DNA from: Agromyces mediolanus
Lineage (GTDB): Bacteria > Actinomycetota > Actinomycetes > Actinomycetales > Microbacteriaceae
NCBI RefSeq assembly: GCF_023715325.1
Contig: NZ_JAMBNX010000005.1
Coordinates: forward strand, 1 to 64,000
Direction of reading: 5' to 3'
Length of the DNA: 64,000 nucleotides
Below are positions 1 through 64,000 of the stretch, in pieces. Under the pieces are notes generated by a model. That model searched no databases. It worked only from the letters and a program-made list of their open reading frames with translations, and had not been told where the DNA came from. How positions within the stretch are numbered: the stretch's first letter is position 1; every line of letters begins with the position of its first letter. A program made the position numbers and the translations under genes.

Positions 1-1635
<1,635 letters not shown>

Positions 1636-1699
1636 GTCGGGCCGCCGGGCCGGCTCGGGCCTCCCGGCTCGGGCCACCCGGGCCCGGTCGTCCTGCTCC

Positions 1700-1772
1700 G
1701 GCGGAGGAGATTCGCGCCGCGGGAGGATGCCTCGAGCCGATTCATCCTCCCGTCGCGACAATCTCCTCCGCC
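1700..1772. repeat. Bipartite palindrome, family B copy 1
   Basis: An outer 13-bp stem (GGCGGAGGAGATT at 1700-1712 against 1760-1772) encloses an inner stem (GGGAGGATG against CATCCTCCC). It lies between the converging gdhA and MFS genes. Related copies occur at 18402-18475 and 19957-20030. Likely role, inferred from position: bidirectional transcription terminator or REP-like element. Confidence 0.7.
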
Positions 1773-1836
1773 GCGGACGGTGCGGCCCGTGCTGGCCGAT
1801 GGTGCCCGTCGCTGCCCGCGCCGCGGCCTGCGGCGG

Positions 1837-3282
1837 CTACCTGAGCCGGGCTCGGCGGCTGCCGCCGAAGACACCTCGACGGGGCGGGATGGCGGTGTCC
1901 GAGGCATCCGCGATGGGGCTCGCCTCCGTCGGGACCTGCAGCGCCTCCGCGGGGATGATCGGCACGGCCTCGGTGCGCACCGCCGGGATCGCCGACGTCG
2001 GCACGACCGCGATGGCGGCCGTCGGGGGCTCCTCGAAGTGCACGGCCGCGGCCCAGCGCCGGTCGGGATGCCGCACCAGCCGCATGCCGCGCGACACCAC
2101 CAACCAGCCGAGCCCGATGAGCGCGGCGATGCCGGCGGCGATCGCGGCGACGCCGAGACCCCATCGCGGGCCCCAGCTGTTCGCCACGGCGCCGACGATC
2201 GGGGCGCCGATGGGCGTTCCGCCCGAGAGGATCGCGAAGTACAGGGCGAGCACACGCCCGCGCAGCACCGGCTCGGTCGTCGTCTGCACGTAACCGTTCG
2301 CGGTCGTGAGCAGCGTCACGGCGGCGAAGCCGATCAGCACGGTCGACGCGGCGAACCAGCCGAACTCGGGCATGATCGCCGACACGAGCGCGGCGACGCC
2401 GAAGCCCGCGGACGCGATGATGATGATGCGCATGCGGGCGCGCTCGCGCCGCGCCGCGAGCAGGGCGCCGGCGAGGGAGCCGATCGCGAGGATCGAGTTC
2501 AGCAGGCCGTACTCGCCGGCGCCGCGACCGAACTCGACCGCCATCGTCGAGGAGAAGATCGGGAAGTTCATGCCGAACGCGCCGACGAGGAACACGATGA
2601 TGAACACGACGACGAGGTCGGGGCGGCTCCACACGTAGCGGAAGCCCGCGATGAAGGCGCCGCGCTCGCGCGGGGCTCGAGGCATCCGCTTGAGCTTGCG
2701 CCCGCGCAGCATCGCGAGGGCCGCGAGCACCGCGACGAAGCTGGCCGCGTTGATCACGAACACCCAGCCGGAGCCCACGATGACGATGAGCAGGCCCGCG
2801 ACGGCGGGGCCGATGAGGCGGGCGGTGTTGAACGAGGCCGAGTTCAGCGCGACGGCGTTCGACATGTCGGAGCTCGCGACGAGGTCGGTGACGAACGTCT
2901 GCCTGGCCGGGTTATCGACGGCGTTCACGATGCCGAGGAGGCCGGCGAAGATGTAGAGGTGCCATAGCTCGGCGTGGCCGAAGATGAGCAGCATGCCGAG
3001 CGCGAGGCCGAGCAGCATCATGGAGGTCTGCGTCACCACGAGGATCTTGCGCCGGTCGAAGCGGTCGGCGATGAGGCCGGTGACGGGCACCAGCAGGAGC
3101 TGCGGGGCGAACTGCAGCGCCATCGTGATGCCGACGGCGAGGGCGTCGTTGTCGCTGAGCTCGGTGAGGACGACCCAGTTCTGGGCGGTGGCCTGCATCC
3201 ACGCGCCGATGTTCGACACGAGGGCCCCGATGAACCAGATGCGGTAGTTGACGTGGGCGAGGGAACGGAACATGGCACTCAC
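1837..3282 (-). CDS. MFS exporter (EntS/MFS_3 type)
   Basis: A 481-residue polytopic membrane protein of the major facilitator superfamily, closest in style to the enterobactin-exporter-like MFS_3 group: it begins FRSLAHVNYRIWF, has a GAWMQATAQNW segment in the first helix and the loop motif DRFDRRK. After the last helix comes a hydrophilic tail of about 85 residues. The GTG start is chosen because it overlaps the stop of the upstream marR-type gene (GTGA), implying translational coupling. With a MarR regulator in the same transcript, a drug or metabolite efflux role is likely; the substrate cannot be told. Confidence 0.85.
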   Translation of the reverse strand: MSAMFRSLAHVNYRIWFIGALVSNIGAWMQATAQNWVVLTELSDNDALAVGITMALQFAPQLLLVPVTGLIADRFDRRKILVVTQTSMMLLGLALGMLLIFGHAELWHLYIFAGLLGIVNAVDNPARQTFVTDLVASSDMSNAVALNSASFNTARLIGPAVAGLLIVIVGSGWVFVINAASFVAVLAALAMLRGRKLKRMPRAPRERGAFIAGFRYVWSRPDLVVVFIIVFLVGAFGMNFPIFSSTMAVEFGRGAGEYGLLNSILAIGSLAGALLAARRERARMRIIIIASAGFGVAALVSAIMPEFGWFAASTVLIGFAAVTLLTTANGYVQTTTEPVLRGRVLALYFAILSGGTPIGAPIVGAVANSWGPRWGLGVAAIAAGIAALIGLGWLVVSRGMRLVRHPDRRWAAAVHFEEPPTAAIAVVPTSAIPAVRTEAVPIIPAEALQVPTEASPIADASDTAIPPRRGVFGGSRRARLR

Positions 3283-3761
3283 TGGTCGATGAGCCTCCCG
3301 AGGATCGTCGTGGCGCGGGCGAGCGTCTCTCGCTCGTCGGGGCTGAGGGCGGCGTAGCGCTTCGCGATCCACGCGTCGCGCCGCTTGCGGGTCTCGAGCA
3401 CCACGCGCGAGCCCGCCTCGGTCGCCGTGACGAGCACCTTGCGGCCGTCGTCGGGGGCGCTGGAGCGCACCGCGTAGCCGGCGTCGACGAGGCAGTTCAC
3501 CGTGCGGTTCATCGACGGGGCGGTCACGCGCTCGAGCTCGGCGAGCCGGCCGATGGTGAGCGGCCCCTCGCTGTGGATCCAGCCGAGGGTCGAGAACTGG
3601 GAGCCGCTGATCTCGGTGTCGCTGCGCTCCTGGCGGAGCCGCCGCGACAGCCGCATGATCGCGACGCGCAGCTCGGTCGACTGCTCGGCGAGGGTACGAC
3701 GGCGGGATGCCTCGGGGCGGCGTGCGTCGGTCGAGGCGGTGCTGGTCGCGGCATCCGTCAT
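3279..3761 (-). CDS. MarR-family transcriptional regulator
   Basis: A 160-residue winged-helix repressor. The core from about residue 45 to 125 has the MarR recognition-helix pattern (TIGRLAELERVTAPSMNRTV) and the wing DDGRKVLVTATEAG. It is the first gene of a two-gene operon with the MFS exporter, the classic arrangement for ligand-relieved efflux control. The ATG start has no Shine-Dalgarno sequence but lies about 7 nt after a -10 box, so the mRNA is probably leaderless. An inverted repeat covers that promoter, so autorepression is inferred. Confidence 0.9.
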   Translation of the reverse strand: MTDAATSTASTDARRPEASRRRTLAEQSTELRVAIMRLSRRLRQERSDTEISGSQFSTLGWIHSEGPLTIGRLAELERVTAPSMNRTVNCLVDAGYAVRSSAPDDGRKVLVTATEAGSRVVLETRKRRDAWIAKRYAALSPDERETLARATTILGRLIDQ

Positions 3762-3766
3762 GATCG

Positions 3767-3797
3767 TTAGCCTAACAAATTAGTGTGGCTAAGTAAA
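3767..3797 (-). promoter_or_regulatory. Promoter and MarR-type operator
   Basis: On the minus strand TTTACT (3792-3797) and TAGGCT (3769-3774) are separated by 17 nt, giving a start point at or next to the ATG at 3761. The arms TTAGCC (3767-3772) and GGCTAA (3787-3792) form an inverted repeat over the promoter, in a conspicuously A+T-rich patch. Confidence 0.6.
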
Positions 3798-3803
3798 TTG
3801 GGC

Positions 3804-3845
3804 GAGCCGCCCGAGCCGCCCGAGCCGCCCGAGCCGCCCGAGCCG
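3804..3845. repeat. 9-nt tandem repeat
   Basis: Four and two-thirds perfect copies of GAGCCGCCC lie between the MarR promoter and the hydrolase gene. The unit length is a multiple of three but the repeat is non-coding. Copy number may vary between strains. Confidence 0.8.
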
Positions 3846-3879
3846 TGCGCGGCCGGAGCCCGCCTGCCATGATGAGCGC

Positions 3880-4728
3880 ATGGCGACCTTCACCGACTCG
3901 CACGGCGTCCGGATCCACTACGAGTCGTGGCGGGTGCCCGACGCGCACGCCGTGATCCAGCTCGCGCACGGCGTCGGCGAGCACATCGGCCGCTACGGCG
4001 AGCTCGTCGCGGCCCTGAACGCGGCCGGGTACTCGGTCTGGGCCGACGACCACCGGGGCCACGGCAAGACCGGGTTCGAGCAGCACGTCGGCGACCTCAC
4101 CCGGATGGGCAAGCTCGGCCCGGGCGGGCTCGTCGCGACGATCGCCGCGGTCGAGCAGTTCACCGAGGTGATCCGCGAGACCGAGGGCTACGAGCTGCCG
4201 CTCGTCTACCTCGGCCACTCCTGGGGTTCGCTCATGGGGCAGATCATCGTGAACCGACACGCCGACCGCTACGACGGGGTGGTGCTCACGGGCACCGCCT
4301 ACCGCACGATCCGGCACATGAACGGCGGCGACCTGAACAAGCGGCACGCGCACCTCGGGACGACGACCGTGGAGTGGCTCTCGCGCGATCGGGCGGTCGC
4401 GGAGGCGTTCATGGCCGACCCGTACACGACCGACGTCTCGCTGCAGAAGCTCTTCGGACTGCTCGACGCCGCCCGCCTGCTCGGTCGCCCCGCGCGGAAC
4501 CTGCCCAAGGAGCTGCCGCTGCTCATCATGGTCGGCGACGACGACCCGCTCGGCGGGGAGGAGAGTGCGCGCCGGCTCGCCGAGGCGTACGTGCGCCGCT
4601 CGGGGCTCGTCGACGTGGAGCTCATCGTCTACGCGGGCGCCCGGCACGAGATCTTCAACGAGACGAACCGCGAAGAGGTGCGGTCCGACCTCGTCGCCTG
4701 GCTCGACGAGCGCTTCGCCGTCGACTGA
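3880..4728 (+). CDS. Alpha/beta hydrolase, monoacylglycerol-lipase-like
   Basis: A 282-residue cytoplasmic serine hydrolase of the Hydrolase_4 (lysophospholipase/monoglyceride lipase) type. Seen: an HG oxyanion segment (LAHGVGEHIGRY, near residue 30), a DDHRGHGKT segment, the nucleophile elbow GHSWGS near residue 112, an aspartate in VGDDDPLGGEE near residue 210, and the catalytic histidine in ARHEIFNE near residue 255. It probably hydrolyses lipid or other carboxylic esters. Start at the ATG; single gene, ending in the converging palindrome at 4756. Confidence 0.85.
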   Translation: MATFTDSHGVRIHYESWRVPDAHAVIQLAHGVGEHIGRYGELVAALNAAGYSVWADDHRGHGKTGFEQHVGDLTRMGKLGPGGLVATIAAVEQFTEVIRETEGYELPLVYLGHSWGSLMGQIIVNRHADRYDGVVLTGTAYRTIRHMNGGDLNKRHAHLGTTTVEWLSRDRAVAEAFMADPYTTDVSLQKLFGLLDAARLLGRPARNLPKELPLLIMVGDDDPLGGEESARRLAEAYVRRSGLVDVELIVYAGARHEIFNETNREEVRSDLVAWLDERFAVD

Positions 4729-4755
4729 TCCGGCGCGTTCCCTCTCCGCTCTCCT

Positions 4756-4791
4756 CGACTTGCCCGACTTTCATGAAAGTCGGGCAAGTCG
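4756..4791. repeat. Perfect 36-bp palindrome, family A copy 1
   Basis: Centred between 4773 and 4774; each half contains TTGCCCGACTTTCA. It lies between two converging genes. With no loop bases it could form a cruciform, or an RNA hairpin in both directions, suiting a bidirectional terminator. Five further copies are in the window (15787, 15834, 15881, 21808, 21882). Confidence 0.85.
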
Positions 4792-4803
4792 GAATGGGGC
4801 GGA

Positions 4804-5454
4804 TCAGGTGGCGGCGCGGTCCGGCGGGACGTCGAAGCCGAGCAGGCGCATCCGGGGATGGTTCGGATGCCTCGCGCTCGACTCCATGAACCACGGGTAG
4901 ACGATCGTCGTGACGTTGCAGTTGCCGAGCACGGGCAGCAGGTCGCGGTAGCCGTCGGGATCCATTCCGGCGAGCTCGCAGAACAGCAGCCGGATGAGCG
5001 TCGCGTGCGCCACGATCAGCACCCGCCCGTCGGGGAACTCCTGCACGAGCTCGTCGAGCGCGGGCAGCGCCCGGGCGATGCCGTCCCGGCCGGACTCGCC
5101 GCCCGGGAACGGGTTCGATGCGGGCGCGCGACAGAACGCCGCCCATTCGGCCGGGAACCGTTCGGCGAGCTCGTCGGGCGCGAGTCCCTCGGCGACGCCG
5201 AAGTCGACCTCGACGAGCCGAGGTTCGATGCGCAGCTCGAGGCCGGTCGTCTCGACGGAGGGGGCGGCGGAACGCTGCGCCCGGCTGAGCGGCGAGGCGA
5301 CGATCGCGTCGAGGCGGGCATCGACCGCCCAGGCGCCGAGCGCCGCGGCCTGGCCGAGCCCGTGCCGGGTGAGCGCGACGTCGGAGTTGCCCGCGTAGCG
5401 GTGCTCGGCGTGCCAGACGGTCTCGCCGTGGCGAGCGAGGAAGAACGTCGTCAT
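4804..5454 (-). CDS. Histidine phosphatase (phosphoglycerate-mutase-like)
   Basis: A 216-residue member of the histidine phosphatase superfamily. The phosphoacceptor motif is ARHGET at residues 7-12, a second basic segment is SPLSRAQRSA near 55, and the second catalytic histidine is in IVAHATLIR near 150. The family includes acid phosphatases and cofactor-dependent mutases; the substrate is not evident. The ATG at 5454 is chosen because the fold begins immediately (MTTFFLARHGET). It diverges from the lipoate-ligase gene, whose ATG is 68 nt away. Confidence 0.85.
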   Translation of the reverse strand: MTTFFLARHGETVWHAEHRYAGNSDVALTRHGLGQAAALGAWAVDARLDAIVASPLSRAQRSAAPSVETTGLELRIEPRLVEVDFGVAEGLAPDELAERFPAEWAAFCRAPASNPFPGGESGRDGIARALPALDELVQEFPDGRVLIVAHATLIRLLFCELAGMDPDGYRDLLPVLGNCNVTTIVYPWFMESSARHPNHPRMRLLGFDVPPDRAAT

Positions 5455-5522
5455 GGTCTCAGCGTAGAGCCGAGACCGAATGAACCGGTCTCCGGATGCC
5501 GCGGCGACCGTAGGCTTGGGGC

Positions 5523-6572
5523 ATGCACGGTGAGTACAAGGTTCCCGGGGGCAAGCTCGTCGTCGTCGACTTCGATGTCGTCGACGGACTGATCCGCAAT
5601 CCGCGGGTCGCCGGAGACTTCTTCCTCGAACCCGACGAGGCGCTCGGCGACCTCGACCGGGCGCTCGACGGCCTGCCCGCGGCATCCGATGCGAAGACGA
5701 TCGCGAAGGCGGTCGCCGACGGCCTCCGCCCCGACGCGGTGCTGCTCGGCTTCTCGCCCGAGGCGATCGCCGTGGTGGTGCGCCGCGCCCTCACCGAGGC
5801 GCGCAGTTGGACCGACTACGAGTGGGAGCTCGTGCACGACCCCGCCGTGCCGCCGCGCCTGCACCTCGCGCTCGACGAGGTGCTCGCGACCCGCGTCGGC
5901 GACGGCCGCCGCAAGCCGACGCTGCGCTTCTGGGAGTGGGACGAGTCCGCGGTCGTGATCGGCTCGTTCCAGTCGGTGAAGAACGAGGTCGACCCGGAAG
6001 GTGCGGCCAAGCACGGCTTCGAGGTCGTGCGGCGCATCTCCGGCGGCGGCGCGATGATGATGGAGAAGGGCAACGTCGTCACCTACTCGCTGTACGTGCC
6101 GGCCGAGCTCGTGCAGGGCATGAGCTTCGCCGACTCCTACGCGTTCCTCGACGACTGGGTGCTGCAGGGCCTGCGCTCGCTCGGCATCGAGGCCACCTAC
6201 CAGCCGCTCAACGACATCGCGAGCCCCGCCGGCAAGATCGGCGGGGCCGCGCAGAAGCGGCTCGGCAACGGCGGGGTGCTGCACCACGTGACGATGTCGT
6301 ACGACCTCGACAACGAGAAGATGCTCGAGGTGCTGCGCATCGGTCGCGAGAAGATCAGCGACAAGGGCATCGCCTCGGCGGCGAAGCGCGTCGACCCGCT
6401 GCGCTCGCAGACCGGACTCAGCCGCGCCGAGATCATCGAGCGGCTGAAGCAGACGTTCGTCTCGCTGTACGGCGCGCAGCCCGGCACGGTCGCGCCCGAC
6501 GAGCTCGCCGAGGCCGAGGAGCTCGTCGCCGCGAAGTTCGCCACCCCGGAGTGGCTGAACCGGGTGCCGTAG
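5523..6572 (+). CDS. lplA: Lipoate-protein ligase A family, accessory domain at N-terminus
   Basis: Attaches lipoate (or a related acyl cofactor) to lysines of 2-oxoacid dehydrogenase E2 or GcvH proteins. Residues 1-70 (VPGGKLV, VAGDFF, LDRALDG) look like the small accessory domain that is C-terminal in E. coli LplA; the catalytic BPL/LplA fold follows from about 95, with RRISGGGAMMMEKGN near 178 and the conserved lysine in AGKIGGAAQKR near 240. The domain order is therefore reversed relative to E. coli. Length is 349 residues. Single gene; starts at an ATG just after the divergent phosphatase promoter region. Confidence 0.85.
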   Translation: MHGEYKVPGGKLVVVDFDVVDGLIRNPRVAGDFFLEPDEALGDLDRALDGLPAASDAKTIAKAVADGLRPDAVLLGFSPEAIAVVVRRALTEARSWTDYEWELVHDPAVPPRLHLALDEVLATRVGDGRRKPTLRFWEWDESAVVIGSFQSVKNEVDPEGAAKHGFEVVRRISGGGAMMMEKGNVVTYSLYVPAELVQGMSFADSYAFLDDWVLQGLRSLGIEATYQPLNDIASPAGKIGGAAQKRLGNGGVLHHVTMSYDLDNEKMLEVLRIGREKISDKGIASAAKRVDPLRSQTGLSRAEIIERLKQTFVSLYGAQPGTVAPDELAEAEELVAAKFATPEWLNRVP

Positions 6573-6627
6573 GCCGGGGCTGTCCACAGGCGGGCGGATG
6601 CCGCGAGGAACGCTCAGCGGCGAACGC

Positions 6628-6641
6628 TACAATCGCCCGGA
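6628..6641 (+). promoter_or_regulatory. -10 box of a leaderless gene
   Basis: TACAAT at 6628-6633 lies 7 nt before the ATG at 6641, so the predicted transcript starts at the start codon. No convincing -35 hexamer is visible. Confidence 0.5.
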
Positions 6642-6964
6642 TGGAGTGGTGGGCCTGGGCGCTGATCGCCGTCGCCGTGGTGGCGGTGGCCGCGTTCCTC
6701 GTGCGCCGCGGGTGGATCGACCTGTCCGACAAGACGAAGCGCGGCAAGCCCTCGGGGCACGCGGTGCTCATGATCGGCGACGAAGTGTTCGCGCCGCGCA
6801 AGTACGAGGCGCAGCTCGAGATGGACAAGCAGAACCGGCTGCCGACGCCCGCGCCCACCCCCGACGGTGACAAGGGCATCGCCTTCGCCGACGAACAGGG
6901 CGATCCCGGTGCCGAGCCCGACCCCTCCGACCGGTTCCGCGGCAGCATCCGCCTCGACGTGTAG
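6641..6964 (+). CDS. Small single-pass membrane protein, unknown function
   Basis: A 107-residue protein: one transmembrane helix at residues 5-21 (rich in A, V, I), then a charged cytoplasmic-looking domain (RRGWIDLSDKTKRGKPSGHAV region) and a Pro/Asp-rich C-terminus. I do not recognise the family. The start is fixed by the TACAAT box 7 nt upstream (leaderless). It follows lplA by 68 nt but has its own promoter, and converges on the flavodoxin gene. Confidence 0.7.
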   Translation: MEWWAWALIAVAVVAVAAFLVRRGWIDLSDKTKRGKPSGHAVLMIGDEVFAPRKYEAQLEMDKQNRLPTPAPTPDGDKGIAFADEQGDPGAEPDPSDRFRGSIRLDV

Positions 6965-6980
6965 CGGCCGCCGCGGCCTC

Positions 6981-7073
6981 GTTCGCTGAGCTCGTCGAAG
7001 CGGCCCCTCGACGGGCTCGGGGAACCATTGGTGCGCTGAGCTTGTCGAAGCGCTTCGACGAGCTCAGCGAACC
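6981..7073. repeat. Two adjacent hairpins, family C palindromes
   Basis: A hairpin at 6981-7025 (GTTCGCTGAGCTCGTCGAAG against a degenerate complement) is followed by a better one at 7031-7073 (CGCTGAGCTTGTCGAAGCG against its near-complement). They fill the gap between two converging genes. This type of CGCTGAGC..TCGAAGCG element is common in actinobacterial intergenic DNA; terminator function is inferred. Confidence 0.75.
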
Positions 7074-7080
7074 AGACCGT

Positions 7081-7584
7081 TCAGCGGGCCAGACCGCGCA
7101 GCCCCTCCGCCCAGGCGGCGGCCCGATCGAGTTCGCCGTCGAGGAGCGGGCCCGCGGTCGGGCCGACCCGGAACGACGCCGGCTCGCCGATCGTGCGGAA
7201 GCCGAGCCCATCGAGCCGTCGGCGCACCCGGTGCGAGGGGGCGCCGACGGCGCCGGGAGCCTGCCGCACGTCGAACGTCGCCGCGAAGGGCGCGGAATCG
7301 GCGCGCACCGCCGCGAGCCCGCCGAGCCACTCGCGGACGCCCGCGCGGGCCGTGGCCGAGGCATCCGCGCCCTGCGCCCGAGCCGCTCGCCGCGAGAGCC
7401 GGCTCGGCAGGGCGAAGCCGTGCGTCGGCGAGCCGACGATGACGAGCTCCGCGTCGCCGATGGCCGGACGGTCGTCGGCGAGCTCGAGGCGCACCGCGTC
7501 GGTCGAGCCGAGCGCTCGGGCGATCGCGGCCGCCACCGCGGCGGTGTTGCCGAACATGGATTCGTAGACGACGAGCGTGCGCAT
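7081..7584 (-). CDS. Flavodoxin-like protein
   Basis: A 167-residue protein with the FMN phosphate-binding loop at the very start (VVYESMFGNTAAVA, residues 5-18) and a second loop GSPTHGF near residue 52, typical of the flavodoxin fold. It probably carries electrons or acts as an NAD(P)H:quinone-type flavoprotein. The ATG at 7584 is chosen because the beta-1 strand follows directly. It diverges from the methyltransferase gene (62 nt between starts). A partner reductase is not encoded nearby. Confidence 0.8.
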   Translation of the reverse strand: MRTLVVYESMFGNTAAVAAAIARALGSTDAVRLELADDRPAIGDAELVIVGSPTHGFALPSRLSRRAARAQGADASATARAGVREWLGGLAAVRADSAPFAATFDVRQAPGAVGAPSHRVRRRLDGLGFRTIGEPASFRVGPTAGPLLDGELDRAAAWAEGLRGLAR

Positions 7585-7645
7585 CCTGGCCTCCCGCGGG
7601 CAGCGTAGCGGGTACCGGGGTCGGCCGTGCTGGCAGACTGGGGGC

Positions 7646-8584
7646 GTGGCCGCCGCCGAACCGAATCGCGTCATCCACGCCGACAACCTCGACGTGCTGC
7701 CGACGCTGCCCGACGGCCGCTTCACGCTGATCTACCTCGATCCGCCGTTCAACACCGGCCGGCCGCAGGAGCGCCGTGCGACGAGCCACGTGCGCATCGT
7801 CGAGCCGGACGAGGCATCCGACAGCCCCGACGCTGACCCCCGCCCCGCCCCCGCGACCGTGCGCGGCTTCGCCGGCCGGCGCTACGAACGGGTGCGCGGA
7901 GACCTGCTCCGGTACGACGACCGATTCGAGGACTACTGGGCGTTCCTCGAGCCGCGCCTCCTCGAGGCGTGGCGGCTGCTCGCCGACGACGGCACCCTCT
8001 ACCTGCACCTCGACTACCGTGAGGCGCACTACGCGAAGGTGCTGCTCGACGCGCTCTTCGGCCGCGAGTGCTTCCTGAACGAGATCATCTGGGCGTACGA
8101 CTACGGTGCGAAGTCGAAGCGCCGCTGGCCGACGAAGCACGACACGATCCTCGTCTACGTGAAGGACCCGGCCAAGTACTGGTTCGACTCCGCGGGCGTC
8201 GACCGCGAGCCGTACATGGCACCCGGACTCGTCACCCCCGAGAAGGTGGCCGCGGGAAAGCTGCCCACCGACGTCTGGTGGCACACGATCGTCTCGCCGA
8301 CGGGGCGGGAGAAGACCGGCTACCCGACGCAGAAGCCCGAGGGGGTGCTGCGCCGCATCGTGCAGGCCTCGACCCGCGAGGGCGACTGGGTGCTCGACTT
8401 CTTCGCCGGTTCCGGCACGACGGGCGCCGTCGCCGCCGCCCTCGGCCGGCGCTTCGTGCTCATCGACGAGCATCCCGACGCCGTCGCCGTGATGCGGGCC
8501 CGCCTCGGCGAGGTGCCCGGCACGGTGTTCGAGAGCAGTGCCACCGCGCCGGCCACGGCGCTCGACGCGAAGGAGCGCGCATGA
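7646..8584 (+). CDS. Orphan site-specific DNA methyltransferase (N6-Ade/N4-Cyt, beta-type motif order)
   Basis: A 312-residue S-adenosylmethionine-dependent DNA methyltransferase. The catalytic motif DPPF (residues 32-35) comes before the AdoMet-binding motif FAGSGTTG (about 252), the beta-class order. A spacer rich in Pro, Asp and Ala (residues 45-72) interrupts the region after motif IV. No restriction endonuclease or specificity gene is adjacent, so it is a solitary methylase. The GTG start is chosen because a CAGACT -10-like box is 7 nt upstream and the protein begins just before HADNLDVLPTLPDG. Its stop overlaps the LLM start (ATGA). Confidence 0.85.
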   Translation: MAAAEPNRVIHADNLDVLPTLPDGRFTLIYLDPPFNTGRPQERRATSHVRIVEPDEASDSPDADPRPAPATVRGFAGRRYERVRGDLLRYDDRFEDYWAFLEPRLLEAWRLLADDGTLYLHLDYREAHYAKVLLDALFGRECFLNEIIWAYDYGAKSKRRWPTKHDTILVYVKDPAKYWFDSAGVDREPYMAPGLVTPEKVAAGKLPTDVWWHTIVSPTGREKTGYPTQKPEGVLRRIVQASTREGDWVLDFFAGSGTTGAVAAALGRRFVLIDEHPDAVAVMRARLGEVPGTVFESSATAPATALDAKERA

Positions 8585-9501
8585 AGTTCCGGATCTTCAC
8601 CGAACCGCAGATGGGGGCGAGCTACGAGCAGCAGCTCGCGATGGCGCTCGCCGCGGAGCGGCTCGGCTTCGATGCCTTCTTCCGCAGCGATCACCTGCTC
8701 ACGATGGGCGGCGACGGGATGCCGGGGCCGACCGACTCCTGGGTGACGCTCGGGGCGCTCGCGCGGGAGACGTCGACGATCCGGCTCGGTACGCTCGTCA
8801 CGAGTCTCACGTTCCGGCATCCGGGGCTCACCGCGATCCAGGTCGCGCAGGTCGACGCGATGAGCGGCGGCCGGGTCGAGTTCGGGCTCGGCACGGGATG
8901 GTTCGCCGCGGAGCACTCGGCCTACGGCATCCCGTTCCCGGCGCAGCGCTTCGGCCTGCTCGAGGAGCAGCTCGAGGTCATCACCGGGCTGTGGTCGACG
9001 CCCGTCGGCGGGCGCTTCTCCTTCGAGGGCGACCACTACGCGCTGCAGGACTCGCCCGCGCTGCCGAAGCCGGTGCAGGACCCGGTGCCGATCATCGTCG
9101 GCGGCACCGGCCCGAGCCGCACGCCCGCCCTCGCCGCGCGCTTCGCGCACGAGTACAACGTGCCGTTCCGCTCCAACGCCGAGATCGCCGAGGCTTTCGG
9201 CCGGGTGCGCCGGGCGGCCGAGGAGTTCGGCCGCGACCCCGCTTCGCTCGTCTACTCGGCGGCGCTCACGACGACGCTGGGCGAGACGGATGCCGCCTAC
9301 CGGCGCCGTGCCGCGGCCATCGACCGCGACCCGGTGGGGCTCGCCCGGGAGGGCATCGGCGGCACCGTCGCCGAGGTCGTCGACCGTATCGGCGGACTCG
9401 CGGAGCTCGGCGTCGAGACGCTCTACCTGCAGCTGCTCGACTTCGACGACCTCGAGGTGCTGGAGCTGCTCGCGGCCGAGGTCGTCCCCGCGTTCCGCTG
9501 A
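8581..9501 (+). CDS. LLM-class F420/flavin-dependent oxidoreductase
   Basis: A 306-residue luciferase-like monooxygenase (TIM barrel). Seen: MKFRIFTEPQ at the start, FFRSDHLL near residue 39, SGGRVEFGLGTGW near 95 and VPIIVGGTG near 170, all typical of the F420-dependent subgroup. It probably oxidises or reduces a small metabolite using F420 or FMN. The ATG overlaps the methyltransferase stop by 4 nt (ATGA), so the two are translationally coupled. Confidence 0.85.
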   Translation: MKFRIFTEPQMGASYEQQLAMALAAERLGFDAFFRSDHLLTMGGDGMPGPTDSWVTLGALARETSTIRLGTLVTSLTFRHPGLTAIQVAQVDAMSGGRVEFGLGTGWFAAEHSAYGIPFPAQRFGLLEEQLEVITGLWSTPVGGRFSFEGDHYALQDSPALPKPVQDPVPIIVGGTGPSRTPALAARFAHEYNVPFRSNAEIAEAFGRVRRAAEEFGRDPASLVYSAALTTTLGETDAAYRRRAAAIDRDPVGLAREGIGGTVAEVVDRIGGLAELGVETLYLQLLDFDDLEVLELLAAEVVPAFR

Positions 9502-9524
9502 GCGCCGGGCCGGACGGGGAGCAC

Positions 9525-11138
9525 ATGACGCAGACGCTGTACACGGGCCGGTTCCGCACGCTGGCGGACGAGGCATCCGCCCAGGCGACGGGGATGCTCG
9601 TCGGCGACGACGGCCGCATCGTCGCCGTCGGGGCAGCCGATGCGCTCGCCGAAGCCCACCCGTCCGTGAGGCGGACGGCGCTCGACGGCTGGGCGATGCC
9701 CGGGCTCATCGAGCCCCACGGGCATCCCGGCACCGCGGCGGTGCTCTGCTCCGAGCTCGTCGTCGACCTCCGTCCCGTCGTCGTGCCGGATGCCGAGGGT
9801 GTGCTCGCGGCGCTGCGGCGCGCGGTCGCCGCGGGCGGGCCCGTGTTCGCGAACGGCTGGGACGGCCTGCTGCAGCGGGGGCTGCCCGCTCCCGACCGCG
9901 CCTGGCTCGACGAGCTGGCCGGCGAGGTACCGATCGTCATCGTGCACAACTCGGGCCATTCCGCGTACTTCAACAGTGCGGGCGCCGCACTCGCGGGTCT
10001 CAACCGCGATACCCCCGACCCGGTGGGTGCGAGCTTCGGGCGAGACGCCCGGGGCGAGCTCGACGGCGTCGCGCTCGAGGCCGGCGCGGTCGAGCGGGTC
10101 ATGGCGCCGCTGCTCGAGCGTGGCCGTGCCGGCTTTCCCCGGCTGTTCGCGGCGCACCTCGCCGAGCTCTCCGGGCTCGGCTACACGACCGTCGCCGACC
10201 TCTCGTGGGATCCGGCGCTGAACCCCGTGGTCGACGCGCTGCGCGGGTCCGGGCGGCTGCCGGTGCGGCTGCGCTGGTACGAGATGTCGCGCCCGGGCGG
10301 CGTCCCGGCGCCGGCACCGGGGCGGGATGCCGCGCTCGACCCGGTGTTCCGTCAGGTCGGCGTGAAGACGTGGAGCGACGGTTCGCCCTGGGTGGGTAAC
10401 ATCGCCACGAGCTTCCCCTACCTCGACACCGAGGCGACGCGCTCGATCGGCCTCGAGCCCGGGCACCGCGGCCACGCGAACTACTCGGGCGAGGAACTGC
10501 TCGCGATCGCCGAGCCCTACGCCGCGGCAGGCTGGCAGCTCGCCTGCCATGCGCACGGCGACCTCGCGATCGCCTCGACGCTCGACGTGTACGAGCAGCT
10601 CATCGCGCGGCACGGGCTGGCGGACCACCGGTTCCGCCTCGAGCACGTCGGGGCGGCGTCGCCCGAGCTGTACGCGCGGGCGGCGTCGCTCGGGGTGACG
10701 GTGAGCGTGTTCGTCGATCACGTGCGGTACTGGGGCGAGGTCCTCGTCGACGGGCTCTTCGGCCCCGAGCACGGCGGCACCTGGGCTGACGCCGGGGCCG
10801 CGTTCGCGGCGGGGCACCGGGCGACGTTCCACAACGACGGCTGGGTGACGCCGAACGAGCCGTTCCGGAACATGGCGGTGGCCGAGACACGGCTGACGCG
10901 GAACGGACGGCGGATGCCGGGAGGCGCCCCGGTGCCGCGGGCCGACGCTCTGCGGGCGCACACGGCGAACGCGGCGTGGCAGTTGTTCGGCGAGCGGGAG
11001 ATCGGGGTGCTCGAGCCCGGCCGCTTCGCGGACTTCGTGGTCGTCGACCGTGACCCGCTCACGGTGCCCGCCGACGCCCTCGCCGAGACCGAGGTGCGCG
11101 GCACCTACCTCGCGGGGGTGCAGGTCTCCGGGGCGTAG
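9525..11138 (+). CDS. Amidohydrolase, YtcJ/AdeC-like metal-dependent
   Basis: A 537-residue amidohydrolase family 3 enzyme. Metal-ligand segments: EPHGHPG near residue 65 (HxH), HAHGD near 345, HVGAA near 370 and HNDGW near 435; the C-terminal beta-sandwich closes with the usual LEPGRFADFVVVDRDPL near 500. It hydrolyses an amide or related C-N bond; the substrate is unknown. The ATG has GGGGA 5 nt upstream. It lies 23 nt after the LLM gene and is the last gene of that three-gene set. Confidence 0.85.
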   Translation: MTQTLYTGRFRTLADEASAQATGMLVGDDGRIVAVGAADALAEAHPSVRRTALDGWAMPGLIEPHGHPGTAAVLCSELVVDLRPVVVPDAEGVLAALRRAVAAGGPVFANGWDGLLQRGLPAPDRAWLDELAGEVPIVIVHNSGHSAYFNSAGAALAGLNRDTPDPVGASFGRDARGELDGVALEAGAVERVMAPLLERGRAGFPRLFAAHLAELSGLGYTTVADLSWDPALNPVVDALRGSGRLPVRLRWYEMSRPGGVPAPAPGRDAALDPVFRQVGVKTWSDGSPWVGNIATSFPYLDTEATRSIGLEPGHRGHANYSGEELLAIAEPYAAAGWQLACHAHGDLAIASTLDVYEQLIARHGLADHRFRLEHVGAASPELYARAASLGVTVSVFVDHVRYWGEVLVDGLFGPEHGGTWADAGAAFAAGHRATFHNDGWVTPNEPFRNMAVAETRLTRNGRRMPGGAPVPRADALRAHTANAAWQLFGEREIGVLEPGRFADFVVVDRDPLTVPADALAETEVRGTYLAGVQVSGA

Positions 11139-11164
11139 TCGGCGCACGCTCCTTCGGTGTCCTC

Positions 11165-11222
11165 TTGCGGCCCGGCTCCGCAGCAGTATCATAGTGCCAC
11201 GCGATGCGTAATCGATTGCGCA
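11165..11222 (+). promoter_or_regulatory. Promoter with LacI-type operator (nucleoside module)
   Basis: TTGCGG (11165-11170) and TATCAT (11187-11192) are spaced 16 nt apart. Just downstream lies the 18-bp near-perfect palindrome TGCGTAATCGATTGCGCA (11205-11222, one mismatch, central CG), a typical LacI-family operator placed to block transcription. The inverse-oriented version is present before the nucleoside hydrolase at 13557-13574. Confidence 0.7.
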
Positions 11223-11281
11223 ACTTTTGCTGACGCATCCGTCCTTGCATCCCCCCTGCCTCGCCAGACGAAGGAGTACCC

Positions 11282-12364
11282 GTGAGACAGCACCGCACCC
11301 GCACCGCCGTCGCGCTCGCCGCCATCGGCGGCCTCGCGACCGCCCTGACCGCCTGCTCCGCCCCACCGGCCGAGAGCGGCGGCGGCGACGCCGCCGCAGC
11401 GAACAGCGACTTCCTCGCCTGCATGGTCTCCGACTTCGGCGGCTTCGACGATCGCGGATTCAACCAGGCCGTCCTGGCCGCGCTCGACACGGCCGAGGAG
11501 CAGTACGGCGTCGAGACCCTGCGCCTTGAGTCGACCACCGAGAACGACTACGCCCCGAATCTCGCCCAGTCGGTCGACCAGGGGTGCGACTTCACCGTCA
11601 CGGTCGGCTTCTCGCTCGCCGAGGCGACCAAGGCGGCGGCCGAACAGAATCCCGACTCGCGTTTCGCGATCATCGACGACTCCTCGATCGAGCTGCCGAA
11701 CGTCAAGCCGGTCGTCTTCGACACCGCGCAGGCCTCGTTCCTCGCCGGCTATCTCGCCGCCGGCTACTCGAAGACCGGGACCGTCGCGGTGTTCGGCGGC
11801 CAGCCGTTCCCGCCCGTGCTGCTGTTCATGGACGGGTTCTCCGACGGCGTCGACCGCTACAACGCCGACGCGGGCGCCCAGGTGAAACTGCTCGGGTGGG
11901 ACAAGGCCGCGCAGGACGGCACCTTCGCCGGCACCTTCACCGACATCGCCGCGGGCAAGACGCTCACCCAGACGTTCATCGACCAGGGCGCCGACGTCAT
12001 CATGCCGGTCGCCGGCTCGCTCTACCTCGGCAGCGGGGAGGCCGCGCACGAGGCCCCGGGCGACGTCGTGCTCGTCGGCGTCGACAATGACGTCGTCGAG
12101 CTCTCGCCCGACCTCGCCGACGTCATGCTGACCTCGGTCATGAAGCAGATGGCCGACGCCGTCGTCGAGCTCATCGGCCAGGCGGTCGAGGACGAGTTCG
12201 ACAACACCCCGTTCATCGGCGAGCTCGCGAACGACGGGGTCGCCATCGCACCGTTCCACGAGTTCAAGGACTCGGTGAGTCCCGAGCTCGCGGCCGCCGT
12301 CGAGGGCATCCGGCAGCAGATCATCTCGGGCGAGATCGTCGTCGAGTCGGTCAACGCGCCGTAG
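11282..12364 (+). CDS. BMP-family nucleoside-binding lipoprotein
   Basis: A 360-residue extracellular lipoprotein: twin-Arg-free signal peptide with lipobox LTAC at Cys 25, a Gly/Ala linker, then the BmpA/PnrA (Med) periplasmic-binding fold (VSDFGGFDDRGFNQA near 50, GADVIMPVAG near 240, VGVDND near 267). Known members bind purine or pyrimidine nucleosides for an ABC importer. No ATPase or permease genes adjoin, so the partners lie elsewhere. The GTG start has GAAGGAG 5 nt upstream. The shared operator links it to the LacI gene and the nucleoside hydrolase next door. Confidence 0.88.
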   Translation: MRQHRTRTAVALAAIGGLATALTACSAPPAESGGGDAAAANSDFLACMVSDFGGFDDRGFNQAVLAALDTAEEQYGVETLRLESTTENDYAPNLAQSVDQGCDFTVTVGFSLAEATKAAAEQNPDSRFAIIDDSSIELPNVKPVVFDTAQASFLAGYLAAGYSKTGTVAVFGGQPFPPVLLFMDGFSDGVDRYNADAGAQVKLLGWDKAAQDGTFAGTFTDIAAGKTLTQTFIDQGADVIMPVAGSLYLGSGEAAHEAPGDVVLVGVDNDVVELSPDLADVMLTSVMKQMADAVVELIGQAVEDEFDNTPFIGELANDGVAIAPFHEFKDSVSPELAAAVEGIRQQIISGEIVVESVNAP

Positions 12365-12393
12365 CAAGGGTGTAACCGGATCATCCGGAACGG

Positions 12394-12430
12394 CGGATGC
12401 CGCGGGGCTCGAGGCGCCCCGCGGCATCCG
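12394..12430. terminator. Strong bidirectional hairpin
   Basis: Perfect 15-bp stem (CGGATGCCGCGGGGC at 12394-12408 with its complement at 12416-12430), 7-nt loop. It lies between the converging BMP and LacI genes. There is no U-tract, as is usual in high-GC actinobacteria. Confidence 0.75.
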
Positions 12431-12451
12431 TGCGCCCGGAGAGCAGTGCGC

Positions 12452-13453
12452 TCAGCGCGTGGTGGATCCGCCCACGAGCAGCGTCGGCGCGACGCGGCTA
12501 CTGCGCACCGGGGCCGTCGAGCCGGCGACCCGGGAGAGCAGGAAACCGATCGCGTCCGCCGCGACCGCCTCGATCGGCTGCACCACGGTGGTGAGCGTCG
12601 GCGCCAGCACCTGCGACAGCTCGGTGCCGTCGAAGCCGGTGACGAGCAGGTCGCGCGGCACCTCGACGCCGTGCTCGCGGAGTCGGCCGATGAGCCCGAG
12701 GGCGATGAGGTCGGAGGCGGCGATGACGGCGTCGGGCAGTCGGCCGCGGGCGACGAGGGCGTCGGCGGCCGCGGCCCCGGTGGCGAGGCTGAAGTCGCCC
12801 CGGAACGGCTCGCCCACCGCGACGGTCTCGCGGTCGACGGTGCGATCGAAGGCGTTCCAGCGCTCGACACCACTCGAGGTCACGTCGTCGGCGCCGACGT
12901 AGACGAGCGAGCGGGCGCCGCGCTCCTGCACGTGCTCGAGGGCGAGGCCGAGCCCGATCTCGTTGTCGACGCCGACATAGTCGGCGAGGGAGACTCCGGC
13001 GGAGCGGTCGATCTGCACGAGCGGGATCTCCGCCCCGACGGCACGCAGCGCGCCCGCGGAGCGCTGGCGATCGGAGGGGACGATGACGATGCCGTCGACC
13101 TTGCGATCGCCGAAGACGGTGAGGCGGCGCGACTCCTCGGCGAGCTCGCCATGCGAGTCGGCGAGCAGCAGCTCGAAGCCGGCGCGGTGCAGCTCGTGTT
13201 CGACCGCGTCGACGAGCTGGGCGAAGTACGGGTTGCCGATCACCGGGACGATCATGCCGACGATGCGCGTCGACCCTTCGCGGAGCGCCCGGGCGATGGG
13301 ATCCACCCGGTAGCCGAGTTCGGCGGCGACGGCGCGGACCTTCGCGATCGTGGCGGCGGCGACGCGATTCTTGCCGGACAGCGCCCGCGACGCGGTCGCG
13401 ACGGACACGCCGGCGGCGTCGGCGACCTCCTGCAGGGTCACGGCGTGCGGCAT
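12452..13453 (-). CDS. LacI-family repressor of the nucleoside module
   Basis: A 333-residue regulator with an N-terminal HTH (TLQEVADAAGVSVATASRAL, residues 6-25), a hinge helix near residues 50-60 and a periplasmic-binding-like effector domain with TGFDGTEL near 265. The ATG at 13453 is chosen because the HTH follows within five residues; the frame is open farther upstream but without family resemblance. It lies between, and presumably represses, the BMP gene and the nucleoside hydrolase, which share an operator. The effector is inferred to be a nucleoside or ribose derivative. Confidence 0.9.
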   Translation of the reverse strand: MPHAVTLQEVADAAGVSVATASRALSGKNRVAAATIAKVRAVAAELGYRVDPIARALREGSTRIVGMIVPVIGNPYFAQLVDAVEHELHRAGFELLLADSHGELAEESRRLTVFGDRKVDGIVIVPSDRQRSAGALRAVGAEIPLVQIDRSAGVSLADYVGVDNEIGLGLALEHVQERGARSLVYVGADDVTSSGVERWNAFDRTVDRETVAVGEPFRGDFSLATGAAAADALVARGRLPDAVIAASDLIALGLIGRLREHGVEVPRDLLVTGFDGTELSQVLAPTLTTVVQPIEAVAADAIGFLLSRVAGSTAPVRSSRVAPTLLVGGSTTR

Positions 13454-13535
13454 CGTCTGCTCCGGTCTTGCGCACCGCGGCGGGGCGCATCGCTCCCACT
13501 GTACGGGGTGCGTCCGGGGCGGCGGGGGAGGGGCT

Positions 13536-13574
13536 TGACAAAACCGAGCGTCAATAGTGCAATCGATTACGCAA
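13536..13574 (+). promoter_or_regulatory. Promoter with LacI-type operator
   Basis: TTGACA (13536-13541) and TGCAAT (13559-13564) are spaced 17 nt. The operator-like palindrome at 13557-13574 (core GCAATCGATTACGCA) overlaps the -10 and matches, in reverse orientation, the one before the BMP gene. Confidence 0.7.
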
Positions 13575-13644
13575 AGCTTGTGCAGTTCGAGCGGATGCCG
13601 CGACGGCATCCCGCGCCCTGTACCCCGAGACCACCGGAGCGGCC

Positions 13645-14577
13645 ATGACCACCCCCATCATCCTCGATTGCGACCCCGGGCACGACGACGTGTTCGCGAT
13701 CTGGCTCGCCGCCGGCGATCCCGCGATCGAGCTCCGGGCGATCACCACCGTCGGCGGCAACGGCCGGCTCGAGCACACCACGTTGAACGCCCGCATCGCC
13801 TGCACCGTCGCCGGCATCGAGGGCGTGCCGATCGCCGCTGGTGCCGCCGGTCCGCTCGCGGGCGAGCTGCACCCGGCCGACTGGATCCACGGCGACAACG
13901 CCCTCGGCGGGCCCGTGCTGCCCGAGCCGACCGTGCCGCTCGACGAGCGTGACGCGATCACGCTCATGCGCGACGTCATCGAGACCTCCGCCGAGCCCGT
14001 CACGATCGTCGCGACCGGCCCGCTCACGAACGTCGCCGTGCTGCTGCGCGACTACCCCGAGCTCGCGCCGCGGATCGCCCGAATCGTCTGGATGGGCGGC
14101 TCGACGACCCGTGGCAACGTCACGCCCTACGCCGAGTTCAACGCGTGGACCGACCCCGAGGCGATCAGGATCGCGCTCGACAGCGGCGTCGACTTCACCA
14201 TGGTCGGACTGAACATCTCGCACCAGGCGCTGATCACGCGCGAGGTGCGCGACCGGCTGGCGGCCATCGGCACGCCCCTCTCGGCCTTCGGCGTCGAGCT
14301 GCTCGAGTTCTTCTGCTCGACCTACGAGCGCGCCGAACGGATGCCCGACGGCCCCCTGCACGACCCGATCACGGTCGCGCTGCTCGCCGACCCCGCGGTC
14401 GCCACGACGGTGCGCACCCGCATCGACGTCGAGCTCGACGGCACCGAGACCCGCGGCGCGACGAGCACGGACCTCATCGACATCCTCGGCCGCGAGCACA
14501 ACGCGACCGTCGCACTCGACCTCGACGTCGACCGCTTCTGGGGGCTCATCGAGCGGTCGCTCCGCGCGCTCGGCTAG
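13645..14577 (+). CDS. Inosine-uridine-type nucleoside hydrolase
   Basis: A 310-residue N-ribohydrolase of the IunH family, splitting nucleosides into base and ribose. The hallmark calcium-binding cluster DCDPGHDD is at residues 8-15, followed by TTVGGN near 35, TGPLTNVA near 128, WMGGS near 149 and, near the C-terminus, the H(D) segment PDGPLHDP near 234. The ATG has GGAG about 7 nt upstream. Same control as the BMP lipoprotein, so uptake and cleavage of nucleosides are inferred to be co-induced. Confidence 0.92.
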   Translation: MTTPIILDCDPGHDDVFAIWLAAGDPAIELRAITTVGGNGRLEHTTLNARIACTVAGIEGVPIAAGAAGPLAGELHPADWIHGDNALGGPVLPEPTVPLDERDAITLMRDVIETSAEPVTIVATGPLTNVAVLLRDYPELAPRIARIVWMGGSTTRGNVTPYAEFNAWTDPEAIRIALDSGVDFTMVGLNISHQALITREVRDRLAAIGTPLSAFGVELLEFFCSTYERAERMPDGPLHDPITVALLADPAVATTVRTRIDVELDGTETRGATSTDLIDILGREHNATVALDLDVDRFWGLIERSLRALG

Positions 14578-14654
14578 CGCCCCGGCCCGCTCGCGGTGCC
14601 GCGCGCTCGGGCGCGGGCGGGGGCCCGGGGAGCAGGCCGGCGGAGCGAGCCGAG

Positions 14655-14696
14655 GGAGCAGCCCGGGCGGAGCAGCCCGGGCGGAGCAGCCCGGGG
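14655..14696. repeat. 14-nt tandem repeat, three copies
   Basis: GGAGCAGCCCGGGC is repeated three times head to tail (last base of the third copy differs). It lies between the converging nucleoside hydrolase and LacI genes. Each unit contains the palindrome GCCCGGGC, so the array can fold into hairpins. Confidence 0.75.
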
Positions 14697-14710
14697 CGGG
14701 AGGGCGCGGG

Positions 14711-15742
14711 TTACGCGGAGTCGCGGAGCACGAGGCGGGTCGGCAGGATCGTCTGCCGCGGCACCGTCTCGTCGCCCTCGATGAGCCGGATGAGCAGCTC
14801 GGCCATCAGTCGTCCCTGCTCGGCCGAGGGCTGGGCGACTGTGGTCAGCGGCACCCCGGCGCGGAGCGCAGCCGGACTGTCGTCGACGCCGACGACTGCG
14901 ATGTCGCCCGGCACGGCGAGCCCGCGCTCGGCGAGCACGGCGAGTGCCCCGGTCGCCATCAGGTCGCTCGCCACGAACAGGGCGTCGACCCCGGGCGGGC
15001 GCCCGTCGCGCCCGTCGCCGACCCGGTCGAGCAGGCGGCGGGTCGCCGCTGCGGCACCCTCGGCGGTGAAGTCTCCCGTCTCCTCGAGCTCGCCGGGCAG
15101 GCCCGCCGCCGCGACGGTGCGACGGAAGCCCTCGAGCCGGTCGATGCCCGCGGGCATGTCGAGCGGTCCCGAGATCGTACCGATCCGGCGCCGGCCGATC
15201 TCGATCAGACGCTCGGTGCCGCTCACGGCGGCGGCGACGTTGTCGACGTCCACGACGTAGGCGTCGATGCCCGTGGCGGGCCGACCGCCGTAGACGAGGG
15301 GCACCGTCGCGTGCTCGAACAGCTCATCGCCCGCGTGGTGCGAGATGACGATCGCCCCGTCGACGGCGCCGGACTCGAGGTAGCCGCGGGTCTTCCGCTG
15401 CGGGTCGGCGGACGCGACGAGCAGGTTCAGCACGTACTCGCTGTCGTCGATCCGGTCCATGATGCCCTGCACGACGGACGCGAAGTACGGGTCGCCGAAG
15501 AAGACGGTGACGTCCTCGGGCACGATGAGGGCGATCGAGCTCGAGGAGCGGCGGGCGAGCGAGCGCGCGGCACGATTCGGCACGTAGCGGAGTTCGGCGA
15601 CGGCGGTGTTCACCGCGGCGACGACTTCGGGGCTCACCTTCGGGGAACCGTTCACGACCCGGCTCACCGTCGCGCGCGACACACCGGCGCGTCGCGCGAC
15701 CATCTCGAGCGTGGGCGCTCCGCCCGAGGCATCCTTCGCCAT
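14711..15742 (-). CDS. LacI-family regulator, likely of the adjacent beta-glucosidase
   Basis: A 343-residue LacI/GalR regulator: HTH PTLEMVARRAGVSRATVSRV (residues 10-29), a hinge segment PNRAARSLARR near 55, and an effector domain with VGVDDSPAALRAGVPLTTV near 290. It lies downstream of the GH1 gene on the same strand, separated by three palindromes, so it probably has its own promoter. Regulation of the beta-glucosidase through the GAGAGCGCTCTC operator at 17485 is inferred from proximity and from the similarity of that site to CelR-type operators. Confidence 0.88.
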   Translation of the reverse strand: MAKDASGGAPTLEMVARRAGVSRATVSRVVNGSPKVSPEVVAAVNTAVAELRYVPNRAARSLARRSSSSIALIVPEDVTVFFGDPYFASVVQGIMDRIDDSEYVLNLLVASADPQRKTRGYLESGAVDGAIVISHHAGDELFEHATVPLVYGGRPATGIDAYVVDVDNVAAAVSGTERLIEIGRRRIGTISGPLDMPAGIDRLEGFRRTVAAAGLPGELEETGDFTAEGAAAATRRLLDRVGDGRDGRPPGVDALFVASDLMATGALAVLAERGLAVPGDIAVVGVDDSPAALRAGVPLTTVAQPSAEQGRLMAELLIRLIEGDETVPRQTILPTRLVLRDSA

Positions 15743-15779
15743 GCGGCAAGTCTAGGTCGCGCGCGTCCCCCGCTTCAGA

Positions 15780-15908
15780 CCCCGGCTTGCCCGACTTTCA
15801 TGAAAGTCGGGCAAGCCGGGGCGTCAGACCGAGTTGCCCGACTTTCATGAAAGTCGGGCAAGCCGGAGCGTCAGACCGAGTTGCCCGACTTTCATGAAAG
15901 TCGGGCAA
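15780..15908. repeat. Tandem array of three family A palindromes
   Basis: Three copies of the TTGCCCGACTTTCA-type palindrome start at 15787, 15834 and 15881, an exact 47-bp period. The 19-nt spacers are identical but for one base. The first palindrome is extended to 42 bp (15780-15821), the others are 28 bp. The array separates the end of the GH1 gene from the LacI start. Confidence 0.85.
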
Positions 15909-15924
15909 GTCGAGATGGGGGCGG

Positions 15925-17373
15925 TCAGAGGGCGCGGTCGCGGATGGCTCGCTGGTAGGCGCGCCCGCTCTGCTTCACGGTGCGCTGCTGGGTGTCGTAG
16001 TCGACCCGCACGATCCCGAAGCGCTTCTCGTACCCCCAGGCCCACTCGAAGTTGTCGAGCAGCGACCAGTAGAAGTAGCCGTGCACGGGCGTGCCCTCGT
16101 CGATCGCGTCGAGGATGGCGCCGAGGTGCAGTTCCAGGAACTCGGCGCGCTCGGCGTCCGGCACCGAGCCGTCGGCCGCCACGACGTCGTCGTACGCGGC
16201 GCCGTTCTCGGTGACGTAGAGGCGGATGCCGCGCTCGCCCGTGTACTCGTGGTGCACGCGGGTGAGCAACTCGGTGAGGCCGTGCGGCTGCACCTCCCAC
16301 TCCATCGCCGTGAGCGGGAGCCCCTGCGGGTGCCAGAAGACGCCGTCGCCGTTGGGGAACGGCGAGCGGGTCTCGCGGGCGGTGGGTGCCTGGGCGAGGA
16401 GCGGATGCTCCGCCGGCCGGTCGCTCAGCAGCTCGCCGTGGTAGTAGTTCACCCCGAGGGTGTCGATCGGGGCGCTGATCGTCTGCAGGTCGCCGTCGTG
16501 CACTGCCCCGTCGAGCACGTGACCGAGCCGGAGGTCGTCGAGGTCGGCGAGGAAATCGACGGGGTACTCGCCGCGGAGGATCGGGTCGAGGAACACCCGG
16601 TTGAAGCCGGCGTCGATGCGGCGGGCGGCATCCACGTCCCCGGGACGCGCGGGGTCGACGGGCTTCGCCACGGTCAGGTTCAGGGTGATGCCGAGGTCGA
16701 GCGAGGCGTCCCGCTCCCGGAGCGCCTCGACCGTGAGCCCGTGTCCGAGCATGAGGTGGTGCGCTGCGCGCAGCCCGTCCTCCTTCGAGAAGCGCCCGGG
16801 CGCGTGCGCGCCGGCGGTGTAGCTCAGGAAGGAGGAGCACCAGGGCTCGTTCAGCGTCGTCCACACCTGGACCCGGTCGCCGAGGGCGTCGTGCACGCTC
16901 AGCGCGTAGTCCCGGAACCGCGAGGCGGTGTCGCGGTTCGTCCAGCCGCCCAGCTCTTCGAGCGATTGCGGCAGATCCCAGTGGTAGAGGGTGAGCCAGG
17001 GCTTGATGCCGGCGCCGAGCAGCTCGTCGACGAGCCGGGAGTAGAAGTCGATGCCCGCGGGGTTCACGGGGCCGCCGTCGGGGCGGACGCGCGACCATGA
17101 GGTCGAGAACCGATAGGTCTGCAGGCCGAGCTCGGCCATGAGTGCGACGTCCTCCGGCATGCGGTGGTAGTGGTCGCACGCCACGTCGCCGGTGTCGCCG
17201 TTGATGACCGCGCCGGGCACGCGGCAGAAGGCATCCCAGATCGAAGCGGTGCGCCCGTCCTCGAAGGCCGCCCCCTCGATCTGGAACGCCGCGGTCGCGG
17301 CGCCGAAGAGGAACGAATCCGGGAACGGGCGACGCGGCTCGCCCGGGCGGGAGGTGTTCGTCGCATCGGTCAT
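15925..17373 (-). CDS. GH1 beta-glucosidase
   Basis: A 482-residue family 1 glycoside hydrolase cleaving beta-glucosides (cellobiose-type disaccharides), probably cytoplasmic because no signal peptide is present. Seen: FLFGAATAAFQIEGA near residue 22, the acid/base glutamate in TLNEPW near 174, and the nucleophile glutamate in YVTENGAAY near 389; LLDNFEWAWGY near 440 closes the barrel. The ATG has GGAGGA 8 nt upstream. It has a consensus promoter with an adjoining palindromic operator. No sugar transporter is adjacent. Confidence 0.95.
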   Translation of the reverse strand: MTDATNTSRPGEPRRPFPDSFLFGAATAAFQIEGAAFEDGRTASIWDAFCRVPGAVINGDTGDVACDHYHRMPEDVALMAELGLQTYRFSTSWSRVRPDGGPVNPAGIDFYSRLVDELLGAGIKPWLTLYHWDLPQSLEELGGWTNRDTASRFRDYALSVHDALGDRVQVWTTLNEPWCSSFLSYTAGAHAPGRFSKEDGLRAAHHLMLGHGLTVEALRERDASLDLGITLNLTVAKPVDPARPGDVDAARRIDAGFNRVFLDPILRGEYPVDFLADLDDLRLGHVLDGAVHDGDLQTISAPIDTLGVNYYHGELLSDRPAEHPLLAQAPTARETRSPFPNGDGVFWHPQGLPLTAMEWEVQPHGLTELLTRVHHEYTGERGIRLYVTENGAAYDDVVAADGSVPDAERAEFLELHLGAILDAIDEGTPVHGYFYWSLLDNFEWAWGYEKRFGIVRVDYDTQQRTVKQSGRAYQRAIRDRAL

Positions 17374-17455
17374 GTGCGTTCCTCCAAGAGGTCGGTGTCG
17401 TCGGTGCTCGGGCCCGTGTTCCCCGCGCTGAAGCGCTTCGGGCGTCGGCGCTGCG

Positions 17456-17496
17456 ACTCTAGGCGGACCGCTCCACAGTGTCAAGAGAGCGCTCTC
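17456..17496 (-). promoter_or_regulatory. Consensus promoter and palindromic operator of the GH1 gene
   Basis: On the minus strand a perfect TTGACA (17479-17484), a 17-nt spacer and TAGAGT (17456-17461) form one of the best promoters in the window. The perfect palindrome GAGAGCGCTCTC (17485-17496) touches the -35 and fits LacI-family operators of the CelR kind (core GAGCGCTC). Confidence 0.75.
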
Positions 17497-17545
17497 ACGC
17501 TTCGATTCCCAGGGATGCCCGTCGAGCCGGACGTACACTCGGAGG

Positions 17546-18361
17546 GTGTCTGAGAGCTCCACCCGCCCAACCGTCAGCGAGGCGGTGCACCGCCGCCGGA
17601 TGATCGTCGCGCTCGCCGTCACAGCGGCGCTGATCGGGGTCGCCGCGTTCGTCGTGGGCGCGGCCTCCGGTGGTTCCGCCGGCGCCTCGCCCAGCGGCGC
17701 GAAGGGCGTTGCGGGCGAGACGTCCACCCCACGACCGGCCCCGGAGGCCGCCCCGCCGGCGCAGCCGGTGCCCGTTTTCGACATGAACGCCCACTCGATC
17801 GACGACCCGGACAGCATCTGGGTGGTCGTCGACAAGCTGCGCCCGCTCGACCCGCAGGACTACGAGCCCGACGACCTCGTCGAAGTCCCCGTGGCGCGCA
17901 CCTGGGAGCCGCTCATGCGCCAAGAGGCCTCCGACGCCATCGTCGCGATGTTCGACGCGGCATCCAACGAGGCCGGCCTCGCCCTCGCCTCGAACAGCGC
18001 CTACCGCTCCTACTCCACGCAGGAGGAGATCTACGACGGCGACGACACGCTCACCGCTCGACCCGGTTACAGCGAGCACCAGACCGGGCTCGTGATGGAC
18101 ATCGGCGCCGAGTCGGGCAACTGCTCGCTCGACGCGTGCTTCGGCGACACCGACGAGGGCATCTGGCTGCGCGACAACGCCTACCGATTCGGGTTCATCC
18201 TGCGGTACCCCGCCGACAAGATGGACGTGACCGGGTACGAGTACGAGCCGTGGCACTTCCGCTACGTCGGCGTCGACCTCTCGACCGAGATGCACGCTCG
18301 CGGCATCACCACGCTCGAGGAGTTCTTCGGCCTCCCGGCCGCGCCGGAGTACCAGGAGTAG
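17546..18361 (+). CDS. D-alanyl-D-alanine carboxypeptidase, VanY/M15 type
   Basis: A 271-residue membrane-anchored zinc peptidase trimming peptidoglycan stem peptides. A single N-terminal helix (about residues 20-42) is followed by a Gly/Ser/Pro linker and the VanY domain from about 115. Zinc-site motifs: SEHQTGLVMD near 176 (His and Asp ligands) and EPWHFRYVG near 234. The GTG start is 7 nt after a TACACT -10 box (17534-17539), so it is probably leaderless. It diverges from the GH1 gene. Confidence 0.88.
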   Translation: MSESSTRPTVSEAVHRRRMIVALAVTAALIGVAAFVVGAASGGSAGASPSGAKGVAGETSTPRPAPEAAPPAQPVPVFDMNAHSIDDPDSIWVVVDKLRPLDPQDYEPDDLVEVPVARTWEPLMRQEASDAIVAMFDAASNEAGLALASNSAYRSYSTQEEIYDGDDTLTARPGYSEHQTGLVMDIGAESGNCSLDACFGDTDEGIWLRDNAYRFGFILRYPADKMDVTGYEYEPWHFRYVGVDLSTEMHARGITTLEEFFGLPAAPEYQE

Positions 18362-18401
18362 CTCGGTCGGCCCTGGCCCCTGCCACTGCGGGGTCGGCTC
18401 A

Positions 18402-18475
18402 GGCGGAGGGGATTCGCGCCGGGGGAGGAACGGATGCCTCGGGGCATCCTCCCCATGCGGTGATCTCCTCCCGCG
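18402..18475. repeat. Bipartite palindrome, family B copy 2
   Basis: The outer arm GGCGGAGGGGATT (18402-18414) pairs imperfectly with GATCTCCTCCCGC (18462-18474), and an inner arm GGGGAGGA pairs with TCCTCCCC. It lies just downstream of the VanY gene. Same architecture as 1700-1772. Confidence 0.65.
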
Positions 18476-18604
18476 AGGGCGACGGAGGCGGGATGGCCCG
18501 GTGACCGCGCTCTCACGGGCCTCCCAGCATTCGGGAAGAATCCTCACAAAAACGCGTGATGGGGTGTCCAGGTTCGCTTTCCCCCAACCCGGACTCCTGA
18601 TTCT

Positions 18605-18868
18605 GTGCCTGACATCTCCCCCGACACCCCTGCCCGCCCCCGCTCCAACTTCATCCCGGCCCGCCCCCGCATGCCTGGCCTCGCGAGCGACCCCGACACC
18701 ACGCGCGCCCCTGACACCACCCGCGACCCCGACGCCACCCGGGACGCCGGCACGTCCGCGTCCCGGCACCCCAAGCATCGTGCGACCCCGAGCGGCAACC
18801 GCCGTCCGGGCGCCCGAGGCATCCGCCGGGTCGCCGCCCTCTCCGGGCGAGCGCGATCCTCGGTGTGA
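18605..18868 (+). pseudogene. 5' part of the amidase gene, frame-shifted
   Basis: This open frame ends in a basic stretch (NRRPGARGIRRVAALSG) and then runs into a stop at 18868. Adding one G to the GGG run at 18845-18847 joins it to the frame of the next entry and yields a complete signal peptide: Arg-rich n-region, hydrophobic AILGVTAFGAVSA, Ala-rich cleavage site. Either the gene is broken by a 1-nt deletion or the assembly lost a base. The true start is unsure (GTG 18605 or ATG 18671). Confidence 0.55.
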
Positions 18869-19827
18869 CGGCCTTCGGTGCGGTCTCCGCCGCGAGCGCC
18901 GACGGTGCCCCGGCGCCCGCCTCGATCGCCGCCGAGACCGCGCCGCTCGTCGCGACCGGTGACGAGCTGACCGTGACCCCCGGCGGCTCGACCGTCTCGC
19001 AGGTCGACCAGGCCCCCGTCGTCACGAGCGGACTCTCGGTCGCCGCGGCGCCCTTCACCGGAGGCACCCAGGTCACGGTGCAGGGCGACGGGCTCGACGA
19101 GGTCGCCGCCGTGCAGGTGGGCGGCACTGCCGCGACCATCGTCTCCGCGGACGAGCGCCAGCTCACCTTCGCCGTTCCAGCCGTCGCCGAGACCGCCCTC
19201 GGCTCGGTCGCCGTCACGATGACCGAGGCCGATGGCACCGCCGTCGCCGCGGAGACCCCGGCGTCTCCGGCGACGGCGTCGTTCACGGCGGCGCACCCGC
19301 TCGTCGCGGCCGCCTCGCCGGTCGCCGTGCCGAGCGAGCTCAGCCTCACGTACACGAGCGACCCCGGGATCGACGCGCAGCTCGGCTACGTCCTCGCCCA
19401 CTGGAGCGACTACAACTCCGACGCGTACCCGGTGATCTCGGGCAACGACTGTGCGAACTTCACCAGCCAGTCGCTCGTCGCCCGCGGCTGGGCGATGGAC
19501 GGCGGCTGGTACTACGACGCCGCGACGGGTGCGATGTCGGCGAGCTGGTCGAGCTCGACGGCGATGCGCGACTGGCTGCTCGGACGGCCCGACCTCGCGA
19601 CCCCGCTCGACGACTCGCAGCGCGCGCAGGTCAAGGTGGGCGACATCGCCCAGTTCGACTGGGATGCCTCGGGCGACCGCGACCACACCGCGATCGTCAC
19701 GAGGGTTGAGCACGGCGACGCCGGCACCCGCATCTGGGTCGGCGGGCACACCAAGGACGCCGACTACTGGGACGTCGACGAGGCGATCGCGGGCGGCGGC
19801 ACGGTCAACTACTTCTCGGTGAAGTAG
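18865..19827 (+). CDS. Secreted TIG plus amidase-6 domain protein (start lost to frameshift)
   Basis: The open part encodes 320 residues. Residues 50-125 look like an IPT/TIG immunoglobulin-like domain (FTGGTQVTVQGDGL). Residues 165-320 match the Amidase_6 putative cell-wall amidase family: NDCANFTSQ near 194 with the likely catalytic cysteine, VKVGDIAQFDWD near 270, DHTAIVT near 285 and GHTKDADYW near 303. A secreted peptidoglycan hydrolase is inferred. The GTG start is only formal: the signal peptide is encoded upstream in another frame (see the preceding entry). Confidence 0.7.
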   Translation: MTAFGAVSAASADGAPAPASIAAETAPLVATGDELTVTPGGSTVSQVDQAPVVTSGLSVAAAPFTGGTQVTVQGDGLDEVAAVQVGGTAATIVSADERQLTFAVPAVAETALGSVAVTMTEADGTAVAAETPASPATASFTAAHPLVAAASPVAVPSELSLTYTSDPGIDAQLGYVLAHWSDYNSDAYPVISGNDCANFTSQSLVARGWAMDGGWYYDAATGAMSASWSSSTAMRDWLLGRPDLATPLDDSQRAQVKVGDIAQFDWDASGDRDHTAIVTRVEHGDAGTRIWVGGHTKDADYWDVDEAIAGGGTVNYFSVK

Positions 19828-19956
19828 GCGCGCCCGGCCCGGCCTGGCCGCCCGGTCCGCCTGGCCGCCCGGCCCGCCCGGCAGCACCTCTTGCCACCGC
19901 GCCCCATCGCCTTCACCGCCCCCACCGCGACCCACCGCCCCCACCGCGAGCCATCG

Positions 19957-20030
19957 CGCGGGAGGAGACTCCACCCAGGGAGGCGTGGATGCCCCGGGTC
20001 ATCCTCCGCCGCGCGAATCTCCTCCGGCGG
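19957..20030. repeat. Bipartite palindrome, family B copy 3 (diverged)
   Basis: GGGAGGAGACT (from 19960) pairs with AATCTCCTCC (20016-20025) around a GGAGG...ATCCTCC inner stem. It lies between the converging amidase and pgm genes, within a 309-nt gap (19828-20136) that otherwise holds only CCGCCCGG-rich and CACCGCCC-rich short repeats and the minisatellite listed next. Confidence 0.55.
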
Positions 20031-20035
20031 TGCCC

Positions 20036-20107
20036 GGGGGTCGGCGGTGCCGGGGGTCGGCGGTGCCGGGGTCGGCGGTGCAGGGGTCAGCGATGCCGGG
20101 GTCGGGG
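20036..20107. repeat. Minisatellite of about 16-18 nt units
   Basis: About four imperfect head-to-tail copies of a GTCGGCGGTGCCGGGG-like unit lie between the amidase terminator region and the end of pgm. Non-coding. Confidence 0.65.
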
Positions 20108-20136
20108 GAGCGGGTCGGGAGAAGGGCAGGGCCCGG

Positions 20137-21765
20137 CTACCCGCCCAGGGCCTGGCCGACGATGCGCTGCGCCTCCGCCTGCACGAGCCGCAGGTGCTCG
20201 GGCCCGCGGAACGACTCCGCGTACACCTTGTACACGTCCTCGGTGCCGCTCGGTCGGGCCGCGAACCATGCGTCTTCGCTCACGACCTTCACGCCGCCGA
20301 TCGCCGCGTCGTTGCCCGGCGCCTTCGACAGCTTCGCCGTGATCGGTTCGCCCGCGAGCTCGGTCGCCGCGATCGCGTCGCCGTCGAGCCGGCCGAGTGC
20401 GGCCTTCTGCTCGGGAGTGGCTGCGGCATCCGTGCGCTCGTAGGCGGGATCGCCGAAGCGCTCGACCAGGCCGCGGTAGAGCTCGGACGGCGACTTCCCC
20501 GTGACCGCGCGGATCTCGGCCGCGAGAAGGCAGAGCAGGATGCCGTCCTTGTCGGTCGTCCAGACCGAGCCGTCGAAGCGGAGGAAGGATGCCCCGGCGC
20601 TCTCCTCCCCGCCGAAGCCGACCGAGCCGTCGATGAGGCCCGGAACGAACCACTTGAAGCCGACCGGCACCTCCCAGAGCCGCCGCCCCAGCGACGCCGC
20701 GACGCGGTCGATCATCGAGCTGGAGACGAGGGTCTTCCCGATCGCGGCATCCGCCCGCCACTCGGGCCGGTGCGCGAACAGGTACTCGATCGCGACCGCG
20801 AGGTAGTGGTTCGGGTTCATCAGGCCGCCGTCGGGCGTGACGATGCCGTGCCGGTCGGCATCCGCGTCGTTGCCGGTCAGCAAATCGAAGTCGCCCGCCT
20901 TCGCGACCACGGACGCCATCGCGTTCGGGCTCGACGGGTCCATGCGGATCTTGCCGTCCCAGTCGAGGGTCATGAACGACCAGCTGGGGTCGACGAGCTC
21001 GTTCACGACCGTGAGGTCGAGGTCGTAGCGATCGCGGATCGCCGCCCAGTAGTTGACCGAGGCGCCGCCGAGCGGGTCGGCGCCGATGCGGATGCCGGAC
21101 TCGCGGATGGCGTCGAAGTCGATGATGCTCGCGAGGTCGTCGACGTAGGCGGTACGGAAGTCGTACGTCTCCACCGCGCTCGGCTCGGCCTGGTTCACCC
21201 CGGTGAGGCCGGCCTCGATGAGCTCGTTCGCGCGGTTCGCGATCCAGCTCGTGGCGTCGCTGTCGGCGGGGCCGCCGTGCGGCGGGTTGTACTTGAAGCC
21301 GCCGTCCTGCGGCGGATTGTGCGAGGGCGTGATGACGATGCCGTCCGCCTCACCCTCGGCGCGGCGGGCCGGGTCGGCGTTCCAGGCGATGATCGCGCGG
21401 GAGAGCGCCGGGGTCGGCACGTAGTCGTCGAACTCGTCGACGAGCACGCGCACCCGGTTGCCGACGAGCACGTCGAGCGCGGTGGTCTGCGCGGGGGCGG
21501 AGAGGGCGTGCGTGTCGGAGCCGATGAACAGCGGGCCGGTGATGCCTTGCGCCGTGCGGTACTCCACGATCGCCTGCGTGATCGCGAGGATGTGCGTCTC
21601 GTTGAAGCTCGAGTTCAGGCTCGATCCTCGATGGCCGGAGGTGCCGAACGCGACGCGCTGCGCCGGCACCGACACGTCGGGCGTCAGCTCGTAGTAGGCC
21701 CGGACCAGGGCGTCGACATCGATCAGATCGGCCTCGAGGGCCGGCGTTCCCGCTCGCTCGTGCAT
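20137..21765 (-). CDS. pgm: Phosphoglucomutase (alpha-D-glucose-phosphate specific)
   Basis: Interconverts glucose 1-phosphate and glucose 6-phosphate. The 542-residue product has near-E. coli Pgm length (546). Seen: [10 protein letters not shown] near residue 42, the phosphoserine loop TPSHNPP near 144, the metal loop [10 protein letters not shown] near 305, the sugar-binding GGEESAG near 385 and the phosphate-binding [11 protein letters not shown] near 500. The ATG at 21765 is chosen because the family N-terminus starts there; a GAGACT -10-like box is about 6 nt upstream. Feeds glycogen, trehalose or cell-wall sugar synthesis. Confidence 0.95.
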
Positions 21766-21807
21766 GGGCCCAGTCTCCCACTGCGGCCCGTTCCCCCCGA
21801 GGGGGGG

Positions 21808-21909
21808 TTGCCCAACTTTCATGAAAGTCGGGCAAGTCGGCTCACCTTGACCTGGGCAAGTCGGCTCACCTCGACCCTGGGTTGCCCAACTTTCATGAAA
21901 GCCGGGCAA
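21808..21909. repeat. Two family A palindromes with a direct repeat between
   Basis: Diverged copies at 21808-21835 and 21882-21909 (each TTGCCCAACTTTCA on the left arm, so one or two mismatches). Between them GGGCAAGTCGGCTCACC is repeated (21830 and 21854), as if half an element had been duplicated. Located between the end of the DUF445 gene and the pgm start. Confidence 0.75.
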
Positions 21910-21942
21910 GTCGGAGCCGCGCGTGCGGTCGGAGCAGTGCGG

Positions 21943-23205
21943 TCAGAGGAGGGCGTGCAGGGCGGTGGCGATGCTGAAGATCGCGAGGCCCGCGAGGGCG
22001 CCGACGACCGTTCCGTTGATCCGGATGAACTGCAGGTCCCGGCCGACCTGCAGCTCGAGCTTCTCGGTCGTCTCCCGGGCGTCCCAGCGTTCGACGGTCT
22101 CGGTGATGACGCCGGCGATGTCGGACCGGTAGTTGCGCACCACATAGGCTGCGGCATCCGTCAGCCAGCGGTCCACCTTCGCCTGCAGGGCCTCGTCGGC
22201 GGCGAGGCGGGCGCCGAGCTCGATGACCGCCTGGCGGATGCCCCGGCGCAGCTCGCTCTCCGGATCGGCGAGCGCGGCCGTCAACGAGCCCTTCACCGCG
22301 GCCCACGCCTCACCCGCGAACTCGCGCACCCGAGGGCTGTCGAAGAGCTCCGTCTTCAGCCGCTCGACCCGCTCGATCGTCGCCGGGTCGCGCTGCAGGC
22401 TCTCGGCGAGGTCGCCCAGGTACCGGTCGATCGCGAGCCGCAGGGGATGCGCGTCGTCCGCGCGCACGGCCCGCACGAAGGCGAGCACCTCGCGGTAGGC
22501 GCGGTCGTCGATGAAGCGGTCGACGAGCTTCGGCACCCATCGGGGGAGGCGGTCGCTCACCATGTTGCCGAACGCCTCGGGGTGCGCGTCGAGCCATCCC
22601 TCCGCTCGGGCGAGCAGGGCGTCGATGGCCGGGCGCTGCTGGTCGGCGGCGACGAGCCGGGCACCGACCCGGCCGATCGCGGGCGCCCACTCGGGCTCCA
22701 GCAGGTGCCGCCTCGCGAGCTGTTCGAGCACCTGTTCGACGTCGTCGTCGCCGAGCAGCTCGAGCACGGCGTTCGCGGCGACGGATGCCTCGGCGGTCAG
22801 CCGTTCGGCGTGCGCGGGGTCGCGGAGCCACTCGCCGGCCCGGCGGGCGGGCTCCACCGAGCGGAGTTTGCCGAGCACGACCTCGTCCGAGAGGAACTCG
22901 TGCTCGACGAAGGCGCCGAGGCTCGCGCCGATCTCGTCCTTGCGGGTGGGGATGATCGCGGTGTGCGGGATCGGCAGGCCGAGCGGTCGCCGGAACAGCG
23001 CCGTCACCGCGAACCAGTCGGCGATCGCGCCCACCATGGCGCCCTCGGCCGCGGCGCGGACGTAGCCGAGCCAGGCGATGCGGTCCTGCAGGGCGAAGGA
23101 CACGGTGAAGACGACCGCGGCGACGAGGAGCAGTGCCGTCGCGATCGTCTTCATCCGGCGGAGCGCGGCGCGGCGCTCCGCGTCGCTCGGAACGACCCGT
23201 TGCAT
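21943..23205 (-). CDS. DUF445 membrane-associated protein
   Basis: A 420-residue protein of the DUF445 (YjiN-like) family: an N-terminal helix at about residues 20-38, a second hydrophobic segment with the conserved EGAMVGAIADWFAVTALFRRPLG stretch near 58-80 (only part quoted as family signature: ADWFAVTALFRRP), PHTAIIPTRKDEIG near 85, long amphipathic helical middle, and a C-terminal helix. The function is not established in any member known to me. Starts at an ATG; stands alone between pgm and pheA. Confidence 0.8.
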   Translation of the reverse strand: MQRVVPSDAERRAALRRMKTIATALLLVAAVVFTVSFALQDRIAWLGYVRAAAEGAMVGAIADWFAVTALFRRPLGLPIPHTAIIPTRKDEIGASLGAFVEHEFLSDEVVLGKLRSVEPARRAGEWLRDPAHAERLTAEASVAANAVLELLGDDDVEQVLEQLARRHLLEPEWAPAIGRVGARLVAADQQRPAIDALLARAEGWLDAHPEAFGNMVSDRLPRWVPKLVDRFIDDRAYREVLAFVRAVRADDAHPLRLAIDRYLGDLAESLQRDPATIERVERLKTELFDSPRVREFAGEAWAAVKGSLTAALADPESELRRGIRQAVIELGARLAADEALQAKVDRWLTDAAAYVVRNYRSDIAGVITETVERWDARETTEKLELQVGRDLQFIRINGTVVGALAGLAIFSIATALHALL

Positions 23206-23307
23206 GCCTCGCAGTATTTCAGGAACATCTGGCGGTAATGGCCGGCGTGCCGTTCGTCCTTCCGCGGAGTGGTGCGGGAGGAGGCGGGGCGGTTCCTGAG
23301 TTGTCGC

Positions 23308-23356
23308 AGCGGGGAGCGGGAAGCGGGAAGCGGGGAGCGGGGAGCGGGGAGCGGGG
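23308..23356. repeat. Heptanucleotide microsatellite
   Basis: Seven head-to-tail units of GCGGGGA/GCGGGAA lie 37 nt before the pheA start, upstream of its -10 box. A repeat of this kind can vary in copy number and would move any upstream promoter element. Confidence 0.8.
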
Positions 23357-23393
23357 AACGGGACGCCGCCCGGCGCTCGACTAAGCTCGCGGC

Positions 23394-24347
23394 ATGACGG
23401 ACGCCCCCGACCCCGACCCCAGCTACTCCTATCTGGGCCCGGCCGGCACGTTCACCGAGGCGGCCCTGAAGCAGGTGCCGGAAGCGCAGGGCAAGCGCTG
23501 GCGCCCCGTGAACAACGTGGGCGAGGCGCTGGCCGACGTCGTCGCGGGTCACTCGGTCGCCGCGATGATCGCGATCGAGAACTCCGTCGACGGCGGGGTT
23601 AGCGCCACCCAGGACGCCCTCGCCACCGTGCCCGGCCTCCGCATCATCGGCGAGTACCTCGTGCCGGTGAACTTCGTGCTCGTCGCCCGGCGCGGCACCG
23701 CGCTCGCCGAGGTGCGCATCGTGAACGCCCACCCGGTCGCCTACGGCCAGTCGCGCGGATGGCTCGAGCAGCACCTGCCCGCGCACGGGCACATCCCGGC
23801 GACGAGCAACGTGCAGGCCGCCGCGAGCCTCTTCGAGGAGGGCGACCGCGCCGACGCGGCCGTCGCCCCGCCCGGCATCGTCGAACTCCTCGACGTCGAC
23901 GTGCTCGCCCGCGACATCGGCGACAATCCGAACGCCGTCACCCGCTTCGTGCTCGTCGGCCGCTCCCGGGAGCTGCCGGCCCCGACCGGCGCCGACAAGA
24001 CGAGCGTCATCGTGGAGCTGCCCGACGACGAGCCGGGCGCGCTGCTCGCGATGCTCGAGCAGTTCTCGACGCGCGGGGTGAACCTGTCCCTCATCCAGTC
24101 GCGCCCCATCGGCGACGCCCTCGGCCGCTACCGCTTCGTGATCGACCTCGAGGGGCACGTGCGCGACGAGCGCGTCGCCGACGCCCTGCTGGGTCTGCGG
24201 CGTTTTTCACCCAACGTGATCTTCCTCGGCTCCTACCCGCGGGCCGACCGGCGCGAGATCGAGTACCACTCCAAGTACGACGACGGGGTCTTCGTCGAGG
24301 CGCGCGATTGGCTGCGCGGCATCCTCTCGGGGGAGCCGGAGCACTGA
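23394..24347 (+). CDS. pheA: Prephenate dehydratase
   Basis: Converts prephenate to phenylpyruvate in phenylalanine synthesis. The 317-residue product has a PDT catalytic domain (YLGPAGTFTEAAL near residue 12, PVNNVGEAL near 37, AMIAIENSVDGGV near 60) and a C-terminal ACT domain from about 200 (DEPGALLAMLEQF, LSLIQSRP), where phenylalanine feedback binding is expected. No chorismate mutase domain is fused. TAAGCT at 23382-23387 lies 7 nt before the ATG: a leaderless mRNA is likely. Confidence 0.92.
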   Translation: MTDAPDPDPSYSYLGPAGTFTEAALKQVPEAQGKRWRPVNNVGEALADVVAGHSVAAMIAIENSVDGGVSATQDALATVPGLRIIGEYLVPVNFVLVARRGTALAEVRIVNAHPVAYGQSRGWLEQHLPAHGHIPATSNVQAAASLFEEGDRADAAVAPPGIVELLDVDVLARDIGDNPNAVTRFVLVGRSRELPAPTGADKTSVIVELPDDEPGALLAMLEQFSTRGVNLSLIQSRPIGDALGRYRFVIDLEGHVRDERVADALLGLRRFSPNVIFLGSYPRADRREIEYHSKYDDGVFVEARDWLRGILSGEPEH

Positions 24348-24348
24348 G

Positions 24349-24558
24349 GTGACCGAGCTCGACCCGCGGTTCGACGCGCGCTTCCAGCGCGGGTACGTGC
24401 CCGGGCCGGGAGCCGACGGACGGCCGGATGCCTCGCCGGAGGCCGCACTCCCGGTCCCGATGCCGACGCGACCGCGAGCGCGGCGGAGCGACAGCCGCTG
24501 CCGTCGAGCGCGCGTCCCGCGGCGCCCCGCCCGCGTCAGCGCGGGACGCGGATGGTGA
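24349..24558 (+). CDS. Small protein downstream of pheA, possibly truncated
   Basis: A 69-residue frame starting at a GTG one base after the pheA stop. The first 20 residues (TELDPRFDARFQRGYVPGP) look protein-like and acidic/aromatic, but the last 30 are Arg-rich and unlike them. A one-base insertion near 24460 would instead continue as an Ala/Pro/Asp-rich chain. It overlaps the end of the converging kinase gene by 23 nt. I read it as a real but degenerate or truncated gene; function unknown. Confidence 0.4.
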   Translation: MTELDPRFDARFQRGYVPGPGADGRPDASPEAALPVPMPTRPRARRSDSRCRRARVPRRPARVSAGRGW

Positions 24559-25552
24559 GCGCGGCGGGGTCGACCCGGAAGTGCGCTGAGACGATCTCGC
24601 CGAACTCGTCGCCGTCGATCTCGAACTCCTGCGGCTCGCCGTCGATGTCGATCTCGACCGAGCGTCCGCGGGAGTAGGCGACGGCGCGGTGGCGGTCGCC
24701 GCCGGTGAGGTCCATGAGTTGCCGGCCGAGGGCGCTCTTGCGCAGCACCCGGTTCTCCCAGGCGACGGTGCGCCAGACGAATAGCCAGCCGAAGAGGTTG
24801 CGCGGCTGCAGGCGCACGACGTCGAGCCGGCCGTCGTCGATCTCGGCGTCGGGCACGAGCTCGATGTTGCCGGGCAGGTAGCCGAGGTTCGCGACGAGGA
24901 TGCTCGACACCTTGGAGCGGTGGTGGCGTCCGGCATCCATCCGGAACGTGATGCGGAACGGCTGCGACGCCGGGAGCGAGCGCAGCCCGGCGTCGACGTA
25001 GGCGAGCCAGCCGACCCGCTTCTTCAGTTCCGGGTTGGTGTTCGAGATCATCGCGGCGTCGATGCCGATGCCGGCCATGACGAGCGAGGTGTGCGACTCC
25101 TGGGCGCCGCTCGGGCGCACCACGTCGGCGACGAGGACGTCGACGGTGCGGTCGGCGCCGGAGAAGGCCAGCACCACGGCGTCGTCGGGATCGTTCACCG
25201 GCACGTCGATGTTGCGTGCGAAGAGGTTGCCGGTGCCGAGGGGCACGATGCCCATCGGCACGCCGCTGCCGCTCAGGCCCGCGGCGACCGCGCGCACGGT
25301 GCCGTCGCCGCCCGCGGCGATCACCAGGTCGACGCCCGCCTCGAGGGCCTCGAGGGCCATGCCCCTGCCCGGGTCGTCCTCGAGGGTGTCGATCCAGAGC
25401 GAGGGCGCGAAGCCCTGCCGCTCCTCCGCGCGCTCGACGGCGGCGCGGAGGGCGTCGATGCCCTGCTTGGTCGGATTGCTGATCACGGCGGCGCGGGGGC
25501 GCGCGGACGGATCGTCGGTCGCCGGGTCGCCGGCGGTCGTTTCGCTCGCCAC
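24536..25552 (-). CDS. Diacylglycerol/lipid kinase (DagK-like)
   Basis: A 338-residue lipid kinase of the diacylglycerol kinase catalytic-domain family, phosphorylating a membrane lipid with ATP. Seen: AVISNPTKQG near residue 22, the nucleotide loop AAGGDGTVRAV near 78, PLGTGNLFARN near 104 and a C-terminal EIDGDEFGE near 318. The GTG at 25552 is chosen because TACCTT lies 6 nt before it; an ATG six codons earlier (25570) is the alternative. It diverges from serS. Confidence 0.85.
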   Translation of the reverse strand: MASETTAGDPATDDPSARPRAAVISNPTKQGIDALRAAVERAEERQGFAPSLWIDTLEDDPGRGMALEALEAGVDLVIAAGGDGTVRAVAAGLSGSGVPMGIVPLGTGNLFARNIDVPVNDPDDAVVLAFSGADRTVDVLVADVVRPSGAQESHTSLVMAGIGIDAAMISNTNPELKKRVGWLAYVDAGLRSLPASQPFRITFRMDAGRHHRSKVSSILVANLGYLPGNIELVPDAEIDDGRLDVVRLQPRNLFGWLFVWRTVAWENRVLRKSALGRQLMDLTGGDRHRAVAYSRGRSVEIDIDGEPQEFEIDGDEFGEIVSAHFRVDPAALTIRVPR

Positions 25553-25641
25553 ACGCCAAAGGTACGGCATGCTCGCGGTCGGATCGGGGAGCCCGGCGCC
25601 GGGCCCGTCGGCGGGGCGGGGTCGGTGTGGGTGGTCCCGGC

Positions 25642-25647
25642 TAGACT
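25642..25647 (+). promoter_or_regulatory. -10 box of serS
   Basis: TAGACT lies 7 nt before the GTG start of serS, so the transcript should begin at the start codon. No -35 match is convincing. Confidence 0.55.
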
Positions 25648-25653
25648 TGCGGG

Positions 25654-26922
25654 GTGATCGATCCCGTGCTGCTCCGCGAGAACCCCGAGCTGGTCAAGCG
25701 TTCGCAGGAGCTGCGCGGGGAGTCTCCCGAGCTCGTCGACGAGGCGGTCGCGGCCGACGCCGCACGCCGCACGGCCATCACCGCGTTCGAGACGCTCCGC
25801 GCCGAGCAGAACGCCTTCGGCAAGCAGGTCGCCAAGGCGCCCAAGGAGCAGAAGGCCGAGCTCGTCGCCCAGGCCCAGCGCCTCGCGCAGGCCGTGAAAG
25901 ACGCGAACCATGCCGCGAACGAGGCGGATGCCGCGTTCCAGGCCACGGTGCAGCGCCTCGGCAACGTCGTCATCGACGGCGTGCCCGCCGGCGGTGAAGA
26001 CGACTACCTCGTGCTGCGCGAGGTCGGTCAGATCCCGGCGTTCGACTTCGAGCCGCGCGACCACCTCGAGCTCGGCGAGCTGCTCGACGCCATCGACATG
26101 GCCCGCGGCGCCAAGGTCTCCGGGGCGCGCTTCGACTACTTGAAGGGCGTCGGCGCCCGCCTCGAGCTCGGCCTCATGAACATGGGCCTCGACCGGGCCA
26201 TCCAGGCCGGCTTCACCCCGCTCATCACGCCGACGCTCGTGAAGCCCGAGATCATGCAGGGCACCGGCTTCCTCGGCGCGCACGCCGACGAGATCTACTA
26301 CCTGCCCGACGACGAGCTCTACCTGACCGGCACGAGCGAGGTCGCGCTCGCCGGCTACCACCAGGGCGAGATCCTCGACGTCTCGGCGGGCCCCATCCGC
26401 TACGCCGGCTGGTCGACCTGCTACCGCCGTGAGGCCGGCTCGCACGGCAAAGACACCCGCGGCATCATCCGGGTGCACCAGTTCAACAAGCTCGAGATGT
26501 TCAGCTACATCGACCCGGCCGACGCCGAGGCCGAGCACGAGCGCCTGCTCGGCTGGCAGGAGGGCATGCTGCAAGACCTGGGCCTCGCCTACCGGGTGAT
26601 CGACACCGCGGCCGGCGACCTCGGCTCGAGCGCGGCCCGCAAGTACGACGTCGAGGCCTGGGTGCCCACGCAGGGCGCGTACCGCGAGCTCACCTCCACC
26701 TCGAACTGCACGACCTTCCAGGCGCGTCGCCTCGACATCCGTCACCGCACCGAGAGCGGCAAGACCGCGCCGGTCGCGACCCTCAACGGCACGCTCGCGA
26801 CGACCCGGTGGATCGTCGCGATCCTCGAGACGCACCAGCAGGCCGACGGCTCGGTCGTGGTGCCCGAGGCGTTGCGCGGTTACCTCGGCGGCCTCGAGGT
26901 GCTGGAGCCGGTGCGGCGATGA
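25654..26922 (+). CDS. serS: Seryl-tRNA synthetase
   Basis: Charges tRNA-Ser in the cytoplasm. The 422-residue class II synthetase has the N-terminal antiparallel coiled coil (about residues 25-100) that grips the long variable arm of tRNA-Ser, [12 protein letters not shown] near 225, motif 2 ([17 protein letters not shown]) near 255 and motif 3 ([15 protein letters not shown]) near 380. The GTG start is fixed by the -10 box 7 nt upstream. Two serine tRNA genes lie 2.4 and 3.9 kb downstream. Stop overlaps the next start (ATGA). Confidence 0.95.
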
Positions 26923-27812
26923 GCGACCGTCGCGAGCCCCGGGTGCGCACCATCGTCGAGCAGACGGCGGATGCCTCGGCGGGCTCGCGCCCGTCGCTGC
27001 AGCCTCTGCCGCACGAGCACCGCTGGTTCGTCGCGCTCGATGTCGACGGCACGGTCATGCACGAAGACGAGTCGATCGACCACGCCGTGGCCGAGGCCGT
27101 CACCGCGGCCGTGACCCGTGGCCACCACGTGACGCTCGCGACGGGCCGTTCCTGGTCGACGACGGGTCCGGTGCTCCGCTCGCTCGGGCTCGAGCCGGAG
27201 TACGTGGTCTGCGCGAACGGCGCCGTGACCATGCGTCGCGACGAGGCGGCCGACGACGGGTACCGGCGCGAGTTCGTCGAGGTCTTCGACCCGACCGCCG
27301 TGCTCGAGCGCATCCGTGCGGTGCTGCCGGCCGGCGAGTTCATGATCGAGCTCGGCGACGGCTACCGCCTCTACACGGCCGGCATGACCGAGTGGAACCT
27401 CGACCGCGCCCGCGAGGTGCCGTTCGACGAACTGTTCGGCCAAGAGGCGACGCGCGTCGTCGTGCGCAGCCGCCAGCACGGCCTCGAGGAGTTCTTCGAG
27501 ATCGTCGACCGCATGGGCCTGCACCATGTGAGCTACGCCATCGGCTGGACCGCCTGGCTCGACATCGCGCCCGACGGCGTCAACAAGGCCACCGCGCTCG
27601 AGCGCGTGCGCGGCTGGATCGACCACCCGATCGACCGGGTGCTCGCGGTCGGCGACGGCCGAAACGACATCGAGATGTTCCGCTGGGCGGGCTCCGCCGG
27701 CCGTGCCGTCGCGATGGGGCAGGCGCCCGAGGAAGTGCGCGAGGTCGCCGGAGAGGTCGCCGGGGCGATCGACGACGCGGGCCTCGCGGCGGTGCTGCAC
27801 TCGCTGCCCTGA
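26919..27812 (+). CDS. HAD-superfamily phosphatase, Cof type
   Basis: A 297-residue HAD IIB hydrolase. Motif I DVDGTVM near residue 41 (nucleophile Asp), motif II TGRS near 73, and motif [16 protein letters not shown] near 246, all as in Cof-like sugar-phosphate or flavin-phosphate phosphatases. The substrate cannot be told. The ATG overlaps the serS stop by 4 nt, so it is translationally coupled to the synthetase, a combination I see as conserved context rather than functional proof. Confidence 0.88.
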
Positions 27813-27918
27813 GCGGCGCGCCCGACTCGCGCCCCTGAACGCCGCGGCGTCGCCGGGGCGTCCCGCTATCCTGTCGCTGCGACGGCCATCGACCTGGCCG
27901 GTCCGGGGGAGCACAGCC

Positions 27919-29181
27919 ATGGCGGCACGGCACGGGAGACAGCGGCGCCCGAGCGCGTGGCGCGCGCTCGGAAAGGGGCTCGCCGTGTGCGTCACGGTGC
28001 TGCTCGTCTCCACGTTGGGCGTCGCCGCGTATGCCACGGCCGACCTGTACGACGACCTCCAGGAGCCGCCGACGTTCACGCTCGAGAGCGAGGAGGTGCT
28101 CGCCGAGATCCCGGACATCGGGGTGATGGACGGCGGTCTGACCTTCTTCCTCGCCGGCATCGACAAGCGGCCGGCGGACGGTTCGTTCGGGGACCCCGAG
28201 GAGGACTCGGCGGTCCTGAACGATGTGAACCTGCTGGTGCACATCGCGCAGGACCACTCGCACGTCGAGGTCGTGAGCTTCCCGCGCGACCTGCTCGTCA
28301 GCGTGCCCGAGTGCGCCGACCCGAACGGGGCGGAGGGCGAGACGCTCTCGGCGATGTCGAGCGCGAAGATCAACACCGTGTTCCAGCACGGCGGCCTGGG
28401 CTGCGTGGCGCAGACGGTCGAGGAACTCGTCGGCATCCCGATTCCCCTGGCGGGCGTGGTGGAGTTCGCCGGCGTCGCCGCGATCAGCGAGGCGATCGGC
28501 GGCGTCGAGGTCTGCCTCGTCGACCCCATCGACGATCCGTGGTCGGGGCTGAACCTCCCGGCGGGCACGCACTCGATCTCCGGGCTGACCGCGCTCGCCT
28601 TCCTGCGCACCCGGCACGCGGTGGGCGACGGCTCCGACCTCGGCCGCATCTCCAGCCAGCAGGCCTTCATGGCCTCGCTCATGCGCAAGGTGCAGGCCGA
28701 GGGGGTGCTCGACGACCCGATCCGGCTGTACTCGATCGCGAAGGCCGCGCTCGCGAACATGCAGCTCTCGAGCTATCTGCAGGACCCGGCGACGCTCATC
28801 TCGATCGCCAGGACGGTGCAGGACCTCGACCTGTCGAAGATCGTCTTCGTGCAGTATCCGACGAGCTACACCGAGGACCTGTCCGCCGTCGTGCCATCCG
28901 AGTCGGCCGAGGCGATCAACACGGCCCTGCAGGCTGACGCGCCCATCGCGCTCTCGGCGAGCGCCACCGATCGCGCGAGCTTCGGTACCGCGCCGGTGAC
29001 GCCGGCTCCCGAGGCGCCGGCGTCGGAGGGCTCGCTCTCCGAGGATCCGGCCGCCGATCCCGCGACCGTCACGGACGGCGCGGTGGCGACGGATGCCTCG
29101 TCCGACCCTCCAACGCTGCCCGACGACGTCACCGGGCAGTCCGGCAGCGAGGTGCGCTGCGCGACCGCGAACGAAGGCTGA
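27919..29181 (+). CDS. LytR-CpsA-Psr (LCP) family transferase 1
   Basis: A 420-residue membrane enzyme that transfers undecaprenyl-linked polymers to peptidoglycan. One N-terminal helix (residues 20-42) precedes the extracellular LCP domain: VNLLVHIAQDHSHVEVVSFPRD near 110-128 includes the conserved Arg/Asp pair, then KINTVFQHGG near 152, GGVEVCLVDPID near 196 and FLRTRHAVGDGSDLGR near 235. An Ala/Pro/Ser-rich tail ends in VTGQSGSEVRC. The ATG has GGGGGA about 8 nt upstream. Paralogous with the gene at 29441. Confidence 0.9.
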   Translation: MAARHGRQRRPSAWRALGKGLAVCVTVLLVSTLGVAAYATADLYDDLQEPPTFTLESEEVLAEIPDIGVMDGGLTFFLAGIDKRPADGSFGDPEEDSAVLNDVNLLVHIAQDHSHVEVVSFPRDLLVSVPECADPNGAEGETLSAMSSAKINTVFQHGGLGCVAQTVEELVGIPIPLAGVVEFAGVAAISEAIGGVEVCLVDPIDDPWSGLNLPAGTHSISGLTALAFLRTRHAVGDGSDLGRISSQQAFMASLMRKVQAEGVLDDPIRLYSIAKAALANMQLSSYLQDPATLISIARTVQDLDLSKIVFVQYPTSYTEDLSAVVPSESAEAINTALQADAPIALSASATDRASFGTAPVTPAPEAPASEGSLSEDPAADPATVTDGAVATDASSDPPTLPDDVTGQSGSEVRCATANEG

Positions 29182-29317
29182 CCAGGGGATCCGAGCTTGC
29201 CTCAGCGCCTTCCCAGGGCGGAATGGCAGGCTGGACAGGACGTGGTTCGGTAGAATCGGGGCCTGTCCGTTGCGGGCGTGTCGGGGTTCAGGCCTCGGCG
29301 GGCGTGCCAGCGGGCAT

Positions 29318-29402
29318 GGAGGGCTGTCCGAGCGGCCGATGGAGCTGGTCTTGAAAACCAGTGGGCAGCAATGCCTCGTGGGTTCGAATCCCACGCCCTC
29401 CG
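29318..29402 (+). tRNA. tRNA-Ser (anticodon UGA)
   Basis: Acceptor GGAGGGC (29318-29324) pairs with GCCCTCC (29395-29401), discriminator G at 29402. The anticodon loop CTTGAAA is closed by CTGGT/ACCAG, giving TGA. A long variable arm and GGGTTCGAATCCC T-arm are present, as for serine tRNAs. CCA is not encoded. TAGAAT at 29251-29256 is a possible -10. Confidence 0.95.
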
Positions 29403-29440
29403 CGTCGAATCCCCAATCAGGCAGACGGAAGGAACGCGAT

Positions 29441-30748
29441 TTGCCTCACGACGTGCAGCCCACTTCGCGGCGCTCCGCCAAGACGCCGTCGCTCGCGCGC
29501 CACGGTCGACTCCGCCGCAGCGCGGCATGGAAGACGATCATGAAAAGCGTCGCGGCGGTCGCCGCCGTCACGCTCGTCTCGGGCGGCGCGGTCGCGGCCT
29601 ACGCCGCGTGGGACCTCGCGGCGACGGCGCAGCCGACGGTCACCCTCGACAGTGAGAAGGTGCTCGAGGGCGTGCCCGATGTCGGCGCCATCGAGGGCGG
29701 CGTGAACCTGCTCGTCATCGGCAGCGACAGCCGTCAGGGGCAGGGTGGTGGATTCGGCGACCCCGACGAGGAAACCGCCGTGCTGAACGACGTGACCATG
29801 CTCGTGCACATCTCCGAGGACCACTCGCACGTCGAGGTCGTGAGCTTCCCCCGCGACATGTACGTCTCCGTTCCCGGCACCTGCAACGATCCCGAGAATC
29901 CCGACGAGGAGCTCTCGGCGCTCTCGAGCGTGAAGCTGAACAGCGTGCTCGCGTACGGCGGCATGGACTGCGTCGTGAAGACAATCGAGGAGCTCACCGG
30001 CGTCACGATCCCGTTCGCGGGCATCGTGCAGTTCATGGGCGTGGCCGGGCTTTCGGAGGCCGTCGGCGGCGTCGAGGTCTGCGTGGCCGAGCCCATCGAG
30101 GACCCGTACACCGACACCTACCTCGACGCCGGCATGCACGAGCTCTCCGGGATCGCGGCACTGCAGTTCCTCCGCGTGCGACACGGCGTCGGCGACGGAT
30201 CCGACCTCGGGCGCATCTCGAACCAGCAGGTGTTCCTCTCCGCGCTGGCCCGTCAGCTGCAGTCCGACGGCACGCTCGGCGACCCGGTGAAGCTCTACAG
30301 CATCGCGAAGGTCGCCCTCGCGAACATGCAGCTGTCCTCGAGCCTTACCGACCCGACGCGCATGATCTCCATTGCGAAGGCGATGAAGGACGTCGACCTC
30401 TCGAAGGTCGCGTTCGTCCAGTACCCGACCGGCTACACGGGCGACGGGGTGGTTCCCGCCGAGTCGGCCGAGCTCGTGAACCAGGCGCTGCAGAACGACA
30501 TGCCGATCAGCTTCGACCCGAGCGCCGACCAGACCGACTTCGCCTCGGCGGCCGACCCGAACGCACCGGCCGCGCCGAACGCGGACGTGGCGGCCGAGGG
30601 CGACCCGGGCGAGGCTCCGGCCGGGGATGGCTCGAGCGACGCCCCCGTCGAGTCCACCCCGCCGCCCGGCACACTGCCGAGCGACGTCACCGGCCAGACC
30701 GCGGCCGAGGTGCGCTGCTCCGCGGGGCGCACCCTCGCCGACCAGTAG
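29441..30748 (+). CDS. LytR-CpsA-Psr (LCP) family transferase 2
   Basis: A 435-residue paralogue of the gene at 27919 with the same layout: N-terminal helix (about residues 30-52), LCP domain with VEVVSFPRDMYVSVPG near 135, SVKLNSVLAYGG near 165 and FLRVRHGVGDGSDLGR near 245, then an acidic Ala/Pro tail ending VTGQTAAEVRC. The TTG start is chosen because GGAAGGAA lies 6 nt upstream; a GTG four codons on is the alternative. It begins 38 nt after tRNA-Ser(UGA) with no terminator between, so cotranscription with the tRNA is possible. Confidence 0.88.
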   Translation: MPHDVQPTSRRSAKTPSLARHGRLRRSAAWKTIMKSVAAVAAVTLVSGGAVAAYAAWDLAATAQPTVTLDSEKVLEGVPDVGAIEGGVNLLVIGSDSRQGQGGGFGDPDEETAVLNDVTMLVHISEDHSHVEVVSFPRDMYVSVPGTCNDPENPDEELSALSSVKLNSVLAYGGMDCVVKTIEELTGVTIPFAGIVQFMGVAGLSEAVGGVEVCVAEPIEDPYTDTYLDAGMHELSGIAALQFLRVRHGVGDGSDLGRISNQQVFLSALARQLQSDGTLGDPVKLYSIAKVALANMQLSSSLTDPTRMISIAKAMKDVDLSKVAFVQYPTGYTGDGVVPAESAELVNQALQNDMPISFDPSADQTDFASAADPNAPAAPNADVAAEGDPGEAPAGDGSSDAPVESTPPPGTLPSDVTGQTAAEVRCSAGRTLADQ

Positions 30749-30822
30749 CCCCCGCCGCTCGAATCGTGATTCGCCCGGCCATCGGGTTATGATTGCAGTC
30801 GCGTGCGCGCAAGCGCTCGCAA

Positions 30823-30914
30823 GGAGACGTCGCATAGTCCGGTCGAGTGCACCACCCTGCTAAGGTGGAGTCCCCGTAAGGGGACCGCGGGTTCAAATCC
30901 CGCCGTCTCCGCCA
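30823..30914 (+). tRNA. tRNA-Ser (anticodon GCU)
   Basis: Acceptor GGAGACG (30823-30829) pairs with CGTCTCC (30904-30910); discriminator G and an encoded CCA follow (30911-30914). The anticodon loop CTGCTAA lies between CCACC and GGTGG, giving GCT. The variable arm is long and the T-arm is GGGTTCAAATCCC. TATGAT at 30788-30793 is a probable -10. Its 3' end starts a segment that recurs twice downstream. Confidence 0.95.
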
Positions 30915-30962
30915 CTCGAACGCCCCCGCTGTGTGCGGGGGCGTTCGTCGTTTCGGGTGGCG
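30913..30962 (+). terminator. tRNA-Ser terminator; direct-repeat copy 1
   Basis: Stem CGAACGCCCCCGC (30917-30929), loop TGTGT, complementary arm 30935-30947, then TCGTTT: a good factor-independent terminator for the tRNA. The 50-bp segment from the last tRNA bases to GGGTGGCG at 30962 recurs at 35569-35619 and 40654-40704. Confidence 0.85.
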
Positions 30963-31021
30963 CCGGTGCGTGATCTGACCGACCTCGAGGGAGCCGTACG
31001 TGGGCTCCTCGAAACGCGGGA

Positions 31022-33247
31022 TCAGCTCCTGGAATTCGGGTCTCTGACGAGGTCGCCGATCAGCTCGGCCCGGCGGCCAGCTGCGACGGCTTCGGCACGG
31101 GTCGTCGCGCCGAGCTTCTGGTAGATCGACTTGATGTGGCTGCGAGCGGTGTTGGCCGAGATGAACAGCTCGGAGCCGATCTCCGCTGCGCTCAGCGAAG
31201 TCGGCAGGAGCTCGAGCACCTCGAGCTCACGCCGGCTCAGGTGACCGCGGACCGGCCGACGGGACCGCGCCCCGTGTAGCGAGGCGCGCAGAGCGGAGAT
31301 CCGAGTGAGGAGCGCGCCGACGTCGACCGCGCCGTCGCACAGTTCCTCCGCTTGGGTGAGTGCGATAAGCGCTTCGCTGCGACGCCCGAGTGCGGCTTCG
31401 GCACGGCCAAGCTCTATGAGCAGGTACGGCACGGCGAGCACCGTGTCACTCGGCTGCTGACGCGCGACACCCAGCGCGTGCATGACGGTCGCCCGCGCGG
31501 CGTCAGGAGCGCCGGTTTCGGTGTGCTGCCGTGCGATGGCCTGCTCAGCCGACAGGTAGACCGGGTCGGCGCCGACCTCGAACGCGATACGGGCGCGCTG
31601 CATCCGGTCGATCTGCATCGTGGCTGCGGCCCGATCGCCGAGTTCGAAATCGCACAGGGCGCGGTACGCGGGCACCAGCACTCGCAGCGGTCGCGGAAGC
31701 GGCGCACCTCGGTCGAGCGCATCGAGCAGTTCGAGTGCTTCTGCGCAGCGTCCGGCGAGGTAGCGCATCGTGGCCAGCCGCAGCGCGACGAGAGGGGAGA
31801 GTGGGTTGGAGGGATCATGTCCGGCGAGGAAGCGTTCACCCGCGCGCGTCGCCGCTCCGACATCGTTGTAGCACGCCATCGAGTGGACGAAATCCTCGAC
31901 GTCGTCCCAGCTGTCGAAGCCCTCGACAGCTCGCTCACCCGCTGCGCGGCGCCCACGCGCGAGAGCGCGGTCGCGTCGAGCGGGGTCGCCGCCTGTCGCC
32001 GTCGCCCAGGCCTCCCAGAACGCGAGTCGCGGGTCGCGGTTCAGTGCGGACTCCGGGATGCGATCGAGCCAGCTCAGCCCGAGTGACTGCCTCGGTACGA
32101 CCGCGTTCGCTCGGACGTTGGACAGGATGTCCGCGACGGTGTCGTAGTCCTCGGCGCCGATGAGGTGGTGGATCGAGAGGGCAAGGTCGTGTTCAGGCTC
32201 GAGTGCGGCGAAGGCAAGACGGTGCAGAGCCCGGCGGCGCTCGGGGTTCCCGCGTTCGAGCTCAGCGGTCAGACGGTCACGCACCAGCTGGTGCATGCGC
32301 CACCACCTGCCCTCGCCGTCGAGACCGACGATCAGGCCGGTGCGTTCGGCGACCTCCATGGCGAGAGGCCATGCGCGTGCGTCCCCGAGGACGGCGTCGA
32401 CCGTCGCTGCGTCGAAGCGCTCGAAGATCGAGAGCATCTGTAGCAGTGAGTGGTCCTCGGGCGAACTGCCGGCGAGCCCCTCGCGCACGAGTGCGTCGAG
32501 GCCGCCGCCTTCGGCCCGCCCGGCGGTCGCGCGGGGGAGAACGACGCCGCGGGAGAGGGCGGAGGCGACGAGCGAGACGGCCGCCGGCCAGCCATCGGTC
32601 AGGTCCTCCAAATGGGCGAGCTCTCTCGCATCGAGCCGCAGACCGTACGACGTGTCGAGGAGCTCCGCCGTCTGACGTGCGTCGAGCCGCAGTTCGTCGA
32701 TGCCGAGCTCCATCCCCCGGCCGCGGGCCTGCAGACGCTCGAACGTGGGCAGCTCGAGAGCGGTCCTCGTGATGATCACCGTCATCACGTTGTCCGGTGC
32801 GTGCCCGAGAAACCAGTCGAGGCTCGCCAGTGTGCTTTCTCGGTCGAGCAGGTGCGCGTCGTCGAGGACGAGCGTCCACGGAGCAGGCGAGGCGGCGAAC
32901 GCGTCGATCAACGGCACGATCAGGCCGGCACGTACTCCTCCTGCGGGAGCCGCGCCGCTGCGGTGGGGCTGGTGCAGCCCAGCGGCTGTTGCGCCAGCGG
33001 TGACGGCCAGCCAGAGGCCCTCCGGATCGTCGTCGTCCTGATCGAGGCTCACCCAGATGCCCCGCGGGCCGTCTCCCTGGCCGCTGTCGCTCAGCCACTG
33101 AGCGACAGCGGTTGTCTTGCCGTAGCCCGCCGGTGCACGGACGACGAGTGCTGACGGACGTTCCCGGCTCGCGCGTTCGAAGACTGCCGGTCTCGCGACC
33201 GCATGGGCGGCGGAGACCGGTGGGCGGAACTTCGTCACCGGGAACAT
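31022..33247 (-). CDS. LuxR-family regulator, large ATP-binding (MalT/LAL) type
   Basis: A 741-residue STAND-type transcription activator. Walker A APAGYGKTT (residues 38-46), Walker B TLVLDDAH near 124, a winged-helix and TPR-like helical middle (about 300-660), and a C-terminal LuxR HTH (LSRRELEVLELLPTSLSAAE near 680, SHIKSIYQKLGATTRAEAV near 710). Such proteins respond to small inducers. It diverges from the CPBP protease gene, a plausible target. Base composition is lower in G+C than the flanking core genes. A degraded copy of its C-terminal coding end is at 35693-35814. Confidence 0.85.
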   Translation of the reverse strand: MFPVTKFRPPVSAAHAVARPAVFERASRERPSALVVRAPAGYGKTTAVAQWLSDSGQGDGPRGIWVSLDQDDDDPEGLWLAVTAGATAAGLHQPHRSGAAPAGGVRAGLIVPLIDAFAASPAPWTLVLDDAHLLDRESTLASLDWFLGHAPDNVMTVIITRTALELPTFERLQARGRGMELGIDELRLDARQTAELLDTSYGLRLDARELAHLEDLTDGWPAAVSLVASALSRGVVLPRATAGRAEGGGLDALVREGLAGSSPEDHSLLQMLSIFERFDAATVDAVLGDARAWPLAMEVAERTGLIVGLDGEGRWWRMHQLVRDRLTAELERGNPERRRALHRLAFAALEPEHDLALSIHHLIGAEDYDTVADILSNVRANAVVPRQSLGLSWLDRIPESALNRDPRLAFWEAWATATGGDPARRDRALARGRRAAGERAVEGFDSWDDVEDFVHSMACYNDVGAATRAGERFLAGHDPSNPLSPLVALRLATMRYLAGRCAEALELLDALDRGAPLPRPLRVLVPAYRALCDFELGDRAAATMQIDRMQRARIAFEVGADPVYLSAEQAIARQHTETGAPDAARATVMHALGVARQQPSDTVLAVPYLLIELGRAEAALGRRSEALIALTQAEELCDGAVDVGALLTRISALRASLHGARSRRPVRGHLSRRELEVLELLPTSLSAAEIGSELFISANTARSHIKSIYQKLGATTRAEAVAAGRRAELIGDLVRDPNSRS

Positions 33248-33414
33248 CGTTCACATTCTGGCGCGTCGGATTCACCTAGGTGAAGTCTCGGCCGACGCGC
33301 GCGCGGTCGGGAGCGTCGACAGTATCGTCGAAGGGCTCGCGGCGCATTCGTCGGGTGCGGTACGAGCATGCCGGGGTGTCGACTGCGCCCCCGTCGGGGA
33401 GAAGGGAACGTTCA

Positions 33415-34293
33415 GTGGCCGATCACGAAGCAACGGTGGCCGGCGCGTCCGGCTGGCGCGCGTTTTGGAACCGCGGCGGGTGGTGGAAGGCGCTCATTGT
33501 GGTCGTCGTCTACGGCGTCATTTATCAGTTCCTCCCGTTGCTCTTCACGCCGCTCTTTGCCGGGGTCGAGGGGCAGGCGCTGCTGGAGTCGCCGGGGAGC
33601 GTGTTCGCGCAGGTTGGCTTCGCCGTGCTCCTCGGGTCCGTGGTGCTTCTCGCGTTCGCATGGACCCTGGGGTGGCTGCCGGGTCCGCTGTTCACCAGGC
33701 AGCCCGTCTACCGCCGGTGGTGGATGTGGATCGCGCCGGTGCTCGTGCTGATTCCGATCGTGCTACGGCTGATCGGTATCGACTGGGGCCTCTACAGCGC
33801 CGGCGTCGTCGCCGTCGCCATGCTCTCCGGCCTCTTGGTCGGCTTGGCTGAGGAACTGCTCTTCCGTGGCCTCGTGGTCGAGTTGATGCGCAAGGCGGGT
33901 CACAAGGAGTGGGCGGTCGCAGCGGTCTCCTCGTTGTTTTTCGCCCTGATGCACTCGACCAACATCTTCACGGGACAGCCTGTCGGCACCGTCGCGTACA
34001 CGCTCGTGTACACGTTCTGCTTCGGTGTGCTCATGTACCTCGTCATGCGAGTCACGGGCAACCTCATCTGGGCCGTCATCCTGCACGGACTCACCGACCC
34101 GACCGGGTTCCTCGCGGTGGGCGGTATCGACGAGAACGCCTCAGGCACGACCAACGCCGCCCTCGCTCTCGTCGGCGCGGCGACCTGGCTGCTCATGATC
34201 GGCGCACTCGTGCTGCTGATCTTCATCCGAGGACAGGCGTCCCCGCGTCTCGCGGCCGGCGTCGCCGCAGCACCCGCAGCGCGGACGAGCTGA
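33415..34293 (+). CDS. CPBP-family intramembrane protease
   Basis: A 292-residue polytopic membrane protein with the CAAX-protease/bacteriocin-processing (CPBP) motifs: EELLFRG near residue 145, FALMH near 175 and HGLTD near 223, the glutamate and histidines of the intramembrane active site. About eight hydrophobic segments. Such proteins process or confer self-immunity to peptides, or have unknown roles. The GTG start is chosen because GGAGAAGGGA lies 7 nt upstream. Divergent from the LuxR regulator, which may control it. Confidence 0.82.
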   Translation: MADHEATVAGASGWRAFWNRGGWWKALIVVVVYGVIYQFLPLLFTPLFAGVEGQALLESPGSVFAQVGFAVLLGSVVLLAFAWTLGWLPGPLFTRQPVYRRWWMWIAPVLVLIPIVLRLIGIDWGLYSAGVVAVAMLSGLLVGLAEELLFRGLVVELMRKAGHKEWAVAAVSSLFFALMHSTNIFTGQPVGTVAYTLVYTFCFGVLMYLVMRVTGNLIWAVILHGLTDPTGFLAVGGIDENASGTTNAALALVGAATWLLMIGALVLLIFIRGQASPRLAAGVAAAPAARTS

Positions 34294-34302
34294 CCAGAGG
34301 AA

Positions 34303-34336
34303 GTGCCGAGCGTGCGAGTTGCCTGACGCTCGGCAC
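34303..34336 (+). terminator. Hairpin after the CPBP gene
   Basis: Eleven-bp perfect stem (GTGCCGAGCGT at 34303-34313 with its complement at 34326-34336), 12-nt loop, 10 nt after the CPBP stop. The rest of the 273-nt gap to 34567 shows no gene. Confidence 0.7.
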
Positions 34337-34566
34337 CGGTCGTCCGCCTTGCGGTTCGTTGTGGCGCGGAGGTTTGCGGAGACGACGAGGAAGGTGCGAG
34401 GACTGTTGTGCCGCCGGGAGCGCGCATTCGTCGTTCACCTCTGATTTCGAACGCTTCGAAGTGGGTGTAGTTACCCAGATAGGAGATGCGTGCTGCTGAG
34501 TAATGGCGTTGGCTGCAACTCCGGACTGGCCGTTGCGGACTGAAGCAAGGAGCGTAGCGTAAAGCT

Positions 34567-35046
34567 ATGAAGCGCACTCAAGACCGTCCCTTCGATCCGA
34601 CCGAAACGGACCGTCGCGAGATCGCCGGGTTCGGTGCATCACTTGTGGTCGCTGAACCCGGCGAGCCGCTGATGCTCCGGGGTTGGAGCTGGGAATCGCA
34701 CAACGGCACAACAATCTTTGGGGAGGCCGGCTACCTTACCGACGCTGAGCAGGAAGTGCGAGTCCGGACGTGGAAGCACCTTCCTGGTTTCTCCGAGGCC
34801 GATGCAGCGCAAGCTCATCTCGCTGACCTGCGTGATAACTTCGCGGCGGGCGAGCCAACACCGGCAGACTCCGTCGGGGTGATCGTCGATGGCGAAGAAC
34901 ACCTTGCTGCTCGATTCTCCACAGGTGGCTTTGACCTCGCCATCTGCCGCCTCGACGGCGTGACGCTCACAATCGCTTGGCCTGCTGACTCGCTGCTTCC
35001 CAAGTTGGTCGATTCAGCCGGAGGTTCACCCGGCGTCATGAGGTAG
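34567..35046 (+). CDS. Hypothetical protein, island gene
   Basis: A 159-residue soluble acidic protein that I do not recognise. No signal peptide or membrane segment; a repeated beta-rich look (GEAGYLTDAEQEVRVRTW, GVIVDGEEHLAARF) suggests a small alpha/beta fold. Codons are less G+C-biased than in neighbours outside the island, suggesting transfer. TAGCGT lies 6 nt before the ATG; an AAGGAG is present but too far upstream to act as a ribosome site. Not obviously co-transcribed with the CPBP gene, which ends in a hairpin. Confidence 0.65.
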   Translation: MKRTQDRPFDPTETDRREIAGFGASLVVAEPGEPLMLRGWSWESHNGTTIFGEAGYLTDAEQEVRVRTWKHLPGFSEADAAQAHLADLRDNFAAGEPTPADSVGVIVDGEEHLAARFSTGGFDLAICRLDGVTLTIAWPADSLLPKLVDSAGGSPGVMR

Positions 35047-35112
35047 CGCGGGATCTGCCGACGTCGCGAGCCTGACAGGATGAACTTCGCGACGCGGGTG
35101 GCCTGCGGTCGG

Positions 35113-35280
35113 CTACGGCCGCTTCAGAATGGGGGTTGCAGCGATGTGCTCCTGCATGCTTCCCGCCCGGGTGAGGGTGTTGTCGACCAGGTTGCGGAGC
35201 GGCTGGTCGCTATTGAGCCACTCAGTGGCGAATTCGGCAGGTATGAGGACGGGCGCCCGGTCGTGGATGGGCGAACAAGA
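35113..35280 (-). pseudogene. Fragment of a SRAP (SOS-response-associated peptidase) gene, probable
   Basis: About 52 C-terminal codons (IHDRAPVLIPAEFATEWLN, then RNLVDNTLTRAG) resemble the conserved HDRxPV(I/L)LP...WL segment of SRAP/YedK/HMCES proteins. The catalytic N-terminal cysteine region is missing; upstream sequence in the same frame is unrelated. It is therefore a decayed remnant. Identification rests on one motif, so moderate certainty. The surrounding gap 35047-35862 holds no intact gene. Confidence 0.45.
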
Positions 35281-35568
35281 CATTGGCGTGCTTCTCTGGG
35301 AGGAGTTGATCGTTTGCGGTTTTGACAAACGCGAGTCTTTGCGAGGGACGGCGGCACCTCTCAAGTCCAGAGGCGGCACGTCTTGTCCCCGAAGGCGGCG
35401 GAGATTCGACGACCACTCATCCATCTGAGATGAGCCCATCCACTCGGGCTCGCGCACCGATTGAAATCGCGCTGGAGGATTTTTCCGCTCATGCGAGAGG
35501 ATTACCCACTGAAGCACAGAATCAGTGCTCGGTGATGATGCGGATCTGAGAGATTTCAGATCACGCCC

Positions 35569-35619
35569 CACTCGAAACGCCCCCGCTGAGTGCGGGGGCG
35601 TTCGTCGTTTCGGGTGGCG
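35569..35619. repeat. Direct-repeat copy 2 of the tRNA-Ser terminator segment
   Basis: Same hairpin and flanks as 30913-30962, with one extra A before the stem and GAG instead of TGT in the loop. About 31 further bases to its left match copy 3 at 26 positions (GCGGATC..GAGAT..CAGA..CACGCC). Confidence 0.85.
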
Positions 35620-35692
35620 GGCGTGGGCGCTTGAGAAATGACTGGGCCCTGCTCGAACACGTGAGCAGCCTCTGGTTTTCGGCTCTTTTGAT

Positions 35693-35814
35693 CATGCCGC
35701 CGATCAGCTCAGCCCAGCGGCCGCGGCGACGGCTTCGGCGCGGGTTGTCGCGCCGAGCGCCTGGCAAATCGACGTGATGCGACTGCGCACCGCGTTGGTC
35801 GGGATGAACAGCTC
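35693..35814 (-). pseudogene. Truncated, frame-shifted copy of the LuxR regulator C-terminus
   Basis: Reading leftwards from 35814 gives ELFIPTNAVRSRITSICQ then ALGATTRAEAVAA, clearly homologous to ELFISANTARSHIKSIYQ of the gene at 31022. A one-base loss then shifts the frame; the continuation RWAELIGG appears in the neighbouring frame, and a stop occurs at 35704. Everything N-terminal is missing; the homology stops where the terminator hairpin of the next gene begins. Confidence 0.8.
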
Positions 35815-35847
35815 GGGCCGCGGAACCGGATGGTTCCGCGGCCCGAG
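35812..35847 (-). terminator. Perfect 16-bp hairpin after the repeat-protein gene
   Basis: CTCGGGCCGCGGAACC (35812-35827), loop GGAT, exact complement 35832-35847. It lies 15 nt past the stop at 35863 of the minus-strand gene. No U-tract. Confidence 0.75.
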
Positions 35848-35862
35848 TTCGGTACCGCCGGC

Positions 35863-38800
35863 CTACTCAGCCAGGCGGCGGCGCCGGATCATGAGCATCC
35901 CGCCGATCCCGAACAGCCCGATCGCGGCGATCCCGAGGCCCCAGGCGATCGTCGTGCCGGTCGTCGCGAGCGGATCGTTGGACGCCGGCGGGACGGCGAC
36001 CTCGGTGATCTTCGCTGTGGACGGCTCGGAGGTGACCGGATCGCCGCCGGGCGGCGTGACCGTGACCGTGGCGGTGTTCTCGAGCGGCTCGCCGATCAGG
36101 TCGGCCGCGACGACGACGTAGCTCGCCGTGCACACGATCGTCTGGCCGGGCAGGAGCTCAGCGGGCTCCGCCGGGCACACCGGCGCGGTGAGCTTGCCGC
36201 GACCGGTGAACCGGCCCTCGTTGATGACCGGATCGCTCAGGCTCGTGTTGCCCGTGTTCGTCACCGTGAACGAGTACGTCACGAGTTGGCCAGCCTTCGT
36301 GACCTTCTGCACGTCGGCGGTCTTCACCACGGTCGCGGCGGGGTTCGCCGGCTGCGGGACGATCACGGTCGACGGCTCCGACGGCACCTTCTCCCCGGAA
36401 CCGGGCGGGTTGCCCTCCGCTGTAGCGGTGTTGGTGATCTCACCCGCGTCGATGTCGGCCTGGGTCACCGTGTACTCGGTGCTGCACACCACCTGGTCGC
36501 CCGGTGCCAGCGATGCCGCCCCAGCGGGACAGATCGGCGCCTCGAGCGTCCCCGACCCGGTGAACTCGCCCTCGACGACTGAGACGTCGGTCAGGGTCAC
36601 GTTCCCGGTGTTCGTCACGACGAACGAGTAGGTGATCGTCTCGCCGGCGCGGAAGTCGACCGGAGCATTGGGCGACGCGGACTTCACGACCGTGAGGCCG
36701 GGCTCCTGCTCGACCGCGACGGTGGTCGTCGAGGGCTCCGACGGGATCGGGGTCTCCGAGCCCGGCGGCGTTCCCGTCGCACTCGCCGTGTTCTGCAGCG
36801 TGCCTGCGTCGACGTCCGCTTGGGTCACCGTGTAGGTGCTGGTGCAGGTCTGCGCGTCACCCGGTGCGAGCGAGCGCTCCGGGCAGACCGCGGGCGGCAG
36901 CACACCGGTGCCGGTGAAGTTGTCATCGGCGATCTCGATGTTGGACATCGAGACATTCCCAGTGTTCGTGACGAGGAACGAGTAGACGATGCGCTGCCCT
37001 GCCGCCGTGACGGTGGTCACGTCGGCGGACTTCACGAGCTCGAGCCCGGGCGCAGCCGCGGCGGTGACGGTCGCCGTCGACGGCTCCGACACCGGCACAT
37101 CGACACCCGCGGGCGGCGTCGCGGTCGCGGTCGCGGTGTTCGTCACCTCGCCGGCATCCACGTCGTCCTGCGTGACGACGTAGCTGGCCGTGCAGGTGAC
37201 CGGATCGTTCGGCGCCAGCGTCGTCCCGGCCGGGCAGCTGACTTCCAGCGGGCCGGCGCTTCCTGAGAACGCGGCCTCGTCGATGACCGGGTCGGTCAGT
37301 GTGACCGTCCCGGTGTTCGTGACGAGGAAGGAGTACTCGACGGTGTCGCCGGCCTTGGTGACCGCCTGCGGGTTCGCGGACTTCACGAGGGTGAGCTCGG
37401 GGGTCCGGTCGGTGTCGACGGTCGTCTCGGACGGCGGCGTGGTGATCTTCCCACCGCCGGGCGGCGTGCCGGTCGCGGTCGCCGAGTTCGTCACCTCACC
37501 GGCATCGATGTCGGCCTGCGTGAGCGTGTACTCCGCGGTGCAGGTCGTCGTCCCGGTCGGGGCGAGGGTCGGGTCGGGGCAGGTCACTGCACCGAGGGTT
37601 CCGGTGCCGGAGAACTCGCCCTCCTCGACGGCGATGTCCGACACGGTCACGTTGCCCGTGTTCGTCACGAGGAAGGAGTAGGTGATCACCTCACCCGCGA
37701 CGCCGCTGCCGGCGACGCTTCCCGACTTGACCACGGTGAGAGCGGGTGCGGCCTCGATCGTGACCGCCGCCGACGACGGCCCCGAAACCGGGTCCAGAGT
37801 GGCGGGTCCGTCGGCGGACGCGGTCGCGGTGTTCGTCACCGTTCCCGCGTCGACGTCGGCCTGCGTGAGCTCGTACTCGGCGGTGCACGTTACGGTCTGG
37901 CCGGGGATGAACGGGTCAGCCGGGCAGCTCGCCACGGGAGCAGGACCGGTGCCCGAGAATGCGAGCTCGGTGATCGCCGCGCTCTGCACCGTCACGTTCC
38001 CGGTGTTCGTCACCGCGAACGAGTAGTTGAGCGTTTCCCCAGCCTTCGTCGGCTTCGCCGGGCTGACGCTCTTGACGAGCGAGATCGCCGGGGCCGGGGC
38101 CACCGGGATCGTGACCTCGGACGGCGGCGTGGTGATCTTCTCGCCCCCGGGCGGGGTGCCGGTCGCTGTCGCGGAGTTCGTCAGGGACAGTGCGTCGACA
38201 TCGGCCTGGGTGAGGGTGTAGTCGGCCGTGCAGATGACCTGCTCGTTCGGAGCAAGAGTGTCCGTGCCGGCGGGACAAGTGATCGCACCCATCGGGTCAC
38301 TCCCCGAGAACGACGCCTCGTCGATCGCGATATCGCTGATCGGCACGTTGCCCGTGTTGGTGACAACGAAGGAGTAGGTGATCGCCTGCCCGACCGTGTA
38401 GGCAGCCGCGTCCGACGGGGACGCCGACTTCACGACCGACAGGTTCGGCGCCGGCGCGGTCGTCGGCGTGTGGGTCGTCGACGGCGCCGAGGTGATCGGC
38501 GTCGAGGTGCCCTCCGGCGTCGCGGTCGCGGTGGCCGAGTTGTCGACTCCGCCGGCCGTTTCGTCGTCGGCGGTGATCGTGTACGCCGCATCCGCCGTGC
38601 ACGTCACGGTCGCGCCGGGCGCGAGCGCGCCTGCCGGGCAAGTGACCGCTCCGATCTTCGGGTCGTCGACCGCGACGTCGTTGAGCGCGACGAGGCCGGT
38701 GTTCGTGACCGTGAAGGTGTACTCGATCGTGTCGCCGGCGTCGACGATGCCGTCGCTGTTGGCGTCGACGGGGGTGCCCGCGTGCTTGACGAACGACACG

Positions 38801-40071
38801 GAGGCCGGGTTCGCCGTCGTCGACGAGGTGTTGTTCGCGGTGTTCGGGTCCTGCTCGTTGGCCGTGACCCTCGCGGTGTTCGTTACGGCGGAGGTCACGT
38901 TCGCCGGAGCGTTCGCGGTGATCGTGATCGTGGTCGAGTCACCGGCCACGAGACGACCACCGGTGCAGACGACGTCGGCGCCCGCGACGGTGCAGCCGGG
39001 CGTGCTCGAGGCGGCACCGGTCAGCGGCGCGGGAACCGCATCACGGACGGAGTACCCGCTCGAGTTGCCCGGGCCGTTGTTCGTCACGGTCAGCGTGTAT
39101 TCGACCGGGCCACCGGCCGGCAGGAGCACCGCCGGACCCGTCTTCTCGATCGCGAGGTCGGTCGGCTGACCGGGCGAGGCGGCGCCGTCGTTGTTCCCGC
39201 TCCCGGGACCGGTCGTCCTCGACACGACGGTGAAGGTCGGCGTCGCGCTGCCCGGGTTCGTGACCGCGATCTGTGTCACTGTTCCGGAGCTGTTCTGGGA
39301 GAAGCCCAGGTTTCCGTTGCCATAGGTCCAGTTCGCACCGGAGACATCGGTCGCACCATTCAGGAAGAACGGGGCCGGGTAGAACGTGACAGTGCCCGAG
39401 GCTGGATTGATGCGCGCGATCTGCGACGCTCCACCGCTGGTTGAGTGACCCCAGAAGAAGCCGTTGGCGAACGTGAAGTCGGACACCTGCGACGCTTGGC
39501 TCAGCGTCACCGTGCGGGCCACCGCGCCGGTGCTCACGTTGATCGCGGTGAGCGTGTTCGACCCGCTGGTGGTGATGTAGAAGAGCCCGTCGCCACCGAA
39601 TGCGCCGACGTTGGCGTTTATTCCGTAGGTCTGGGTTCCCACGCGCGTGATGACCCCACCCTCACCGATCCGAATCAGGGATGAAGTCGGGAGGGCGGCG
39701 TTTCCGGCGGTGACGATGCCGTACAGGTAGTTGTTCGCCGTGTTGTATCCGATGGCGTTGTACGAGACCGCCGAGACTGGACCTTCAGGGCTGAAGCTCA
39801 CATTGCCGGCGGCGTCGGTGACTGCCTTGTTCAAACCGGTCGGCACGCCCTGCGCGACGAACACCAGCGGGTCGGCGGCGGGGAAGGCGTCACCCGGCGC
39901 CGCCGCCGCAGGAGCAGCCGAGAGGGCGCCGAGTCCAACCAGGCTCGCGGTCGCGAGCAGACCACTCGCGAGGCCGGCGAGCAGCCTCGAATACGGACGG
40001 ACGCCGGCGGTTCGCCGACGTCCAGGTTGTGTCCTCGTCCCCGTTCGAGGTCGTTTGAACGCAGGCGTCAT
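35863..40071 (-). CDS. Cell-wall-anchored repeat protein (DUF11/DUF7507 repeats, LATTG sortase signal)
   Basis: A 1402-residue secreted surface protein. Signal peptide at residues 1-58 (long basic n-region, AAPAAAAPGD cleavage area); residues 60-290 resemble a DUF6923-like beta-propeller (IGYNTANNYLYGIV, LIRIGEGGVITRVG); one DUF11 domain to about 410; then eight repeats of 105-130 residues, each opening VVKSxxP and containing YSFxVTNTGN and TQADVDAG; and a C-terminal LATTG at 1368, hydrophobic helix and RRRR tail, as for class E sortase substrates. SD-like AGGGGGG lies upstream of the ATG. No sortase gene is in the window. Role inferred: adhesion or surface layer. Confidence 0.88.
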   Translation of the reverse strand: MTPAFKRPRTGTRTQPGRRRTAGVRPYSRLLAGLASGLLATASLVGLGALSAAPAAAAPGDAFPAADPLVFVAQGVPTGLNKAVTDAAGNVSFSPEGPVSAVSYNAIGYNTANNYLYGIVTAGNAALPTSSLIRIGEGGVITRVGTQTYGINANVGAFGGDGLFYITTSGSNTLTAINVSTGAVARTVTLSQASQVSDFTFANGFFWGHSTSGGASQIARINPASGTVTFYPAPFFLNGATDVSGANWTYGNGNLGFSQNSSGTVTQIAVTNPGSATPTFTVVSRTTGPGSGNNDGAASPGQPTDLAIEKTGPAVLLPAGGPVEYTLTVTNNGPGNSSGYSVRDAVPAPLTGAASSTPGCTVAGADVVCTGGRLVAGDSTTITITANAPANVTSAVTNTARVTANEQDPNTANNTSSTTANPASVSFVKHAGTPVDANSDGIVDAGDTIEYTFTVTNTGLVALNDVAVDDPKIGAVTCPAGALAPGATVTCTADAAYTITADDETAGGVDNSATATATPEGTSTPITSAPSTTHTPTTAPAPNLSVVKSASPSDAAAYTVGQAITYSFVVTNTGNVPISDIAIDEASFSGSDPMGAITCPAGTDTLAPNEQVICTADYTLTQADVDALSLTNSATATGTPPGGEKITTPPSEVTIPVAPAPAISLVKSVSPAKPTKAGETLNYSFAVTNTGNVTVQSAAITELAFSGTGPAPVASCPADPFIPGQTVTCTAEYELTQADVDAGTVTNTATASADGPATLDPVSGPSSAAVTIEAAPALTVVKSGSVAGSGVAGEVITYSFLVTNTGNVTVSDIAVEEGEFSGTGTLGAVTCPDPTLAPTGTTTCTAEYTLTQADIDAGEVTNSATATGTPPGGGKITTPPSETTVDTDRTPELTLVKSANPQAVTKAGDTVEYSFLVTNTGTVTLTDPVIDEAAFSGSAGPLEVSCPAGTTLAPNDPVTCTASYVVTQDDVDAGEVTNTATATATPPAGVDVPVSEPSTATVTAAAAPGLELVKSADVTTVTAAGQRIVYSFLVTNTGNVSMSNIEIADDNFTGTGVLPPAVCPERSLAPGDAQTCTSTYTVTQADVDAGTLQNTASATGTPPGSETPIPSEPSTTTVAVEQEPGLTVVKSASPNAPVDFRAGETITYSFVVTNTGNVTLTDVSVVEGEFTGSGTLEAPICPAGAASLAPGDQVVCSTEYTVTQADIDAGEITNTATAEGNPPGSGEKVPSEPSTVIVPQPANPAATVVKTADVQKVTKAGQLVTYSFTVTNTGNTSLSDPVINEGRFTGRGKLTAPVCPAEPAELLPGQTIVCTASYVVVAADLIGEPLENTATVTVTPPGGDPVTSEPSTAKITEVAVPPASNDPLATTGTTIAWGLGIAAIGLFGIGGMLMIRRRRLAE

Positions 40072-40731
40072 CCTGAGGGTCCCCCCTTTTTTCGGGCGCG
40101 CCGAGCGCGCCCCATCCCGAATCTCCCGAATCGCAGACCGAGCACGAGCTCAAGGTCCACTCTCAGTCACCGTACAGAGGACCCAAGGCCAATTCAAGGA
40201 GACTCCGGCGTGCCGACCACCCCCGAACGAGGGTGAATACCGTGCTCGGGGTTGGGGGCATCTCCGCTGCGCGTGAGACCGCAGAACGGATATGCCAACC
40301 GCCTCGCGCCCCTGCGGGCGACGCCGAGCCCGACGGATGGTTGAACGGGCCGCAGGCTGGCGGGCCCGGCCGGTACCGCACAAGCTGTCGATCGTGTCCC
40401 GGCACACGTCAGAGTCCACCGCGGTCCGCGGAAGACGCGGGCCCTGGGCAAGCTAGACCCGGGCGCCGCGAGTTCAACGACTAGGTCGGCGCCGCCTGTG
40501 CCCTTCTACGCCGGAAGGACCTCACCGAATGGACCGAGAGTCCCACCGCAGACGTCGGCAGAGGATTATCGCGGTGGCGCGGAGGATTACCGTGACGCGA
40601 GACGAATCAGAGGGCACCCACGGTGCGGATCAGTGAGATCTCAGACCACGCCCCACTCGAAACGCCCCCGCTGTGTGCGGGGGCGTTCGTCGTTTCGGGT
40701 GGCGGGTGAGCGTTGGGGTGCGTCGCCGTCG
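40072..40731. other. Intergenic region, no gene recognised
   Basis: 660 nt between the surface-protein start and the deaminase stop. It must carry the surface-protein promoter (not identified with confidence), contains a GC-rich palindrome GGGCGCGCCGAGCGCGCCC near 40096-40114, a short direct repeat GAGGATTAYCG near 40562 and 40584, and ends with the third terminator repeat. Open frames here overlap one another on both strands and look non-coding. Confidence 0.6.
40654..40704. repeat. Direct-repeat copy 3 of the tRNA-Ser terminator segment
   Basis: Matches 35569-35619 apart from the loop (TGTGT here, as in copy 1). It marks the right end of the proposed island, 28 nt before the deaminase stop, and can serve as that gene's terminator in reverse. 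Confidence 0.85.
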
Positions 40732-41238
40732 CTAGCGGTCCGTCGCCGAGCGGTATCGCCGGCGCTGCAGTTCCTTGACCTCGTCGATGAGCTCGGGCGC
40801 CGGGCCGGTGACGGGGATCCCCGGTGCGACGGCGTTGATCGGCAGCGCGGCGACCGGCCCGGGCTCGAGCCCCCAGTCGGCGCGCCACTGCACCAGCTGC
40901 GCGGACGCGGTGGCGTAGACGATCCGGCCGAGGCCGACCCAGGCGTGCGCTGCCGAGCACATCGGGCAGTGCTCGCCGGAGGTGTACACGACCGCGTGCC
41001 GACGCTCGGCCTGAGTCAGGTTCTCGGCGGCCCAGCGCGCGATCTCGAATTCGGGATGCCGGGTCTCGTCGCCGTCGGCGACTCGATTGCGGTCCTCAAA
41101 GCGAACGGCTCCGGTGGAATCGACGAGCAGTGAGCCGAACGGTTCGTCGCCCGCCTCCAGCGCCTCGCGTGCGAGTTCGACGCAGCGACGCAGAAACGCG
41201 AGATCCTGCGGGTCGGTGACCGTGTGCTGTGCGTTCAA
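40732..41238 (-). CDS. Nucleoside/base deaminase (CMP/dCMP deaminase fold)
   Basis: A 168-residue zinc deaminase. The catalytic motif is HPE (residues 61-63, in place of the commoner HAE) and the zinc pair is in EHCPMCSAA near 90. The family includes guanine deaminase and tRNA adenosine deaminase-like enzymes; the real tadA is usually core and elsewhere. Start TTG is preferred because GAGGGGG lies about 6 nt upstream and the helix FLRRCVELAREALEAGDEPFG follows. First gene right of the island. Confidence 0.8.
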   Translation of the reverse strand: MNAQHTVTDPQDLAFLRRCVELAREALEAGDEPFGSLLVDSTGAVRFEDRNRVADGDETRHPEFEIARWAAENLTQAERRHAVVYTSGEHCPMCSAAHAWVGLGRIVYATASAQLVQWRADWGLEPGPVAALPINAVAPGIPVTGPAPELIDEVKELQRRRYRSATDR

Positions 41239-41335
41239 GTTCTGCCCCCTCGCTTCACGCCAGGCTACTCTCCGCGGCGACTCCTCGACGCGAGCAGAGC
41301 GACGTGCCGGAGGGGTCGAGGCCGCGGTGCTGCCG

Positions 41336-41665
41336 CTAGCTCAGCTGCTCCCAGCGGTCATCCGGCAGGACTCCGGACTCGAGATCGAGGAGCGCACGTC
41401 GCGTCTCGTTCCGCGCGAGGGCATACGTCGCGGGGTAGTCGACGGCTTGGCCGCCGACGGTCAGTTCGACGGTCTCGTCATCATCCGCCGGCGCGCCGTT
41501 GATCGCGTTGGCGACCCGGTTGCCGTCGTCGGTGGTTGCGGTGACGATGAAGCGGTCGGGTCCGCCGCCGACCATGACTTCCCAGCCCTGGATCCGGTGG
41601 GCGATCAACGTGTGGGTGAGCCCGTCGAGCTCGTCGATGCCCCAGCGGTCCGCGTCGTCGCTCAT
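41336..41665 (-). CDS. Hypothetical protein, 109 residues
   Basis: Small soluble acidic protein (WGIDELDGLTHTL near residue 6, VMVGGGPDRFIVTATTDDG near 30-48). I do not recognise the family. The ATG at 41665 is preferred because CAGACT lies 7 nt upstream (leaderless pattern); an in-frame start 13 codons earlier lacks this. It lies 97 nt upstream of the deaminase start on the same strand, so may be weakly linked to it. Confidence 0.6.
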   Translation of the reverse strand: MSDDADRWGIDELDGLTHTLIAHRIQGWEVMVGGGPDRFIVTATTDDGNRVANAINGAPADDDETVELTVGGQAVDYPATYALARNETRRALLDLESGVLPDDRWEQLS

Positions 41666-41847
41666 CGCACCAGTCTGGCACCCAACGGCGGGATGGCTGG
41701 GCATTGCGGGCCGCGCGGTGCGTCCGGCCCGGGAGCGGACTCCCAGTCCCGGTGTCGCATGGGCGGGTGCGGCCAGCGCCCGTCGGGCGGTAACGTCGGG
41801 AGCGGCCCACTGCCCCCTGATTCGTCCCCGTCGAACGAAGGATCCGG

Positions 41848-42807
41848 ATGACCGTCGCCCCCGCCGCCCCCGAGCCGTCCGTGAAGCGCGTCCCGCTCGG
41901 CAGCACCGGCCTGGAAGTGCCGAACCTCCTCCTCGGCGCCATGCGCATCGAGGATCTCGACGACGCCGCCATCCGCGAGCTCGTCGACACCGCGCGCGCC
42001 GCGGGCGTCACGTACATCGACCACGCGGACATCTACGGCCGCGAGCTGCACGGCTGCGAGCGCCGGTTCGCCGATGCGCTCCGGCTCAGCCCCGCCGAGC
42101 GCGACGAGCTCACGCTTCAGACGAAGTGCGGCATCGTGAAGGGCGAGAGCGCGTTCGACTTCTCGTACGAGCACATCGTCGACTCCGTGGAGGGCTCGCT
42201 CGCGGCCCTCGACACGGACCGCATCGACGTGCTGCTGCTGCATCGGCCCGATGCCCTGGTCGAGCCCGACGAGGTCGCCCGGGCCTTCGATGAGCTGCAT
42301 GCATCGGGCAAGGTGCGCGCCTTCGGGGTGTCGAACCACACGCCCGGCCAGATCGAGCTGCTCCGGCGATCGCTCGATCAGCCGATCGTGGTCAACCAGA
42401 TCCAGCTCTCACTCGTGCACGCCTCGGCGATCGCCCAGGGCATCGCGGCGAACATGAGCGACGAGCAGTCCGTCGTGCGCGACGGCGGCGGCATCGTCGA
42501 CTACGCGCGCCTGCACGGCATCACCCTGCAGGCGTGGGCGCCATTCCAGGGCGCGGCCGGGGTGTTTCTCGGCTCCGAGCAGTACACCGAGCTGAACGCG
42601 GTGATCGACCGGATCGCGGCCCGGTACGGCGTGGAGCCCATCGCGGTCGCGACGGCGTGGCTGACCCGGCATCCCGCCGATATCCAGGTCGTCCTCGGCA
42701 CCACCAAACCGGCCCGGCTGGCCGCCGCCGCGCACGGCTCCGAGCTGCGGCTCAGCCGGAGCGAATGGTACGAGCTGTTCCGCGCGGCCGGCCACATCGT
42801 GCCCTGA
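41848..42807 (+). CDS. Aldo/keto reductase (YdhF-like)
   Basis: A 319-residue NADPH-dependent carbonyl reductase. Seen: the catalytic Asp/Tyr region DHADIYGRE near residue 57, lysine in LQTKCGI near 91, histidine in LLLHRPD near 133, and SNHTPGQIELL near 169. YdhF-type members lack an assigned substrate. The ATG is preceded by AAGGA at suitable distance. It converges on the acetyltransferase gene. Confidence 0.9.
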   Translation: MTVAPAAPEPSVKRVPLGSTGLEVPNLLLGAMRIEDLDDAAIRELVDTARAAGVTYIDHADIYGRELHGCERRFADALRLSPAERDELTLQTKCGIVKGESAFDFSYEHIVDSVEGSLAALDTDRIDVLLLHRPDALVEPDEVARAFDELHASGKVRAFGVSNHTPGQIELLRRSLDQPIVVNQIQLSLVHASAIAQGIAANMSDEQSVVRDGGGIVDYARLHGITLQAWAPFQGAAGVFLGSEQYTELNAVIDRIAARYGVEPIAVATAWLTRHPADIQVVLGTTKPARLAAAAHGSELRLSRSEWYELFRAAGHIVP

Positions 42808-42883
42808 CCGTCCGTCGGACGCCTCGAGCATCGAGGAGGGCCGCCGGCGTCAGCGGCGCGGTCTCACCGTCGCGTTCGCGGAC

Positions 42884-43351
42884 TCAGCTCGTCGAGCGGA
42901 GGACGTACGTGAAGTAGACCCGATCGAACCCGTCCTCAGTGCGGCGATCCACCTCGCGGTACCCTCGACGCGGGTAGTAGCTCAGGTTCTCGGTCATCTT
43001 CGCGTTCGTGTACAGGCGCACCTCTCCGAGCCCGAGCGTCACCGCCTCCGCCTCGGCGGCGTCCAGCAGCCGCCCGCCGATTCCCATCCCCTGTGCTTCG
43101 GGAGCGACGGCGAGGTTCTCGACCAGGAGATGGTCCGGGTGAGCCTCCGTCACCATGACTCCGAGCAGTTCGCTCCCGCGCCATGCCAGGAGCACCCGTC
43201 CGGCTTGCACCGGTTCGAGGTAGTCCGCGTTCATCGGAGCGGGTTCCCGGCCGATGCGCTCGATGTAGCCCGAGTAGGCAGCCCGTATCAGCGTCTCGAT
43301 CTCGGGCACATCGGCGACGGTGGCCTGAACGAAGCTGATGGACCCGACCAT
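42884..43351 (-). CDS. GNAT-family N-acetyltransferase
   Basis: A 155-residue acetyl-CoA-dependent acetyltransferase. Motif A lies near residues 85-105 (LAVAPEAQGMGIGGRLLDAAE, with the QGMGIG pyrophosphate loop); the C-terminal YYPRRGYREV is the usual motif B. Substrate unknown. The ATG at 43351 gives the family's normal N-terminus (ISFVQATVADVPEIETL). Divergent from the TetR gene, 126 nt between starts. Confidence 0.88.
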   Translation of the reverse strand: MVGSISFVQATVADVPEIETLIRAAYSGYIERIGREPAPMNADYLEPVQAGRVLLAWRGSELLGVMVTEAHPDHLLVENLAVAPEAQGMGIGGRLLDAAEAEAVTLGLGEVRLYTNAKMTENLSYYPRRGYREVDRRTEDGFDRVYFTYVLRSTS

Positions 43352-43440
43352 GTGAGCGAGCGTACCAAGGCGGCCTCGGCCCGGCTGATTCCTGGCGCGA
43401 CGGTCTCGCCGACCCCTGCACCGTCGTGCTTCCGCTGAAA

Positions 43441-43462
43441 TTAGGTAGACTGGTCTACCTAA
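43441..43462 (+). promoter_or_regulatory. Perfect TetR operator over the -10 box
   Basis: Arms TTAGGTAGAC (43441-43450) and GTCTACCTAA (43453-43462) with a 2-nt centre form a perfect inverted repeat. It contains TAGACT (43446-43451), the likely -10 of the tetR-eamA operon, so binding would shut off its own promoter. Confidence 0.75.
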
Positions 43463-43477
43463 GTCGAGGAGGGCAGG

Positions 43478-44062
43478 ATGCCGGCAGAAGCGACACGCCG
43501 CCAGGGCGGCGCGCGACAGCGCATCCTCGAGGCGGCCGCCCGGCGGTTCTACGCCGACGGGGTGAGCGCGACGGGGATCGACGCGATCACGGCCGAGGCA
43601 GGGGTAGCGAAGATGAGCCTCTACAACAACTTCGACTCGAAGGCTGCGTTGGTGGAGGCCTATCTCGAAGCCCGGCACGAGGAGTGGCTCGGGCTGTTCC
43701 GGGCACGCGCGGCCAGCGCCGCGGGGCCCGCCGAGCGCGTCCTGGCCGTCTTCGACGCGTACCTCGACCACGCCGGCGCCGCCTACGAGCACGGGTTCCG
43801 CGGCTGCGGCCTGCTGAACGCCGCGGCCGAGCTGCCCAGCGATGCGCCGGGCCGGCGCGCCGTCCGCGCGCACAAGGAAGAGGTCGAGCGGCTGCTCCTC
43901 GACGGGGTGCGGGAACTCGTCGATCCGGCGCGGGCCGAGCATGTCGCCGAGCACCTCGCCTTCCTCCTCGAGGGTGCGATGGCCCGCGCGGGTCTCGAGG
44001 GGAGCGACCAGCGGCTGCGCGACGCCCGACGGATCGCCGCCGAGCTGATCGTCGAGCGGTGA
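43478..44062 (+). CDS. TetR-family repressor
   Basis: A 194-residue regulator: HTH in residues 14-55 (ILEAAARRFYADGVSATGIDAI, KMSLYNNFDSKAALVEAYL), with a C-terminal ligand domain (FRGCGLLNAAAEL near 107) of the TetR_C_ type that often has a conserved Cys-Gly. GAGGAGGGCAGG precedes the ATG. It overlaps the EamA gene by 4 nt. The perfect operator just upstream implies autorepression and joint control of the transporter. Confidence 0.9.
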   Translation: MPAEATRRQGGARQRILEAAARRFYADGVSATGIDAITAEAGVAKMSLYNNFDSKAALVEAYLEARHEEWLGLFRARAASAAGPAERVLAVFDAYLDHAGAAYEHGFRGCGLLNAAAELPSDAPGRRAVRAHKEEVERLLLDGVRELVDPARAEHVAEHLAFLLEGAMARAGLEGSDQRLRDARRIAAELIVER

Positions 44063-45099
44063 ACCGCTCGACGGCCGGCACGCTCGCGGTACTCACCGCA
44101 GCTCTGCTCTGGGGGACCACGGGCACGGCGGCGAGTCTCGCGCCGTCGGTGCCGCCGATCGCCGTCGGCGCCTTCGCCATGGGGGTCGGTGGGCTCCTGC
44201 AAGCGCTGATCGCCGTGCCCGCGCTCCGTGCGTCGCGCGCCGGACTCGGCCGGATGCGGGGTCTCGTCCTGCTCGGGGCGGCGGCCGTCGTCGTCTACCC
44301 GTTGGCCTTCTACGCCTCCATGCGGCTCGCCGGTGTCGCGGTCGGCACGGTCGTGTCCATCGCCTCGACCCCGCTCTTCTCGGCCGTGCTCGAACGGGTC
44401 GTCGACCGGGTGCGCTTCTCGCCGCGCTGGGCGGTCGCGGCCCTTCTCGCCGTCGGCGGCAGCACGGTCCTCTGCCTCGCCGGGGCGGAGGAAATCGGAT
44501 CCGACGCGGCGGCGACGGTCGGGGGCGTAGCGCTCGGCCTGGCGGCGGGCGCCGCCTATGCCGTGTACAGCTGGGCGGTCCACCGGGTGATGCGCGGCGG
44601 TGTGCCTCGGGCGGCCGCGATGGGGGCGGTGTTCGGGGTGGGCGGGCTCGCGCTGCTGCCGGTGGTGCTCGTGACCGGCGGGCCGATCCTCGCCAGCCCG
44701 ATGACCGTGTCGGTCGCGGTCTACCTGGCCCTGGTGCCGATGTTCCTCGGCTACGTCTGCTTCGGCGTCGGACTCGACCGCATCCGCGCGAGCACGGCTA
44801 CCACCCTCACCCTGGGCGAACCGGCCGTGGCCGCCGTCCTCGCCGTCACGGTGGTCGGGGAGTCGCTGCCGCCCGTCGGTTGGCTGGGGCTCGCGGTCAT
44901 CGGCGTCGGCCTCGCCGTCCTGGTGGTGCCCCGCCGACGACGGAGCGGGCGGTCGCCGTGCCCTCAGAACTGGGGGCAGCCGACTCCGCACTGTGCGCGT
45001 CCAACTGAGGCGGAGATCACCTTCCGCATGGTTGGATCCAAGAAGGGGTTCCAGCATCTCGGCGCTGCACGACTCGACGCTGATCCGTCCCGCCGCTGA
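44059..45099 (+). CDS. EamA/DMT-type transporter with unusual C-terminal tail
   Basis: A membrane protein of 346 residues with about ten hydrophobic helices in two EamA halves (ALLWGTTGTAAS near residue 13; AAYAVYSWAVHR near 170; TTLTLGEPAVAAVLAV near 248). Such proteins export small metabolites or drugs. Start GTG overlaps the TetR stop (GTGA). After RRRRSGR near 300 come about 45 polar, Cys/Trp/His-containing residues unlike the family, suggesting that the original stop was lost and translation now reads into spacer DNA. Confidence 0.85.
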   Translation: MNRSTAGTLAVLTAALLWGTTGTAASLAPSVPPIAVGAFAMGVGGLLQALIAVPALRASRAGLGRMRGLVLLGAAAVVVYPLAFYASMRLAGVAVGTVVSIASTPLFSAVLERVVDRVRFSPRWAVAALLAVGGSTVLCLAGAEEIGSDAAATVGGVALGLAAGAAYAVYSWAVHRVMRGGVPRAAAMGAVFGVGGLALLPVVLVTGGPILASPMTVSVAVYLALVPMFLGYVCFGVGLDRIRASTATTLTLGEPAVAAVLAVTVVGESLPPVGWLGLAVIGVGLAVLVVPRRRRSGRSPCPQNWGQPTPHCARPTEAEITFRMVGSKKGFQHLGAARLDADPSRR

Positions 45100-45170
45100 C
45101 CCCGCACGTCGTACCGAAGCCCGTGGTGCATTGCGCCGCGCGGGCACCACGGAAGGAACCTGCTCACCCC

Positions 45171-47300
45171 ATGCGTACCTCTACGAAGCGACGTCGCACG
45201 TTCGGTGCTGCGCTGATCGCGGTGGCCCTCGCCGCGGCCTCGGTGTTCGCCGCCGCGCCGGCCGTGGCGGCCGAGCCGCCGCAGGGCCCCGAGTGGGTCA
45301 CCACCACGCTCGGTGACCTCACCGTCGGGGAGGATGTCGGCGCCATCCAGCTGGAGGCCGCTCCCGTCGACTACTTCGCGGTCACCGCGGGAGCCCTTCC
45401 GGCCGGGCTGCGCATGGGCCCGGCCGGGACGGTCACGGGCACCCCGGTGACACCCGGGCCGTACTCGGTGCAGATCGCCGCGGTGAGCAACGACGCCGGC
45501 GCCATGGCGTACCAGGTCTTCTCCGGGACGGTGAACGCGGCCGCGGCGGCGGTCACCTGGGTGACCGCTTCGCTGCCTGGCGCGGTGGTCGGCACCGCCT
45601 ACTCGCAGACCCTGCTCGCGCAGAATGCCACCTGGTACAACGTGTCGTCCGGCGCGCTGCCGGCCGGCCTGACCTTGATCGGCGACACGATCTCCGGCAC
45701 CCCGACCGTTGCGGGGTCCTTCCCCATCACGGTCGAGGCGTGGGGGAACGGGAGGTTCGACCTCGCGGACTTCACCGTGGAGGTGACGGCGCCCGCCCCG
45801 GTCGACCCGTGGGTGACGAAGGCGCTGCCGCCGCTCGAGCAGCACGTGGCGGCCGACGCCGTGCTGCTCGCTGAGGGAGCCACCTCGTTCGGAGTCGTCG
45901 GAGGCCGTCTCCCCGACGGGGTGACGCTCGCGTACATCGGTGCCGGACAGCTCCGACTGTCCGGCACCCCGACGGTCGCGGGCGCCTACGACTTCACGCT
46001 TCGTGCCTTCGTGAACGGCCAGTTCTTCACTCAGCAGTTCACCGGCTCGGTGAAATGGGCGATGCCGTCATTCGGTCAGCCGTTGTTCGCGAGGGCGAAG
46101 GCCGATCAGCAGTACTCCGCTCAGGTGGTCGGCGCCAATTGGTCCGAGATCGGCGTCATCGCGGGCAAGCTGCCGACGGGCCTGTCGATGAGCGGCTCCG
46201 GCGTGATCTCCGGCGTCCCGACGGTGGCCGGTGCGTTCCAGTTCATGGTGACCCTGTCCAACCCCGACTACCCGGCGGGTCAGGTCGTGAGGTCGTTCAT
46301 CATCTTCGTCGATCCGCCCGCACCGCAGTTCACCGACCCGTTCAGCCCCCTCGACTTCCAGGTGGGCCGACCGTTCAGCTACCTCTTCACCTCAGACCAG
46401 TCGGCGACGTTCTCCATCGTCAGCGGCACCACTCCGGCGGGCACGTCGTTGTCCGAGCACGGCATCCTGTCCGGCACCCCGACGCAGTCGGGCCCGTTCT
46501 GGTTCACCGTCCTGCTGTCGAACCAGTACGGAACCGCACTCCGCATGTACGGCGGCGCGGTGAGTCCCGCCCCGGTGATCCCGGACCCGATCCAGATCAC
46601 CAGCCCGGCCACCCTGCCGGAGATCAAGGTCGGCGCGCCGTTCGAGTTCACGTTCACCGCGAGCCGCCCCGCCGCCTTCAGCGTCGAAGGCGATCTGCCC
46701 GCCGGGCTCACCCTGACCGAGGCCGGGCTGCTCTCCGGCATCCCGACCGTCGCCGGCGAGTACTCGTTCACGGTCCGTGCCGTCGACGGCCTGGCGTCCG
46801 CCAGTGCGGAGTACGACGGCGTCGTGCTGGGCGCGGACACCGTCCCCGCCACGCCGGTGAACACGACCCCGGCAACCGCGGCGAAGGCGGGCGCAGAGCT
46901 CGAGGTGACCGGCGCCGGCTTCACGGCCGGCGAGATCGTCGAGGTCTGGGTGCGCTCCACCCCGGTGAGGCTCGGCGAGCTGACCGCGGACGCAGCCGGG
47001 AACCTGCGCGGCACCTTCACACTCCCGGCGAACCTCGAACCAGGCGTGCACCACATCGTGCTCGTGGACGAGGACGGCGTCGAGTACGTCTCCGGCGACC
47101 TCACGGTCATCGCTGCGGACGGCACCGTCACGGCCCCGGCGCCGGTCGCCCCAGCGAAGCCGGCCGCTGCGAAGAACGACCCCCAGCGGATCCCCGAGCT
47201 CGGGGTCGACAGCGGGAACACCTCGCTGCTCGTCGGTGTGCTGCTGCTCGTCGGTGCCGCGCTGACGTACGTCGGCCGCCGACGGAGGGCCGCCGCTTGA
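45171..47300 (+). CDS. Secreted putative-Ig (He_PIG) repeat protein with C-terminal membrane anchor
   Basis: A 709-residue surface protein. Signal peptide at residues 1-34 (basic KRRR then AALIAVALAAASVFA and AVAAE). Six units of about 85-90 residues each contain ALPAGL...G.(I/V)SGTPT.AG, the He_PIG immunoglobulin-like signature. A further beta-domain (ELEVTGAGFTAGEIVEVWV near 580) is followed by a Pro/Ala linker and IPELGVDSGN, a helix and RRRR. The sorting-motif position reads IPELG rather than LPxTG, so anchoring by sortase is uncertain. SD GGAAGGAA precedes the ATG. Confidence 0.85.
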   Translation: MRTSTKRRRTFGAALIAVALAAASVFAAAPAVAAEPPQGPEWVTTTLGDLTVGEDVGAIQLEAAPVDYFAVTAGALPAGLRMGPAGTVTGTPVTPGPYSVQIAAVSNDAGAMAYQVFSGTVNAAAAAVTWVTASLPGAVVGTAYSQTLLAQNATWYNVSSGALPAGLTLIGDTISGTPTVAGSFPITVEAWGNGRFDLADFTVEVTAPAPVDPWVTKALPPLEQHVAADAVLLAEGATSFGVVGGRLPDGVTLAYIGAGQLRLSGTPTVAGAYDFTLRAFVNGQFFTQQFTGSVKWAMPSFGQPLFARAKADQQYSAQVVGANWSEIGVIAGKLPTGLSMSGSGVISGVPTVAGAFQFMVTLSNPDYPAGQVVRSFIIFVDPPAPQFTDPFSPLDFQVGRPFSYLFTSDQSATFSIVSGTTPAGTSLSEHGILSGTPTQSGPFWFTVLLSNQYGTALRMYGGAVSPAPVIPDPIQITSPATLPEIKVGAPFEFTFTASRPAAFSVEGDLPAGLTLTEAGLLSGIPTVAGEYSFTVRAVDGLASASAEYDGVVLGADTVPATPVNTTPATAAKAGAELEVTGAGFTAGEIVEVWVRSTPVRLGELTADAAGNLRGTFTLPANLEPGVHHIVLVDEDGVEYVSGDLTVIAADGTVTAPAPVAPAKPAAAKNDPQRIPELGVDSGNTSLLVGVLLLVGAALTYVGRRRRAAA

Positions 47301-47324
47301 ACGCCGGGTGATTCGGCCCGGCGT
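47301..47324. terminator. Short hairpin between converging genes
   Basis: ACGCCGGG (47301-47308) pairs with CCCGGCGT (47317-47324) across an 8-nt loop; it touches the last base of the cupin stop codon. Confidence 0.55.
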
Positions 47325-48028
47325 CAGCCCGTCGGATCGAAGGTGTAGGTCGAGAGCCGGCCGCACATCCCGAATCGCGGGGTGCCGTCCTGCGCCGAGA
47401 CCCGGCCCTCGGCGAGATGGCTGGGCGCCCCCGCTTCGAGCGCGTCCAGCTGGCGTGCGGTGGCCGCGACGGAGGCCGCCGGGCCCGCGTGCCAGGTGTC
47501 GCGCCAGCGCGGCACCTTCGGCGAGACGAGGTCCGCGGCGGCGGCGTAGAACGCTTCCAGTGCTGCTGGCCCCTCGCGTTCCACGTCGGACCGGAGCCGG
47601 GTGAACCCCTCCACCGCGAGCGCCTGGCGGCGTCGCGCCGAGGCCGCTTCGTCGCCGGGCGTGAGCGCGGCGACTCGGGCGTAGTCCTCAGCGCTCGCGA
47701 GGTGCACGTCGGGAAAGGTCAGCACGGCGTCGCCGGCCTCGGGCAGTCCGTTGTTCTGCATCACGACGACGATCCGCAGTCCGCCCTCGTTCACGAGCCG
47801 GTGGATGACCCCCGGACCGAACCACACGACGCTCCCGTCGCGCAGCGGCGTCTCGCGGAACCCGCTCGCGTCGAGCGTCTGCACCCGGCCCGCGCCGCCG
47901 ACCACGACGTAGCCCTCGCTGCACGCGGTGTGCAGATGCGGGCTGCCGCCGGGCAGGCCGTCGGGCGCCTCCCAGGAGTACACGTCGAGGATGGAGACGC
48001 TCGTCGCGCCCGGGAACGGGGTGGTCAC
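47324..48028 (-). CDS. Cupin-domain protein of the sugar locus
   Basis: A 234-residue protein with an N-terminal cupin (SPHLHTACSEGYVVVGGAG near residue 29, WFGPGVIHRLVNEGG near 70: histidines suited to binding a metal) and a helical C-terminal half. Possibly a sugar isomerase or sensor of a sugar product. GTG start overlaps the dehydrogenase stop (GTGA). Last gene of the eight-gene minus-strand operon. Confidence 0.78.
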   Translation of the reverse strand: MTTPFPGATSVSILDVYSWEAPDGLPGGSPHLHTACSEGYVVVGGAGRVQTLDASGFRETPLRDGSVVWFGPGVIHRLVNEGGLRIVVVMQNNGLPEAGDAVLTFPDVHLASAEDYARVAALTPGDEAASARRRQALAVEGFTRLRSDVEREGPAALEAFYAAAADLVSPKVPRWRDTWHAGPAASVAATARQLDALEAGAPSHLAEGRVSAQDGTPRFGMCGRLSTYTFDPTG

Positions 48029-49035
48029 GGCCGGCTCCAATCGATGGCGATGCCGAGGTGCTCGGCGGGGCGGTCGGCGAGGTCGTCGAACGCGGCCGAT
48101 GCCTGGTGCGGGCCGACGGTGTCGGTGACGAGGCTCGCCACGTCGAGCCGTCCCTCGGCGATCAGCTCGAGGAGCACGCGCCGGTTCTCGGCTTCGGTCC
48201 ACTTGTCCCTGGCGGTCGCCTGCCGCGGTGACGTGGACACGTGCGCACCCACCACGGTCAGCCCCTTCAGGTGGATGTCGTCGTAGGGGCTGAAGTCGGG
48301 CACCGCCCCGCGGGTGCTGCCGAGCAGGACGACCCGTCCGCCGCGAGCGGCGAGCCGCAGCGCCGGCACGAACGCCATGGGCGATCCGGTCGCCTCGATG
48401 ACGACGTCGAAGCCGTCCGGTGCGAGCGAGTGCAGCGCCGCCTCATCGGCGGGATCGGACGTGTCGAAGCTCGCGAAGCCGAGCTGCACGGCCCTCGCGC
48501 GCCGCTCGGGCATGAGATCGAGGGTCACCACGGGATGCGCGCCGTTCAGCCGCGCGAGCTGCGCCGCGAGCAGGCCCACGAGTCCTGCGCCCACCACGAC
48601 GACCCGCTGACCGAGCTGCAGCTCCCCTGCGCGCACGGCGTTGAGGGCGATGGCCGCGAGCTGGGTGAATGCGGCCTCGGTGTCGCTGACGCCGTCGGGG
48701 ATGCGCGTCATCCTCGCCAGCCGTTCGGGCCTGGCCTCGTCGGCCGCGGACGCGTGGGGCAGCGGCCCGGCGATGCGTTCGCCGACCCGGAACGGGGCGT
48801 CGGGATGCGCGGCCGTGACCACCCCCGCGAACGAGTAGCCGGGCACGTAGGGCTCCGTCGTCTCGGGGGTGCGCTGCGTCGTCCGGCCGAGATAGTTCGC
48901 CACCTCCGTGCCCGGGCTGATCAAAGTGACCCCGGCGGTCGCGATGATCCCGCCAGGGGCGGGCTCCTCCGGGAGGTCGACGGGTTCGAGGTCCATCTGC
49001 CGGACGGCGCGGGAGACGAGTTGACGGGCGAGCAT
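48025..49035 (-). CDS. MDR dehydrogenase, SxGTE type (arm 1)
   Basis: A 336-residue medium-chain dehydrogenase/reductase. The NAD(P) loop VVGAGLVGLLAAQLARLNG is near residue 148. The catalytic-zinc cysteine position reads SPGTE and no GHE motif is present, so this is the subgroup lacking the classical zinc site. Likely oxidises a hydroxyl of a sugar or sugar acid. A paralogue begins the opposite arm at 55630. GGAAAGG lies upstream of the ATG; 23 nt separates it from the preceding isomerase. Confidence 0.85.
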   Translation of the reverse strand: MLARQLVSRAVRQMDLEPVDLPEEPAPGGIIATAGVTLISPGTEVANYLGRTTQRTPETTEPYVPGYSFAGVVTAAHPDAPFRVGERIAGPLPHASAADEARPERLARMTRIPDGVSDTEAAFTQLAAIALNAVRAGELQLGQRVVVVGAGLVGLLAAQLARLNGAHPVVTLDLMPERRARAVQLGFASFDTSDPADEAALHSLAPDGFDVVIEATGSPMAFVPALRLAARGGRVVLLGSTRGAVPDFSPYDDIHLKGLTVVGAHVSTSPRQATARDKWTEAENRRVLLELIAEGRLDVASLVTDTVGPHQASAAFDDLADRPAEHLGIAIDWSRP

Positions 49036-49058
49036 GCAGTCGGGCCTTTCCGGTGCGA

Positions 49059-49883
49059 TCAGGTGGTGGGGAGGCCGGCGGCGCGGCCGGCGAGACGCAG
49101 GGTCCGGATGCTGCCGCGGACGACGGTCATCGGGTCGGGCCGATAGTCGAACGCCTCCACGGAGACATCCCCGTCGTACCCGATCTCGTGCAGGGTCGCG
49201 AGGATCGGTACGAAGTCGGTGTCGCCGAAGCCCGGTCCACCGCGGTTGGCGTCGTTCGCCTGCACGTGCGCGACGTGCGGTGCCGCGAGGCGGATCAGCT
49301 CGGGCATGGGCGTCGGCTCGTCGGCCATGCTCTTCACATCGAGGACGAGGCGCACGGCGGGGGAGTCCAGCTCACGCACGACGTCGATCACCTCGCGCGT
49401 CGTGGTCATGAAGTCCGTCTCGTCGCGCGGGAGCGCTTCGAGGCAGATCGTCACGCCGGCTTCCTCGGCGGTCTCGGCCCACGCCGCGAAGAGCTCGAGG
49501 GCATGGGCCCGTGCGTCGACGGGTCGCATCCCGGGCGGCGTACTGCGTTGCGCGGGCGAGCCGAACACCATGATCGTGCCGCCCATCGCGGCGCACGACC
49601 GGGTCAGCGAGCGCAGGTGCTCGAGCGTGCGGTGTCGCAGGGCCGGCTCGGCGACGTGCAGCCCCTCGGTCCGGGCGAGCAGCCAGTGCATGCCGAGGAT
49701 CGCGAGCCCGCGCTCGTCGGCGAGGCGGCGGACCGCGAGGGCGTCGGCCTCGCTCGGGGACGCGTCGGCGGCGAGCGTGAAGGGCGCGAGCTCGAGCGCG
49801 CGGTAGCCGGCGTCGGCGAACGCGTCGAAGGCGTCCGCGAGCGGCAGGTGTTCGAGGATCTCGTTGCAGATCGCCCAGCGCAT
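49059..49883 (-). CDS. Sugar phosphate isomerase/epimerase (AP_endonuc_2 TIM barrel, arm 1)
   Basis: A 274-residue xylose-isomerase-like TIM-barrel protein. Seen: MRWAICNEILEHLP at the start, CLEALPRDETDF near 145 with the metal glutamate, RLVLDVKSMADE near 178, HVQANDANRGGPG near 203 and VSVEAFDYRPDP near 240. Members isomerise, epimerise or dehydrate sugars and 3-keto-sugars. The ATG overlaps the stop of the PmoA gene by one base (TGATG). Confidence 0.86.
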   Translation of the reverse strand: MRWAICNEILEHLPLADAFDAFADAGYRALELAPFTLAADASPSEADALAVRRLADERGLAILGMHWLLARTEGLHVAEPALRHRTLEHLRSLTRSCAAMGGTIMVFGSPAQRSTPPGMRPVDARAHALELFAAWAETAEEAGVTICLEALPRDETDFMTTTREVIDVVRELDSPAVRLVLDVKSMADEPTPMPELIRLAAPHVAHVQANDANRGGPGFGDTDFVPILATLHEIGYDGDVSVEAFDYRPDPMTVVRGSIRTLRLAGRAAGLPTT

Positions 49884-50767
49884 CAGGATGCCCCGTACCG
49901 TTCGGCGTGCTCGTCGATCACGGCGGAGTCGAGCGGCCCGCTGAACGTCAGGAGCCGATGCCGGAACGTGACCCGCTCGCCGGGTTCGAGGATCATCGTG
50001 CCGTCGGCGCTCTCGCCCCCGGGGAAGTCCGACAGCCCGAACGGGTTGGCCGCGAGCAGCCCGTAGTCGCGCACGTGCCAGTGCACCGGATGGCCCGGGT
50101 TCGACGGATGGTCGAGCACCGCCAGGCCGACCTCGGCGGCGCCCACGCGGCCCGCGTAGGCGCACCACCGTGCCGGGCGGCCCCAGGCACGAGCTTCACC
50201 CACGGCGCCCTCGGACGTCTGGATGCGTCCGCCTCGCCGTTCCTCCAGCTCGGGGGTGACGCGCACGGCGACGAGTCCCGCCTCTTTGGTGTCCGCGAGC
50301 GTCACCGCACCGGCGGTCGCCCCTGGTTCGCTGAGCCCGTCGAAGCGCGCCAGGGTTGGTTCGAGAGTGCCCTCGAGGTCGAGGGCCTGGGTGCCGTCGG
50401 CGCCCGGCCGGTGGGCCCGGACGACACGGTGCTCGGTGAGCAGCGGCGCACCGGACGAGTCGAGCCAGACGGCGTCGTGCGCGACCGTGACCGTCGTCGG
50501 CGAGTCGTGGCGCGTCACCGGGCCGAGGCTCACGATCGAGCCGTGCCCCGCGAACTCGGTCCAGAGGTCGGCACCGTTCACCGCGCGGTGACCCCACCAG
50601 ACCCCCCGGTGGTGCGGGTGATCGTCGGAGCCGTCGGGAAGCGGCGCCCCGCCGAGCTCGCGCAACAGCGGGACGCCGTCGACGGTGCTCAGGCGGTCGA
50701 GATACGGGCGGGGTGTGCCATCGGGCACGTACCGGGCGAAGACCCGGCCGTCGAAGCCGAGCTCCAT
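49883..50767 (-). CDS. PmoA/DUF6807 family protein
   Basis: A 294-residue protein with the family signature DHPHHRGVWWGHRAVNGADLW near residue 48-68 (quoted core DHPHHRGVWWGHRAV) and HWHVRDYGLLAANPFGLSDF near 225. Despite the domain name (methane oxygenase PmoA), family members occur in bacterial sugar-utilisation loci and have no proven activity known to me. It starts directly after the ROK stop (TGAATG). Its coding DNA carries a half-copy of the family C repeat at 50326-50347, read as RFDGLSEP. Confidence 0.82.
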   Translation of the reverse strand: MELGFDGRVFARYVPDGTPRPYLDRLSTVDGVPLLRELGGAPLPDGSDDHPHHRGVWWGHRAVNGADLWTEFAGHGSIVSLGPVTRHDSPTTVTVAHDAVWLDSSGAPLLTEHRVVRAHRPGADGTQALDLEGTLEPTLARFDGLSEPGATAGAVTLADTKEAGLVAVRVTPELEERRGGRIQTSEGAVGEARAWGRPARWCAYAGRVGAAEVGLAVLDHPSNPGHPVHWHVRDYGLLAANPFGLSDFPGGESADGTMILEPGERVTFRHRLLTFSGPLDSAVIDEHAERYGAS

Positions 50768-51943
50768 TCAGCCCACCAGCTCGAGGCGCGAGTCGACGGC
50801 ATCCGCGGAGAAGACCTGGTCGATGACGAGATGGCGCGCCCCTTGGATGGCGGCGTCGCCGCCGAGCGAGCTCGATGCGATGAACAGCTCGCGGGTCGCG
50901 AGCGGGACCGTGCGCTCGTAGATCCGCTCGCGAACCGCATCGAGCAGGGTGGCGCCGTGCGAGGACATCGCGCCGCCGAGTACCACCACCGACGGGTTCA
51001 GGAGCGCGACCGACGTGGCGAGCACGTCGCCGAGGAGGCGGCCGGCACGCTCGGTGAGCTCGACCGCGCGCGGGTCCCCGTCGCCGACGAGGCGACTCAC
51101 CTCGGACGCGGAGTGCACGTCACGGCCACCCTCGCGGAGCATCCGCGCGATGGCGCCGCCGCTGGCCTCGGTGGCGAGGCATCCGTAGGCCCCGCAGGTG
51201 CATCGGTGCGTGGCGCCCGGCAGTCGGATGTGGCCGATATCGCCGGCGCCCCCGGCGATGCCGCGCTCAGGCTCGCCATGGAGGATGACGCCCGCGCCGA
51301 TGCCCGTGCCGACCTTGACGAACAGCAGGCTCGGTGCATCGGGGTAGCGGGCGCGGCTCTCACCGAGGCCCATGAGATTGGCGTCGTTGTCGACGAAGAC
51401 CGGCACGCCGAGCAGCGTCCGGAGCGTCTCGGCGATCGGGAAGTCGTGCCAGCCGGGCATCATCGGCGGGTAGTTCGGCCGCTGCGTGGAGAAGCGCACC
51501 GGCGCCGGGATGCCGACGCCGACGCCGACGACCTCGTCGATCGATCGGCGGGCGCGCGTCAGCAGCTCGGCGAGTCGCTTCGCGAGGTTGCGGAGGGTCT
51601 CGTCGGGGGCGAGGTCGATGCGCAGCTCGGCGTGCGCCTGTGCGACGATCTGCCCGCCCGCATCGACGATGGCGAGGTTCGCGTGCGTTGCGCCGAGGTC
51701 GACCGCGAGCACGAGTTGGCGCGCTTCGTCGAACGAGAGGATCTTCGCCGGGCGACCCGTCGACCCCGCGGCCTGCCCGACCTCCCGGACGTAGCCCGCG
51801 TTGATCAGCTGCGCCATCCGCAGTGCCAACGTCGATCGCGACAGCCCGGTGATCTCCTGCACGTCGCGCCGCGTGCGCGCCCGGCCCGACCGCACCAGAG
51901 CGAGGATGTCGCCCGCCGACGCGCTGACTGAAGTGCCCGCCAT
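50768..51943 (-). CDS. ROK-family transcriptional regulator
   Basis: A 391-residue ROK repressor. An N-terminal winged HTH (RDVQEITGLSRSTLALRMAQL near residues 27-47) is followed by the sugar-kinase-like domain: VDLGATHANLAIVD near 80, the ROK signature FVKVGTGIGAGVILHG near 198, and the zinc-binding HRCTCGAYGCLATEAS near 233. Presumed to sense the locus sugar and regulate both arms. Follows the second permease by 6 nt in the same operon. Confidence 0.9.
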   Translation of the reverse strand: MAGTSVSASAGDILALVRSGRARTRRDVQEITGLSRSTLALRMAQLINAGYVREVGQAAGSTGRPAKILSFDEARQLVLAVDLGATHANLAIVDAGGQIVAQAHAELRIDLAPDETLRNLAKRLAELLTRARRSIDEVVGVGVGIPAPVRFSTQRPNYPPMMPGWHDFPIAETLRTLLGVPVFVDNDANLMGLGESRARYPDAPSLLFVKVGTGIGAGVILHGEPERGIAGGAGDIGHIRLPGATHRCTCGAYGCLATEASGGAIARMLREGGRDVHSASEVSRLVGDGDPRAVELTERAGRLLGDVLATSVALLNPSVVVLGGAMSSHGATLLDAVRERIYERTVPLATRELFIASSSLGGDAAIQGARHLVIDQVFSADAVDSRLELVG

Positions 51944-51949
51944 GCTCGC

Positions 51950-52888
51950 CTACCCCTTCTCGGCTCCGGCGGTGAGTCCGCCGGTGAGCAGCCGCTCGGT
52001 CAGGAAGAACAGAATGATGATCGGCAGTGTGAGCACCACCGAACCGGCCATCAAGACGGTGGTCGGTACCTCAATGCTGCCGGACAACTGCGACAATCCC
52101 AGCGACACGGTCCAGAGCGGGCGCTTGTCGACGAGGAACAGTAGCGCGAAGAGGAACTCGTTCCACGCGATCATGAACACGAACAGCCCGGTGGCCATGA
52201 GCGAGGGCAGCGAGAGCGGCAGGGTGATGCGCCGCAGTACGCCGAGCCGCGAGAGCCCGTCCATGAGCCCGGCCTCCTCCACCGACTCGGGCACGGTCTG
52301 GAAGTAGTTGCGGATCATGTAGATCGCGACGGGCACGGTCTGCGCCAGGTAGACGATCACGAGCCCCGCGAGCGAGCCGCGCAGTCCGATCCGGGTGAAC
52401 ATGACGAACAGCGGGATCGCGATGATGATCGCGGGGAAGAGGTAGGTCGCGAGGAACAGTGCGCTCACCTGCCGGCGCCCGATGAACGGCAGTCGCGAGA
52501 TGGCGTACGCGCCCGGGATCGCGATGAGCAGGGCGAGCACGACCGAGCTGATCGCGACGATCGCGCTGTTGCCGAGAAAGGTCAGGAATCCCTGCCCGCC
52601 GTCGGCGACCGGGGCGAGCACGTCGCGGTAGGTCTCGAGGGTGAGCTCGTCGAGCGAGGGCAGGATCTGCGAAGGGTTGCGCAGCAGGCTCTCGATCGGA
52701 CGCACCGACAGCAGCAGCATGTACAGGAACGGCAGCAGCGTCGCGACCAGGAAGAGCGCGATGGTGACCCATCTCAGGATGCCGAGGGCGGCGCGCTGCC
52801 GTCGGGCGGCGGGCGGCCGGCGGCGCGGCTTGAGTGCCCGGGCCCCCGCCGCCTCGGCGACGGCCGCGCTCGCGGTTGCGGTGGTCAC
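51950..52888 (-). CDS. Carbohydrate ABC permease, MalG type
   Basis: A 312-residue inner-membrane subunit (CUT1 family) with six main helices and the ATPase-contacting EAA loop VEEAGLMDGLSRLGVLRRITLP near 205 (core EEAGLMDG). GTG start overlaps the stop of the MalF-type permease (GTGA). No ATPase gene lies in the locus; actinobacterial CUT1 importers commonly use one shared MsiK ATPase, which is inferred here. Confidence 0.92.
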   Translation of the reverse strand: MTTATASAAVAEAAGARALKPRRRPPAARRQRAALGILRWVTIALFLVATLLPFLYMLLLSVRPIESLLRNPSQILPSLDELTLETYRDVLAPVADGGQGFLTFLGNSAIVAISSVVLALLIAIPGAYAISRLPFIGRRQVSALFLATYLFPAIIIAIPLFVMFTRIGLRGSLAGLVIVYLAQTVPVAIYMIRNYFQTVPESVEEAGLMDGLSRLGVLRRITLPLSLPSLMATGLFVFMIAWNEFLFALLFLVDKRPLWTVSLGLSQLSGSIEVPTTVLMAGSVVLTLPIIILFFLTERLLTGGLTAGAEKG

Positions 52889-53889
52889 AGGCTCTCTCCT
52901 CTCCGGCGCATGATGAGCACGTAGACGCCGAGCATGACGATGAGCAGCACCGCGAGCACGACCGACATGGCCGAGGCCGCGCCGACGTTGCGCTGCACGG
53001 TGAGCAGCTCGTAGACGAGGACGCTCGCCACCTGCGTGCCGGCGGCGCCACCGGTCAGCAGGAAGATGTCGTCGAACTCGTTGAAGGTCCAGATGGTGCG
53101 GAGCACCGCGAGCACGCCGATGATCGGCACGAGCTGCGGCCACACGATGTAGCGGAAGGTCTGCCAGGGGCCGGCGCCGTCGACCAGGGCCGCCTCCTCG
53201 GGCTCCCGGGACATGCCCTCGAGCCTCGCCATGATGAAGAGGAACGCGAACGGGAAGTACCGCCACCCCTCGAAGGCGATGACCGTGAGCAGCGCGGTCG
53301 GCACCGGAATCGACAGCCCCAGGAATTTCCAGTGGGCGACGGCCTGCGTGAGGAACGGGATCGGCTCATCCCAGCCGAGCACGTTCTGCCCGAACTCGTT
53401 GACGATGCCGAACTCGGGGTTCAGCATGATCCGCCAGACGAAGGTGACGGCGACGACGGGAGCGACGTAGGGGAGCAGGAAGGCGGCCCGCACGAGCGTC
53501 CGGCCGCGGAACGGCCGGCGGACGACGAGGGCGGCGACCGTGCCGAGGAAGACGACCAGCACGACCGAACCGATCGTGTAGCCGATGGTCGTCGCGAGGC
53601 TCGCCCACAGCGCGCCCGAACGCAACACGCGCTCGTAGTTCTCGAGGGTGAATCCGCTGAACGGATCGGCGGTGCCGATCTGGATGAGGGTCAGCTCCTG
53701 GAAGGAGATGACGACGGCCCAGATCAGCGGGAGCACGACGACCGTCAGCACGATGATCAGGGTCGGACTCATCAGTGCGAGGCCCGTGCGGGCATCCTTC
53801 TGCGTGAGCGTCCGCCGACGTCTCGCACGCGGCCGGTCGGCCGACGGCGGCTGGGCCGCCCGCCCGCGGTCTGGCTCGGTAGCCGTCAT
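52885..53889 (-). CDS. Carbohydrate ABC permease, MalF type
   Basis: A 334-residue CUT1 permease subunit: a basic N-terminal tail, helix from about residue 38, and the EAA loop PEEAALVDGAGPWQTFRYIVWP near 235. Pairs with the MalG-type subunit it overlaps. Starts at ATG 70 nt after the binding-protein stop. Confidence 0.92.
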   Translation of the reverse strand: MTATEPDRGRAAQPPSADRPRARRRRTLTQKDARTGLALMSPTLIIVLTVVVLPLIWAVVISFQELTLIQIGTADPFSGFTLENYERVLRSGALWASLATTIGYTIGSVVLVVFLGTVAALVVRRPFRGRTLVRAAFLLPYVAPVVAVTFVWRIMLNPEFGIVNEFGQNVLGWDEPIPFLTQAVAHWKFLGLSIPVPTALLTVIAFEGWRYFPFAFLFIMARLEGMSREPEEAALVDGAGPWQTFRYIVWPQLVPIIGVLAVLRTIWTFNEFDDIFLLTGGAAGTQVASVLVYELLTVQRNVGAASAMSVVLAVLLIVMLGVYVLIMRRRGESL

Positions 53890-53959
53890 GATGCTGCTCC
53901 TCCGGTCGGGTGCCCGGTCCGCGTCGCGCGCAGACCGGGCGCCCCTCTCGTTCGGTCGG

Positions 53960-55348
53960 CTAGAGGCCGAGGTCTGCCTTGATCACGTTGGCCTCTTCTG
54001 CGGCCTGCCGGGCCGCGTCTTCGGCGCTCAGCCCCGAGTTGATCGTTTCGGACAGGATGCCCGGCAGCACGAACTGCCCGCTCACTGCGCCGGCGAGCGC
54101 GCCCTGGCCCTGCGGCAGGCCCCAGCGGCTGAAGGACTCGGGTGCTTCGAGGACCGACTGGAGCACCTCGGCGGGCAGCACCGAGGACAGCAGCGCCTTG
54201 GTGTCCACGCCCGCCTCGAGCTCCTGCCAACCGTCGCTGAAGGCGCTGGCGTCGTCGGCGGTGCCGAGCCGGGTCGGGACCTTTCCTTCCGGAGCGACGG
54301 CGAGCCAGTCGAGGTAGCCGTCGCCCATCAAGTACTCGACGAGCTCCTGCGTGCCGTCGGAGGCGTCGTCGAGCACCGCCCACGAGACGATCTCGCCGAA
54401 CGAAGCCGGCTCGGCGCTGTTCGGCCCCTCGATGGCGCTGACGATGCCGGTGTTGGCGGCGAGGAAGCTCGAGTCGGCCTGGCACTCGGCGCACGTGGGC
54501 AGCGCGTCGTTGCGAAGACCCGCGAGCTCGTCCAGGAGGAACGACGACCAGACGATCATCGCGGCGCCGCCCGAGAAGTACTCGGCCCGCGTGGTGTCGG
54601 CGTCTTGATTGCCCGCGACCGAGCCGTCGGTGATGAGCGAGGTGTAGAAGTCGATCGCCTCGACGCACTCGGGGCTGTCGAGGGTGATCTCGGCGGCGTC
54701 GTCCACGAGCTCGCAGCCGTTGGCGAGCGCGAAGTGCTCGAACGTCTGCTGCGTGAACGAGTCGGCCGGCGCGGTCGCGGCGACGATGCCTGCGAGCTCG
54801 GGGGAATCCAGCGCGGTCGCGGCCGCCATGATCGAGTCGTAGTCGGTCGGGGGCTCGAGGCCCGCCTGCTCGAACAGGTCGGTGCGGTAGAAGAGCAGCT
54901 GCGCCCAGCTGTCGCTCGGCACGCCGAGCTGCTCCCCGTCGTTCTGCGTCAGCTCGAGCGATCGATCGGAGAAGGTGTCCGCTCCGAGCGACTCGACGAT
55001 CGAGGCGGCGGCGGCCTCGTCGAGGACCCCGTCGGTCTGCAGCTGGTAGAGGGAGTTGAGGGGCACCGCACCGATCACATCGGGCAGTTCGCCGGATGCC
55101 GCCGAGGAGGCGAGCACGGTGGCGAGCTGGTCGGTCGCGAGCGCGGTGAGCTCGATCTCGACGCCCGCCTCCTCGGCGTACGCGTCGAGCATCGCCTGCT
55201 GCGCCTCGACGCGCTCGGCCACATCTTCGAGCGTCCAGACGGTGATCGTCGTGTCGCCGGCGTCGTCGCCGGTGTCGGGCGAACAGCCGGTGAGGACCAG
55301 GGCGGATGCCGCTGCTGCGGCGATGATGCCTGCGCGGACGTTGCGCAT
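53960..55348 (-). CDS. Extracellular sugar-binding lipoprotein (CUT1)
   Basis: A 462-residue solute-binding protein: signal peptide with lipobox LTGC (Cys 22), acidic linker, then the family 1 binding fold (TITVWTLEDVAERVEAQQ, ALPTCAECQAD, a Cys pair that could form a disulfide near 285). Captures the locus sugar or oligosaccharide for the two permeases. First gene of the minus-strand arm. Confidence 0.9.
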   Translation of the reverse strand: MRNVRAGIIAAAAASALVLTGCSPDTGDDAGDTTITVWTLEDVAERVEAQQAMLDAYAEEAGVEIELTALATDQLATVLASSAASGELPDVIGAVPLNSLYQLQTDGVLDEAAAASIVESLGADTFSDRSLELTQNDGEQLGVPSDSWAQLLFYRTDLFEQAGLEPPTDYDSIMAAATALDSPELAGIVAATAPADSFTQQTFEHFALANGCELVDDAAEITLDSPECVEAIDFYTSLITDGSVAGNQDADTTRAEYFSGGAAMIVWSSFLLDELAGLRNDALPTCAECQADSSFLAANTGIVSAIEGPNSAEPASFGEIVSWAVLDDASDGTQELVEYLMGDGYLDWLAVAPEGKVPTRLGTADDASAFSDGWQELEAGVDTKALLSSVLPAEVLQSVLEAPESFSRWGLPQGQGALAGAVSGQFVLPGILSETINSGLSAEDAARQAAEEANVIKADLGL

Positions 55349-55629
55349 GAGTTCTCATTTCGGTCACGTGGGCGGGGGCCGCCCGAAGGCGGGGCACTCG
55401 CTTGGTCGACGTCGACACATCCCACGCGGCCGTGCGGTGCTGCGCTCATTGAACACCGGAGTTATGTCCAACCACAAGCCCTAACTAGAAATTGAGACGC
55501 AATGTGCCTTGATCTAGCAAGAAATGTTTAGTCCGATCCATGGATGAATTGCTTGCAGCTTCAGAACCGCCCGCGTAGGGTTGCTCCGTCGCCACGACGT
55601 CGAGGGGCGGCGAGGAAGGGTGTGGAGGC
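55349..55629. promoter_or_regulatory. Divergent control region of the sugar locus
   Basis: 281 nt between the two arms. The middle (55450-55560) is strikingly A+T-rich for this genome, with the short inverted repeat TTGAGACGCAA near 55489-55499 and AGAAAT repeated near 55486 and 55530. For the plus arm TTGCAG (55553-55558), 17 nt and TAGGGT (55576-55581) form a reasonable promoter. The ROK protein presumably binds here; the exact site is not determined. Confidence 0.55.
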
Positions 55630-56673
55630 ATGGGTTCGCGCGTGACGTTTCCCGAGGCTCGGGTCGTCGAACTCGTCGAGGAGGCGGAGGCTCCGCTCGA
55701 CGCCGGACAGGTGCGCGTGCGCACCCTGTTCTCCGGCATCTCGGCCGGCACCGAGCTGACCGCCTATCGGGGCACCAGCCCGCACGTCACGAAGACGTGG
55801 GACGCGGAATCCCGGCTCTTCGCCGACGGTGCCGCCGCACCGGCGTTCCCCGTCATGGTGCTCGGGTACGAAGAGGTGGGCGAGGTGGTCGAGGTCGCCC
55901 AACCCAGCACCGTCGCGGTCGGCGACCTGGTGTGGGGCACCTGGGGTCATCGCACGTCCGCCGTGATCGACGCCGCCTTCGCGGCGCCCCGACGGCTCCG
56001 GCCAGGGGTCGACCCTCGCATCGGCATCTTCTCGCACATCGGCGCGGTCGCACTGAACGCGGTCATCGACGCCGACGTCCACGTCGGCGAGACCGTGGCG
56101 GTGTTCGGACTCGGTGTCCCCGGCCAGCTCGTCGCCCAGCTCGCGCGCCTGAACGGCGGCCGCGTCATCGCCGTCGACGGCATCGCCGCGCGCCGTGACC
56201 TGGCCCTGAGCCTCGGCGCCGAGCACGCCCTCGACCCGGCGGACGCCGTGGCCGAGCGCATCCGCGAGCTCACCGACGGCCGGGGGGCGGACGTCGCCAT
56301 CGAGATCTCCGGCAACGCGCGAGCCCTCCACGAGGCGGTCCGCTCGGTCGCCTACAACTCCCGGGTCGTCGCGTCGGGCTTCCTCCAGGGCGACGCGGTC
56401 GGGCTCAGGCTGGGCGAGGAGTTCCACCACAATCGCGTCCAGATCGTCAGCTCGCAGATCTCGGGCTCGGGGCCGTCCGTCGCCCATCGCTGGGATCGAC
56501 TCCGGCTGAACCGCACGGTGCTCGGGCTCGCCGAGGACGGCCGGCTCGACGTGCTCGCGCTGATCTCCCACACCGTGCCCCTCGGCGAGGTCGCTGACGT
56601 CTATCGGATGCTCGACGAGCACGCCGGCCAGGCTCTGCAGGTCGTCATCGACCTGCGGGAGGGGGCTCGATGA
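55630..56673 (+). CDS. MDR dehydrogenase, SxGTE type (arm 2)
   Basis: A 347-residue medium-chain dehydrogenase with SAGTEL near residue 38 in place of the zinc-cysteine motif, the nucleotide loop VFGLGVPGQLVAQLARLNGG near 158 and no GHE motif. A diverged paralogue of the dehydrogenase at 48025. Starts the plus-strand operon; its stop overlaps the isomerase start (ATGA). Confidence 0.85.
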   Translation: MGSRVTFPEARVVELVEEAEAPLDAGQVRVRTLFSGISAGTELTAYRGTSPHVTKTWDAESRLFADGAAAPAFPVMVLGYEEVGEVVEVAQPSTVAVGDLVWGTWGHRTSAVIDAAFAAPRRLRPGVDPRIGIFSHIGAVALNAVIDADVHVGETVAVFGLGVPGQLVAQLARLNGGRVIAVDGIAARRDLALSLGAEHALDPADAVAERIRELTDGRGADVAIEISGNARALHEAVRSVAYNSRVVASGFLQGDAVGLRLGEEFHHNRVQIVSSQISGSGPSVAHRWDRLRLNRTVLGLAEDGRLDVLALISHTVPLGEVADVYRMLDEHAGQALQVVIDLREGAR

Positions 56674-57476
56674 ACGCGGTCAACGCGATCTGCGTGCAGG
56701 AACAGGTGCTGGAGGGCGACTCGCTCGAGCAGAAGTGGGAGCTCGCGCAGTCGTGGGGCTTCGACGGCATCGAGCTGCGGGGCCGCGGCGACGGCAGCTT
56801 CGCCGCGCGCCTGCCCGAGCTCCGGCGGGCCGCGGCGAACGGGGTGCCGATGCCGACCGTGTGCGTCGAGATGAGCCACTTCATCGGCGCCTTCGACGCC
56901 GAGCTCCGCCGTGACGCCATCGCCCAGATGGCCGACCAGCTCCGGATCATCGCCGAGCTCGGCGGCCGGGGCGCGATGACTCCCGCCTCGTGGGGCATGT
57001 TCTCACGACGGCTGCCGCCGTTCGAGCCGCCGCGAACGCCCCAGGAGGACACCGCCGTCCTGGTCGACGCGTTGGGAACGCTCGGCGAACTCGCGGCCTC
57101 GCTCGGTGTCGCCATTCTCCTCGAACCCCTCAACCGGTACGAGGACCACATGGTCAACCGGCTCAGCGACGCCGTCGAGCTCATCCGGCTCATCGGCCTC
57201 GATTCGGTCCGCATCGGCGCCGACACGTACCACATGAACATCGAGGAGGCCGACCCGGCTGCCGCGCTCATCGAGGCCGGCCCGTACATCGGTCACGTGC
57301 AGGCGAGCGACTCGAACCGCCTCGAGCCCGGCGCCGGGCACCTCGACTGGGCCCTGTTCGGGGCGACGCTGCAGGCCATCGGATACGACGGACCGATCGC
57401 GATCGAGAGCCGGCTCTCGGGCGCGGCGGCCGAGGTGCTGCCGTCGGTGCCGCCGCTGCTCAGGCGGTACCTGTGA
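56670..57476 (+). CDS. Sugar phosphate isomerase/epimerase (AP_endonuc_2 TIM barrel, arm 2)
   Basis: A 268-residue TIM-barrel protein with ILLEPLNRYEDHMVN near residue 150 (metal glutamate), IGADTYHMNIEEADP near 188, HVQASDSNRLEPGAGHLDW near 210 and IAIESRLSG near 245, the ligand set of the xylose-isomerase-like family (tagatose/psicose 3-epimerase style). Paralogous to the arm 1 isomerase but better matching the epimerase motifs. Overlaps both neighbours by 4 nt. Confidence 0.88.
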   Translation: MNAVNAICVQEQVLEGDSLEQKWELAQSWGFDGIELRGRGDGSFAARLPELRRAAANGVPMPTVCVEMSHFIGAFDAELRRDAIAQMADQLRIIAELGGRGAMTPASWGMFSRRLPPFEPPRTPQEDTAVLVDALGTLGELAASLGVAILLEPLNRYEDHMVNRLSDAVELIRLIGLDSVRIGADTYHMNIEEADPAAALIEAGPYIGHVQASDSNRLEPGAGHLDWALFGATLQAIGYDGPIAIESRLSGAAAEVLPSVPPLLRRYL

Positions 57477-58765
57477 GCGACCTTGCGATCGCCGCCGCCA
57501 CCCGCGTGCTCGCCCGCAACTGGCGGGGCAGCTACACCGTGCCCGCGGCGGGGCTGTACCCGCACCAGTGGAGCTGGGACTCGGCCTTCATCGCCATCGG
57601 GCTCCGCCATATCTCGCCGCGCCGGGCACAGCAGGAGCTCGACACGATCTTCAGTGCGCAGTGGGGCGACGGGCGGCTCCCGCAGATCGTGTTCAATCCG
57701 CGGCTGGACGTGCAGTACTCGCCCGGGGCGGCGTTCTGGCGCAGCGACCTGATCCCGAACTCGCCGCCCGTGCCGACCTCGGGGCTGATCCAGCCCCCAA
57801 ACCACGCGCTCGCGGCGCTCCTCGTGCACCAGGCAGACCCCGAGGCCTCCGATCGTCGGCGCTTCCTCCCGCGCGCCTACGACCGGCTCCGCGCGTGGCA
57901 CGGCTACCTCGCCCGACGCCGCACCGCGGCATCGGGACTCGTGCACGTGGTGCACCCCTGGGAGAGCGGCATGGACAATTCGCCGTACTGGGACGCACCG
58001 CTCGCCGCGATCGGCGACACCTTCGGCGAAGACATCCCCCGACCCGACCTCGACCACGCCGACGCGAGCCACCGGCCGTCGAACGCGGAGTACGGCAAGT
58101 ATCTCTCCCTCGCGGCCCGGTACCGCGACCATGACTGCGACGACCGCGACGACGGCCATCCGTTCGTGCTCGAGGACCCCGCCGTGAACGCGCTGTACGC
58201 ACGATCGGAGTGGGCGCTCGGCCAGATCGCCGAGCTCCTCGGCCACGATCCGGCGCCCCACGTCGAGCGGGCGCGCGCGATCACGGCGTCCCTCGGGTCG
58301 CTGTGGGTGCCCGAGCTCGGGTGCTATGTCGCGCGGGACGTCGTGTCCGGGCAGCTGCAGCGGTTCCGCACGGTGTCGGGCGTCGCGCCGCTGCTCATCC
58401 CCGACCTGCCGCACACCGCCGAGCTCCTCGCGACGCTCGAGGGCGAGCACTTCGCGCTCGGTCGGGCGGCGCTCGTGCCGAGCCACGACCTCACCGCGCC
58501 GACGTTCGACTCCGCGAGGTACTGGCGCGGGCCGTCGTGGTTCAACACGGCGTGGCTCATCGCGGAAGCGCTCCACGAGCGCGGCTTCGCCGAGGAAGCG
58601 CGGGGCCTCGCGAGTCGCATGGCGGACCTCGGGCTCGAGCACGATTTCCCGGAGTATGTCGACCCGCACAGCGGCGAGCCGCGCGGTACCCTGCGTTTCA
58701 GCTGGACGGCGGCGTTGAGTCTCGATCTCTACGAACGCCTGCACACGCGAGGGGAGACCCTATGA
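57473..58765 (+). CDS. (Alpha/alpha)6-barrel glycosidase, MGH1/GH63-like
   Basis: A 430-residue cytoplasmic glycoside hydrolase without signal peptide. Seen: [18 protein letters not shown] near residue 30, [10 protein letters not shown] near 63, [16 protein letters not shown] near 160 (candidate catalytic acid), [19 protein letters not shown] near 345. This pattern fits the mannosylglycerate-hydrolase/GH63-like group. Cleavage of an imported glycoside is inferred. GTG start overlaps the isomerase stop (GTGA). Confidence 0.82.
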
Positions 58766-59493
58766 ACGCACCGATTCGGCTGCTGGTCTGGAACGAGTAC
58801 CTTCACGAGGTCGAGGAACCCGCCATCGAGGCGGACTACCCGGACGGCATTCACGGCGCCATCGCCGACGGCCTGCGGGAGCTGCTGCCGGAGGCGTCCG
58901 TCCGGACGGCGACGCTCGGGGAGCCCGAGCACGGTCTGACCGAGGCCGCCCTCGCCGACACCGACGTCCTGTTCTGGTGGGGGCACCGCGCACACGAGGA
59001 CGTCAGCGACGCGATCGTCGACCGCGTCTGCGAGCAGGTGCTCGCCGGCATGGGGCTCGTGGTCTTGCACTCCGGCCACTTCTCCCGGGTGTTCACGCGA
59101 CTCATGGGGACCACCTGTTCGCTGCGGTGGCGCAACGAGGGCGAGCGCGAGCTCGTGTGGACGGTGGCTCCCGCGCATCCGATCGCCGTCGGCGTGCCGA
59201 ATCCGCTCGTGCTCGACGCCCACGAGACCTACGGCGAGTTCTTCGACATCCCTGCCCCCGACGAACTCGTGTTCATCAGCGGCTTCGAGGGCGGCGAGGT
59301 GTTCCGCTCGGGCGTCACCTTCCAGCGCGGTCGCGGGCGGGTGTTCTACTTCAGTCCGGGCGATCAGAAGTACCCGATCTACCACCGGCCAGACATCCGC
59401 CGTGTCCTCGCCAACGCCGCGGAATGGGCCCGGCCGACCGGGCCGCGGAACCTGCCCGTCGTCACGAACCCGCGACGCGGCTCGCACGCCTGA
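58762..59493 (+). CDS. ThuA-like protein (trehalose-utilisation family)
   Basis: A 243-residue ThuA-domain protein with a glutaminase-amidotransferase-like fold: [14 protein letters not shown] near residue 72, [13 protein letters not shown] near 102, THE-like [13 protein letters not shown] near 150, [19 protein letters not shown] near 195. ThuA proteins accompany 3-keto-sugar and trehalose catabolism but their reaction is not settled. The ATG overlaps the glycosidase stop (ATGA). Last gene of arm 2. Confidence 0.87.
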
Positions 59494-59623
59494 CGCGGTG
59501 GAGAACTGGACGGTCCCCGTTCGTCGCCCCGCCGTCACCGGATCCGCCGACTGGATCTGGAACCGACCGGTCGGGATCGGCCATCATGGGGTGCAAGGAA
59601 CGCACACCACGGAAGGGCATCGG

Positions 59624-59917
59624 ATGTCGAGCACAGGGGAACGTCGACGGAGCTTCTCAATGCAGGGAGCGCCACGCAGCGTGCTGATCGCCGGCGTGCT
59701 TACCTCCGTCCTCGGTGCCGTCCTCATCGTGCTGATCCCGGCGGTGGCGGACAGGGCGGCGATCGGGGCGACCACGGGCGGGCAGGACGTGCGCGTCGCG
59801 ATCGAATTCGGCGTGAGGGTGCTCCGTGAGCTCGCCCCGCCGATCGGTGCGGCGCTCGTCGGTGCCGCAGTCGTCATGGGGTTCGTCCAGGGGCGATCGG
59901 ACCTGGAACCCAGGTAG
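59624..59917 (+). CDS. Small two-helix membrane protein, unknown
   Basis: A 97-residue protein with hydrophobic segments near residues 20-42 and 70-90. Family not recognised. The ATG is chosen because GGAAGGG lies 6 nt upstream. It stands alone between the sugar locus and the LuxR gene; the 130 nt before it show nothing else. Confidence 0.65.
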   Translation: MSSTGERRRSFSMQGAPRSVLIAGVLTSVLGAVLIVLIPAVADRAAIGATTGGQDVRVAIEFGVRVLRELAPPIGAALVGAAVVMGFVQGRSDLEPR

Positions 59918-59973
59918 CGCGGCCGGGTCTTCCGAGCTGGGCGGCCTGGGCCGATCGAGACCTCAGCTCGCTC

Positions 59974-59982
59974 TGCTATAGA
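59974..59982 (+). promoter_or_regulatory. Extended -10 promoter before the LuxR gene
   Basis: TGC directly before TATAGA (59977-59982) makes an extended -10. The predicted start leaves a leader of about 44 nt before the ATG at 60033. Confidence 0.45.
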
Positions 59983-60032
59983 TGGGATGAAGCAGCCCGC
60001 AGCCCGAGCGAGCTGGTCTCGACCTGGGTTCC

Positions 60033-61598
60033 ATGGTGCCGTCTCGCAAACCTGAACGAACTGATGATCCGCGCGTCGCCCTGCGCCGCGCCGTCGCCGA
60101 CCGGGACGCCGAAGCGGTCACCGCCTTGGTCGCGCAGCACTGGATGTACCTGCTCGAGAGCCGCTCCATCATGTTGGCGCTGGCGCTCGGTCTGTCCGCG
60201 CCTGACCCGGCCGATGAGCTGACGAACGCGGTCTTCGGCGCGCTCGACGGCCAGCTGAAGCCGGCCTTCCGCGCGGACGCTTCCCGAAAGTGGGCCCGCC
60301 GGAGCGGCCAACGCTCCGAAGGGGACGCCCTGCCCGCCGTCCTCGGCAGCACGATCGATTCGATCGCCGCGCGGGCCGAGGGCCGTGCCGTCGAGAGCCT
60401 CGCCCACACCGAGCGTGCTCGAGCCGCCCTTCCCATGGCCGCGGAACGAATTCCCATCGCCATGCTCGCCCGGCTGCAGCACCACTGGCTGCGCTCGGAG
60501 ATGATGAGCACCGGGTACGTGACGGTCGTCGACAGTTCCGAGGAAACGCTCCGTACCGCGGTCGCGACCGGACAGCTGGATGTCGCCTACAGCACCGTGG
60601 GCTACTACGCGCTCTCGCACGCGCTGGCCGGACGGGGACCCGCCTCCGACCGCGCCGTGGCGGACGCGGCTGCGCTCGGCGAGCTCGTCGAGCCCTGGCA
60701 GCGCGCGGCGATGGGCGTCCCGCTCCGGCTCGCGACGGCGCTCCGGCTCCTCGACCGCGGACGCGGCGGCGACGCGGCCGCCCTCCTCACCGACGATCGC
60801 CGAGCGGAGCAGGAGTCCGATCTGTGGGCGCTGGCGCTGATGGTGCGGACCCAGCTGCCGGCGGCGAAGCAGGATCCGTCGCGGTTCCTCGCGCAGCTCG
60901 AGGCCGAGGCGGCATCCTGGCCGTCGAACGTCGTCGAGCAGCCGGCGAACAGCGTCCACCTCGACGTGGCGCGGGCGCACCTGAACGGATTGGCGGGCCA
61001 CGGTGCGCTCGCGGTCGAGCTGCTGGAGCGAAGCGCGGACAACGACCGGCACGGCATCGTCCGTGTCCGACTCGCGGCGATCCGGGCGGCGGAGGACGCG
61101 ACCGCGGCTGCGGGGCTCGTGGAGATGGTGCTCAGCGAGAGCCGGGATCGACCGAGGGCCTCGGCCGAGATGCACCTGCTCAAGGCCGCTCGTGCGCTCG
61201 CGGAGAACCACCCCAAGACGGCGTCGAGGGAGTTCCGCCGCGCCGTGGCGCAGGCGCTCGAGAACGGCATCCCCAGGTCGCTCGTCGTGGCCGGGCCCGC
61301 GGTGCTCACGCAGCTCGCGGAGCTGACCGAGATGAGCGAGGCGCTCGACGCCGTCGCCCAGATCGATGAGGAGCTCGTCCACCTCGATCGCTCGAAGGAC
61401 CGGGCGCTCCTCACCCCCAGGGAGCGTGCCGTGCTGCTCGGGCTGATGTCCGGGAGGACGCGCGCCGAGGTCGCGCGGGACTCCTTCGTCAGCGTGGAGA
61501 CGGTGCGGAGCCAGTTGCGTTCGGTGTATCGCAAACTCGGCGTCCGGTCGCTCGAGGCGGCGATCTTCGCGGCGGCCGAGGCCGGTATCCACCCCTGA
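60033..61598 (+). CDS. LuxR-family regulator without ATP-binding domain
   Basis: A 521-residue protein: an all-helical, TPR-like body (residues 20-440) and a C-terminal LuxR HTH (LTPRERAVLLGLMSGRTRAEVA near 450, SVETVRSQLRSVYRKLGVRS near 480). No Walker motifs are visible, unlike the larger regulator at 31022. It precedes the secreted adhesin gene by 237 nt in the same direction and is a natural candidate for its regulator. Weak ribosome site at the ATG. Confidence 0.82.
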   Translation: MVPSRKPERTDDPRVALRRAVADRDAEAVTALVAQHWMYLLESRSIMLALALGLSAPDPADELTNAVFGALDGQLKPAFRADASRKWARRSGQRSEGDALPAVLGSTIDSIAARAEGRAVESLAHTERARAALPMAAERIPIAMLARLQHHWLRSEMMSTGYVTVVDSSEETLRTAVATGQLDVAYSTVGYYALSHALAGRGPASDRAVADAAALGELVEPWQRAAMGVPLRLATALRLLDRGRGGDAAALLTDDRRAEQESDLWALALMVRTQLPAAKQDPSRFLAQLEAEAASWPSNVVEQPANSVHLDVARAHLNGLAGHGALAVELLERSADNDRHGIVRVRLAAIRAAEDATAAAGLVEMVLSESRDRPRASAEMHLLKAARALAENHPKTASREFRRAVAQALENGIPRSLVVAGPAVLTQLAELTEMSEALDAVAQIDEELVHLDRSKDRALLTPRERAVLLGLMSGRTRAEVARDSFVSVETVRSQLRSVYRKLGVRSLEAAIFAAAEAGIHP

Positions 61599-61608
61599 TC
61601 GGGGGTGG
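61589..61608 (+). terminator. Hairpin over the LuxR stop codon
   Basis: CCACCCC (61589-61595) pairs with GGGGTGG (61602-61608); the loop contains the TGA stop codon. Confidence 0.5.
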
Positions 61609-61614
61609 GAGGAG

Positions 61615-61652
61615 TTCACCCTCAGGGGGATTCTTCTCGCGCCGAGGGTGAA
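61615..61652. promoter_or_regulatory. Inverted repeat upstream of the adhesin
   Basis: TTCACCCTC (61615-61623) and GAGGGTGAA (61644-61652) are perfect 9-nt arms 20 nt apart. It could be a LuxR-type binding site or part of the terminator region; the 61599-61835 gap has no gene. Confidence 0.4.
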
Positions 61653-61835
61653 GTCCTGTGTTCCGGGGGCAAATCTCCCATTCAGTCGGACATAGTCGAA
61701 ACGACGCACCGCCCGGCGTGCACCCCGACGTACCCCGACGCCCGCCCGCCCGGCCGATGCGCACGCTCCGAACGGAGCCGCACCCGATCGGCAGCGACCC
61801 TGTCGCGCCCACCCGATTCACAGAAGGAGCGTGTC

Positions 61836-64000
61836 GTGCGTTCGACCACGCCGCAAAGCCACCGCCCGCATCACGGCCTCGTCCGGCGCCTGCTGGCGCT
61901 CGTCGCATCCATCGGGCTCGCGCTCGCCGCCGTCGTCGTCCTGCCGTCCGCCGCGCACGCGGCCCCGAACACGGGGATCCTCGTCGGCGATGTCGTCATC
62001 GCGCCCGCCGACACGCAGGCGACCATCGGCGACACGCTCACGGTGTCTGGCTCCTGGGATGCGAGCGCCGCGGACCCGCAGGCCGGCGACACCTTCACCA
62101 TCGGGCTTCCGCCCCAGCTCAAGTTCCCGCAGAACGTCCCGTTCCAGCTCGTGGGAGCGACGCCGAGTGGGGACCCGGTCGTCTGGGGGAACTGCCTGAC
62201 CGACACCGCGAGCGGCATCGCCACCTGTGAACTGACGGGCGAGGTCGAGGCGTTCCCGGAACTCGTGATGGGCACGTGGCAGTTCCAGGTCGAGGCGGTG
62301 CAGGCCACCACCGCGGAAGCGATCGAGTTCGACCTCAACGGCACGCCGGTGATGGTGCAGCTCCCCGGCGGCGGCGGCATCGACGACGGCATCGAACTGC
62401 CCGGCGAGGTCACCAAGTCCGGCGTGATGAACCAGAACAACTGGTCGATGACCTGGACCATCGACATCCCCGGCGCCAACCTCGTCGCGGCGGGCAACGA
62501 GACCGCCCGCATCACGGACACGCTCGGTGCCGGGCACGCGCTCTGCGACCCCACCGGGCTGAAGGTGGAGACGGTGCGGGGCAGCACGGTCGTCGATGTG
62601 ACGAGCATCGCCACGCTCGACGGCGCACCGGGCGACACCACGTTCGGCCTCGTGCTCGCTGGTCCGTTCGATGCGAACGTGACCTACCGGGTCACCTACC
62701 AGACCTGCACCGCGGACGGGCAGATCGATCCGGCGGGCACCGTGTACGACAACTCCGCGCAGATCGAGGGTTGGGGCGAAGCCGGCCACGGCGTCGGCAC
62801 GGTCGGCAATCTGCCGTGGCAGCTGAACCTCGGCAAGTCCGGCAGCGTGCTGGGCGGCGCGGAGCGCAACGGCAAGATCGCGTGGACCGTGGTCGTCCCG
62901 GGCGACCAGCTGCTCGGCAAGGACGGGTTCACGCTCACCGAGACGCTCGGCGCAGGACACCAGCTCTGCACCGACACGATCAGCGGGATCCAGATCACCG
63001 AACGGTACGGACCCAGCAACCAGCTGCAGCAGAACCTCACCAGCAAGCTCACCGCGACCACGATCTCGTCGAGCCCGCAGGCGTTCCAGGTGCGGTTCGA
63101 CATCGACGACCCCGCCCTGCAGTTCAAGGCCTCCGACTACCGGTACGTGATCACCTACACGACGTGCGTGACGTCCGACGAGCTCCCGAACTCGGGGACG
63201 GCGTACGCCAACTCCGTCGACGTCGACGGGGTCGTCGCGACGACCGAGGCGACCGTCCCGAACCGGAGCCAGGGCAAGAACGGCCGGATCAACACCAGCG
63301 CCGTCACCCTCGACGGCGTGCGGCACATGCCGCAGACCACCATCGGCTGGTCCGTCACCATCCCCGGCCGGATGATCGAGAACGTCGACGGCGTCCTCAC
63401 CCTGACGGACGTGCTCTCCGCCTCGCAGGCGGTGTGCGCGGCCGGTGACCCGTCCGCGGGCTTGGCGGCCCGGTTGGGTCTCCGGGTCGAGGCGCGCGAC
63501 CAGATCCAGAACGGCGGCCTGCAGACCGTCGACCTGACCGAGTCCACGGCGGTGCAGCTCGACGGCAGCACGCTCACCTTCGGCCTCGACGCGGTCGACC
63601 TGCCCATCCCGACCGGGACCAGCGACGGGTTCAGTCGCGAGTACCAGTACGTCCTGAGCTACACCACCTGCACCGCCAGCGGCGGCATGGATGCCCCGGG
63701 CACCACGTACTCGAACACGCTGACCGGCGACGGGGTCTCCTTCTCCTCCAGCATCACGCAGAACAACAGCGGCAGCGGCACCGGCCAGGGCGTGACCCGC
63801 GGCTCCGTGGCCATCGAGAAGACGCTCGCGGACAACGCGGGTGCCGCGTTCGTCCCCGACGACACGGAGTTCACCGTGCGCGTCAAGGAGATCGACCCGA
63901 CGAACGCGGTGCAGCGCGAGTACGATCTGCGCGTCCCGCTCGACGGTGCGCCGGTCAGCGGCCTCAACGCCCGCGGCACCGGCTGGAAGGTCGAGCTCAC
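61836..64000 (+). CDS. Secreted adhesin-like Ig-fold protein, cut by the window edge
   Basis: At least 721 residues; open to the last base. Signal peptide at residues 1-43 (LVRRLLALVASIGLALA, AAHAAPN). An N-terminal adhesin-type beta domain (TIGDTLTVSGSWD, FTIGLPPQLKFP) is followed by three units of about 130-145 residues, each with a W(S/T)(V/M)xxPG opening and T(D/E)TLGAGHxLC or its variant, and then the start of a DUF5979-like domain (VAIEKTLADNAGAAF near 665). AGAAGGAG lies 6 nt before the GTG. The C-terminal anchor must lie beyond the window. Role inferred: surface adhesion. Confidence 0.85.
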   Translation, partial: MRSTTPQSHRPHHGLVRRLLALVASIGLALAAVVVLPSAAHAAPNTGILVGDVVIAPADTQATIGDTLTVSGSWDASAADPQAGDTFTIGLPPQLKFPQNVPFQLVGATPSGDPVVWGNCLTDTASGIATCELTGEVEAFPELVMGTWQFQVEAVQATTAEAIEFDLNGTPVMVQLPGGGGIDDGIELPGEVTKSGVMNQNNWSMTWTIDIPGANLVAAGNETARITDTLGAGHALCDPTGLKVETVRGSTVVDVTSIATLDGAPGDTTFGLVLAGPFDANVTYRVTYQTCTADGQIDPAGTVYDNSAQIEGWGEAGHGVGTVGNLPWQLNLGKSGSVLGGAERNGKIAWTVVVPGDQLLGKDGFTLTETLGAGHQLCTDTISGIQITERYGPSNQLQQNLTSKLTATTISSSPQAFQVRFDIDDPALQFKASDYRYVITYTTCVTSDELPNSGTAYANSVDVDGVVATTEATVPNRSQGKNGRINTSAVTLDGVRHMPQTTIGWSVTIPGRMIENVDGVLTLTDVLSASQAVCAAGDPSAGLAARLGLRVEARDQIQNGGLQTVDLTESTAVQLDGSTLTFGLDAVDLPIPTGTSDGFSREYQYVLSYTTCTASGGMDAPGTTYSNTLTGDGVSFSSSITQNNSGSGTGQGVTRGSVAIEKTLADNAGAAFVPDDTEFTVRVKEIDPTNAVQREYDLRVPLDGAPVSGLNARGTGWKVEL

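Follow-up and report, generated by a model that had tools for sequence, protein, structure and literature searches.

Borders and cargo at the tRNA-Ser(GCU) gene

The stretch of Agromyces mediolanus DNA analyzed here, 64,000 nucleotides long and called the window, contains an intact tRNA-Ser(GCU) gene followed by three copies of a hairpin terminator, between which lie two blocks of cargo genes and two copies of what appears to be the right end of a mobile element.

30823..30914, + strand: tRNA-Ser(GCU), the target gene, left intact (ARAGORN)
30912..30917, + strand: CCACTC target at the tRNA 3' end, site 1, without an adjoining element end
30913..30962, + strand: terminator copy 1
30915..35567, no strand: putative unit 1, cargo from copy 1 to right end 1, delimited from its boundaries
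31022..33247, - strand: LuxR-family regulator, 741 aa, C-terminal GerE domain; cargo
33280..34293, + strand: CPBP (Rce1-like) membrane protease; cargo, divergent from luxR
34567..35046, + strand: orphan open reading frame (ORF), 159 aa, lower GC; cargo
35113..35571, - strand: possible SRAP fragment (E=0.0017, below the Pfam cut-off); cargo remnant
35470..35567, + strand: right end 1, with GAGGAT at 35475 and 35497 and terminal inverted repeat GAGATTTCAGATCACGCC at 35550-35567
35568..35573, + strand: CCACTC target copy 2
35569..35619, + strand: terminator copy 2
35568..40652, no strand: putative unit 2, cargo from copy 2 to right end 2, delimited from its boundaries
35682..35822, - strand: fragment of a second luxR 3' end, 114/143 aligned positions as in unit 1
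35863..40071, - strand: surface protein, 1402 aa, DUF6923 and DUF11/DUF7507 repeats; cargo
40555..40652, + strand: right end 2, with GAGGAT at 40561 and 40582 and inverted repeat GAGATCTCAGACCACGCC at 40635-40652
40653..40658, + strand: CCACTC target copy 3
40654..40704, + strand: terminator copy 3
40732..41238, - strand: deaminase, dCMP/cytidine-deaminase family; right flank, near the same tRNA also in genomes G003 and G065

An earlier sequence-only reading had reported three copies of a segment of about 50 bp at 30913, 35569, and 40654, and these are real. Over the hairpin and its tail, copy 1 agrees with copy 3 at 44/44 positions and with copy 2 at 43/44, and one A is missing from copy 1 (CCACTCGAACG versus CCACTCGAAACG). 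A 47-base terminator pattern, with up to three mismatches allowed, matched three times in the window and never in 100 shuffles. The same reading would have been refuted by finding the segment as a common terminator at unrelated loci, but a search of the whole 4.04-Mb genome (≤3 mismatches) returned no hairpin site besides the three copies.

That reading took the segment to be the end of the tRNA plus its terminator. The terminator part stands, but of the tRNA, copies 2 and 3 hold only CCA, and because they contain no tRNA sequence beyond it, a plain tRNA 3'-end att site was rejected. Each of these two copies is preceded by a homologous right end of about 98 bp and then CCACTC. The right end consists of two GAGGAT repeats 21 to 22 bp apart, then GATYTCAGAYCACGCC; the window has two such GAGGAT pairs, whereas 100 shuffles averaged 0.01. 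The left flank shared by copies 2 and 3, earlier put at about 31 bp, is really about 98 bp long and matches at 69/100 aligned positions. Since the two right ends share so few positions, at least two separate events are probable, as had been proposed. Judged from its sequence, the conserved block is an element right end, a 6-bp target, and a displaced terminator rather than a classical tRNA-3'-end att duplication. No left end was found in the window.

To their right, copies 1 and 2 have in common the 3' end of a luxR gene (the 114/143 positions listed above). The view that luxR is the native neighbor of the tRNA was not supported, with matches at E≤1e-60 in 2/60 Agromyces genomes, namely the window's own and G019, at another locus. 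The lower GC content claimed for the DNA between the copies applies at about 34.3 to 35.7 kb, where the GC profile falls to roughly 61 to 63%, compared to roughly 70% in the surroundings, and the large surface protein is present as described. An integrase is indeed not visible: none appeared among the five ORFs scanned between the copies (0/5), no recombination genes were found in the window, and the sole Phage_integrase match on the window's contig lies at C55:213912. Searches of plasmids with unit 1 DNA and of phages with the SRAP fragment yielded no match and no relatives, respectively.

The same tRNA in other Agromyces genomes

The right ends at copies 2 and 3 have a homologous counterpart in G003 (Agromyces mediolanus), where this right end and an inverted left end directly after tRNA-Ser stand around 21.7 kb of DNA. 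The right end at copy 2 agrees with that of G003 at 81/98 positions; the maximum for 500 random window segments was 55%. In a DNA search of 60 Agromyces genomes, strong right-end matches occurred only in the window's own genome (G000) and G003; across 398 Microbacteriaceae genomes, matches outside G000 were only weak and short, G003 not being among them.

A precise empty site comes from a different pair of genomes. G042 carries a 50.7-kb island at tRNA-Ser, G043 is empty there, and the two are 98.7% identical over the 159 bp to the tRNA end and 92.8% identical over the 635 bp that begin at the terminator. Neither of the two nearest relatives, G003 and G065, shows the empty site predicted for such genomes, a single terminator joined to the deaminase gene: in them the deaminase lies 43.7 kb and 24.2 kb from the tRNA. 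For the window's own lineage, no empty site was found. A palindrome of about 43 bp lies 3' of tRNA-Ser in G003, G065, G044, G018, and G021. It was first read as a simple transposon end and next as a native tRNA trailer, which was dropped after flank comparison; it now looks like a left-end module of the elements.

A recurring gene module beside tRNAs

In G042 and G044, the gene module adjoining the tRNA encodes TnpL, an IS1182-like DDE protein, along with two proteins of the tyrosine-recombinase fold (YR) whose active sites are degraded. Relatives of TnpL occur in 54/398 Microbacteriaceae genomes and 29/85 genera. Twenty loci from 19 genomes, chosen from the higher-scoring matches among the 54, were inspected, with ORFs outside the window called by scripts. 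The TnpL stop codon lies 109 to 290 bp from a tRNA at 18 of the 20 loci and 2771 bp away at one; ARAGORN placed a tRNA at 19, and at the twentieth a 3' fragment of tRNA-Pro was recognized by eye. At least two YR genes are present at 19 loci and one at the remaining locus.

The alignment of TnpL (20/22 ORFs, leaving out L271 and L280) has D, D, E, and R invariant in 20/20 and K in 19/20. The NCBIfam IS1182 model matches 4/20 (best E 6.9e-6), the other 16 having no IS1182 match at E≤0.1, and a PDB profile search with TnpL returned nothing. Profiles of the two YR families match the XerC-like structure 4a8e (2.7e-15 and 1.1e-9). In their alignments (40/45 ORFs, active-site columns judged by eye), the histidine of HxxR is present in 0/19 and 0/21 members, Arg I in 6/19 and 0/21, and the tyrosine in 12/19 and 4/21. 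Because one family keeps Arg I and the tyrosine in those numbers, some YR proteins may still be active. No Pfam or NCBIfam model matched TnpL or the YR proteins of G042, and 8/21 of one YR family reach Pfam Phage_integrase (best E 0.00014), so ordinary annotation would miss many members of this module. Viral contigs and phages held no TnpL relative, while plasmids gave five Streptomyces records at 24 to 27% identity for TnpL and none for the smaller YR. No description of a module of TnpL plus two YR genes was found in the literature as far as its text was accessible.

Element ends were sought in 7 of 22 TnpL loci, and all seven sequences have inverted ends and a target duplication of 5 to 6 bp (5 bp in one). 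The repeat at the borders is of this size also in G003, compared to 50 bp in the window. Insertion at the 3' end of a tRNA that stays intact holds for the window, G042, and the inspected loci. The GAGGAT pair is present in 7/11 right ends, and the exact pair is missing in the other four. G109 has two tandem units; in the second, both ends are present, but neither TnpL nor YR genes were detected. When ends of 12+6 bases were tested, 5/200 shuffles did as well as the G044 end. At their left ends, G003 and G065 retain a remnant of the TnpL C terminus (68.6% over 51 aa and 63.8% over 47 aa, respectively). An Rfam search on part of L268 gave nothing. The cargo is varied: a scan of 88 ORFs from four elements (module genes excluded, GC-frame ORF script; one ORF, L284:5557-7128, lies just outside its element) included, among the best 25 families at most that were listed, the defense-system models Hachiman HamB, Thoeris ThsB, and IetAS.

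The window itself has no counterpart of the module, as the G042 module proteins found no match there by tblastn (E≤1e-3). The earlier suggestion that mobilization was lost or acts in trans can now be sharpened, since an integration module exists in relatives, and the genome that the window comes from contains an intact-looking member at C76, beside tRNA-Leu. The 12+6-base end of that member was no better than controls, 135/200 shuffles being as good, and a longer end that stood out was picked after seeing the match. Because its end sequence differs, the C76 element may not act on the ends in the window.

Interpretation and comparison with known systems

Taken together, these observations make it reasonably probable, in our judgment, that the locus is a hotspot for integrative elements that enter at tRNA 3' ends and that the window holds two units without a module, accumulated successively and mobilized in trans. 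What was observed directly are the repeated ends, the homology to the island end of a relative, the G043/G042 pair of empty and occupied sites, the module beside tRNAs, and the G109 tandem pair with its module-less second unit. The earlier view of the locus as an insertion hotspot fits these data, and its boundaries look like site-specific scars; of the accretion at the tRNA that it envisaged, the stacking is retained and the classical att duplication is not.

In the proposed mechanism, TnpL would carry out strand transfer, and the degenerate YR proteins would act as accessory factors that bind either the element ends or the target tRNA. An element would enter at the tRNA 3' end, leaving the tRNA intact and duplicating 5 to 6 bp, the first of which is either the final base of the tRNA stem end or the one after it; it would be bounded by short inverted ends, to which many right ends add the GAGGAT pair 21 to 22 bp apart. 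The window probably holds cargo-only or decayed members of the TnpL family, each with a right end, CCACTC, and a displaced terminator, which would have stacked one after another at the same site while mobilization was supplied in trans. An extra step is needed for the terminators at the left edges because a 6-bp duplication cannot explain a 50-bp repeat: each may have been captured with flanking DNA or left behind by precise loss of an element.

A rival account is classical CIME accretion, in which a phage- or ICE-type tyrosine integrase has been lost, the terminator is a 50-bp att core, and two cis-mobilizable units lie in tandem. The terminator is inside the 50-bp repeat at all three sites, copy 3 is identical to G003 at 47/47 positions, as expected of an att identity block, CIMEs and accretion at a single att site are documented, and a classical tyrosine integrase lies 68 bp from this tRNA in G014. 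We nevertheless consider this account unlikely. In G003, G042, and six further elements the repeat is only 5 to 6 bp and the ends are inverted; the HxxR histidine is absent from every aligned YR protein and Arg I from most; and in 19 relatives, searched over stretches of mostly about 16 kb, the flank of the tRNA was not found directly repeated.

Units 1 and 2 also have left sequences (terminator and luxR end) and right sequences (right end) in the same order, as unequal crossing-over between terminator or luxR copies, followed by divergence, could produce by tandem duplication with no mobility at all. This is improbable, however: right end 1 is closer to that of another species (81/98) than to right end 2 (69/100), which disfavors a recent duplication in place, the cargo of the units differs, and in G003 a right end of the same kind borders a different island. 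Another reading, that unrelated genes simply use a terminator typical of the genus and the repeats have no meaning for mobility, can be rejected almost entirely. Hairpin terminators do lie directly 3' of the same tRNA in many other Agromyces genomes, and many genomes give weak matches to the terminator alone; within the window's genome, however, this hairpin was found at just three sites, two of them sharing the 98-bp right end with its GAGGAT pair.

How tRNA-borne islands without a recognizable integrase move is a puzzle, to which the borders, a precise empty site, and the recurring gene module offer a testable answer in a single bacterial family. Returning to TnpL-mediated insertion, we suggest, more tentatively, that these elements could form a new class of site-specific cargo transposons of Microbacteriaceae, in which an IS1182-like DDE protein would integrate, two catalytically dead YR-fold proteins derived from an integrase would choose the target or hold the ends, and cargo-only units with defense and metabolic genes would ride in trans and stack beside tRNAs. 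If true, a DDE transposase working with dead recombinases would be a new way to make a transposon site specific.

Several known systems share parts of this picture, as far as the accessible text of their descriptions goes. CIMEs and tandem ICE/IME remnants are cargo units with borders and without recombination genes, stacked at one gene end and thought to be mobilized with or by other elements (PMC5704250, PMC3146451). The window likewise has stacked units, with right ends but no left ends where a CIME has two att sites, and the second G109 unit has both ends. Unlike those of CIMEs, the known border pairs here are short inverted ends and 5 to 6 bp, without the att identity block of a tyrosine or serine integrase, and the fuller members have only degenerate YR-fold proteins where ICEs and IMEs have a catalytic tyrosine integrase near the border. 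SEs, reported only in Gammaproteobacteria, resemble the present elements in having imperfect inverted ends on either side of a 6-bp spacer (one element here has 5 bp), several recombinase-type genes at one end, and few selected target sites; their description, with two RHRY tyrosine recombinases, Tfp, Srap, and no DDE transposase, sets them apart from elements that have degraded active sites and a gene set different from the intA-tfp-intB-srap operon (PMC10214605). An equation of the window's SRAP fragment with srap was dropped, the match being below the Pfam cut-off and the SE product a hypothetical protein. GInt elements have four genes, ginABCD, three consecutive ones of tyrosine-recombinase type and one protein without the active-site arginine, and likewise place such an operon at one border; here the YR-fold genes are followed by a DDE-type gene, and the accessible GInt text names no transposase, DDE, or tRNA (PMC5385486). 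RIT elements and Tn554 also use cooperating tyrosine-recombinase-type genes, Tn554 with site preference, a 6-bp footprint, and inverted ends, but are described without a DDE transposase, whereas here the YR proteins are degenerate and the module has a DDE-type gene (PMC10214605, PMC8138268). Instead of the three adjacent tyrosine recombinases of RIT elements, the gene beside the YR pair has no recombinase match and an invariant D-D-E. TnpL is a distant relative of the IS1182 family (model match 4/20, D-D-E 20/20), from which it differs in its link to two YR genes, its position adjoining tRNA 3' ends, and the 16/20 members without a match. The elements would resemble Tn7-like transposons in having a DDE transposase, a fixed target in the chromosome, and distinct proteins that choose it. 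No Pfam match to a TnsB-type integrase core, TnsC, or TniQ (E≤1) was seen among six scanned proteins of the G042 left module.

Stacked units beside tRNA-Ser(GCU)

The window's genome (G000; 4.04 Mb in 89 contigs, with the window at C55:1-64000) belongs to the same genus as Agromyces mediolanus JCM 3346 (G003). A search of the window and the whole genome bore out the three copies of the tRNA-Ser(GCU) terminator described by the sequence-only reading, all in direct orientation, and found no further site for the terminator hairpin elsewhere in the 4.04 Mb. The hairpin part common to the copies is identical at 44/44 and 43/44 positions. The tRNA directly precedes copy 1, while copies 2 and 3 are preceded by about 98 bp of sequence of their own, terminating in GAGATTTCAGATCACGCC or GAGATCTCAGACCACGCC and then CCACTCGAAACGCC. 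Because copies 2 and 3 share this left sequence, and copies 1 and 2 are both flanked on the right by a luxR 3' end, the two units between them are alike at both edges, with different cargo.

Units between the terminator copies of the window
30915-35567: unit 1, cargo between copies 1 and 2
35568-40652: unit 2, cargo between copies 2 and 3

The right end of unit 1 is nearer to a right end in G003 (81/98) than to that of unit 2 (69/100), which makes two or more separate arrivals likely, in agreement with the two events proposed earlier from the shared left flank. The right ends and target sequences are directly visible in the window, and the best inference is that its units are cargo-only or decayed members of an element family. 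At their left edges, a native-type terminator occupies the expected position of the element left end. A later element may have taken with it the sequence next to an older insertion together with the terminator, or an element adjoining the tRNA may subsequently have been lost precisely; both routes are compatible with the window.

The surroundings hold other repeated material. Stretches at 28186-28769 and 29753-30336 (73-83% DNA identity, the second within a LytR-CpsA-Psr gene) alternate with tRNA-Ser genes UGA at 29318 and GCU at 30823, and are probably a tandem pair of LytR-CpsA-Psr-type genes. Positions 43442-44931 match the TetR-EamA part of the G003 island at 85% identity (8904-10392 in joined G003 coordinates); genes have thus been reshuffled around the tRNA-Ser hotspot. 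The luxR-CPBP pair in unit 1, whose genes diverge, recurs away from tRNA-Ser(GCU) in another genome (L173, G019:C1:2500094) and may be an accessory pair moving as a module. In G014 (L048), 68 bp lie between the same tRNA-Ser(GCU) and a classical tyrosine integrase downstream of it, and the G041 flank (L228) resembles that of G014: this hotspot serves a further integration system as well, one of an unrelated kind. GTCxxGGACATCGT-type repeats directly after the tRNA in G007, G060, and G064 are perhaps the ends of another insertion sequence.

Element ends and target duplications

Both ends can be seen at the same tRNA in G003. There CCACTC comes after tRNA-Ser(GCU), and after it GGCGTGATCTGAAATCTC, which repeats the final 18 bases of right end 1 exactly and in inverted orientation; a matching right end and the same CCACTC-terminator lie 21.7 kb beyond. 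The left end of G065 is near-identical, and in both genomes it adjoins a C-terminal remnant of TnpL, an IS1182-like DDE transposase-like protein (68.6% over 51 aa in G003 and 63.8% over 47 aa in G065, relative to G044). The 18-base end pattern, allowing ≤2 mismatches, is present in 8 of 60 Agromyces genomes. The tRNA-Ser(GCU) locus accounts for both matches in G000, two of the three in G003, and one of the two in G065; the remaining matches had no tRNA within the fetched 3 kb.

An occupied and an empty site could be compared directly. In G042, a 50.7-kb island flanked by CACTTG separates tRNA-Ser(GCU) from its terminator, and G043 has the same site without the island, the two genomes being 98.7% identical up to the tRNA end (159 bp) and 92.8% identical from the terminator onward (635 bp). 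More generally, all seven sequences searched downstream showed the left end again in inverted form, followed by a repeat of the tRNA-side 5-6 bp. In a 12+6-base test, shuffled queries did equally well in 0/200 cases for G078, G109, G283, and G042, 1/200 for G145, 5/200 for G044, and 135/200 for contig C76 of G000; for C76, a 16+5-base form, picked after the match was seen, gave 1 mismatch versus a minimum of 4 in 300 shuffles. Two right ends occur in G109, where a second unit of 17.9 kb has its left end immediately after the first element. When this second unit was searched by tblastn with the proteins of G042 and G044, no gene was found for TnpL or for the accompanying tyrosine-recombinase-fold (YR) proteins, and the arrangement gives the appearance of a cargo-only unit added in tandem.

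A pair of GAGGAT motifs is common to the right ends of G042 and the window. Two exact copies occur in 7 of 11 right ends, at -93/-71 in five, -92/-71 in window unit 2, and -103/-81 in G145; the exact pair was not found at the right ends of G078, G109 (both), and G283. Across 1.23 Mb, counting both strands, the pair occurred eight times, six of them at right ends and two in G044 away from ends, and the window's two compare with a mean of 0.01 and a maximum of 1 in 100 shuffles. A broader scan of fetched loci gave a few more pairs, some within apparent coding sequence. Outside Agromyces, further right-end-like sequences with the pair were seen in L239 (G310), there followed by a hairpin terminator, and in L275 (G153).

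Module proteins and their distribution

The tRNA-side genes in G042 and G044 encode TnpL (an ORF of 642 and 678 aa, respectively), two YR proteins, and one HTH protein. The TnpL and YR proteins of G042 had no match to any model of Pfam (E≤1) or NCBIfam (E≤0.1). Among TnpL proteins, the IS1182 model matched 4/20 (best E 6.9e-6) and a DDE Pfam model matched 2/20 weakly (best E 0.051); as a profile, TnpL had no match in the PDB. Residues D, D, E, and R are kept in 20/20 and K in 19/20, with a spacing that we take to be reminiscent of the YREK signature of IS4-type transposases. Profiles of the larger and smaller YR families match the XerC-like recombinase 4a8e (E 2.7e-15 and 1.1e-9), and 8/21 smaller proteins reach Pfam Phage_integrase (best E 0.00014). 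With columns assigned by eye from the alignments, Arg I is present in 6/19 and 0/21 members of the two families, the His of HxxR in 0/19 and 0/21, Arg II in 18/19 and 21/21, and Tyr in 12/19 and 4/21; on these alignments, the YR active sites look degraded.

Of 398 Microbacteriaceae genomes, 54 have TnpL relatives (E≤1e-10), and these fall in 29 of 85 genera. Twenty loci from 19 genomes were chosen among the higher-scoring matches; TnpL was seen in all of them; 19 have at least two YR genes and the other has one. ARAGORN placed a tRNA on the convergent strand in 19, and a tRNA-Pro 3' fragment was recognized by eye in the 20th (L268). Between the TnpL stop and the end of the tRNA lie 109-290 bp in 18 loci and 2771 bp in L280. 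Targets include tRNAs for Ser (CGA, GCU), Leu (CAG), Pro (GGG, CGG), Met, and Ala, and most of the 19 left flanks, judged by eye, run from tRNA through a short repeat module to a hairpin terminator.

G000 itself harbours one member at tRNA-Leu(CAG), which has both ends, TnpL, and two YR genes.

Intact-looking element of G000
C76, about 68921-103200 (~34.3 kb): loci L263, L283, L284

Its cargo matches Fic, Thoeris ThsB, Hachiman HamB, copper-handling, and cytochrome-assembly families. It is a possible helper in trans for the window units, though its ends and theirs differ in sequence.

Relation to known integrative elements

We place these elements among the tRNA-targeting integrative elements, as a new variety; in a bolder, possible reading, they would be a DDE transposon with catalytically dead tyrosine recombinases as its guides. 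In the available portions of their descriptions, CIMEs and Dehalococcoides ssrA islands are stacked units without recombination genes (PMC5704250, PMC3146451), and the window units resemble them in both respects. SEs (PMC10214605) and GInts (PMC5385486), so far as the available text of those accounts extends, have inverted ends or recombinase operons in common with the present elements but are described without a DDE protein, whereas the elements reported here have the DDE-type TnpL.
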